From positions 1-30,912 of IMG/VR virus record IMGVR_UViG_3300042478_001291: DNA of 30,912 bases, one strand, 5' to 3'. Below are positions 1-30,912 of the stretch, one piece after another. This DNA comes from a virus. The notes below the pieces were generated by a model. The model was not told where the DNA came from. It did not search any database and worked only from the letters and a program-made list of their open reading frames with translations. A program made the translations under genes and the position numbers. The stretch's first letter is position 1. Every line of letters begins with the position of its first letter.

Positions 1-5
1 ACTCC

Positions 6-28
6 GGTGGTATCCATAGGACACCGCC
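6..28. repeat. GGTGGTRTCCATAGGACAC hairpin, copy 1
   Basis: Core at 6-24 matches 1656-1674 with one change. It folds as GGTGGTATCC / GGACACCGCC around ATA with one mismatch and one wobble. It lies at the window edge, about 130 bases beyond the last - strand ORF. Confidence 0.45.
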
Positions 29-161
29 AGATTAAAATTTAACTTTTTTGTTCATTGGATAAAAGTTATAAACCAATTTCGCAATCTTTTCAGATTTCTC
101 TTGACAGGTTTTTAACCCCATCAGTATAATTGTCTAGCAGAGGGATTTACTCTCACTTTTA

Positions 162-254
162 TTAAAAGCCTATCCTATCTCCAAATAGGTTAAAAATAAT
201 CTCCATCTGTAAGAGTTCTGTACTTGAGCAAAGATAAGAATAAATACTATACAT
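162..254 (-). CDS. possible 30-residue small protein
   Basis: A short ORF starting ATG at 254 overlaps the end of the 64-residue gene (stop at 247). GGAGG sits about nine bases before the ATG, and overlapping starts of this kind recur in the operon. The peptide (MYSIYSYLCSSTELL...) has no recognisable family or clear membrane segment. The same frame stays open upstream to 365, but that extension lies inside the neighbouring gene and has no ribosome site. It could simply be a chance ORF at the operon end, so the call is weak. Confidence 0.3.
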   Translation of the reverse strand: MYSIYSYLCSSTELLQMEIIFNLFGDRIGF

Positions 255-441
255 TATCACATTCCTCCAATAAAAAGTATTCTGGTACTGGTTCAAGTTC
301 TTGCTTACCAAAGTGAAGCTTAATCCATAATTCTTTGATGTCTGCTTCCTTATAGAAATGACCATCTTGTTTATCTAAACTTAATCTAATCAAAGAATGT
401 TCAATCAATCTTTTCTCTGCATTACTTACTTCAATAATCAT
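247..441 (-). CDS. small hypothetical phage protein (64 aa)
   Basis: Unrecognised protein beginning MIIEVSNAEKRLIEHS. I chose the ATG at 441 because GGAGG lies eight bases upstream and because this ATG overlaps the stop of the preceding 26-codon ORF as ATGA. A longer form opening with GTG at 525 lacks proper ribosome-site spacing and overlaps two other frames. It is third in a unit driven by the promoter-like element at 690-720. The N-terminal half is a likely amphipathic helix (AEKRLIEHSLIRLSL) and the C-terminus is acidic (PEYFLLEECDNV). No function is visible. Confidence 0.7.
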   Translation of the reverse strand: MIIEVSNAEKRLIEHSLIRLSLDKQDGHFYKEADIKELWIKLHFGKQELEPVPEYFLLEECDNV

Positions 442-518
442 TGATCTACCTCCATAAATATCTTTATAAACAAAACCATAGACACATTTAAAAGAAAGCT
501 TGCTGCGATTAATTCCAT
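438..518 (-). CDS. possible 26-residue hydrophobic peptide
   Basis: ORF of 26 codons whose ATG overlaps the stop of the upstream gene (TAATG) and whose TGA overlaps the ATG of the downstream gene (ATGA). AAGGAAGG lies about six bases before the start. The sequence MELIAASFLLNVSMVLFIKI is strongly hydrophobic and would form a single membrane helix ending in an acidic tail. Precise overlap at both ends supports translation, at least as a coupling ORF. Too short to assign a family. Confidence 0.5.
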   Translation of the reverse strand: MELIAASFLLNVSMVLFIKIFMEVDQ

Positions 519-670
519 TAAGCACCTTCCTTTATTAGTTTTAATTTTTCGCCCTGTCTGCCACCCTTGACAGACTTCTTTTTTGATTTGAATACCACCA
601 TGCCCCTTGGCGTTTCGCCCCTACGCTCGAAGGGCATATTTACTAATGTAAACCGAATAGTCCTGCTCAT
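518..670 (-). CDS. small basic hypothetical protein (50 aa)
   Basis: First gene of a three- or four-gene - strand unit. AAGGAG lies seven to eight bases before the ATG at 670, about 20 bases downstream of the promoter-like element at 690-720. The protein starts MSRTIRFTLVNMPFERRG and ends in a basic stretch rich in Lys, Arg and Gly (FKSKKKSVKGGRQGEKLK), suggesting a nucleic-acid or ribosome contact. That role is inference from composition only. Its TAA overlaps the next ATG. Family unknown. Confidence 0.7.
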   Translation of the reverse strand: MSRTIRFTLVNMPFERRGETPRGMVVFKSKKKSVKGGRQGEKLKLIKEGA

Positions 671-689
671 CGTACTTCTCCTTGTAAAT

Positions 690-720
690 TATTATTCGTA
701 CAAACACACAATTTATTCAA
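690..720 (-). promoter_or_regulatory. phage promoter element P1
   Basis: One of eleven 31-bp elements. On the - strand it reads TTGAATAA, 14 variable bases, then CGAATAATA. TTGAAT resembles a -35 box and AATAAT a -10 box, with an 18-bp spacer. It precedes the operon beginning at 670. Confidence 0.8.
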
Positions 721-730
721 AACTTTTTTA

Positions 731-1078
731 CTAATCCCGATCATATCTACTTGGTTTACGCATAGCATTGCCATGCTCATGAATGAAATCATCAATGCCT
801 TGTGCTTCTTCGTTCTCAAACTCTCTATCTTCAAGCATTTTTGCTACTGCTTGACAACCATCTAAGATCCTACAGTGTAAGTAGTTAGGATAAAGCCCAG
901 TGTGACTATCTACATACCATCCCCATTCAAACTTTTCTTCCCATGATGTAACTTTGAAAGTATTCGACTTCGTGTCATAATCAACGCCCACATTATATTC
1001 CCTGCCATTAAGCAGGAGTGGTGGCATATGCTTGCGAAACTCGGCAAAATTCTCAACTTCGTGAATGATACTGGACAT
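731..1078 (-). CDS. hypothetical phage protein (115 aa)
   Basis: Unrecognised, acidic protein starting MSSIIHEVENFAEFRK. I chose the ATG at 1078 because GGAGAAAG precedes it at normal distance. The longer frame to 1108 would translate the conserved AACACTAAC leader shared with neighbouring units. The middle has an aromatic-rich segment (WEEKFEWGWYVDSHTG) and the C-terminus is hydrophilic (NAMRKPSRYDRD). The promoter-like element P2 (1113-1143) lies 35 bases upstream. It stands alone between two promoters, so it is probably monocistronic. Function unknown. Confidence 0.8.
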   Translation of the reverse strand: MSSIIHEVENFAEFRKHMPPLLLNGREYNVGVDYDTKSNTFKVTSWEEKFEWGWYVDSHTGLYPNYLHCRILDGCQAVAKMLEDREFENEEAQGIDDFIHEHGNAMRKPSRYDRD

Positions 1079-1112
1079 TTTTCTTTCTCCGTTAGTGTTA
1101 GTTCTCATATCT

Positions 1113-1143
1113 TATTATTCGTACAAACTTACTTTTTATTCAA
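1113..1143 (-). promoter_or_regulatory. phage promoter element P2
   Basis: 31-bp element, TTGAATAA-like box (here within an A-rich run) to CGAATAATA, same spacing as P1. It is followed by an AACTAACACTAAC leader and the gene starting at 1078. Confidence 0.8.
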
Positions 1144-1160
1144 AAAAATCTTTTTTATTT

Positions 1161-1331
1161 TTACCACCCTTGGCACTCTTCTTGCCTATCTTGTATTACC
1201 TTGCAATACTCTTGAGCTTCCTCCAAAGATTTAAACTCTTCCTCAATTTCCTCAATTTCCATCGTTTCAACGATCCAGTGACCACCAGCATCGTAATTCG
1301 CTAAAGCCCAATCGTAAATTTCTTTCCCCAT
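1161..1331 (-). CDS. small acidic hypothetical protein (56 aa)
   Basis: Protein starting MGKEIYDWALANYDAGGHW, followed by a Glu-rich helix (METMEIEEIEEEF-type) and a tail with CKVIQDRQEECQGW. The ATG at 1331 has AAGGA seven bases upstream. A longer start at 1367 would again translate the conserved ACACTAAC leader, so I prefer 1331. Preceded by promoter element P3. The fold looks like a small alpha/beta domain of the kind seen in phage accessory proteins, but no family is recognised. Confidence 0.75.
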   Translation of the reverse strand: MGKEIYDWALANYDAGGHWIVETMEIEEIEEEFKSLEEAQEYCKVIQDRQEECQGW

Positions 1332-1371
1332 CGTTCTTTCCTTTTCGTTAGTGTTGTTGTCTTCCATACTC

Positions 1372-1402
1372 TATTATTCGTTTGAACTCTAAAATTATTC
1401 AA
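1372..1402 (-). promoter_or_regulatory. phage promoter element P3
   Basis: 31-bp element ending CGAATAATA on the - strand, with TTGAATAA at its upstream end. It precedes the gene starting at 1331. A GTWWWAC-type site lies 22 bp upstream of it (1424-1441). Confidence 0.8.
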
Positions 1403-1423
1403 AAGTTTTTTAAATTATTTTTA

Positions 1424-1441
1424 ATTATACTAAGTTATACC
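1424..1441. promoter_or_regulatory. GTWWWAC-type operator-like site 1
   Basis: ATTATAC-TAA-GTTATACC, one of six 18-19 bp sites made of two GTWWWAC half-sites around three bases. It lies 22 bp upstream of promoter element P3, a position suited to a transcription regulator. No protein is known to bind it. Confidence 0.5.
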
Positions 1442-1458
1442 TAATTTTATAAGTCCAG

Positions 1459-1496
1459 CCTCCCCCCATCCCCCCTAGATATTTCTCTAGGAGGCA
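1459..1496 (-). ncRNA. hairpin plus G-rich RNA element, copy A
   Basis: Read on the - strand, an 8-bp stem (CCTCCTAG / CTAGGGGG, loop of eight) is followed directly by ATGGGGGGAGG and a conserved AGGTATAACTTAGTATAA tail. The element starts about 33 bases downstream of promoter element P4 and has a near-copy at 3159-3194 at the same distance from P8. The only ORF is 14 codons, with its G-rich stretch touching the ATG, so I read it as RNA. A leader peptide is the alternative. Confidence 0.5.
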
Positions 1497-1528
1497 AGCT
1501 TATTTTGTATCGATCCTTCTCGATATTA

Positions 1529-1559
1529 TATTATTCGTTTGAAACGCAAAATTATTCAA
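1529..1559 (-). promoter_or_regulatory. phage promoter element P4
   Basis: 31-bp element identical in layout to P1. No ordinary gene follows. The hairpin/G-rich element copy A begins about 33 bases downstream. Confidence 0.75.
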
Positions 1560-1577
1560 AAAAAAATTAAAATAATT

Positions 1578-1596
1578 GGTATAACAAAGTATAACT
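1578..1596. promoter_or_regulatory. GTWWWAC-type operator-like site 2
   Basis: GGTATAAC-AAA-GTATAACT, 19 bp upstream of promoter element P4. Confidence 0.5.
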
Positions 1597-1655
1597 TTGC
1601 AAGCTTTTTGGCAGGGCAAAGACGCTTGCTAGCAAGGCATACCATCAGGAACCTC

Positions 1656-1688
1656 GGTGGTGTCCATAGGACACACCAAGCTTTTTTT
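1656..1688 (+). repeat. GGTGGTRTCCATAGGACAC hairpin, copy 2
   Basis: Stem GGTG(g)TGTCC / GGACACACC with loop ATA, followed on the + strand by AAGC and eight T. It could therefore end + strand transcription. A second copy, differing by one base in the 19-bp core, lies at 6-24, but without the T-run. The function is unclear because neighbouring genes run on the - strand. Confidence 0.5.
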
Positions 1689-1793
1689 TAAAGACTACTT
1701 TTTTCGTTTTCGGTATCTCACCGTGGTTTGCCCCTTAAAGTAGTAAACAGACCTATCGTTTAAACTTAATACATTTTTCTTTCCCTCTTGTTG

Positions 1794-2039
1794 TTATATT
1801 ATATTATTCGTACTAGGCCCGATATTATTCAAAAAATAATCCCAATTCTTTTTAAAATCTGTATGCAGATATCGCATACAAGTTTGGGCAATGTTACGAT
1901 ATCCAACAATTTTGGCAACAACCTTTACTCTTGCCATATTGCATACCTTGCAATAGTGGCGTTGAAATATGTTTCCATCATCATCGGTATCTTGCCCTAG
2001 ATTTTGCCACTTACCATGATTGCAATTCTTAACCTTCAT
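1794..2039 (-). CDS. zinc-ribbon-like hypothetical protein (81 aa)
   Basis: Protein starting MKVKNCNHGKWQNLG, with Cys6, His8, Cys30 and Cys33 (HYCKVC) spaced as in a zinc-binding ribbon. The rest is basic and shows no known domain. AAGGAAAG precedes the ATG at 2039. It lies 36 bases downstream of the GP88-like gene, separated by a GGTCAC/GTGACC hairpin, so both are probably transcribed from P6. Its last 11 codons contain promoter element P5 in full (LNNIGPSTNNI is the translated promoter). Zinc binding is inferred from spacing only. Confidence 0.8.
   Translation of the reverse strand: MKVKNCNHGKWQNLGQDTDDDGNIFQRHYCKVCNMARVKVVAKIVGYRNIAQTCMRYLHTDFKKNWDYFLNNIGPSTNNII
1802..1832 (-). promoter_or_regulatory. 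phage promoter element P5 (inside a coding end)
   Basis: 31-bp element lying entirely inside the 3' end of the gene at 1794-2039, keeping both conserved boxes and the exact length. It would transcribe the structured, gene-poor stretch below 1790. Confidence 0.75.
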
Positions 2040-2059
2040 TTTACTTTCCTTTTCTTTAT

Positions 2060-2076
2060 GGTCACAATATGTGACC
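2060..2076. promoter_or_regulatory. GGTCAC/GTGACC inverted repeat
   Basis: Perfect 6-bp inverted repeat with a 5-base centre, overlapping the stop codon of the GP88-like gene and about 20 bases before the next start. It could be an RNA hairpin tuning the downstream gene, or a protein site. There is no T-run, so it is not a standard terminator. Confidence 0.45.
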
Positions 2077-2759
2077 TAGTGATAGATATAGGCCACATTG
2101 TTGACATTCTTATCCCAACATTTACGGCAATCGTTGCAGTTTACCTTGCTTGCACCATTGAAAGCTTCAAGGCTTGCAGGGCAAATATTCTCATGACGAT
2201 CATCGGCATTAACTGGTGTTCTTATTGCAGTGCTTGTGGGCAATCCTAGCCCCTTGCTAGGCACTTGATCGACCATGTACATACTTGGCCTAACTGTAAA
2301 ATTCTTGGCAAATTCGCCATGTATAGCTAAGTATTCCCGAACCATGCCATGTTCTTTAGTTGGTAACCAGAATTTAACTTCTGGCAGGGCAAGAGCAATC
2401 TCATTCATTGCCACTAACATATCTAGACTTTGAACATCGCCACTTGTAAACCACCTAAAGTATGCATTAGACTTATCTTTCATGTGCTTATATTTCTTGG
2501 CTAGTGCTTTAATAAAAGCTTGCTTCCAAGACTCCAAGTCTTCTAGTTGACCTATCCTAACATCATCGGCTTTTTTCTTGTTGCCAAAAAGGTATCTACC
2601 TTTAAGGGCATAACATCCCTCACATATACTACCCTTAACATCGACTAGCTTGCTTCCAGTCTTGCATTGTTTAGCTGGTAAATCCCAACTAATCCAAGGC
2701 ATTTTTTCAGTTTGTGAGAAATTTATTTCTAATGGCTTGATAACTTCTAAACTTATCAT
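2076..2759 (-). CDS. GP88-like phage protein
   Basis: 227-residue protein whose N-terminus (MPWISWDLPAKQCKTGS ... GSICEGCYALKGRY) matches my recollection of the phage 'gene product 88' family, first described in mycobacteriophages and of unknown biochemical role. Cys32, Cys46 and Cys49 form one cluster, and Cys193, Cys208, Cys211 and Cys214 (NCNDCRKCW) a second, suggesting bound metal or an iron-sulphur centre. Aromatic and charged motifs lie between (YFRWFTSGDVQS, WLPTKEHGM). The start at 2759 follows AAGGAAAGTAAG. P6 lies 37 bases upstream. Probably cotranscribed with the zinc-ribbon-like gene. The family call is from memory of the motif; metal binding is inference. Confidence 0.75.
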   Translation of the reverse strand: MISLEVIKPLEINFSQTEKMPWISWDLPAKQCKTGSKLVDVKGSICEGCYALKGRYLFGNKKKADDVRIGQLEDLESWKQAFIKALAKKYKHMKDKSNAYFRWFTSGDVQSLDMLVAMNEIALALPEVKFWLPTKEHGMVREYLAIHGEFAKNFTVRPSMYMVDQVPSKGLGLPTSTAIRTPVNADDRHENICPASLEAFNGASKVNCNDCRKCWDKNVNNVAYIYH

Positions 2760-2795
2760 CTTACTTTCCTTGTGTTAGTGTTACTTGCTATACTC

Positions 2796-2826
2796 TATTA
2801 TTCGTTTCAACTTTCAAATTATTCAA
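2796..2826 (-). promoter_or_regulatory. phage promoter element P6
   Basis: 31-bp element. Its -35-like TTGAATAA contains the stop codon TGA of the upstream acidic gene (823 stop region, 2823-2825). It precedes an AACACTAACAC leader and the GP88-like gene. Confidence 0.8.
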
Positions 2827-3017
2827 AACTTTTCACAATTATTTTCAAATTCTTCAAGTAGTGCTTGCTCACATTCAAACTTATCGATCATCCTTGAAGT
2901 TAATTCTTCAAGATCAAATTCTTCAATTTCTTGACAAGTAGTTGGCATAAGCACTTCCCAGTTGGGTTCAATATTTTCATCATCGATCACAATTTCAAAA
3001 TCAGAATCATCATTCAT
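2823..3017 (-). CDS. small highly acidic protein (64 aa)
   Basis: Protein starting MNDDSDFEIVIDDENIEPNW and ending ALLEEFENNCEKF. Asp and Glu make up roughly a third of residues, with very few basic ones. Very acidic small phage proteins often mimic DNA or bind host enzymes (for example Ocr or Ugi-type inhibitors), but no such family is recognisable here, so that role is only a hypothesis. AAAGGA precedes the ATG at 3017. P7 lies 43 bases upstream, with a CACTAG-containing leader. The stop codon sits inside P6. Confidence 0.75.
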   Translation of the reverse strand: MNDDSDFEIVIDDENIEPNWEVLMPTTCQEIEEFDLEELTSRMIDKFECEQALLEEFENNCEKF

Positions 3018-3059
3018 TTTACTTTTCCTTTTCTCTAGTGTTAGTTATCCCTTATACTC

Positions 3060-3090
3060 TATTATTCGTTTTAACTTACAATTTATTCAA
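3060..3090 (-). promoter_or_regulatory. phage promoter element P7
   Basis: 31-bp element with TTGAATAA and CGAATAATA at standard spacing, upstream of the acidic 64-residue gene. A GTWWWAC site lies about 30 bp upstream. Confidence 0.8.
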
Positions 3091-3120
3091 ATAAAAATAA
3101 AATTATTTTAAATATATTTA

Positions 3121-3138
3121 GTAATACTAAATTATACC
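3121..3138. promoter_or_regulatory. GTWWWAC-type operator-like site 3
   Basis: GTAATAC-TAA-ATTATACC, 30 bp upstream of P7, equivalent in position to site 1 in block A. Confidence 0.5.
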
Positions 3139-3158
3139 AAATTAAATTAGGGCAGGCT

Positions 3159-3194
3159 CCCCCCATCCTCCCTTAGTTGTTCACTAGGGGAGAA
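3159..3194 (-). ncRNA. hairpin plus G-rich RNA element, copy B
   Basis: On the - strand a 10-bp stem (CTCCCCTAGT / ACTAAGGGAG, loop GAACA) is followed by GATGGGGGGAGCCTGCC and a TGGTATAATTTAGTATTA tail. The stem sequence differs from copy A, yet pairing, the G-rich tail and the distance from the promoter (about 35 bases) are kept. A 27-codon ORF starting at the same ATG shares MGG and YNLV with the copy A ORF, which is the main reason not to exclude a peptide. Confidence 0.5.
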
Positions 3195-3229
3195 GATTTT
3201 TATTAGGTTAATCTCCAACCTCTCTATAG

Positions 3230-3260
3230 TATTATTCGTTTAAACTGTAAAATTATTCAA
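3230..3260 (-). promoter_or_regulatory. phage promoter element P8
   Basis: 31-bp element matching P4 in box sequence and spacing. It is followed by a GGTT/AACC mini-hairpin leader and the RNA element copy B, not by a gene. Confidence 0.75.
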
Positions 3261-3288
3261 ATAAAAATAAAAATATTTTGAGATAATT

Positions 3289-3307
3289 AGTATAACAAAG
3301 TAATACC
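3289..3307. promoter_or_regulatory. GTWWWAC-type operator-like site 4
   Basis: AGTATAAC-AAA-GTAATACC, 28 bp upstream of P8. Together with site 5 it forms a pair about 40 bp apart, centre to centre. Confidence 0.5.
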
Positions 3308-3328
3308 AATTTTTGCTTTGATAGTAGT

Positions 3329-3347
3329 GGTAATACAAAGTAATACC
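3329..3347. promoter_or_regulatory. GTWWWAC-type operator-like site 5
   Basis: GGTAATAC-AAA-GTAATACC. It overlaps the outer edge of stem-loop element 1, so DNA binding and RNA folding may compete for the same sequence. Confidence 0.5.
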
Positions 3348-3384
3348 TCGGTAAGCCCGCTAGTCTTGGTAAGACTTGCAGGTT
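3344..3384. repeat. structured intergenic element 1
   Basis: One of three related elements (also 4246-4287 and 4691-4731). Shared layout on the + strand: ACCT, a short AAGCC segment, an inner stem with a TTGGT-like loop, then AGGT or GGGT closing the outer pair. Here the inner stem is AGTCTT/AAGACT, extended by GC/GC, and nine T follow on the + strand. It lies in the 3' region of the unit containing 3457-3744. Confidence 0.5.
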
Positions 3385-3456
3385 TTTTTTTCTTGGCCTA
3401 TCGGCCGGGCTTTCTCTTCGAGAAATCCATCGAGGGGCTTTCGCCCCCCTTCTTTC

Positions 3457-3549
3457 TTATTTGTTCATATAGGCTATCGCCTGATATAAACAGCTTGAAT
3501 ACACAATCAGGCCAAACAAGAGTAGCATATTCATTTGTTCAATGGACAT
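3457..3549 (-). CDS. small single-pass membrane peptide (30 aa)
   Basis: ORF starting 4 bases after the stop of the upstream 63-residue gene. AGGGGGG lies about eight bases before the ATG at 3549. The sequence begins MSIEQMNMLLLFGLIVYSSC and continues LYQAIAYMNK, which is one hydrophobic helix flanked by polar ends. The strong ribosome site and tight spacing support translation. A GC-rich hairpin with a GAAA loop follows 9-20 bases after its stop and may stabilise or end the transcript. No family is known. Confidence 0.6.
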   Translation of the reverse strand: MSIEQMNMLLLFGLIVYSSCLYQAIAYMNK

Positions 3550-3552
3550 GGC

Positions 3553-3744
3553 TTATGCCCCCCTCTTGGCTAATTCAGCCTTGTAAACACTAATCTGATC
3601 ATAGTATTTATTAGGGTTGATGTTAAGCTTGATACATTCCCGACAATCGTCAATACTATATCGCAAGGATGCTACTGTCATGGCCTTGGCCTTTTTAGCT
3701 TCCACCAACCAATTGCAAACAAAGGGATCATAACTATTATTCAT
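3553..3744 (-). CDS. hypothetical phage protein (63 aa)
   Basis: Protein starting MNNSYDPFVCNWLVEAKKAK, followed by SLRYSIDDCRECIKLNINPNK and a basic end (ELAKRGA). Predicted mostly helical, with three Cys (C10, C34, C37 approximately) that could form a disulphide or bind metal. I chose the ATG at 3744, which has GGAGAG at good distance. The upstream ATG at 3759 overlaps that ribosome site. P9 lies 43 bases upstream. Followed closely by the 30-residue membrane peptide. Function unknown. Confidence 0.75.
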   Translation of the reverse strand: MNNSYDPFVCNWLVEAKKAKAMTVASLRYSIDDCRECIKLNINPNKYYDQISVYKAELAKRGA

Positions 3745-3786
3745 CTTACTACTCTCCATGTTAATGGTTAAACTCTCTTGCTATAC

Positions 3787-3817
3787 TATTATTCGTAACA
3801 ATCACAACTTTATTCAA
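3787..3817 (-). promoter_or_regulatory. phage promoter element P9
   Basis: 31-bp element, TTGAATAA to CGAATAATA. It precedes the unit 3744-3457. Confidence 0.8.
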
Positions 3818-3837
3818 AAAAAACTTTTTTTATTTTA

Positions 3838-4089
3838 TTAGTCGTGGATTACTCCATCGACTATATACCTTAGACTATAAGCCGATATCGTTTTTTCTCC
3901 ATGATGGTTACCTTCATTGTATGATACTAATATATAGTATCCATTCTTAGACTTAGCTATTCGCTCTAGTGTACCGAACCTAAATCCATCTACTTTACTA
4001 TCGGCTTGACTATACTTATTAATGCTTATTCGCTTACCGATATTTTCAGAAAAAACGCCCGATACAGTACCATTTTCAATCTTAATCAT
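3838..4089 (-). CDS. hypothetical beta-rich protein (83 aa)
   Basis: Protein starting MIKIENGTVSGVFSENIGKR, with alternating hydrophobic strands (FRFGTLERIAKSKNGYYILV) and a His/Tyr-containing segment (NEGNHHGEKTISAYSLRY). The pattern suggests a small SH3-like or beta-barrel domain, an inference from strand spacing only. AAAGGA precedes the ATG at 4089. P10 lies 58 bases upstream. It appears monocistronic, its stop lying 21 bases before P9. No family recognised. Confidence 0.75.
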   Translation of the reverse strand: MIKIENGTVSGVFSENIGKRISINKYSQADSKVDGFRFGTLERIAKSKNGYYILVSYNEGNHHGEKTISAYSLRYIVDGVIHD

Positions 4090-4146
4090 CTTATCTATCC
4101 TTTACTTTTTATCCTTAAGGTTTAACATTGTGTTTCCCTTATGCTA

Positions 4147-4177
4147 TATTATTCGTTTAAACTTAGAATTTATTCAA
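4147..4177 (-). promoter_or_regulatory. phage promoter element P10
   Basis: 31-bp element at standard spacing. A 22-bp sequence starting ATTAAGATAAA and ending ATATCCAATT (4205-4226) lies 28 bp upstream and recurs at 4641-4662 upstream of P11 with one change. Confidence 0.8.
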
Positions 4178-4204
4178 AACAATTTCAAAATATTTTAAAA
4201 ATCT

Positions 4205-4226
4205 ATTAAGATAAACATATCCAATT
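4205..4226. repeat. 22-bp direct repeat, copy 1
   Basis: Matches 4641-4662 at 21 of 22 positions. Both copies lie about 20-30 bases on the promoter side of a structured element (2 and 3), so repeat plus stem-loop form a duplicated composite of about 85-90 bp. Confidence 0.55.
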
Positions 4227-4245
4227 AGACTATGGGGTATGGGCA

Positions 4246-4287
4246 TACCTTCCCCAAGCCGACTATCTTGGTTAAGACAGTGGGTTC
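4246..4287. repeat. structured intergenic element 2
   Basis: Same layout as element 1: ACCT ... AAGCC, inner stem ACT.TCTT / AAGA.AGT around GGTT, outer closing GGGT. The inner stem sequence differs from elements 1 and 3 while pairing is retained. It lies 24 bases after the stop of the 58-residue gene. Confidence 0.5.
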
Positions 4288-4310
4288 TCATTTGGTCTTG
4301 GCCTCTTGGC

Positions 4311-4487
4311 CTATATCTTTTTTTCGTATTCATAAAACTTTTCGTACTCTCTAATAATTTCTTCTTGCTTAACAGGAAATCCATATGCAGCCCTTAATAC
4401 ATGGGTTTTTCTACGATCCGAAAAGTGATTATGAAACGCACAAAGACCAATGCCAGCAGCCAAAACTCGCATATTAAATTCTTCCAT
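4311..4487 (-). CDS. small hypothetical protein (58 aa)
   Basis: Protein starting MEEFNMRVLAAGIGLCAFHN, then FSDRRKTHVLRAAYGFPVKQ and a charged C-terminal helix rich in Glu, Tyr and Lys. AAGGGGAT lies upstream of the ATG at 4487, and P11 lies 44 bases upstream with an ACAACACTAG leader like those of other units. The competing frame 4163-4384 on the same strand runs through the structured element and has no ribosome site, so I prefer this one. Function unknown. Confidence 0.75.
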   Translation of the reverse strand: MEEFNMRVLAAGIGLCAFHNHFSDRRKTHVLRAAYGFPVKQEEIIREYEKFYEYEKKI

Positions 4488-4530
4488 TTTACCATCCCCT
4501 TTTTTCTAGTGTTGTTTCCCTTACCTATCA

Positions 4531-4561
4531 TATTATTCGTTGTAACTTAGAATTTATTCAA
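4531..4561 (-). promoter_or_regulatory. phage promoter element P11
   Basis: 31-bp element at standard spacing, upstream of the 58-residue gene, with GTWWWAC site 6 thirty bp upstream. Confidence 0.8.
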
Positions 4562-4590
4562 AATAAAATAAAAATAAATAAAAGAATTTT

Positions 4591-4609
4591 GGTATTACCT
4601 TGTTATACC
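4591..4609. promoter_or_regulatory. GTWWWAC-type operator-like site 6
   Basis: GGTATTAC-CTT-GTTATACC, the most symmetric of the six sites, upstream of P11. Confidence 0.55.
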
Positions 4610-4640
4610 TAATTGGCATTGATAGTATAGGTAAGACAAT

Positions 4641-4662
4641 ATTAAGATAAAAATATCCAATT
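4641..4662. repeat. 22-bp direct repeat, copy 2
   Basis: Second copy of the sequence at 4205-4226, one base different, again next to a structured element. Confidence 0.55.
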
Positions 4663-4690
4663 CAAATCAGCCGATCTTAGCCTATAGGCG

Positions 4691-4731
4691 TACCTTCCCT
4701 AAGCCCAGTGACTTTGGTAAGACACTAGGTT
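4691..4731. repeat. structured intergenic element 3
   Basis: ACCT ... AAGCC, inner stem AGTG.CTT / AAG.CACT around TGGT, closing AGGT. Together with elements 1 and 2 it shows compensating changes at the base of the inner stem, which argues for selection on RNA structure. Confidence 0.5.
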
Positions 4732-4741
4732 ATTTTAAATA

Positions 4742-4765
4742 CCCCCTAGCTATTCGACTAGGGGG
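4742..4765 (-). terminator. possible terminator of the sigma-like gene
   Basis: Perfect 8-bp stem CCCCCTAG / CTAGGGGG with an 8-base loop, 15 bases after the sigma-like gene's stop, followed on the - strand by TATTTAAAAT. The T-tract is poor, so termination is only likely, not certain. The stem resembles those of the hairpin/G-rich RNA copies A and B. Confidence 0.5.
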
Positions 4766-4779
4766 CTTGACTACCTTGC

Positions 4780-5280
4780 CTAGCTTGCCATCTTTGCGAT
4801 GGCCTTGGCATGTAAACCGAAAGCACTCCCTTGGCTAATATCCAGTTTGCGAGCAATTTCATCGAAGTTATATCCCTTCGATCTTAAGGCCAAGATATTG
4901 TGTTCTGTAAAGTCGATAATACCAGCATCGTAAGCATCTCGAAGATGGAAAGTTAAAACTTCCATTGTATTAGTAGGTCGGCCTTGCAATTCAATATTAT
5001 TACCATTTTCAGAATCTTCGAACTTGGTAATAGTAACTGTTTTACCTTGACGCTTATTTGTATTCAAACGCCTATTTTCGTCAATAAGAATATTCTTAAA
5101 ACAAGGGTATAAAATAGTATTAAACTTATTACCAAGACTAGGGTTGAAAAGTTCATTGGCCTTGGTAACGGACATAATAGCTAAATCTTCAAAATCGGTA
5201 TAACCAAGGCGTTTGGCCTTACGGCTTAACTTGTCGATGCTAGCATAAAATAATTCTACTGAAATTTTCAATTCGCTCAT
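4780..5280 (-). CDS. sigma-like transcription factor
   Basis: 166-residue protein with the layout of a minimal sigma factor. Residues 28-72 (YTDFEDLAIMSVTKANELF ... KFNTILYPCFKNILIDENRR) match sigma region 2, including the acidic DFEDL start and a helix leading to a basic end. Residues 125-162 (LALRSKGYNFDEIARKLDIS) match the region 4 helix-turn-helix. A short linker without region 3 is usual for small phage or ECF-type sigmas. It probably directs RNA polymerase to phage promoters. AAGGA precedes the ATG at 5280. Upstream lie an inverted repeat and the degenerate P12. Its hairpin at 4742-4765 closes the unit. Sigma family resemblance is by motif; target promoters are inferred. Confidence 0.75.
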   Translation of the reverse strand: MSELKISVELFYASIDKLSRKAKRLGYTDFEDLAIMSVTKANELFNPSLGNKFNTILYPCFKNILIDENRRLNTNKRQGKTVTITKFEDSENGNNIELQGRPTNTMEVLTFHLRDAYDAGIIDFTEHNILALRSKGYNFDEIARKLDISQGSAFGLHAKAIAKMAS

Positions 5281-5313
5281 GATACTTTTCCTTTTCCTTG
5301 TTTGCTATTTGTT

Positions 5314-5332
5314 GATTCTAAAAAGTAGAATC
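5314..5332 (-). promoter_or_regulatory. inverted repeat in sigma gene leader
   Basis: GATTCTA/TAGAATC, 7-bp arms with a 5-base centre, about 35 bases before the sigma-like start. Placed for autoregulation either as DNA operator or as RNA hairpin. Confidence 0.45.
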
Positions 5333-5367
5333 TAAAAAACAAATAACTTACTACCACTATCCTATGG

Positions 5368-5398
5368 TATTATTCGACATAATCAAGAAAATATTTTA
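5368..5398 (-). promoter_or_regulatory. degenerate promoter element P12
   Basis: CGAATAATA is intact but the upstream TTGAATAA box is degraded to an A/T-rich sequence. It lies before the sigma-like gene. It may need an activator or be read by a different polymerase holoenzyme. Confidence 0.55.
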
Positions 5399-5472
5399 AT
5401 AAAAATAAAAATAAATAAAGAATTGTCATTATGGCATATGTCGTGTTTTCCGTCTGTCTATATGGCAGTCTA

Positions 5473-5507
5473 GGCACGCCAAAATGGCAGGCATGTCAAA
5501 ATGGCAG
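5473..5507. repeat. two overlapping 18-bp iterons (AAAATGGCAG)
   Basis: GGCACGCCAAAATGGCAG and GGCATGTCAAAATGGCAG share one base, giving a 17-bp period. A third partial ATATGGCAG precedes them at 5460-5468. Positioned between divergent units, they suit a repressor/activator array or a replication-initiator site. Confidence 0.6.
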
Positions 5508-5554
5508 GGGTTTATTCAAAATGTTAAGATAGGTAGAATGGGTAGTTTGAAGCG

Positions 5555-5622
5555 GGGGGCGTTGCCACTTACCAAGCCACACTTTCCCCAATGTACTACC
5601 AAAGCCATACTTGTTCGCCCCC
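5555..5622 (+). ncRNA. structured leader with duplicated TACCAARGCC motif
   Basis: A perfect 7-bp GC stem (5555-5561 with 5616-5622) encloses two similar segments, TACCAAGCCACACTT and TACCAAAGCCATACTT, 25 bases apart. It ends right before the first + strand ORF. Could be a regulatory 5' leader of the structural operon. No known riboswitch class recognised. Confidence 0.4.
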
Positions 5623-5712
5623 TAAATGCTTAATCTCACTTGCAATGCGATTGAAACAATAGTATCATACATAAGATGTACTAATACAATTTTCGCAGAA
5701 AATGGTGATGCC

Positions 5713-5859
5713 ATGAACAAAGATGAGCCAATTGAAGTAGAGACAAGAATTAAGGTGATAGCAGGGTGTGTATTACCAGAACCAGAACTGTTAGCCCCAA
5801 CACCCCCCATTGAACAAGCGTTAGCCAGTATCGAAGAGAACATCATAAAAGATGAATGA
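5713..5859 (+). CDS. small acidic hypothetical protein (48 aa)
   Basis: Protein starting MNKDEPIEVETRIKVIAG, with a Pro-rich centre (PEPELLAPTPP) and an acidic end. I prefer the ATG at 5713, preceded by a weak GGTGA. The same frame opens at 5626, directly after the GC stem, with no ribosome site. The stop overlaps the start of the sigma-like gene at 5852 by eight bases, supporting coupled translation. Unrecognised. Confidence 0.55.
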   Translation: MNKDEPIEVETRIKVIAGCVLPEPELLAPTPPIEQALASIEENIIKDE

Positions 5860-6445
5860 TTATCCGCATGGATTAAAGGAGGAAGATGTTATATTAGCTT
5901 TGAAGAAAGCAATTAACCTTCTTGCTCCAACATTTACTTTCGGATATTACGATGTGGAAGACATTAGGCAGGAAGCTTACATATTTGGACTTGAATCTTT
6001 ATCTCGCTATGACCCATCTCGCCCCTTAGAAAACTTTCTTTATTCGCACATTAAAAACAGACTTATAAATTTTAAGAGAGACAAGTATCATAGAACAGAT
6101 CCCCCATGTAAACTATGTCATGATTCAAACAAATGTTCAGATGGCAATTACTGCGAAAAGTATAAGGCATGGAAGAAAAGGAATTCATCTAAGCAAAATT
6201 TAATGCGACCCTTAGATATACAAACAATCTCAGACGATACAGAAAAGAACGCACACGGAAAACAATCTGTTGTAGATGAGGCGAACATCTCTGAGTGTTC
6301 TAATCTAATAGACTTGCACCTTCCTGTTGAACTTCGTTCAATATATCTTAGAATTAAAGCTGGTGAGTCTGTTCCCAAAATAAAAAAGCAAAGAGTTGAA
6401 CAAGCAATTAAGGAGATCCTCAATGGCAGGAAAGAAGCTGAATAG
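5852..6445 (+). CDS. second sigma-like factor with Cys4 insert
   Basis: 197-residue protein. Residues 33-77 (YDVEDIRQEAYIFGLESLSR ... FLYSHIKNRLINFKRD) are a clear sigma region 2: DIRQEA corresponds to the usual D-(L/I)-x-Q-E-(A/G) motif, followed by an aromatic DNA-melting helix. Residues 86-101 then carry Cys86, Cys89, Cys95 and Cys101 (CKLCHDSNKC), a probable zinc knuckle. Residues 157-190 are a short C-terminal helical segment weakly like region 4. As first regulator of the structural operon it is a candidate late sigma factor. It overlaps both neighbours. A T4 gp55-like role is an analogy, not a demonstrated homology. Confidence 0.75.
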   Translation: MNDYPHGLKEEDVILALKKAINLLAPTFTFGYYDVEDIRQEAYIFGLESLSRYDPSRPLENFLYSHIKNRLINFKRDKYHRTDPPCKLCHDSNKCSDGNYCEKYKAWKKRNSSKQNLMRPLDIQTISDDTEKNAHGKQSVVDEANISECSNLIDLHLPVELRSIYLRIKAGESVPKIKKQRVEQAIKEILNGRKEAE

Positions 6446-7202
6446 AACTGATCGTGATTATATAACTAAGCACCATGAAACTTTATCGTTAGAAGACTTA
6501 AGCTCGTTCTTGCTCAAGCCTGTGGTACTAATTGAAGAGTTTGTACAGACACTCAACGATGAAAATCATAAAAATTTAAGAAGTAGTAAAGCTTGGAAGC
6601 AGCTTAAGCAGGAAATGGATGAGGAAGAGTTAGAATATTTTGAAGAGCAGTATGTAAAGTACATGGCCCAGTTCAGAGAAGATGTTCTCGTAACTGAGGA
6701 AACACAAATATTTTTGGTTATCAAGTTTGAAATAATGATGCATAGGAATGCCAAAAGCAAAAGAAACTCTGGCAAAGAGATAGCGAAGCTGATTAGAATG
6801 CAAGAAGAATACATGAGAAGATTTCCTGATATGCAAGGCATGTCCGAATCTGATCGTGAATATGTGCTCGGCTTAGAGACACAGATACAAGCAGCTAAAT
6901 CTTCTGAACAGGCTAGGTCTACAGAATTTATTAAACTTGAAGAGAAACATCAGGGATTACTCAAAGACTTAAAAGCCACTAGAGATCAGCGTATTACTCG
7001 TATCGAGTCATCTAAAGAAACATACTTGGCGATTATTAAAAAACTTCAGAATGAGGAAGAGCGTGACTTAGTGGGTGGTACTATGGAAACCATGAAGCTT
7101 GCCACTAAAAAGGAAGAGAAGAAGTTAACTAGCGTTCATACATTTGATGATGGTAGTCAAGACCTACCAGTTTTAATTCCAAAGGATAAAGACGATGAAT
7201 AA
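6423..7202 (+). CDS. putative terminase small subunit / packaging protein
   Basis: 259-residue protein starting MAGKKLNRTDRDYITKHHET. AAGGAG lies seven bases upstream, so I reject the longer start at 6396. Residues 15-40 (LSLEDLSSFLLKPVVLIEEF) look like a helix-turn-helix, and the rest is long charged helix (residues 60-230), the general plan of small terminases, which bind pac/cos DNA and form a coiled-coil ring. Position two genes before the large terminase supports this. Sequence similarity to a named family is not evident, so the role is inferred from plan and place. It overlaps the sigma-like gene by 23 bases and the next gene by 8. Confidence 0.5.
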   Translation: MAGKKLNRTDRDYITKHHETLSLEDLSSFLLKPVVLIEEFVQTLNDENHKNLRSSKAWKQLKQEMDEEELEYFEEQYVKYMAQFREDVLVTEETQIFLVIKFEIMMHRNAKSKRNSGKEIAKLIRMQEEYMRRFPDMQGMSESDREYVLGLETQIQAAKSSEQARSTEFIKLEEKHQGLLKDLKATRDQRITRIESSKETYLAIIKKLQNEEERDLVGGTMETMKLATKKEEKKLTSVHTFDDGSQDLPVLIPKDKDDE

Positions 7203-8244
7203 GTTGGCACTAGTGTTTGGGGCGACAGGACAAGATGGTTCGTATCTCTGCGAAAGCCTTTTGGCAAAAAAGTACAATGTCTTAGCGGTAGCAAGACGGT
7301 CGTCAATAGATAATGGAGCAAGGCTTAATGGTTGTTCAGATCACAAAAACTTCACTCTCTTAAGAGGCGATGTCTGCGATCAATCATTTGTCTTCTCCAC
7401 TATCTATAAATATACCCCTACGGAAATCTACAATCTGGCAGCACAGAGTCATGTGGGCGATTCGTTTACGCAACCGCATCACACGATTGATGTGGATTTG
7501 AAGGGAACGCTTAATGTCTTGGAAGGGATTTTGAATTTTTCAAAATCTTCAAGACTATATCAGGCATCAACAAGTGAAATGTATGGTTCATGCTTTTCTT
7601 ATTATATTCCTATTGGTGGAATTAGAAAAGAATCTAAAACTGCTATTAGCAGAGAAGATTTTATTAATAAAGATTGTTTTCAAGATGAAGACACTTTAAT
7701 GGTTCCAAACTCTCCATATGGTGTGGCAAAACTGGCATCCCATAATTTGGTTAAAATTTATAGGGAGTCTTATGGCTTGTACGCCTGTTCGGGCATTCTC
7801 TTCAATCACGAATCGCCTAGAAGGGGAGAGTTGTTTGTAACTAGGAAGATAACCTCTTGGATAGGTAAGTATGTTAATAAATTAACTAAAGATAAATTAC
7901 AACTTGGGAATATAGATTCTCTGCGTGATTGGGGTCATGCAAAGGATTATGTTGAAGCAATGCGTTTAATGCTTCAGTTAGACAACCCACAAGACTTTGT
8001 TATAGCTACTGGATCTACCTATTCTGTAGAAGATTTTTTAAACAAATCATTTGAAGCTGCTGGACTTGGCGATTGGGAAAAATATGTCACATTAAACAAG
8101 TCACTGAAAAGACCATTTGAGGTTGATGCTCTTCGTGGTGTATCAACAAAGGCAAGGGAAGTTCTTAAATGGAAACCACACTATAATTTTGATCTCCTTG
8201 TAAAAGAGATGGTCGAAAGCGATATCAATGGACATAAAGTATAA
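7195..8244 (+). CDS. gmd: GDP-mannose 4,6-dehydratase
   Basis: 349-residue short-chain dehydrogenase of the GMD family, which converts GDP-mannose to GDP-4-keto-6-deoxymannose, the precursor of GDP-fucose and related sugars, using bound NADP. The Rossmann motif GATGQDGSYL lies at 9-18, NLAAQSHV at 80-87, the catalytic Thr/Ser-Glu motif ASTSEMYG at 124-131, YGVAK (Tyr175, Lys179) and NHESPRRGE at 204-212, all expected for GMD. Between ASTSEMYG and SPYG an insert of about 25 residues lengthens the usual loop. AAAGGA precedes the ATG. It overlaps both neighbours in the packaging operon, an unusual place. It may alter host surface sugars or supply a virion or DNA sugar; this is inference. Confidence 0.9.
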   Translation: MNKLALVFGATGQDGSYLCESLLAKKYNVLAVARRSSIDNGARLNGCSDHKNFTLLRGDVCDQSFVFSTIYKYTPTEIYNLAAQSHVGDSFTQPHHTIDVDLKGTLNVLEGILNFSKSSRLYQASTSEMYGSCFSYYIPIGGIRKESKTAISREDFINKDCFQDEDTLMVPNSPYGVAKLASHNLVKIYRESYGLYACSGILFNHESPRRGELFVTRKITSWIGKYVNKLTKDKLQLGNIDSLRDWGHAKDYVEAMRLMLQLDNPQDFVIATGSTYSVEDFLNKSFEAAGLGDWEKYVTLNKSLKRPFEVDALRGVSTKAREVLKWKPHYNFDLLVKEMVESDINGHKV

Positions 8245-8734
8245 AGTAATCAGAGATACGAGAGAGCAAAACGGCTGGACTTTTATGCCAGCAAAAGCTT
8301 GTGAAGGAACTGTATCTGGAACACTAAAGACTGGTGATTATTCCATAGAGGGATATCAAGACATACTGACAATAGAAAGAAAAGGTTCTATTGCAGAACT
8401 GGCAACAAATTTAGTTGAAGATAGATTTGAAAGAGAACTAGAAAGAATGCAGTCGTTTAAATATGCATTTATGATTTTAGAATTCTCTATGGATGACTTA
8501 ATCAAATACCCAAAAGGAACTGGCATACCATCCTACAAGATGAAGAGCGTAAAGCTTAATCCATTTTTCCTATTGAAAAGATTGATAGAAATAGAATTAA
8601 AGTATAAGGTTAAAATAATCTTTTGTGAAAATCATGGGCAAACAGTTGCCTCTTCCATATTCAAACGAGTAATTGAAAATGAAGGACCAAGAGAAGTTAA
8701 AGAGGATAATAGACCGAGCTTGGATGCTTTCTGA
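8228..8734 (+). CDS. ERCC4-domain nuclease
   Basis: 168-residue protein consisting almost only of an ERCC4 (XPF/MUS81-type) nuclease domain. Visible catalytic features are Asp10 in RDTREQ, Gly36-Asp37, and Glu50-Arg51-Lys52 within DILTIERKGSIAEL, matching the GDx(n)ERKx(3)D signature except that the last acidic residue is shifted. Such enzymes cut branched DNA using a divalent metal. Length suits stand-alone phage and archaeal forms without a helix-hairpin-helix tail. It lies directly before the large terminase and overlaps it, so a role in trimming branches during replication or packaging is likely but not shown. It overlaps the upstream stop by 17 bases. Confidence 0.85.
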   Translation: MDIKYKVIRDTREQNGWTFMPAKACEGTVSGTLKTGDYSIEGYQDILTIERKGSIAELATNLVEDRFERELERMQSFKYAFMILEFSMDDLIKYPKGTGIPSYKMKSVKLNPFFLLKRLIEIELKYKVKIIFCENHGQTVASSIFKRVIENEGPREVKEDNRPSLDAF

Positions 8735-10808
8735 GCAGGAAATGCTTGCGGTAAATCCTCTTACAGACATTAATGATATTCAACGAATAGTTGATGTTCC
8801 ATTAAATACGATCCATCCTCTTAAAAACATTTCTAAAGCAGACATGGAAAGAATGGATATATATCTGCTAAAGATAATGAGAAATCCAGACTACTTTCCT
8901 TTTACATGCAAGCTTCTGTTTGGAATAGATATATTTCCTTTTCAACACATCATTTTAAAAGAGCTTTGGAAAAGACCATTCCCAATGATCATCGCTGGTC
9001 GTGGTGCAGGGAAAAGTTATATCCTTGCGTTATATTCTATGCTTAGACTTTTGTTTACTCAAGGATGCAAGATTGCAATCATAGGTAAAGTATTTAGGCA
9101 GAGTAAAGTTATATTTGAATACATGGAAGGTCTATGGGCAAATGGGGTTATCTATAGAGATATATGTGGTGTTGGCAAAGGTAGAAATAATAGAGATCAA
9201 GGTCCAAGACGAGATATAGATAGATGCGAAATGATTGTTGGGGAAAGCGTTGCTATGGCATTGCCATTGGGAACAGGTGAAAAGATTAGAGGTCAAAGAG
9301 CTAACTATACAGTTTGTGACGAGTTCGCTTCTATTAGAGAAGACATTTATCAAAATGTGGTAAGGGGTTTCTCTAGCGTATCTTCTAACCCAAGTGAAAA
9401 AGTTCATAGGCAAGCAAAAATAAGATTGATGAAACAGCTTGGGGTTTGGACTGATGAAGATGAAGCACAGGAAAGCAAGATACTTAGAAGCAATCAAAAC
9501 ATAGTTTCTGGTACAGCATACTACTCGTTTAATCATTTTTATAAAACATGGTTTAACTATAAAAGAATTATTGAAAGTAATGGCGACAAAAATTTGTTGG
9601 AGCAAATATTTCAAGGCCCAGTTCCAGATGGCTTTGATTGGAGAGATTATTCCATCATAAGACTGCCTGTGGAAATATTACCGCCAGGTTTTATGGATGC
9701 TAAACAAATAACTTCTGCAAGAATAAATAGCACTAAGGCGAATTATCTAATTGAATATGGTGCTACATTTGCAACTGATTCAGATGGTTTCTTCAAGAGA
9801 AGCTTAATTGAATCTTGCGTTTCTGGAAATCCAAGTTCACCAATTGTTTTACCTAGTGGGGAAGTTTTATTTCATGCTTCTCTTCTTGGCGATTCATCTG
9901 TGCAGCATGTTATGGCTATTGATCCAGCATCTGAAAGAGATAATTTTGCAGTAATAATCTTGGCACTTTATCCAGATCATAGACGAATAGTATATTGCTG
10001 GACTACAACTAGATCTTCGTTTAAAGAAAAAATGAAAAGTGGAATTGTAAATGAAAAAGACTTTTACAGTTATTGCTGTAGAAAAATAAGAAATTTAGCA
10101 AAGATGTTTCCCAATATGGTTCGCATAGCTTTGGATAGTCAAGGTGGAGGTATTGCTATTGAGGAAGGACTTCAAGATACGAATAGATTGCAGGATTCAG
10201 AAAAAGCAATCTATAAAGTAATTGACCCACTTAAAAGAAAAGACTCAGACGATAAAAGTGGTGAACATATTTTATCAATGATAAATTTTGCTGATCCAAA
10301 CTGGGTAGTAGAAGCAAATCATGGATTAAGAAAAGATTTAGAAGACAAGACTTTGCTATTTCCATACTTTGACCCAATCTCATTGACTCTTGCACAAGAA
10401 GAAGATATGGCAACAGGAAGGGTTAATATGTATGACACCCTAGAAGATTGTGTGATGGATATAGAAGAACTAAAAGATGAGCTTTCTAGTATTGTTCATG
10501 TTCATACCCCATCGGGTAGAGATAGATGGGATACTCCAGAAAGTAGAGATCCAGATGGTAAAAAGAGCAGAACAAGAAAAGATAGGTATTCTGCATTGCT
10601 TATGGCAAATATGGTAGCTAGAGCATTTCAAAGAATTGAAGTTCAAGATGAATATACTCATACTGGTGGGTTTGCTAGGCATGTCGCATCTCAAAATGCA
10701 GAGGATAAAGAAATGTATATTGGACCAGAATGGTTCAAAAAAGCTACCAATCATGGTTCTGGTTATGGTATAGTTGTTCCCACAAGGTGTAATAACACTA
10801 TAGAGTAA
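8679..10808 (+). CDS. terL: terminase large subunit
   Basis: Packaging ATPase/nuclease of about 709 residues. The Walker A motif AGRGAGKSYIL lies near residues 106-116, and Walker B YTVCDEFA near 210-217. The C-terminal RNase H-like nuclease is marked by VMAIDPASERD (near 412) and IALDSQGGG (near 484), with a later conserved acidic segment before RKDRYSALLMA. It is longer than the commonest TerL (450-600 residues), mainly in the nuclease domain; no intein is seen. The start is uncertain: the ATG at 8679 overlaps the ERCC4 gene, and ATG at 8723 is the main alternative. Together with the upstream protein it should drive DNA into proheads through the portal encoded next. Confidence 0.9.
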   Translation: MKDQEKLKRIIDRAWMLSEQEMLAVNPLTDINDIQRIVDVPLNTIHPLKNISKADMERMDIYLLKIMRNPDYFPFTCKLLFGIDIFPFQHIILKELWKRPFPMIIAGRGAGKSYILALYSMLRLLFTQGCKIAIIGKVFRQSKVIFEYMEGLWANGVIYRDICGVGKGRNNRDQGPRRDIDRCEMIVGESVAMALPLGTGEKIRGQRANYTVCDEFASIREDIYQNVVRGFSSVSSNPSEKVHRQAKIRLMKQLGVWTDEDEAQESKILRSNQNIVSGTAYYSFNHFYKTWFNYKRIIESNGDKNLLEQIFQGPVPDGFDWRDYSIIRLPVEILPPGFMDAKQITSARINSTKANYLIEYGATFATDSDGFFKRSLIESCVSGNPSSPIVLPSGEVLFHASLLGDSSVQHVMAIDPASERDNFAVIILALYPDHRRIVYCWTTTRSSFKEKMKSGIVNEKDFYSYCCRKIRNLAKMFPNMVRIALDSQGGGIAIEEGLQDTNRLQDSEKAIYKVIDPLKRKDSDDKSGEHILSMINFADPNWVVEANHGLRKDLEDKTLLFPYFDPISLTLAQEEDMATGRVNMYDTLEDCVMDIEELKDELSSIVHVHTPSGRDRWDTPESRDPDGKKSRTRKDRYSALLMANMVARAFQRIEVQDEYTHTGGFARHVASQNAEDKEMYIGPEWFKKATNHGSGYGIVVPTRCNNTIE

Positions 10809-10828
10809 TCCGATTGCAATCAGATTAG
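10809..10828. repeat. short palindrome before portal gene
   Basis: ATCCGATTGCAATCAGATT-type inverted repeat centred on GATTGCAATC between the large terminase stop and the portal start. It has no T-run. Possible operator or RNA hairpin. Confidence 0.3.
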
Positions 10829-10838
10829 GGAAAATACA

Positions 10839-12983
10839 ATGTCAAATGATAAAGCAATGTTTGTAACTTGGGATGAAAATGATCCAGAATCAAAACAAAA
10901 AGCATTCGCAAAAGCCAGTCATGCAGACTCATTAAGTAGATCTGTTGCTGGTAATTCTTTTCAAAATGTTGCCACTAATCATGTTTCAGTTAGGGAATCG
11001 TTTGATCGAAGAGACTACGATTTCTTTAGACCAGGCGAGCAGATTCCTTTATTTGATAAAGACATTATGTTAGCTTGTATGCAAGCTTATGAACGCATTG
11101 GCATTGTGCGTAATGTAATAGATATGATGGCAGAATTTGCTTGTCAAGGAATAGAACTTGTTCATCCAAATGAAAAAATTCAAGATTTTTATCGAGAATG
11201 GTTTAAAAAAGTAAATGGGGTAGAAAGAACTGAGCGTATTTTAAATATGCTTTATCGTGCAGGAAATGTAATTATAAAACGATCCACTGCAAAACTTAAA
11301 AACTCAGAAGTTGAAAATTTGCAAAAAGGTTCAGCAGCAGATTTAGTTGTTGAAAAACCAGTGGCTACAGCTAAGAATGAAATTCCTTGGTCATACACGA
11401 TTTATAATCCTTGTACTATTGAAGTATATGGAGAAGAGTTAGCACCATTTCTTGGGCCAAATGCATTTAGATATGGCGTTAGAATTCCAGAAATAATTGC
11501 CAAAAAATTAAAGAATCCAAAAGAAGAAATAGAAAAAGAAATGTTGTCTGGAGTACCTACATCAAACTTCACCCCAAGTATTGCTGGTGGTAAATCAATT
11601 CCATTACCAGCAGATAAAACTGTTGCTATTTACTACAAGCGAGATGATTGGCAAGTTTGGGCAAAGCCAATGATCTATTGCATCTTAGAAGATTTGTTGA
11701 TGCTTAAGAAAATGAAGCTTGCAGATCTTGCAGCATTAGATGGTGCGGTTAGTCATATTCGACTTTGGAAATTAGGCTCTTTAGAACATAGAATATTACC
11801 AACAGAAAATGCAATCGGCAGACTTGCAGATATGTTATTGAATAATGTTGGTGGTGGATCTATCGATCTTATATGGGGTCCAGAATTAGACTTTAAAGAA
11901 ACATCTACTGATGTAGCTAAATTTTTAGGTGAAGAAAAGTACAAGCCAATTTTAAATGCAATTTTTGCAGGTTTGGGTATACCACCATCTTTAACTGGTT
12001 TGCCTACTGGTCAAGGCTTTTCAAACAATTACATTAGTCTTAGAACATTAATTGAAAGACTAGATTATGGCAGACAATTATTAGCTAGATTTTGGGAAAC
12101 TGAAATAAAAGTAGTTCAGAAGGCAATGGGATTTAAGTTCCCTGCTCAAGTTGTTTTTGATCATCAAACACTACAAGACGAAGCAGCAGAGAAGAGATTG
12201 CTTATCGACTTAATTGATAGAGATATTATTAGTGAAGAAGCAATTCAAGAAAGATTTAACTTTGTTCCAGAAATTGAAAGTGTTAGAAGAAAAAGAGAGT
12301 TTAAGAAAAGGGAAAATGATCAAATGCCTAAGAAGGCTGGCCCTTGGCACAACCCACAAAGACTAGAAGAAATCAAAAAACTTTGGGCACAAATGGGTGT
12401 GCTTACCCCAAAAGATTTTGGGGTTGAAGCCTCTCAAGAAACAGCACCGCCAAAAGTTCCTCCAATGGGTCAAAATCCAAATCAATCTCAAGATAAACCT
12501 ATTGGCATTGAAGGGCAAGGAAGACCAGTTGGCGTTAAAGATCAAGAAGTAAGAAAGAAAAAAGAAATAAAACCAAGGACTGCTGCTGAATTAGTAGAGA
12601 TAATGTCTTGGGCAGAAGCTGCTCAAAAATCTATATCTGATTTAGTTAATCCAGCTTTTTTACATTCATCAAAAAAGAAATCTATAAGAGAACTATCTTC
12701 TGAAGATTTTAATTCTTTGGAAAAAACAAAGTTCCATATATTATGTAATTTAAGCTATTTGGAAAAAGTAGATAAGCAAACAATAGCAAAGATTATTAAT
12801 ACAGACATGAAAATTCATGACGATATAAATAAGGTGCTATCTATAGCCACTAAAAATTATATTTCTAAAGAAGGAAATCAGCCGAATACGGAAACTAGAA
12901 GGAAAATTGAAGCATCATCTGTTGCAATTTATTTTATAGGCAAACAAGATGAAACCAATAATTCTGATTACCCTATATCGTAG
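10839..12983 (+). CDS. portal protein
   Basis: 714-residue protein in the position immediately after the large terminase. The portal forms the dodecameric DNA gate at one prohead vertex. The core segment (residues 80-420) has the helix-rich portal pattern: IGIVRNVIDMMAEFACQG, RILNMLYRAGNVII, and GLGIPPSLTGLPTGQGF, the last resembling the channel-lining region of portals. Residues 520-600 are Pro/Gln-rich linker (QETAPPKVPPMGQNPNQSQ), and a further 120-residue helical extension follows, making it longer than usual. AGGG precedes the ATG at 10839. Its end overlaps the next start by 35 bases. The call rests on position and pattern rather than a single motif. Confidence 0.8.
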   Translation: MSNDKAMFVTWDENDPESKQKAFAKASHADSLSRSVAGNSFQNVATNHVSVRESFDRRDYDFFRPGEQIPLFDKDIMLACMQAYERIGIVRNVIDMMAEFACQGIELVHPNEKIQDFYREWFKKVNGVERTERILNMLYRAGNVIIKRSTAKLKNSEVENLQKGSAADLVVEKPVATAKNEIPWSYTIYNPCTIEVYGEELAPFLGPNAFRYGVRIPEIIAKKLKNPKEEIEKEMLSGVPTSNFTPSIAGGKSIPLPADKTVAIYYKRDDWQVWAKPMIYCILEDLLMLKKMKLADLAALDGAVSHIRLWKLGSLEHRILPTENAIGRLADMLLNNVGGGSIDLIWGPELDFKETSTDVAKFLGEEKYKPILNAIFAGLGIPPSLTGLPTGQGFSNNYISLRTLIERLDYGRQLLARFWETEIKVVQKAMGFKFPAQVVFDHQTLQDEAAEKRLLIDLIDRDIISEEAIQERFNFVPEIESVRRKREFKKRENDQMPKKAGPWHNPQRLEEIKKLWAQMGVLTPKDFGVEASQETAPPKVPPMGQNPNQSQDKPIGIEGQGRPVGVKDQEVRKKKEIKPRTAAELVEIMSWAEAAQKSISDLVNPAFLHSSKKKSIRELSSEDFNSLEKTKFHILCNLSYLEKVDKQTIAKIINTDMKIHDDINKVLSIATKNYISKEGNQPNTETRRKIEASSVAIYFIGKQDETNNSDYPIS

Positions 12984-13710
12984 ATATCATGAATTTTGTA
13001 ATAGCATTGAAAACATAGAAAGATATAAAAAATTTTTCAAGGTTAAGCCAGATATATATGTAATATGGTCTTCTCCAGAACATGGAAAGTTTTGGTTGTT
13101 TGAAGATTTAATTAAAAAAGATATCATTCAAAAGTTAATTACAAGAAAAGGCTTTCCAAACGAAAATGGAAAACTACCAACATCTTTTTTTGAGTCTCAT
13201 AACATAAGACTAGGATTAGAAACTGTATTCAGAGATCATCCAGATTCATACTGCATAGTTCAAGCAGCAGATGTAAAAATAACAGAATATGGCTTTAATG
13301 TTATAGAAAACGAAATGCTTTCTGGTGCTAGTGCTGTAACTTTTATTTGGAATAATAGATATACATCAGATGCTTGGGCAACAAATTGTTTTGCAGTTTC
13401 ATCTGCCAGAAAATTTTGGCCTCCATTTGTTGAATACGACACAATTGATACTTTAGAAAGATACTGGTATAAAGAATTTGCTAAAAATAGTAAAAAAGAT
13501 TATATTACAGTACTTGGAAATCAATCTAATTTTATATTTACTCATGAACATAAAAGCGAAAAACTTCCAAAATTTTTAGATAAATTTATTAATGAAAAAG
13601 AAAGCATGGGGTTGTTTATAAAAGGGCAAAAATCTTTAATTAAAAGAATATATGATTTTTGGGTGTATTTAATAGGGAGATACTATGCCAAAGATAAAAG
13701 TAATATATGA
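12949..13710 (+). CDS. glycosyltransferase-like protein (GT-A fold)
   Basis: 253-residue protein. The first strand (KPIILITLYRRYHEFCNSI) followed by DIYVIWSSPEHG and then YCIVQAADVKITEYGFNVI is the succession expected in GT-A nucleotide-sugar transferases, but the usual DxD metal motif is reduced to a single Asp in AADVK, so activity or metal use is uncertain. Ends with a hydrophobic segment (IYDFWVYLIGRYYAK). It overlaps the portal gene by 35 bases. With the GDP-mannose dehydratase in the same operon it may modify a virion or host surface. No named family recognised. Confidence 0.5.
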   Translation: MKPIILITLYRRYHEFCNSIENIERYKKFFKVKPDIYVIWSSPEHGKFWLFEDLIKKDIIQKLITRKGFPNENGKLPTSFFESHNIRLGLETVFRDHPDSYCIVQAADVKITEYGFNVIENEMLSGASAVTFIWNNRYTSDAWATNCFAVSSARKFWPPFVEYDTIDTLERYWYKEFAKNSKKDYITVLGNQSNFIFTHEHKSEKLPKFLDKFINEKESMGLFIKGQKSLIKRIYDFWVYLIGRYYAKDKSNI

Positions 13711-13939
13711 TACAGAAACTTCTGATGTAGAAGTATATATGGGCAAAAAGAAAGTTGACGATATTTACGCAGTTTTTTTGCATCAAGATATTGAAAATTC
13801 ATATAAGTTTACATTGCAATTGTTTAGTGTAGACGATGGTATTCTTAAATTTAAGAATGCAGATGTTGAAAAAGAAATAGATAATGTTTTGTTTTTAAGC
13901 AAAATAACAAACTATTTTAATTTAGGAGAAAACAAATGA
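13685..13939 (+). CDS. hypothetical head-module protein (84 aa)
   Basis: Small beta-rich protein starting MPKIKVIYDTETSDVEVYMG, acidic at the centre. GGGAGA precedes the ATG, which overlaps the upstream stop by 26 bases, and its own stop overlaps the protease start (ATGA). Tight coupling between glycosyltransferase-like and protease genes suggests a head-assembly accessory role, but nothing in the sequence identifies it. Confidence 0.75.
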   Translation: MPKIKVIYDTETSDVEVYMGKKKVDDIYAVFLHQDIENSYKFTLQLFSVDDGILKFKNADVEKEIDNVLFLSKITNYFNLGENK

Positions 13940-15396
13940 AAGAATTTGCAATTTTTAAGTCAGAAATACAAGACGGACTTAAAGAAAAAATTATTTCTAG
14001 CATGTCTATTTCTTCTACATGTGAATTAGAAATTTGCGATCCTTTCCTATTAAATAAGCCACTTAGGGCAGTAGCAGAAAATAAAAACCAGATGGATCTT
14101 CATTACTTGAAATCTATTTTAGTTACTACTGGCTGGAATAAAAACGATGATGTGTTTGATAAAGCAGAAGTTTGGACTGCAAGAAATACTCCATCTGATA
14201 AGCCATTTAATTATGAGCATGATCAAAAACAAATAATTGGACATATTACTGGATCTAAAGTAATTGACGAAGATGGCAATGATGTGGCAGAAGGAGTGAG
14301 TGTTGATGAACTACCTAAAAAGTTTCACATCTTGACTTCTGCTGTACTTTACAAATTTTGGGAAGATCCAAAAAAACAAGAAGAGATGAATGATATAATC
14401 TCTGGCATAGCAAACAACAAATGGTTTGTTTCTATGGAAGCATTATTTAATAATTTTGATTACGCTATGGATGATGGCGTTACTGCCAAAGTAATTGCTA
14501 GAAATGAAAAGACTGCTTTTCTAACTAAACATTTACGAGCATATGGCGGTAATGGTGTCTTTAATAATATCAAAATAGGAAGGGTTTTAAAGAACATTGT
14601 CTTCTCTGGAAAGGGGCTTGTACGCAAGCCAGCCAATCCAGAAAGTATTATTTTTGATGAAACGGAAGCTTTTATTACAAGTTCGGTGTACCAATTAGAT
14701 GAGACTACAAAGTCAAAGGAGATCATTATGAGTATTGAAGAAGAAAAAATCGAAAAGCAAATTGCAGAAGTTACTGAAGAAGTAGCTGCTGCTTTTCCTC
14801 CAGAAGAAAAGCCCGAAGAAGAAAAAGAAGATACTGTTGAAGATCCAGCAGTTAAAAAAGAAGAAAAGATGGGCGAAGAAGAAGCTAATTATATGGAAGA
14901 TAAAAAGAAAATGATGGCTGAATCTGAAGCCATGAAAAAACAACTTGACATGGTAGTTAATGAACTTAACAACATGAAAAAAGAAAAAATGCAAGCTAAT
15001 CGTGCAGAAATGGTAATTGAAAAGTTTGGCATGAATAAAGATGAAGCTACTTTGGTAGTTTCTGCATTAAGTGCTCTTAATGACGAATCTTTTGCCAGTG
15101 CAGTTACTATGCAGTCTGATTACTTTAATAAGAAAATGTCTGAATATAAATCTGGTAAAACTGTTAATGAAGAAGCACCAGCAAAAGATCCAGAAGAAGA
15201 CAAAAAGAAAGCTCCAAGTGAAAATGTAGAAATTAGTGAAGATCCAGCAGATGTTAAAGCATCTGCATCTATCTTGGATACTGCTGAAGTTAAATCAGAT
15301 GCTGCTCTTGCAACTTCAGAAAGTTCTAATGGTGTAAAGCAAGTAGCATCGCAAATTGCGTCTTATTTTGGTTTAGAAACATCGGCCACAGAGTAA
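13936..15396 (+). CDS. prohead protease fused to scaffold
   Basis: 486-residue protein in two parts. Residues 1-245 form a protease-like domain with candidate catalytic His95 (FNYEHDQKQIIGHI) and Ser166 (KWFVSMEALF), the spacing and surroundings expected of herpes/HK97-type prohead proteases, and a GKGLVRKPANPES motif common in this group. Residues 265-486 are a charged, Glu/Lys-rich helical segment like an internal scaffold. Such enzymes cut the scaffold after capsid assembly. AGGAGAAA precedes the ATG. A strong ribosome site inside the frame starts the scaffold separately (see 14728). Catalytic residues are proposed, not confirmed. Confidence 0.7.
   Translation: MKEFAIFKSEIQDGLKEKIISSMSISSTCELEICDPFLLNKPLRAVAENKNQMDLHYLKSILVTTGWNKNDDVFDKAEVWTARNTPSDKPFNYEHDQKQIIGHITGSKVIDEDGNDVAEGVSVDELPKKFHILTSAVLYKFWEDPKKQEEMNDIISGIANNKWFVSMEALFNNFDYAMDDGVTAKVIARNEKTAFLTKHLRAYGGNGVFNNIKIGRVLKNIVFSGKGLVRKPANPESIIFDETEAFITSSVYQLDETTKSKEIIMSIEEEKIEKQIAEVTEEVAAAFPPEEKPEEEKEDTVEDPAVKKEEKMGEEEANYMEDKKKMMAESEAMKKQLDMVVNELNNMKKEKMQANRAEMVIEKFGMNKDEATLVVSALSALNDESFASAVTMQSDYFNKKMSEYKSGKTVNEEAPAKDPEEDKKKAPSENVEISEDPADVKASASILDTAEVKSDAALATSESSNGVKQVASQIASYFGLETSATE
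14728..15396 (+). CDS. internal in-frame scaffold product (222 aa)
   Basis: ATG at 14728 is codon 265 of the protease gene and is preceded by AAAGGAGATCATT, one of the best ribosome sites of the operon. The product starts MSIEEEKIEKQIAEVTEEVA, is rich in Glu, Lys and Ala, and contains long predicted coiled coil (residues 50-120) and a hydrophobic/amphipathic C-terminus (VASQIASYFGLETSATE). Nested scaffold genes within protease genes are known from lambda (C/Nu3). A short scaffold would be made in excess over the protease fusion. Translation from this start is predicted only. Confidence 0.6.
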   Translation: MSIEEEKIEKQIAEVTEEVAAAFPPEEKPEEEKEDTVEDPAVKKEEKMGEEEANYMEDKKKMMAESEAMKKQLDMVVNELNNMKKEKMQANRAEMVIEKFGMNKDEATLVVSALSALNDESFASAVTMQSDYFNKKMSEYKSGKTVNEEAPAKDPEEDKKKAPSENVEISEDPADVKASASILDTAEVKSDAALATSESSNGVKQVASQIASYFGLETSATE

Positions 15397-15411
15397 TAAA
15401 AGGAGAGACTA

Positions 15412-15876
15412 ATGGCTCTTAAATCTGACCGTAATGTACTTGAGACTGACATTTCTTTGGTTTGCAACGATGTTGTAAGCAAGGGTCTTGTTCTTGTTTA
15501 TGGTACTCAAGCTTCTGGTGTTGGTAACGAAACTCCAGGAATTGCATCTTTAGTTGTAAATCCATCTGGATATAAAGTAGCTGGTTTGACTTTGGCAAGC
15601 TTTGTAAGCATTGACCAGACTCGTCAGCATCGCAACTTTATGAAAGATGAACAAGTAGTTGGCGAAAAAGCCCCACTACTTCGCAAAGGTTATGTTGTAA
15701 CTGATGCGGTAGCTGGTACTCCAGCACCAGGTGCTCCAGCATATCTTGTTGGAACTGGTGTTCTATCAACTGTAATTTCTCCTGTTGGTGTAGTTGCTAC
15801 TCCACTAGTAGGGGCTTTTGCTACTGCAAAAGACGAAAGTGGTTTCGCAAAAGTGTATATTGACCTTCCTGCATAA
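15412..15876 (+). CDS. head decoration protein
   Basis: 154-residue protein starting MALKSDRNVLETDISLVCND, with an Ala/Gly/Val-rich, strand-forming body (GYKVAGLTLASFVSIDQTR, VGTGVLSTVISPVGVVATP). Small size, lack of charged helices, excellent ribosome site (AAGGAG) and place between scaffold and major capsid gene match decoration or cement proteins that bind the mature shell. It resembles the lambda gpD-type role by position and composition, without a clear sequence family. Likely made in large amounts. Confidence 0.65.
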   Translation: MALKSDRNVLETDISLVCNDVVSKGLVLVYGTQASGVGNETPGIASLVVNPSGYKVAGLTLASFVSIDQTRQHRNFMKDEQVVGEKAPLLRKGYVVTDAVAGTPAPGAPAYLVGTGVLSTVISPVGVVATPLVGAFATAKDESGFAKVYIDLPA

Positions 15877-15901
15877 CTTTTAAAAAAGGAGAGATAGTTC
15901 C

Positions 15902-16894
15902 ATGAAGACACCAACTCCAGAAATGGTAGACTTGTTGAAAAAGTCAGGCAGCAACAATTATGAAGTTGCTTGTGCTGCACAAGTTGAATTGGCCAAAGCT
16001 TTAACCCTCCCTCTTCGTCAGGGTATTGTTAACGGAGATATCGTTAGCAATATTTTTGAAACTGTAAATTTTGCTCCTGGTACTTCGGTAGAATTTCCTT
16101 TGGATTTTCTTGCTCCTGGTACTGAGAAAGATTTCGTTGCTTATACGATTCCTGCACAGGGTAAAATTCCTGAGCGAAGCGTAGAAGGCGACTATGTAAT
16201 GGTTCCTACCTATGAAGTTGGTGCTTCCATCGACTTCTCCCTGCGTTATGCTAGGGATGCAAGGTGGGATATCATTGGTCGAGCAATGCAAGTTCTTGAA
16301 GCATCCTTTGTTCGTAAAATGAATAGCGATGGCTGGAGAACTATTCTTGCTGCTGGCGTTGGTCGTGGCCTTGTCATTTATGACGATGTTGCTGCTGCTG
16401 GCTACTTTAGCAAGAGGCTAGTTGCTCTTCTCAAAACTTCCATGAGGCGAAATACTGGTGGTAATAGTACCTCGATTAATCGTGGTAAGCTTACTGACCT
16501 TTATATCAGTCCAGAAAGTCTTGAAGACATTCGTGGATGGCAGATTGGTGAAGTTGATGACTTTACCCGAAGGGAAATCTTCGTTCAAGAAGAAACTCCA
16601 CTTCCAAGGGTATTTGGCGTTAACCTTCACGATCTTGATGAAATTGGCGTTGGTCAAGAATTCCAGAAGTATTATACTGGACCTCTTGGTGCATCTATGC
16701 CAGGCAGCAAACTTGAAATTGTTATCGGCTTAGACCTCGATAAACAAGACAGCTTTGTTCATCCTGTTCGTCAAGAAATCGAAGTTTACGAAGATCCTAC
16801 TTTCCATCGTCAACGCAGGATGGGTATGTATGGTTTTGGTGAACACGGCTTTGCTGTACTTGATAACCGAAGGGTTCTTCTTGGTGCAGTATAG
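15902..16894 (+). CDS. major capsid protein
   Basis: 330-residue protein of usual major capsid length, starting MKTPTPEMVDLLKKSGSNNY. It shows an N-terminal helical arm, a mixed alpha/beta body (VPTYEVGASIDFSLRYARDA, MQVLEASFVRKMNSDGWRTI) and a C-terminal strand region ending HGFAVLDNRRVLLGAV, consistent with an HK97-type shell protein. GGAGAG precedes the ATG at a slightly long distance. It follows scaffold and decoration genes and is closed by a strong terminator, which suits high expression. The family is inferred from place and pattern. Confidence 0.8.
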   Translation: MKTPTPEMVDLLKKSGSNNYEVACAAQVELAKALTLPLRQGIVNGDIVSNIFETVNFAPGTSVEFPLDFLAPGTEKDFVAYTIPAQGKIPERSVEGDYVMVPTYEVGASIDFSLRYARDARWDIIGRAMQVLEASFVRKMNSDGWRTILAAGVGRGLVIYDDVAAAGYFSKRLVALLKTSMRRNTGGNSTSINRGKLTDLYISPESLEDIRGWQIGEVDDFTRREIFVQEETPLPRVFGVNLHDLDEIGVGQEFQKYYTGPLGASMPGSKLEIVIGLDLDKQDSFVHPVRQEIEVYEDPTFHRQRRMGMYGFGEHGFAVLDNRRVLLGAV

Positions 16895-16919
16895 TGTTAA
16901 AATATTAAATAAAATAAAG

Positions 16920-16948
16920 CAGTCCTCTTTACGAGGACTGTTTTTTTT
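16920..16948 (+). terminator. intrinsic terminator after major capsid gene
   Basis: Perfect 8-bp stem CAGTCCTC / GAGGACTG with loop TTTAC, followed by eight T. It is the strongest terminator of the window and separates head from fibre genes. Confidence 0.95.
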
Positions 16949-16990
16949 GTTATATTGGTCAAAGGATTTGAAACACTAAAGGAGATTATC

Positions 16991-17242
16991 ATGGCTAAAG
17001 AACCAACAATTTTTGAAAAAGCAGCTAATTTTGCAGTAGCATTAACTAAACATGTAGCTACTGGAATGCCAACCTTAACAGAAGATAAGGTAAAAATACG
17101 ATTAGATATTTGTGATACATGCCCCGAAGTAAATAAGTCTAGCCCTAATTGGACATGTACGAAGTGTGGTTGTAATTTAAAGGTAAAAGCTAGTTGGGCT
17201 GGTCAAGATTGTCCTATTAAAAAGTGGCCAGCGATTACTTAA
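16991..17242 (+). CDS. zinc-ribbon-like small protein (83 aa)
   Basis: Protein starting MAKEPTIFEKAANFAVALTK with a Cys-rich C-terminal half: Cys41-x2-Cys44 (CDTCP), Cys56-x2-Cys59-x-Cys61 (CTKCGC) and Cys74 (DCPIKKW). This CDTCP ... CxxCGC ... CP..KW pattern recurs in small phage proteins between structural genes and should bind zinc. AAGGAG lies ahead of the ATG at 16991; a longer start at 16955 is ignored. First gene after the terminator, so it probably has its own promoter in 16949-16985. Its role is unknown. Confidence 0.8.
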   Translation: MAKEPTIFEKAANFAVALTKHVATGMPTLTEDKVKIRLDICDTCPEVNKSSPNWTCTKCGCNLKVKASWAGQDCPIKKWPAIT

Positions 17243-17276
17243 TATATGGTGTATTTATCTTTGGAGAAAATAAAAC

Positions 17277-20200
17277 ATGCACTTCCAAAGAAACATAACA
17301 AGAATACAAGACCAAGACGACTTTTCTGGAGTACCTACCTCTGGAGAAGCCGTTTTTTTTGATGGTGAAAATTTTATTACAGCAGATATTACTGGGTATC
17401 AAGGATCGCAGGGTAATCAGGGTTCACAAGGAAACCAAGGATTTCAAGGCATAACTGGTTTTCAAGGTTTAACTGGAGCAGGAAGTCAGGGTGATCAAGG
17501 TCTAATTGGATTGCAAGGCTTTCAAGGAACAATTGGAAATCAAGGGTTACAAGGTAATCAAGGCAATCAAGGATTTCAAGGAACAATTGGAAATCAAGGC
17601 TTACAAGGTTATCAAGGCATTCAAGGCAATCAAGGTAATCAAGGCAATCAAGGATTCCAAGGAAGACAAGGGTTTCAAGGCCATCAAGGTGATCAGGGTT
17701 GGCAAGGAGATCAAGGATTTCAAGGAAGACAAGGATTTCAAGGTCACCAAGGAGATCAAGGTTTTCAAGGAAGACAAGGATTTCAAGGAGAACAAGGATT
17801 ACAAGGCATAACTGGCTTTCAAGGAATTGAAGGCGTAGCTGGAATAGATGCATTATGGAACTTCACAGGTGCTTATAATGGCGGTGCAGCATATGCCGTA
17901 GGTGATATAGCAACCTATTTAGGGCAAACTTGGTATCGTGTAAATTCTAATGGTGGGAATGTTGGTGATTCCCCCATAGAAGGAACTTTTTGGACATTGA
18001 TTTCTGCAAAAGGAGATCAAGGAGATCAGGGAGATCAAGGCAATCAGGGTGACCAAGGCGAACAAGGTTTTCAAGGCGAACAAGGCTATCAGGGTGGCCA
18101 AGGCGAACAAGGTGATCAAGGACAACAAGGATTTCAAGGTTATCAAGGAAATCAAGGAAATCAAGGAAATCAGGGTTATCAAGGATTTCAAGGTGAACAA
18201 GGACTGCAAGGAAATCAAGGAGATCAAGGATCACAAGGTTTAAATGGAAACTTTGGTGGTGTCACAGTTGAATACCTTATAGATACTCTTAATTATACGA
18301 TAAACGATCCAGGCGATAACTATATAAGATTTAACAATTCCTCTCTTCCATCAGCTACACATGTCATTATTGATGATAATCCAAACAACTCAACCATTGA
18401 TCTTTCTTTATATTTAAATACTATTTCTGCATCAACAAGCACGATGAAGGGGCACTTTAAATTATCTAAGAAAAATGATTCTACAGTATTTGCTCTTTAT
18501 GCAATTAGTTCTGCAACAGAAGAAGAACCAAGTTTTTTTGACATTATTATTTCTTATCTATCTGGAAGTGGAACATTTTCAAATAATGATGAAGTTCTTT
18601 TAACTTTTGCAAGAACTGGAGATAAGGGAGATACTGGCAATCAAGGCAATCAAGGCAATCAAGGCTATCAGGGATTTCAAGGAGATCAAGGATTTCAAGG
18701 AAACCAAGGGGAACAGGGTTCTCAGGGCGATCAAGGATCGCAAGGTAATCAGGGCGAACAGGGATTTCAAGGTGATCGTGGAATTGGTGCATTGTCTTGG
18801 ACATACAAGGTAAACACAACAACTCTTACAGATCTTGATCCAACTAATGATTATATAAGTTTTAATGCTGATCCTTTTACTTCGGCCACTCAAGTTAAAG
18901 TAGATGATAATCCATACGGAATAAATACTACTTTACATGATTTATTCTTAAGTATTCAGAGTGGTTATTTAACTTTAACAGATCAAGCCAATCCTTCAAC
19001 ATATGTTACTTATCAAATAACTTCTTGTGTAGATGGTACTTCAACAAACGATACTGAAGATGGAAGTTATGTAATATTTAATGTGGCACTAGTTAGTACA
19101 TACGGAGTAATAAATAACGAAGATTTTGTTACTCTGTCTATTGGACTTGTTGGTTCACAAGGATCGCAAGGTAACCAAGGTTCACAGGGAAATCAGGGTG
19201 AGCAAGGAAATCAAGGTTTTCAAGGCAATCAAGGCTTACAAGGAAATCAAGGTTTTCAAGGAAACCAAGGAAATCAAGGCGATCAAGGATCGCAAGGCAA
19301 TCAGGGTGACCAAGGAAATCAAGGCACAACACCTTTAATTTGCACTACGCAAAACACAGGTGAATATTATTTTCAAGCAGTAGGTGAAAATTACTATCAA
19401 AGCCCTATAGCAACAGGATTGGCATTTGCTGCTGGACAAATACTGTCTGTATACGCACCCACTGATAATATTATACAGTACATGAGAATAACTTCTTATA
19501 ACCCCACAACAGGGGATATAGTTGCAGTCGTTACACATTCTTTAAGCCCAGGATTTAAAACATATAACACGCTTTCAATTTGTCTTGCAGGAAAAATTGG
19601 CGAGCAAGGTTCACAGGGTGATCAAGGTTTTCAAGGAGAACAGGGTTCCCAAGGCAATCAAGGCGACCAAGGTAACCAAGGATTACAAGGCGAACAAGGA
19701 AATCAAGGAGATCAGGGAAATCAAGGCAACCAAGGAGATCGGGGATTTCAAGGAAATCAAGGTGATCAAGGATCACAAGGTAATTATGGAGAACAAGGTT
19801 CTCAGGGTGATCAAGGTTCGCAAGGAAACCAAGGATTTCAAGGCAATCAAGGATCAGATGCATTATGGAATTTCACAGGTGCTTATAGCGGTGGTGCATC
19901 ATACTCCATAGGTGATGTAGCAACTTACTCAGGTGAAACTTGGTATCGTGTTGGTGCTAATGGTGGTAATGTTGGAGATATTCCTTCGCCAGGATTCTGG
20001 ACATTGATTGCTCAGAAAGGCGAACAGGGATTACAAGGATACCAAGGTGAACAAGGTTCACAAGGTAATCAAGGATTTCAAGGGCAACAAGGTTTTCAAG
20101 GAAGTCAAGGTGACCAAGGATATCAAGGAACATCTGGTTCTGGAGTAACTATTCAAGGATCAGAAACATGGGAAAACATATTTAACAATGAAACTTCTGG

Positions 20201-22688
20201 TTCTATACTTGGTGATATGTGGATACTTACATCTACATTGCAAGGTACTGCATCTCAAGCATGTCCAAATCCTTCTGGTGGTACAGCTTCTGCTGGAGAT
20301 GGTGTTGTATACACAGGAACATCGCCAATTTATTGGCAAAATGTTGGTCCTATTCGTGGTCCTCAAGGATCTAATGGTTCGCAAGGAAGTCAAGGTATTC
20401 AAGGAAGTCAAGGCGATCAAGGCAGTCAAGGATTTCAAGGTCAACAAGGCTTACAAGGCAATCAAGGCTTACAAGGCAATCAGGGAGAACAAGGAAATCA
20501 AGGTTTCCAAGGTCAACAAGGATCACAAGGACATCAGGGCAACCAAGGATTTCAAGGCAACCAAGGATTTCAAGGCAACCAAGGAAATCAAGGATATAGA
20601 GGCGAGTCTACTGGGGAAACATATTATTTTAATTACTCTGTAGCATCTGATGTGGCTGGATATAAAGAACTTTCTATAACCCCAATTGCTACAGCCCAAC
20701 AGATGGTAACAACATCATTGGCTGGAAGCACAGACAATATACTTATCGCTAGTTTCATAACGCCACAATTAGGGTTTTCAGTTATACCAGGTGGATCTCA
20801 GTTATTCCACCAACACTTTCTAAAGCAAGCCTCAAACGACCACATTCAAACTTATATTACAATACAATTAGCAAACTCTACTGGAACTCCAATAGGGCCA
20901 ATATTATCAACAAATGCTCCAATGATAGGGTGGACTGATAGTACTAATGCAGTAGAAACCTTAATGGATTTAGTGTTAACAACAACGACTATAGATCCTA
21001 CTAATCGTATGATCGTTAAGATTTATGCAAATAACGATGATAGTAATTCTCACTCTTTGAAATGGTATACCGAAGGAACCGCATATTATTCGTTTGTAAG
21101 AACAACTGTCAGCGTAGTGCCGGTAATAGGCGAACAGGGTTTTCAAGGTTTTCAAGGAAATCAAGGTAGTCAAGGTTCACAGGGAGAACAAGGATTCCAA
21201 GGAGATCAGGGCAGTCAGGGGGAACAGGGTTTTCAAGGTCATCAAGGCGAACAGGGATTTCAAGGTCAACAGGGTTTCCAAGGAAACCAAGGAGATCAAG
21301 GACTACAAGGAAATCAAGGTTTACAAGGAAATCAGGGTGAACAAGGCAATCAAGGCAATCAAGGCGAACAGGGTTTTCAAGGAAATCAAGGGGAACAAGG
21401 CTATCAAGGAAATCAAGGTGAACAGGGAGATCAAGGATTTCAAGGTAGTCAAGGAGATCAAGGTTTTCAAGGTGAACAAGGATTCCAAGGAAATCAAGGA
21501 GAACAGGGATTTCAAGGTTTTCAAGGAGATCAGGGAAATCAAGGTTGGCAGGGTGAACAAGGTTCACAGGGCGATCAAGGATTCCAAGGAGAACAAGGCA
21601 ATCAGGGTGAGCAAGGTTTCCAAGGAAATCAAGGCGACCAAGGTTTCCAAGGTGAGCAAGGATTTCAAGGCAATCAAGGATTCCAAGGCGAACAGGGCGA
21701 GCAAGGATTTCAAGGAGAACAAGGGAATCAAGGCGATCAAGGTTGGCAGGGCGAACAAGGCAATCAAGGAGAACAGGGAAATCAAGGTGATCAGGGATCA
21801 CAGGGAGATCAAGGTAATTATGGCAATCAAGGCGACCAAGGATATCAGGGAGCAACTGGTAGCTTTGGCGGTGTAACAGTTGAATATAAAATAGATACAA
21901 ATAATTATTCAATCAATGATCCAGGCGACAATTATATAAGATTTAATAATGCTTCTCTTGCATCAGCTACGCATGTTATAATTGATGATAATCCAAATAA
22001 TGCAAACATAGATCTTTCTCTGTTCTTAGCTACAATCGCTGCTTCAACAAGCACTATGAAAGGTCATTTTAAATTATCCAAGAAAAATGACTCTACAGTA
22101 TTTGCACTTTACACTATAAGCAATTCTTTAGAGCAAGAGCCTAGCTTCTTTGATGTCACAATTTCTTATCTGTCTGGAATCGGAACATTTTCTAATGATG
22201 ATGAAGTATTGCTCACTTTTGCAAGAACTGGGGATAAGGGCGATACTGGATATCAAGGTAGCCAAGGATTACAAGGCGTTGTTGGAACCACAGGCAATCA
22301 AGGCTCACAAGGCTATCAGGGTGTCGTAGGAACAACTGGTAATCAAGGATCACAAGGAAACCAAGGTTATCAGGGTGTTGTTGGAACCATTGGAAACCAA
22401 GGCTACCAAGGAGTCGTTGGAACAACTGGATCACAGGGTTCGCAAGGTTTTCAAGGAGTCGTTGGAACAACAGGAAACCAAGGCTCACAAGGCAACCAAG
22501 GGTATCAAGGTTACCAAGGTGTAACTGGCCCAGTTGCCGGAACTGCTAATCAAGTTGTTTATAAAAATATAACTAACGATGCTGCTGGTTCTTCAAATTT
22601 TACTTTTGATGGAACAAATGCAGTACTTGCTGGAAGCTTATCATCTTCGGCAATAATCGGTGCGGATATAGATGGGGGTGCATTCTAA
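17277..22688 (+). CDS. giant collagen-like tail fibre / adhesin
   Basis: 1803-residue protein. After a short N-terminal head (residues 1-40), long Gly-X-Gln blocks (QGNQGFQGDQ style) alternate with globular modules near residues 190-243 (DALWNFTGAYNGG, sugar-binding-module-like), 327-454 (GVTVEYLIDTLNY), 502-624, 683-774, 860-914 (second DALWNFTGAY), 955-1029, 1107-1284 and 1530-1654 (second GVTVEY). It ends in blocks with VVGTTG and a C-terminal module (1755-1803). Triplets have Gly first and almost always Gln third, with hardly any Pro, so a triple helix would need stabilisation other than hydroxyproline. Probable trimeric fibre for attachment. GGAG precedes the ATG, and its stop overlaps the next start. 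Confidence 0.85.
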   Translation: MHFQRNITRIQDQDDFSGVPTSGEAVFFDGENFITADITGYQGSQGNQGSQGNQGFQGITGFQGLTGAGSQGDQGLIGLQGFQGTIGNQGLQGNQGNQGFQGTIGNQGLQGYQGIQGNQGNQGNQGFQGRQGFQGHQGDQGWQGDQGFQGRQGFQGHQGDQGFQGRQGFQGEQGLQGITGFQGIEGVAGIDALWNFTGAYNGGAAYAVGDIATYLGQTWYRVNSNGGNVGDSPIEGTFWTLISAKGDQGDQGDQGNQGDQGEQGFQGEQGYQGGQGEQGDQGQQGFQGYQGNQGNQGNQGYQGFQGEQGLQGNQGDQGSQGLNGNFGGVTVEYLIDTLNYTINDPGDNYIRFNNSSLPSATHVIIDDNPNNSTIDLSLYLNTISASTSTMKGHFKLSKKNDSTVFALYAISSATEEEPSFFDIIISYLSGSGTFSNNDEVLLTFARTGDKGDTGNQGNQGNQGYQGFQGDQGFQGNQGEQGSQGDQGSQGNQGEQGFQGDRGIGALSWTYKVNTTTLTDLDPTNDYISFNADPFTSATQVKVDDNPYGINTTLHDLFLSIQSGYLTLTDQANPSTYVTYQITSCVDGTSTNDTEDGSYVIFNVALVSTYGVINNEDFVTLSIGLVGSQGSQGNQGSQGNQGEQGNQGFQGNQGLQGNQGFQGNQGNQGDQGSQGNQGDQGNQGTTPLICTTQNTGEYYFQAVGENYYQSPIATGLAFAAGQILSVYAPTDNIIQYMRITSYNPTTGDIVAVVTHSLSPGFKTYNTLSICLAGKIGEQGSQGDQGFQGEQGSQGNQGDQGNQGLQGEQGNQGDQGNQGNQGDRGFQGNQGDQGSQGNYGEQGSQGDQGSQGNQGFQGNQGSDALWNFTGAYSGGASYSIGDVATYSGETWYRVGANGGNVGDIPSPGFWTLIAQKGEQGLQGYQGEQGSQGNQGFQGQQGFQGSQGDQGYQGTSGSGVTIQGSETWENIFNNETSGSILGDMWILTSTLQGTASQACPNPSGGTASAGDGVVYTGTSPIYWQNVGPIRGPQGSNGSQGSQGIQGSQGDQGSQGFQGQQGLQGNQGLQGNQGEQGNQGFQGQQGSQGHQGNQGFQGNQGFQGNQGNQGYRGESTGETYYFNYSVASDVAGYKELSITPIATAQQMVTTSLAGSTDNILIASFITPQLGFSVIPGGSQLFHQHFLKQASNDHIQTYITIQLANSTGTPIGPILSTNAPMIGWTDSTNAVETLMDLVLTTTTIDPTNRMIVKIYANNDDSNSHSLKWYTEGTAYYSFVRTTVSVVPVIGEQGFQGFQGNQGSQGSQGEQGFQGDQGSQGEQGFQGHQGEQGFQGQQGFQGNQGDQGLQGNQGLQGNQGEQGNQGNQGEQGFQGNQGEQGYQGNQGEQGDQGFQGSQGDQGFQGEQGFQGNQGEQGFQGFQGDQGNQGWQGEQGSQGDQGFQGEQGNQGEQGFQGNQGDQGFQGEQGFQGNQGFQGEQGEQGFQGEQGNQGDQGWQGEQGNQGEQGNQGDQGSQGDQGNYGNQGDQGYQGATGSFGGVTVEYKIDTNNYSINDPGDNYIRFNNASLASATHVIIDDNPNNANIDLSLFLATIAASTSTMKGHFKLSKKNDSTVFALYTISNSLEQEPSFFDVTISYLSGIGTFSNDDEVLLTFARTGDKGDTGYQGSQGLQGVVGTTGNQGSQGYQGVVGTTGNQGSQGNQGYQGVVGTIGNQGYQGVVGTTGSQGSQGFQGVVGTTGNQGSQGNQGYQGYQGVTGPVAGTANQVVYKNITNDAAGSSNFTFDGTNAVLAGSLSSSAIIGADIDGGAF

Positions 22689-24913
22689 TGCCTAGCGTTT
22701 GCGTTTCTGGTGCTGGTAACCCTGTTGCAAATGGAACCTATACACAAAGTGGCAGCGTATGGATAAAAGATGTAAACACAAGCATAGAATATGAAAATGA
22801 CTATGGTGACAGAGACTATGCTTGGATGTTACGATATCAGGGCAATTTATTATATCAAAGTGCATCAGCTTCAGCTACACCAGCAACTACTGGATGGGTA
22901 ACTGTTTATGGCACTGCTCCTGCACCAACAGTTACAGCAGGAGCATGTGCAGAACCTACTACTACAACTACTACAACAACTGCTGAACCTACTACAACTA
23001 CTACAACTACTACTACAGCAGCACCTTTAGTTGACCCATACTGTGTTTCTGGTGCTGGAACCGCTGTTGCTAACGGAACATACACTTTTGTAAATAGTTC
23101 GTACAACATGTTTATGTCTGGATATTGGCAGCATGTGAGCGAGATAAATTTGAAGATGGGCTATGGCATGATGGGGTCGTATGAAATCTACAATGATTAC
23201 ACTAGACTTTATTACGCATCGACCTTAACTGGCACTTGGACTGTAGATTATGGTACTGGACCTGCACCAACAGTAGCATCAGGGGAGTGTGGAACAACTA
23301 CTACCACTACTACTTCAGCACCAACTACTACAACTACTACTACTGCTGCACCAACTACTACAACTACTACAACTACTACTACTGCTGCACCTACGACTAC
23401 AACCACAACAACACTACCTCCAGATAAAATTCGTATTAAAAGATCTAGTACATCTTCTTCTGTTCCTGCTACACTTTTATTGGGTGAATTAGGGATAAAT
23501 ATAGTAGATCAAAAAGTTTGGGTTGGAAACAGTAGCGAAGTTCCTGTTGTGTTGTCAGATTATCAAAATACTTTTGTATATCAAGGGGATTGGGATCTTG
23601 CTGTTAATTACAAAAAGAACGATGTGGTAAAACGGAATGGTTCTTTTTATATGACCACTCGTTCTGTTGCTAACAATGGAGTAGACCCCGCTACAGATAA
23701 CGGAACAGGTGGTTGGCAAATATTTTCTAACACTGTTGGAAACCAAGGATTTCAAGGAAGCCAAGGACTACAAGGTTTGCAAGGCAATCAAGGTGCAGCA
23801 GGAACTAATGGATCTCAGGGGAACCAAGGTTACCAAGGTGTCGTTGGAACTACTGGTTCACAAGGTTTACAAGGATTGCAAGGTGCATCAGGAAACAATG
23901 GATCGCAAGGTTTTCAAGGATTAACTGGAACAGGGAATCAAGGTTGGCAAGGTGAACAGGGATGGCAAGGACATCAAGGGGATCAAGGATGGCAGGGCGA
24001 TCAAGGATTCCAAGGAAGACAAGGTTTTCAAGGTCATCAAGGGGATCAGGGTTGGCAGGGTGATCAAGGTTTTCAAGGCATAACAGGAACAGGCAATCAA
24101 GGCAATCAAGGTTTTCAAGGTATAACAGGAACAGGGAATCAAGGTTCTCAAGGAAACCAAGGTTCACAAGGCAATCAAGGAAATCAAGGCACACAAGGAT
24201 TTCAAGGTCAACAAGGAAACCAAGGATTTCAAGGAAACCAAGGATTTCAAGGAAATCAAGGCACAACCGGAACGGCTGCTACTGCTGGGGGGTCTAGTGG
24301 GCAATTTCAATACAAAAATGTATCTGGGGGACTTTCTGGGGCTGCTGCATTAACTTATCAAGCTGTAGCTGGAGATGATATAGGTGTTTACGCTACTTCT
24401 AGTTCTCAAGTTCCACTTGTTGTCCAAGGAGCAACTAGTCAAACCAACAATCTTTTTGAAATTAGATCTTCAAATGCAACAGTTCTTTTATATGTTACTC
24501 AATCTGGTGGTTTAAATGTTAGTGGTGGAGACATAGTAGTAGCTGATAGCAATTTAGTTATCAAAAATAGTGGTAATGGTCGAACAATCACAATAGCAAA
24601 ACCTTCTACATTTGCAGCCAGTTATACGCTAACTTTACCTCAGAATGCAGGAACAGCTAATTATGCACTTGTAACTAACGGGTCAGGTACATTATCATGG
24701 GCTTCAAGTGTTTTAAGTGCAACTAATCTCGCTGGTGGTGGTGCAGGGCAGATACCTTACAATACTGCATCTGGTGCAACAAGCTTTCTTGCTGCTGGAA
24801 CAGCGGGGCAAGTATTGCAATCCAATGGAACAGCAGCACCTTCTTGGGGTACACAAACTTCTAAGTCATCAGGAAGCGATATTTTCTTAGCTAACAATTT
24901 TGGAGGTTTATAA
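22688..24913 (+). CDS. second collagen-like tail fibre with poly-Thr linkers
   Basis: 741-residue protein. Two related Cys-containing modules (VCVSGAGNPVANGTYT, residues 4-90; YCVSGAGTAVANGTYT, residues 118-200) are separated and followed by Thr-rich linkers (TTTTTTTTAEP; TTTTTTAAPTTTT). Residues 247-300 (IRIKRSSTSSSVPATLLLGE ... VWVGN) match the tail-fibre module that begins many phage fibres with GELxxN and D.K.(WY)VG. A carbohydrate-binding-like YQGDWDLAVNYKKND segment, Gly-X-Gln collagen blocks (residues 350-535) and a C-terminal fibre tip (QFQYKNVSGGLSGAAAL to FGGL) follow. It starts at the TAATG overlap with the giant fibre. Glycosylation of the Thr tracts is inference. Confidence 0.85.
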   Translation: MPSVCVSGAGNPVANGTYTQSGSVWIKDVNTSIEYENDYGDRDYAWMLRYQGNLLYQSASASATPATTGWVTVYGTAPAPTVTAGACAEPTTTTTTTTAEPTTTTTTTTTAAPLVDPYCVSGAGTAVANGTYTFVNSSYNMFMSGYWQHVSEINLKMGYGMMGSYEIYNDYTRLYYASTLTGTWTVDYGTGPAPTVASGECGTTTTTTTSAPTTTTTTTAAPTTTTTTTTTTAAPTTTTTTTLPPDKIRIKRSSTSSSVPATLLLGELGINIVDQKVWVGNSSEVPVVLSDYQNTFVYQGDWDLAVNYKKNDVVKRNGSFYMTTRSVANNGVDPATDNGTGGWQIFSNTVGNQGFQGSQGLQGLQGNQGAAGTNGSQGNQGYQGVVGTTGSQGLQGLQGASGNNGSQGFQGLTGTGNQGWQGEQGWQGHQGDQGWQGDQGFQGRQGFQGHQGDQGWQGDQGFQGITGTGNQGNQGFQGITGTGNQGSQGNQGSQGNQGNQGTQGFQGQQGNQGFQGNQGFQGNQGTTGTAATAGGSSGQFQYKNVSGGLSGAAALTYQAVAGDDIGVYATSSSQVPLVVQGATSQTNNLFEIRSSNATVLLYVTQSGGLNVSGGDIVVADSNLVIKNSGNGRTITIAKPSTFAASYTLTLPQNAGTANYALVTNGSGTLSWASSVLSATNLAGGGAGQIPYNTASGATSFLAAGTAGQVLQSNGTAAPSWGTQTSKSSGSDIFLANNFGGL
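22957..23025 (+). repeat. ACT/ACA codon repeat (poly-Thr linker 1)
   Basis: Run of Thr codons (mixed ACT and ACA) interrupted by Ala-Glu-Pro, coding for the first flexible linker of the second fibre. Simple-sequence expansion is likely. Confidence 0.85.
23296..23418 (+). repeat. ACT/ACA codon repeat (poly-Thr linker 2)
   Basis: Longer Thr-codon run with several Ala-Pro interruptions (TTTTTTAAPTTTTT style), coding for the second linker. Confidence 0.85.
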
Positions 24914-24915
24914 CT

Positions 24916-25362
24916 ATGCCAGTGACATCAACACCTATTTTTCCTCAAGCCCCATACTTTGTTGCAAAAACACTTGCAGCACAAACAGCATGTACAACTA
25001 GAGGCCCAACAGCAACGGCTAGCCTTGCAGCAGCTAACATCATCGAAGTTGTGCCGACTTCTACCAATGGCCTAAGAATTGATAGCATCCAAGTCAATGC
25101 TTGTTCTACTTCTTTTACTGCACCTACCGCTGGTAATATCGTAGGCATATGGGTATGGGATGGCACTACAGCTTATTTGTTTACAGAAATACTTGTGACC
25201 GCTGTAACTCCTTCAACTACTGTTGCTGGATTTACTACTACATTGACTTTTGCCAACCCTCTTGTTTTACCATCTACATTTAAACTTTTTGCCTCCGTTA
25301 GTGTTACTACTACCGCTAGCACTACTGCATTGCAAGTTTGTGTAATGGGGGGAAGTTATTAA
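24916..25362 (+). CDS. fibre-module hypothetical protein (148 aa)
   Basis: Protein starting MPVTSTPIFPQAPYFVAKTL, rich in Thr, Ala and Val, with alternating beta-strand pattern (NIVGIWVWDGTTAYLFTEIL, LPSTFKLFASVSVTTTAS). Such composition is common in virion surface or baseplate-associated proteins. GGAGG precedes the ATG; the stop overlaps the first collar gene by one base. No recognised family; possible spike or chaperone-type partner of the collar proteins. Confidence 0.75.
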   Translation: MPVTSTPIFPQAPYFVAKTLAAQTACTTRGPTATASLAAANIIEVVPTSTNGLRIDSIQVNACSTSFTAPTAGNIVGIWVWDGTTAYLFTEILVTAVTPSTTVAGFTTTLTFANPLVLPSTFKLFASVSVTTTASTTALQVCVMGGSY

Positions 25363-26048
25363 TGGCTGGAGCGTTTAACTATGGCATGATACCAAGCAAT
25401 TCGCCAAAGGGTTCTGCGTTTCAAGCAGTCCAAGAAACTACTATATCGTCTGGTATTATTCAAATGTTTGCTGGTTCTACTGCTCCAAATGGGTGGCTTA
25501 TATGTGATGGAAGTACTGTTAGTAGAAAGACTTATGGCGATTTATTTAAAGTTATTGGAACCACATATGGGGCTGGCAATTCCAATACTACATTTGCATT
25601 ACCAGATATGAGAGGGCGATTACCCATAGGTGCTGGAACAGGCACATCTTTGACAACTAGAACTTTAGGGGCGAATTTGGGTGCAGAGACAGTAACATTA
25701 GCACAAACAAATCTTCCACCACATACCCATACCGCTACAGTTGGAACACAAAGTGCTAATCATACTCACACAGGTACAAGCGGTGGTCAAAGTGTAAATC
25801 ATACACATAGCTATGGTTTACCGATAGGAACTACTGGAGCTACAAATGGTATTATAGATTCGCTTACTGCTAGTAGTTCGGGAACACCGCAAACAGGTGG
25901 TAATTCTGTTGGTCATACTCATTCAACTACATTCGGAACTCAAAGTGCTACGCATACACATACAGTTACCAATTCAAACACAGGTAGTGGAACGCCATTT
26001 GGAATTATGCCCCCATCAATAGCTATTAATTTTATTATAAAGATATAG
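25362..26048 (+). CDS. tail collar domain protein, paralogue 1
   Basis: 228-residue protein with a phage tail collar domain (residues 35-95): GWLICDGSTVSRKTYGDLF followed by IGTTYGAGNSNTTFALPDMR and GRLPIG, the typical signature of this family of fibre-tip and microcystin-dependent proteins. Residues 120-215 are His/Thr repeats (NHTHTGTSGG, THTHTVTNS), which in related fibre tips coordinate metal ions in a trimeric needle. It ends FGIMPPSIAINFIIKI. ATG at 25362 overlaps the upstream stop; GGGGGGAAG lies before it. Likely a receptor-binding tip or short fibre. Confidence 0.9.
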   Translation: MAGAFNYGMIPSNSPKGSAFQAVQETTISSGIIQMFAGSTAPNGWLICDGSTVSRKTYGDLFKVIGTTYGAGNSNTTFALPDMRGRLPIGAGTGTSLTTRTLGANLGAETVTLAQTNLPPHTHTATVGTQSANHTHTGTSGGQSVNHTHSYGLPIGTTGATNGIIDSLTASSSGTPQTGGNSVGHTHSTTFGTQSATHTHTVTNSNTGSGTPFGIMPPSIAINFIIKI

Positions 26049-26087
26049 GTGAAAATTGGCTGGATCTTTTTCTTATAATTCGATACC
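26026..26087 (+). repeat. 62-bp perfect direct repeat, copy 1
   Basis: Covers the end of collar gene 1, the AGGTG ribosome site, and the TTG start plus first codons of collar gene 2. Identical to 26717-26778. Confidence 0.95.
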
Positions 26088-26739
26088 CACTAACTTCCCT
26101 AAAGGTAGTTCTTTTGAGCCTATAAAAACACCAATCATACCGACTGGTGTAATAGAAATGTTTGCTGGTTCTGTTGCTCCAATTGGATGGTTGATTTGTG
26201 ATGGAAGTATTGTGAGTAGAGTAGCTTTTAGCGATTTATTTAAAATTATAGGCACTACTTATGGTTCTGGAAATTCTAATAGTACATTTACTTTACCAGA
26301 CATGAGAGGCAGACTACCTATTGGTGTTGGTTCTGGTTCTGGTTTAACCACAAGGACATTAGCAGCAACTCTTGGTTCAGAAACAGCGACATTAGCAGAA
26401 ACCAATTTGCCTTCTCACACACATGCAACTACAGTAGGAACAGAAAGTGTTACGCATACACACACAGGAACAAGTGGAGGTGAAAGTGCAAATCATGTAC
26501 ACAACTTTTCTCATACTGCGGGTACATCTGGTTCATATGGGTTAATGGACTCAGGAACAGCTAGTAGTTCTGGTCAACCTAATACTGGTGGCATTCAGCA
26601 AAACCATACTCATGCTACTACGACAGGAACAGAAAGTGCTACCCATAACCATTCGGTGTCTAATTCTAATACTGGAAGTGGAACAGCATTTGGTATTATG
26701 CCTCCATCCATAGTTGTTAATTTTATTATAAAGATATAG
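26056..26739 (+). CDS. tail collar domain protein, paralogue 2 (TTG start)
   Basis: 227-residue paralogue (GWLICDGSIVSRVAFSDLF, TFTLPDMRGRLPIG, His/Thr repeats such as THTHTGTSGG). No ATG is available at the conserved N-terminus; the first codon is TTG with AGGTG four bases upstream, and the protein lines up with copy 1 (M)AGSFSYNSIPT versus MAGAFNYGMIP. Start by TTG may lower expression relative to copy 1. It differs from its sisters mainly in the His-rich stem. Confidence 0.9.
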   Translation: MAGSFSYNSIPTNFPKGSSFEPIKTPIIPTGVIEMFAGSVAPIGWLICDGSIVSRVAFSDLFKIIGTTYGSGNSNSTFTLPDMRGRLPIGVGSGSGLTTRTLAATLGSETATLAETNLPSHTHATTVGTESVTHTHTGTSGGESANHVHNFSHTAGTSGSYGLMDSGTASSSGQPNTGGIQQNHTHATTTGTESATHNHSVSNSNTGSGTAFGIMPPSIVVNFIIKI

Positions 26740-26778
26740 GTGAAAATTGGCTGGATCTTTTTCTTATAATTCGATACC
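26717..26778 (+). repeat. 62-bp perfect direct repeat, copy 2
   Basis: Same as 26026-26087, spanning the junction of collar genes 2 and 3, including the TTG start. Confidence 0.95.
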
Positions 26779-27430
26779 AACTAACTCCCCTAAAGGTAGC
26801 TCCTTTCAAGGTTTACAATCATCCATTACTCCTATTGGTGTTATAAGATTTTTTGCTGGATCTGTAGTTCCTAACGGATGGCTTTTATGCAATGGAAGTA
26901 CTGTTAGCAGAAAAGCTTATGGCGATTTATTTAAAGTAATAGGAACAACTTTTGGTGCTGGCAATTCTAATGACACTTTTACTTTGCCTGATATGAGAGG
27001 CAGGATTCCAATTTGTGCAGGAACAGGCACTTCTTTAACCACTAGAACTTTAGGGTCAAATGTAGGAGCAGAAACCGCAACACTATCTGAAGCTAATATG
27101 GCTTCTCATACTCATACAGCCACAGTAGGAACGCAAACCGCTAATCATACACACTCAGGAACAAGTGGTACAGTGTCTGCTGATCATACGCATGGTTGGG
27201 GAAGAAATGTGGGATCGTTTGGATCATATGGCTTAAGAGATGGCACGAATAGAAGTGCTAATGGAACCCCTAATACGCAAGGAGCACATCAAGATCATAG
27301 TCATGGTACTACTACTGGAACTGAAAGTGCTAATCATAATCATACAGTTACAAATTCCAGTACTGGAGGTGGAACTGCATTCGGGATTATTCCACCAGCG
27401 ATAGTTGTTAATTTCATCATAAAAGCATAG
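26747..27430 (+). CDS. tail collar domain protein, paralogue 3 (TTG start)
   Basis: 227-residue third paralogue (GWLLCNGSTVSRKAYGDLF, TFTLPDMRGRIPIC, NHTHSGTSGT). Uses TTG with the same AGGTG ribosome site as copy 2. The His/Thr stem and central loop (WGRNVGSFGSYGLRDGTNRS) diverge from copies 1 and 2, as expected if the three tips bind different receptors or form a heterotrimer. That functional split is inference. Confidence 0.9.
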   Translation: MAGSFSYNSIPTNSPKGSSFQGLQSSITPIGVIRFFAGSVVPNGWLLCNGSTVSRKAYGDLFKVIGTTFGAGNSNDTFTLPDMRGRIPICAGTGTSLTTRTLGSNVGAETATLSEANMASHTHTATVGTQTANHTHSGTSGTVSADHTHGWGRNVGSFGSYGLRDGTNRSANGTPNTQGAHQDHSHGTTTGTESANHNHTVTNSSTGGGTAFGIIPPAIVVNFIIKA

Positions 27431-27438
27431 GAGCAAAA

Positions 27439-27999
27439 ATGTTAAGCTTAAGTATCATACTGACAAATAGGATAGATAACTCTGGAATAGCAACAGAGGA
27501 CATATACAACATCAATCTGATTAAAACAAATTCAGATGGTGTTTCAAGAAATATAACCATGCCAGTTTTACTTGACTCAGAAATTGGCAAATTTATATCT
27601 AAGCTTGCTGATCAAACATGGGATTATATAGCTGCTGCACCTCCAGATGCTCTCTCTCAAGCAAAGGCGTGGTCATTTCAAAATATAGACAATGAATGGG
27701 CAGCTTTAGAAAAAGTTGGTTGGGATTCTGGTCGTGGCTATCGTTTAGGCATTTCACCTTCTGATGTGGCACTTCTTGTGGGTGTATTTTCTCTTGCAAA
27801 AGAGGCAGCAGCATTGGGCCTAGAACTTCCCAACCTAATTAGCATGGATAATACGCCTGTTGTTTTCTCGTCTATAGAAGAAATGACCGCTGTTCTTTTA
27901 GAATATGGTCAAGCTCGTTCAATCTTAGCTAGCACCTTTGCAGAAAAAAGAAAGGTAGTAGAGAATGCCACAGAAGTTGGAGTGACAGGTGTAATTTAA
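27439..27999 (+). CDS. hypothetical fibre-module protein (186 aa)
   Basis: Starts MLSLSIILTNRIDNSGIATE with a beta-type N-terminus, then an aromatic/helical middle (ALSQAKAWSFQNIDNEWAAL) and a helical C-terminal half (VALLVGVFSLAKEAAALGLE, EMTAVLLEYGQARSILASTF). The C-terminal half is of the kind seen in small phage proteins encoded beside fibres. AGGAG precedes the ATG. Role could be chaperone or structural; no family is firmly recognised. Confidence 0.75.
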   Translation: MLSLSIILTNRIDNSGIATEDIYNINLIKTNSDGVSRNITMPVLLDSEIGKFISKLADQTWDYIAAAPPDALSQAKAWSFQNIDNEWAALEKVGWDSGRGYRLGISPSDVALLVGVFSLAKEAAALGLELPNLISMDNTPVVFSSIEEMTAVLLEYGQARSILASTFAEKRKVVENATEVGVTGVI

Positions 28000-28034
28000 T
28001 GTAGGCACAACTACATTATTTGGGGGTTAGAACA

Positions 28035-28322
28035 ATGGATGATAAAGACTTTATCCTATTAATTGAACGATTAGGTGTTTCTTGCAGCTTTTTAATATTC
28101 TTTGTTTGGACAACCTATAGAGCATCTACTTGGTTGGGTGAGAAGATCATCCTTCCTTTGCATGATAGACACATCAAATTTATAGATAGGTTGGAAAATG
28201 GTCTAGAAAGTGTGGTCAAAAGCCAAGAAAACACTATGGACATACTTAATCAGATATTGTTGAACACTAGGGAATTACACGAACTCAAAAGGAATAAAAA
28301 GGAAACTGCCAATGCAGAATGA
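28035..28322 (+). CDS. one-TM protein with C-terminal amphipathic helix (holin-like?)
   Basis: 95-residue protein starting MDDKDFILLIERLGVSCSFL. Residues 8-28 form one membrane helix (IERLGVSCSFLIFFVWTTYR); residues 45-95 are a polar, coiled-coil-like helix with basic end (RLENGLESVVKSQENT, ELHELKRNKKE). GGGGG lies upstream of the ATG at 28035; a TTG at 28020 is the alternative. This topology fits small class III holins or anchor proteins, but no lysis enzyme lies adjacent in the window, so holin is only a suggestion. Confidence 0.65.
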   Translation: MDDKDFILLIERLGVSCSFLIFFVWTTYRASTWLGEKIILPLHDRHIKFIDRLENGLESVVKSQENTMDILNQILLNTRELHELKRNKKETANAE

Positions 28323-28425
28323 GATTATTTACACAAACGACACCATTGTTGCTGTACAATACACTGTATTAAATAGCAATGAGTGTACTTACATATATAC
28401 AAGTGGGTTTGTTTATGGCATGTGA
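28312..28425 (+). CDS. possible 37-residue peptide
   Basis: ORF starting MQNEIIYTNDTIVAVQYTVL, overlapping the upstream stop by 11 bases and the Cys-rich gene start by 11 bases. AAGGA lies ten bases before the ATG. The overlap pattern matches the rest of the operon; length and lack of homology keep confidence moderate. The competing frame from 28379 would extend the Cys-rich gene N-terminally. Confidence 0.45.
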   Translation: MQNEIIYTNDTIVAVQYTVLNSNECTYIYTSGFVYGM

Positions 28426-28663
28426 TTGTGCTCCAGATCAAGGTGCTGTTTATCCACCAAATTATGTTGGTGCAGCAGTAAATGCAGCTTCGTTGTTGCT
28501 CATAGAATGTGCTGATTGTTATGGGAGATGTGTTTATAAAATGCAAACTATTAATCAAATAGCTACTTGGGTTTTAGATGCTAATACTTGTTCTGAAACA
28601 ATGCCTTCTGATGGAACTAGTCCATCTTCAAGCATGAGTGTAATTTATATTGCTTGGGAATAA
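28415..28663 (+). CDS. Cys-rich small hypothetical protein (82 aa)
   Basis: Starts [20 protein letters not shown]; Cys residues at 3, 5 and within [13 protein letters not shown] and ANTCSE could form disulphides or bind metal. ATG at 28415 has a GTGGG nearby; ATG at 28379 in the same frame would add 12 residues. The C-terminus is Ser/Thr-rich then hydrophobic ([10 protein letters not shown]). Located just before the protease gene, its stop 2 bases before that ATG. Unrecognised. Confidence 0.65.
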
Positions 28664-28665
28664 TA

Positions 28666-30666
28666 ATGAAGTTAACTGATGAGATAAAGAATAAAATACA
28701 AGAATTATATGACTTAACACCAGATGATGTTCATGGTGTTTCTTTTGGTTTTAAACATACAAATAATATTAACACTGGAAAAGTTGGGGTTGTTTTTAAT
28801 GTAATAAAAAAATTAAATGAAAATGAGTTAGGAAACAATGAAATACTTCCAAAAACTATTCGTGTAGATGGTATTGACATAATAACAGATGTTGTAGAAT
28901 CAGAACCCATAAAAGGTTTAGCTTGCTACAACGATTTATATGGTCAACCACTAGAATATTTTAATTTTACTTCTACAAATACAAATGTTACTAGATTAAG
29001 TGGTAGTTATGGTATGATAACACCATTTCAAGGTGGTCAAGAAATATCTCGTTTTCCAGATAAATATTCTGGGAGTTGGTTTACAACAAAACCTTATATA
29101 AACACTAATGTTGGAACGCTTGGTTTTTGGGCAACAGATGAAATAGACAATAAAGTTGTTGGTGTTACTAATGCACATGTTGCAATTTCAGACTTCATAA
29201 TTGCATCAGATAGAGACACACAAAAAGAATTAGATTATACATATAATATTTATGATGAATTAGAATGGTTTATTGACAAAAAAAAACATAGACCAGGACT
29301 TTTTAGTTTTGATAATGACAGCACTAAAAAAGTTATCCGTATAGGTTCTACTAAAAGATATTATCCAGTTAGTTTAACAAATGCTAACTATATTGATGCT
29401 GCACTTTATTATCCAGAAAATATAAGTCATATTAATCATATTCATACCCCAACAACTAATCCAGATAGTTATTCTTTAGAATATCCTTTTGCAACAACAG
29501 AAGAGATAGATGATTTACTATTTAATCCAACAGAAGTTTATAGTACTGGTAGAACTACTGGCCCAAAAGGTTGGAATACTTGTAAATTACAAATACAATC
29601 TATAGGTTTTTCAACTACAATTGGTTATGACGATATAAGAGGATCTAGTGTTTCTGGAGTTTCATATTCTGATTGCATACAATTTAAATATCAGCCTAGT
29701 TATAATAATTCTTTTTGGCCAGTTTTTTCTGGAGATTCTGGATCTGCATTAGTTAAAGTTATTAATGGCGTTAAAAAAATTATAGGTTTGGTTTTTGCTG
29801 GAGGAAGATTTGATGGTATAGCTGCAAGAATAGATAGAGTTGCATCTTTAATGAAGATAAAGGCTTATGATAGTGCATCATCAACCACACCATCGACACC
29901 TACTATTTATTCAATTAGTGTTACAGACCCAAGAATAAGCCAGCCAACATTAACTATAGATGGAAAATTATATTATCAAGCTGGATTTAGAAGTTTGGGT
30001 GGTGCAACTCCCACCCCGACTCCTACGCCAACACCTAGTCCGACTCCTAGTCCAACACCTACGCCTACACCAACACCAACACCAACACCAACACCGACTC
30101 CTACGCCAACACCAACGCCTACACCGAGTCCAACACCGACTCCTACGCCAACACCAACGCCTACACCGAGTCCAACACCGACTCCTACGCCAACGCCTAC
30201 ACCAACGCCAGTACCGACTCCTACGCCAACACCAACGCCTACACCGAGTCCAACACCGACTCCTACGCCAACGCCTACACCAACGCCAGTACCGACTCCT
30301 ACGCCTAGCCCAACGCCAGTTGCTATACCAGAAAACAACATAAAATATAATGCTGGCGAAACATTAGACTTAAGATTAACAGATGATTATTATGCAATAG
30401 ATGGTAGGGGTATAAACTTTATTTCTGATGATTATCCAAATTTAAGTGAAGTAACATCAATGTTTTATGTTGATGGCAAAATAAATTTTTCAAAGACAAT
30501 TTCTTATATTGATAGCAAAACTTTAAGACTTGAACTTAGCAGCACAAACTTACAAAGTATTGGTGCTGGAAGATGGTCTTATGAAATTAGATCTATTTTT
30601 CCTAGTGGTCATACTGTGACAATTAGTGTTGGCAATTTAATTATCACGCCAGCATTTGGAGATTAA
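28666..30666 (+). CDS. trypsin-fold serine protease with (Thr-Pro)n stalk
   Basis: 666-residue protein in four parts. Residues 1-80 ([20 protein letters not shown] ... [19 protein letters not shown]) match the N-terminal domain that precedes many bacterial chymotrypsin-fold proteases. Residues 140-400 are the protease, with triad candidates His171 (VTNAHVAIS), Asp244 ([10 protein letters not shown]) and Ser358 ([10 protein letters not shown]), followed by GLVFAGG. Residues 447-555 are a Thr-Pro/Ser-Pro stalk. The C-terminal 115 residues are a beta domain ([19 protein letters not shown]). No signal peptide is seen. It overlaps no neighbour; GGGA lies before the ATG at 28666. It likely acts on the virion or on host surface protein. 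Confidence 0.85.
30002..30320 (+). repeat. Thr-Pro codon repeat tract
   Basis: Codes for the proline stalk of the protease. It contains a perfect 78-bp tandem duplication, 30136-30213 and 30214-30291 (26 codons each), indicating recent expansion. Confidence 0.95.
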
Positions 30667-30669
30667 AAA

Positions 30670-30912
30670 ATGTCTAATTGTATTGATCCATTAAACATAA
30701 ACTTTAAACCATCTTATGAGGGAGAACTTTTACTGTTGGGGGCATGTTCCTATACTGCAACAGAAAAAGATGGGAATTTAATTTGGGAAGAGAATGAAGA
30801 ATTGAAGGTTTATGGGGTTGGTGGTTGTAATTGTAGTGTATCACCACCACCAATATCAGATGAAAATTTAAATCCAATACTTGCAAATTTGCCAACCTCA
30901 CAAGGACAAATA
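30670..30912 (+). CDS. hypothetical protein, partial (window end)
   Basis: ORF starting MSNCIDPLNINFKPSYEGEL, open to the window edge (81 codons seen). It lies 3 bases after the protease stop, with only an A-run between. Contains GGCNCSVSPPP and a helical end. Too short to identify; presumably another fibre-module protein. Confidence 0.65.
   Translation, partial: MSNCIDPLNINFKPSYEGELLLLGACSYTATEKDGNLIWEENEELKVYGVGGCNCSVSPPPISDENLNPILANLPTSQGQI

Follow-up and report, generated by a model that had tools for sequence, protein, structure and literature searches.

Phages such as SPO1 and T4 encode a sigma factor that redirects the host polymerase to middle or late genes, with the early genes using the host sigma70, and middle or late genes are the usual targets of phage sigma factors in general. 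In phage 7-11, according to the excerpts of the report available to us, the sigma factor SaPh711_gp47 serves eight late promoters of the form GTAAtg-(16)-aCTA, and phiEco32 carries the sigma factor gp36, the promoters of which read tAATGTAtA (PMC8948821). For the bacterial sigma28 (FliA/WhiG) family, the extracted consensus is TAAAGTTT-n11-GCCGATAA (PMC2859248, PMC8325347).

The present work concerns a set of 31-bp elements in a window of 30,912 nucleotides, the whole stretch of DNA that was analysed, which corresponds to positions 10942-41853 (100% match) of an enclosing genome of 141,809 bases (G001) that belongs to an uncultivated phage. These elements are very probably promoters, and we consider it highly likely that they are bipartite promoters read by a phage-encoded sigma factor, sigA, on the host core RNA polymerase, driving one shared regulon. 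As in SPO1 and T4, a phage sigma factor would redirect the host polymerase, there to middle or late genes and here to an early-type module. As far as the same excerpts go, phage 7-11 resembles the sigA system in combining a phage sigma factor that has region 4, the host core polymerase and a bipartite promoter, and likewise its promoters were not found in relatives carrying another sigma factor (PMC8948821). In contrast to its eight late promoters, there are 25-30 here, on the early-type strand and serving ORF-less RNAs as well, and by eye both the boxes and the spacing of the window elements differ from the 7-11 form. The gp36 protein of phiEco32, like the proposed sigA, governs a class of phage genes; in the excerpted account, however, its promoters consist of a single element and region 4 is lacking, whereas the sigA system has two boxes and a sigma4 domain (PMC8948821). 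No description of the motif or of the phage group was recognised among the matches listed in the literature searched.

Results

The pattern TTGAATAA-N14-CGAATAATA was matched with zero mismatches at all 11 locations given in the initial annotation of this DNA, and its minus-strand placement was borne out (11 minus-strand and 0 plus-strand matches in the window, 0 for a reversed-pattern control). At eight of the 11 sites, the start of an ORF lies 19-57 bases downstream and has a Shine-Dalgarno-like word. These elements are found, all on the minus strand, at 690-720 (upstream of ORF 518-670, start 19 bases downstream), 1113-1143 (ORF 731-1108, likely start MSSIIHE 34 bases downstream), 1372-1402 (ORF 1161-1367, likely start MGKEIYD 40 bases downstream), 2796-2826 (the minus-strand GP88-family gene at 2076-2759, PF17338, 1e-23, a putative regulon member), 3060-3090 (ORF 2823-3017), 3787-3817 (ORF 3553-3759, likely start MNNSYDP 42 bases downstream), 4147-4177 (ORF 3838-4089) and 4531-4561 (ORF 4311-4487). 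In a phage that lacks sigA, a weak ortholog of ORF 3553-3759 is preceded by a sigma70 promoter. The elements at 1529-1559, 1802-1832 and 3230-3260 have no ORF behind them, a feature that had initially been missed. They precede, respectively, RNA B (1440-1528), RNA A (1640-1801, core 1664-1745) and a second, RNA B-like stretch (3130-3229), all three on the minus strand. RNA A is conserved in an alignment of seven sequences and is predicted to be structured, with two-sided changes at 6 of its 16 predicted pairs; a comparison with Rfam gave no match at the gathering threshold and none convincing below it.

Further copies of the motif were found beyond the window, in the rest of G001 and in related phages, a search that the initial annotation had proposed. 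With a spacer of 14 and at most two mismatches, G001 contains 29 minus-strand sites, one of which is a terminal-repeat copy, and a single plus-strand site; each other spacer from 4 to 25 yields 0 or 1 site, in agreement with the claim that the spacer never varies. Markov-1 shuffles of the genome (n = 20) gave no site in 18 cases and one site in two. When three mismatches were allowed, the counts rose to 34 on the minus strand and 1 on the plus strand, against 2 and 1 when the reversed pattern was used as a control. Equally frequent occurrence within coding DNA on both strands had been named as an outcome that would speak against promoters. The strands proved far from equal (29 vs 1). As to position, 28 minus-strand sites were examined, and 10 of them are inside ORFs, called mechanically at a length of at least 60 aa. 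Two of these 10 fall within long ORFs outside the module (99097 and 103022), and the other eight within ORFs of 79-202 aa, of which five are encoded on the opposite strand. The G001 hits at 96863, 99097, 103022 and 108598, located in long ORFs and carrying 0-3 mismatches, were taken to reflect chance or coding constraint and were rejected as elements; they stay in the site counts wherever the mismatch limit lets them in.

A profile built from the 23 sites that deviate by no more than one mismatch revealed additional conservation of GTT at positions 16-18 (partly), A at position 22 and TA at positions 35-36, and an A/T-rich run upstream of the elements. Operator-like repeats noticed by eye upstream of some elements were dropped, since A/T-rich words apart no 7-mer was conspicuous. 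Across the 2.9 million contigs of IMG/VR, the exact pattern was present in 35 stretches, and clusters of at least five exact elements were confined to seven contigs, G001-G007. In G001, some 25-30 near-identical putative promoters, almost all of them on the same strand, precede a block made up for the most part of small genes and RNAs.

The initial annotation had described the elements as close to a sigma70-type promoter, and the host housekeeping sigma70 could read them directly as TTGAAT-18-AATAAT, a form that fits the consensus at 9 of 12 bases. However, shuffled local sequence equalled the best score in 39-130 of 200 shuffles per site (11 sites), so that the resemblance is no better than that of shuffled DNA; TTGACA-16..18-TATAAT does not occur above chance in the window elements, and the best local sigma70 match is the element itself at only 7 of the 11 sites. 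In addition, the length of the element never varies, the first -10 position is without T, and box 1 of relatives reads CTAAAT or GTAAAT, with TTGACA/TATAAT being used in the sigA-less sister phages. Direct reading by sigma70 is hence highly improbable. Given this poor fit and the strong sigma70 promoters of the sigA-less relatives, we favour the other half of the same annotation over any alternative, namely that the elements are promoter-like and served by a dedicated recogniser.

A sigma-factor gene that had also been overlooked sits 219 bases upstream of the last element. This gene, sigA (4780-5280, minus strand), encodes a 166-aa two-domain (sigma2-sigma4) protein, which we propose as the recogniser. 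At E<=0.01, all 11 aligned sigA orthologs matched TIGR02937 (sigma70-ECF) and TIGR02479, 10 matched Sigma70_r2, three Sigma70_r4 and two Sigma70_r4_2; there were also profile hits to FliA, SigH and SigW. The window protein itself scored just below curated cut-offs (PF07638, 20.4 vs 21.1 bits; TIGR02937, 36.3 vs 42.9). An AlphaFold model (mean pLDDT 73.5) displayed two helical domains (residues 8-77 and 105-165) separated by a low-confidence linker (77-104). Its C-terminal domain (model residues 108-166) aligned with the -35-binding sigma4 domain of SigD (Z 7.8, 1.8 A over 55 residues) and its N-terminal domain with region 2 of sigmaE (Z 7.5, 2.9 A over 76 residues), both at middling Z values. 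We assign a sigma fold to sigA from the profile matches and the domain alignments, Foldseek having returned no PDB match for the model at E<=0.001. The protein shows the features of the group 4 (ECF) type, namely region 2 (from domain profiles), region 4 with the -35 recognition helix-turn-helix (from the model alignment and profiles), and a short sigma2-sigma4 linker, with neither a sigma1.1 nor a sigma3 domain. The recogniser of the elements is likely the phage's own two-domain, ECF-like sigA, encoded beside them. Upstream of sigA itself, a stretch at 5368-5398 (minus strand) retains the 31-bp frame with an intact box 2 (CGAATAATA) and a degenerate box 1 (TAAAATAT).

Between sigA clades, both boxes differ and the 31-bp frame is constant. 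Box 1 is TTGAATAA, CTAAATAA or GTAAATAA, tracking the sigma4 recognition helix. In six phages, the sigma4 helix is GSA(F/H)G, sigA is 43-84% identical to that of the window, and of 87 sites (unique per phage) 80 start with TTG and five with GTG. The four other clades provide 54 sites, and none of the 53 listed has G at position 3; here the helix is GRISQIW in both CTAAATAA clades, which are 42% identical to each other, and GYVSQ or STISK in the rest. The phage G004 separates sigA from the genomic backbone: six of its eight backbone genes are more distant from the window than their L060 counterparts (e.g. portal, 78 vs 88%; sigB, 77 vs 83%) and four of four early genes are nearer (sigA, 45 vs 28%), and it retains the promoter form of the window. 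On these alignments, promoter type goes with sigA and not with most backbone genes or sigB.

The presence of GAATAA in both window boxes, in a 21-bp register that corresponds to two helical turns on one face, could also mean that a phage activator binds the two repeats and recruits the sigma70 holoenzyme to a weak -10 element at TAT (positions 35-37), where TA is conserved. The repeat is lost in other clades, however, with box 1 being CTAAATAA or GTAAATAA while box 2 keeps CGAATA. Because the boxes diverge independently, we set this reading aside as very unlikely; a Shine-Dalgarno-like sequence in L092, seen by eye at the place to which the start would be shifted, also fits better with recognition by a sigma factor.

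The occurrence of the elements follows that of sigA. Among 21 records, 11 gave a sigA match at E<=1e-57, and all 11 contain elements; in six records of a sister lineage (G024-G029), no sigA was detected and neither strand had any match to AATAA-N14-CGAATA. Among the best 80 of 104 GP88 loci, 18 have sigA together with at least two elements on one strand, 62 have neither and none is discordant, although most of the 62 belong to distant phages and test absence weakly. The GP88 orthologs of sigA phages carry upstream the element form of their own clade. On the gene strand of the 20-kb early regions of the sigA-less L137 and L138, we counted 14 and 13 strict sigma70 promoters, and neither region held an element, whereas the corresponding regions of sigA phages had 0 strict sigma70 promoters on that strand and 22, 2, 9 and 3 elements. 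One shared gene is preceded by TTGAATAA-N14-CGAATAATA in G001 or GTAAATAA-N14-CGAATAAGT in L139, versus TTGACA-17-TAGAAT in L138, and a second by GGAAATAA-N14-CGAATAAGT in L139 versus TTGACA-17-TATACT in L138. L137 and L138 are identical where they overlap and hence count as one phage; G018-G020, L166/L174 and L107/L113 are likewise copies, identical where compared. The phages are moreover related to one another. Counted once each, they amount to about ten phages with sigA, spread over about five clades, and perhaps three sisters that lack it. A search with the GP88 alignment added one clade (L166/L167/L174), and none came from scanning with the sigA profile or with the sigA of L060. Since the elements and the early genes go along with sigA, the recogniser might instead be encoded by a different gene linked within this module.

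The second sigma-like protein of the phage, sigB (5852-6445, plus strand), is a 197-aa protein with sigma region 2 encoded next to the module, and CCGATAAT words are found in the sigma70 spacers of sigA-less phages that also carry it. Reading of box 2 by sigB is nevertheless extremely improbable, as evidenced by its presence in phages without elements and by a promoter type independent of sigB divergence; no region-4 match was seen in sigB, which would leave the fixed box 1 without explanation. A host alternative sigma factor (e.g. flagellar/WhiG-type or ECF), the promoter of which the phage had borrowed, would account for other similarities. As in the sigma28 consensus, CG heads the -10 box, and region 2 of sigA itself resembles FliA; the L060, L166 and L092 clades have TAAA in their -35 box, and box 1 of the CTAAATAA and GTAAATAA clades recalls the sigma28 -35 element as extracted (PMC2859248). 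That consensus fits only partly, since by eye the window has TTGAATAA and (A)CGAATAA separated by 12 bases, a gap one base longer, and no sigma3 domain was seen in sigA. Moreover, within the phage group the elements are found only with sigA and change along with it, and the sigA-less sisters use sigma70 promoters, which makes a host alternative sigma factor quite unlikely.

Discussion

In the mechanism that we propose for sigA, box 1 (TTGAATAA) would act as the -35 element, bound by the sigma4 helix, and box 2 (CGAATAATA) as the -10 element, bound and melted by the sigma2 domain; we attribute the strict spacing to the short linker between the two domains. Transcription would start some 6-9 bases past AATAAT, near the conserved TA. 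The sigma factor may be made early, from host sigma70 and/or by self-activation through its own CGAATAATA-bearing upstream region. A sigma70-like promoter for sigA that beats most shuffles was found only in L060 (13 of 200 shuffles reach its score); in the other eight cases tested, the best score was equalled in 63-196 of 200 shuffles. Once made, sigA would drive the 25-30 promoters, including those of the three ORF-less RNAs in the window, presumably on host core polymerase. The multisubunit polymerase genes PF00562 and PF04997 were not detected in G001, G018 or G027 (control, 14/14), and in a search for single-subunit polymerases the control itself gave no match anywhere. An early-type gene module and several ORF-less RNAs seem to be owned by sigA. 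Phage sigma factors with bipartite promoters are already known from phage 7-11, and what seems less usual is the apparent hold over an early-type module and several ORF-less RNAs.

When 50,697 phage records were searched, portal and sigB had no match, sigA had one weak partial match (E 0.04, 36% of the query), and GP88 had distant relatives in 16 records. A portal-alignment search of genome contigs gave five hits in MAGs labelled Flavobacteriales (2), SAR202, Chitinophagia and Alphaproteobacteria; these labels are inconsistent and therefore we assign no host.

On balance, we lean towards the view that a lineage of large phages shifted a whole early, host-takeover-type module away from host sigma70 and placed it under a sigma factor of its own, with sigma-promoter pairs co-diverging in a fixed 31-bp frame and a sister lineage still using sigma70 at orthologous genes. 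If so, these phages would offer a series of sigma-promoter pairs that arose in nature and differ from one another, and since the small-gene module has ordinary sigma70 promoters in the sister phages, the change of regulator may be traced gene by gene. As each phage supplies at least a dozen natural sites and the -35 box is linked to the sigma4 helix, the group would offer a ready data set for the sigma specificity code, useful also for orthogonal expression tools. The motif provides a handle for calling transcription units in this phage group, those of ORF-less RNA genes included. Through sigA, the phage could use the enzyme of its host for a gene program of its own.

Promoter-like elements along the phage genome

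The 11 promoter-like elements proposed in the initial annotation, each composed of box 1 (read as a -35), a 14-base spacer and box 2 (read as a -10), were confirmed as TTGAATAA-N14-CGAATAATA with zero mismatches in 11/11 cases, all on the minus strand. The window, an IMG/VR virus record, is identical (100%) to part of G001, a phage genome of 141,809 bases whose ends form a 127-base direct repeat, and the elements run on along its minus strand at 0–16.3 kb and about 124–142 kb, two stretches that would join up in a closed genome. Allowing ≤2 mismatches and a spacer of 14, 29 minus-strand matches were obtained in G001 versus one on the plus strand. At the same tolerance, the remaining spacers between 4 and 25 gave 0 or 1 minus-strand match apiece, and 20 Markov shuffles of G001 yielded 0 matches in 18 and 1 match in 2; altering the spacer in G001 and in the related loci L060 and L092 returned none or single matches. 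The sole plus-strand element (G001 7987–8017) lies 21 bases from a minus-strand element (7935–7965), and this divergent pair is kept in the relatives G002 and G006.

In 21/28 minus-strand sites, the next ≤90 bases hold an ORF start that has a Shine-Dalgarno-like word; in 7/28 they do not. The strand bias (29 versus 1) contradicts the equal frequency on both strands that would have counted against the promoter reading. By position, 10/28 sites overlap a mechanically called ORF of ≥60 aa. Two of these ten (99097 and 103022) are inside long ORFs distant from the module, and the other eight overlap ORFs of 79–202 aa, five of them on the opposite strand.

sigA is a sigma factor that co-occurs with the element

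The proposed recognizer, sigA (4780–5280, minus strand; 166 aa), is encoded upstream of the last element. Alone, the window protein matches phage sigma factors weakly (phrog_351, 1e-5) and falls just under two curated cut-offs; it is clearly a sigma factor because its orthologs matched TIGR02937 and TIGR02479 (11/11) and Sigma70_r2 (10/11), and the sigA profile matched FliA, SigH and SigW in the PDB. An AlphaFold model, of modest confidence, predicts sigma2-like and sigma4-like helical domains joined by a low-confidence linker. A second sigma-like gene, sigB (5852–6445, plus strand), has region 2 as its only sigma region among Pfam matches. Across G001 15.7–27.8 kb and the relatives G002, G005–G007, L055 and L062, sigA is 41–84% identical to that of the window, with sigB and backbone genes at 93–100%; judged from these identities, the early module seems to have been exchanged or to evolve fast.

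The sigA profile (E ≤ 1e-57) identified 11/21 records (G001, G002, G004–G007 and G017–G021), a match of 0.0078 in a MAG being left out, and all 11 carry the element. It takes the TTG form in G001–G007 and an A-form in G017–G021 (16, 21, 21, 16 and 3 sites, on one strand only; control 0). The looser AATAA-N14-CGAATA gave 26+1 sites in G001, 16 in G017, 21 in G018 and 3 in G021, with a reversed control of 0 except for 3 in G018, and 0 matches on both strands of the sigA-less sister lineage G024–G029. Neither sigA nor elements were found in G022 and G023, a weak test since these records begin ≤1.6 kb from sigB. Independently, loci were collected by means of GP88, a gene of the regulon; among the best 80 of 104, 18 had sigA and at least two same-strand elements and 62, mostly from distant phages, were counted as having neither, one of them (L223) with a single element match. 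Sites and records share ancestry, and the phages are uncultivated. Several records are copies of one phage, so that the sigA phages truly different from one another number about ten, and the sigA-less sisters perhaps three.

The promoter follows sigA rather than sigB

Compared with L060, G004 shows lower identity to the window in 6/8 backbone genes, including sigB (77.0 versus 82.7%), portal (78.2 versus 87.9%), terminase (86.5 versus 89.7%) and three more, the ERCC4-type nuclease and major capsid being the two exceptions. In the early genes, G004 is the closer in 4/4 (sigA 45.4 versus 28.2%; GP88 87.2 versus 69.6%), and its promoter form is that of the window. The promoter therefore follows the sigA module, not sigB.

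With the spacer fixed at 14 by the search pattern, box 1 was TTGAATAA at 80/87 sites of six phages (sites unique within each phage), CTAAATAA at 12/16 sites in L060 and 14/17 in L166, and GTAAATAA at 9/18 in L092. Box 2 likewise varies among clades in its final three bases (mostly ATA; TAA/TAT; mixed in L166; AGA/AGT; CAT/TAT). The six TTG phages, whose sigA is 43–84% identical to the window's, have GSA(F/H)G as their sigma4 recognition helix; this helix reads GRISQIW in both CTAAATAA clades, mutually 42% identical, and GYVSQ or STISK in the remainder. The pairing of box 1 and helix is correlative; it spans about five clades and does not tally independent events.

In L137 and L138, which lack sigA and are identical over their overlap, early regions of 20 kb contain 0 elements; strict sigma70 promoters on their gene strand number 14 and 13. 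Matching regions of sigA phages contain 22, 2, 9 and 3 elements, by a narrower pattern than that of the A-form counts in G017–G021, and their gene strand has 0 sigma70 promoters of the strict type. Two genes are common to sigA phages and L138. The first (G001 14494–14700; a weak match, 39% over 49 aa, E 1.5e-5) is preceded by TTGAATAA-N14-CGAATAATA in G001, GTAAATAA-N14-CGAATAAGT in L139 and TTGACA-17-TAGAAT in L138. For the second, matched between L139 and L138 at 29% over 129 aa (E 2.5e-17), the promoter is GGAAATAA-N14-CGAATAAGT in L139 and TTGACA-17-TATACT in L138; in G001 this gene lacks a clear promoter of its own. Many sigma70-type promoters on the minus strand of L138 (G026:12000–31999) carry CCGATAAT in the spacer right after TTGACA; CCGATA words with TTG in the preceding 14 bases number 18/26 on the minus strand versus 0/3 on the plus strand. 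This word may act as an operator or as a further -10 element.

RNAs and other features

Behind element 1802–1832, a conserved structured RNA without an ORF, RNA A (1640–1801, core 1664–1745, minus strand), was aligned from seven records including L060 and L092; its GTGAGATAC hairpin is invariant, 6/16 predicted pairs show two-sided changes, and Rfam gave 0 matches at gathering and nothing convincing below. The ORF-less RNA B stretches (1440–1528 and 3130–3229, minus strand), behind elements 1529 and 3230, have a common GGATGGGGGGAG(C/G)CTG box, present in L060 and weaker in L092. By eye, a stem-like GTCTTACCAAGAC ... GGGCTTA repeat, a candidate terminator or 3' RNA element, follows several regulon genes (about 4740–4680, 4290–4240 and 3390–3350, minus strand), similarly in L060 and L092. 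A protein of 1803 aa with long GxQGxQG collagen-like repeats (17277–22688, plus strand) adjoins, by eye, tail-type proteins.

Relation to known systems and proposed mechanism

Among the systems compared, the nearest tested precedent is gp47 of phage 7-11, with bipartite late promoters. The CG head of sigma28 promoters recurs in the element, as does their TAAA in some clades; this may account for the 'fixed CG' of the initial annotation, and the element does not belong to that class. One survey reports no sigma factor in 86.6% of 4,350 phage genomes (PMC9429907), and a phage sigma is therefore, in our reading, not rare.

No gene for a multisubunit polymerase large subunit was found in G001, G018 or G027 (control 14/14). 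We propose that sigA would bind host core polymerase, read box 1 and melt box 2. The sigA leader (about 5350–5290, minus strand) has a hairpin-like GATTCTA-CTTTT-TAGAATC, almost constant in G005, G002, L127 and L062 despite sigA proteins down to 44% identical. Upstream of sigA, box 2 is intact and box 1 poor in the window and G005, L060 has TTGACA-17-TAATAT instead, and L166 has, by eye, TTAAATTA-N14-CGAATAGAT. Because of the intact box 2 and the L166 element, these upstream sequences suggest that sigA may activate its own expression.
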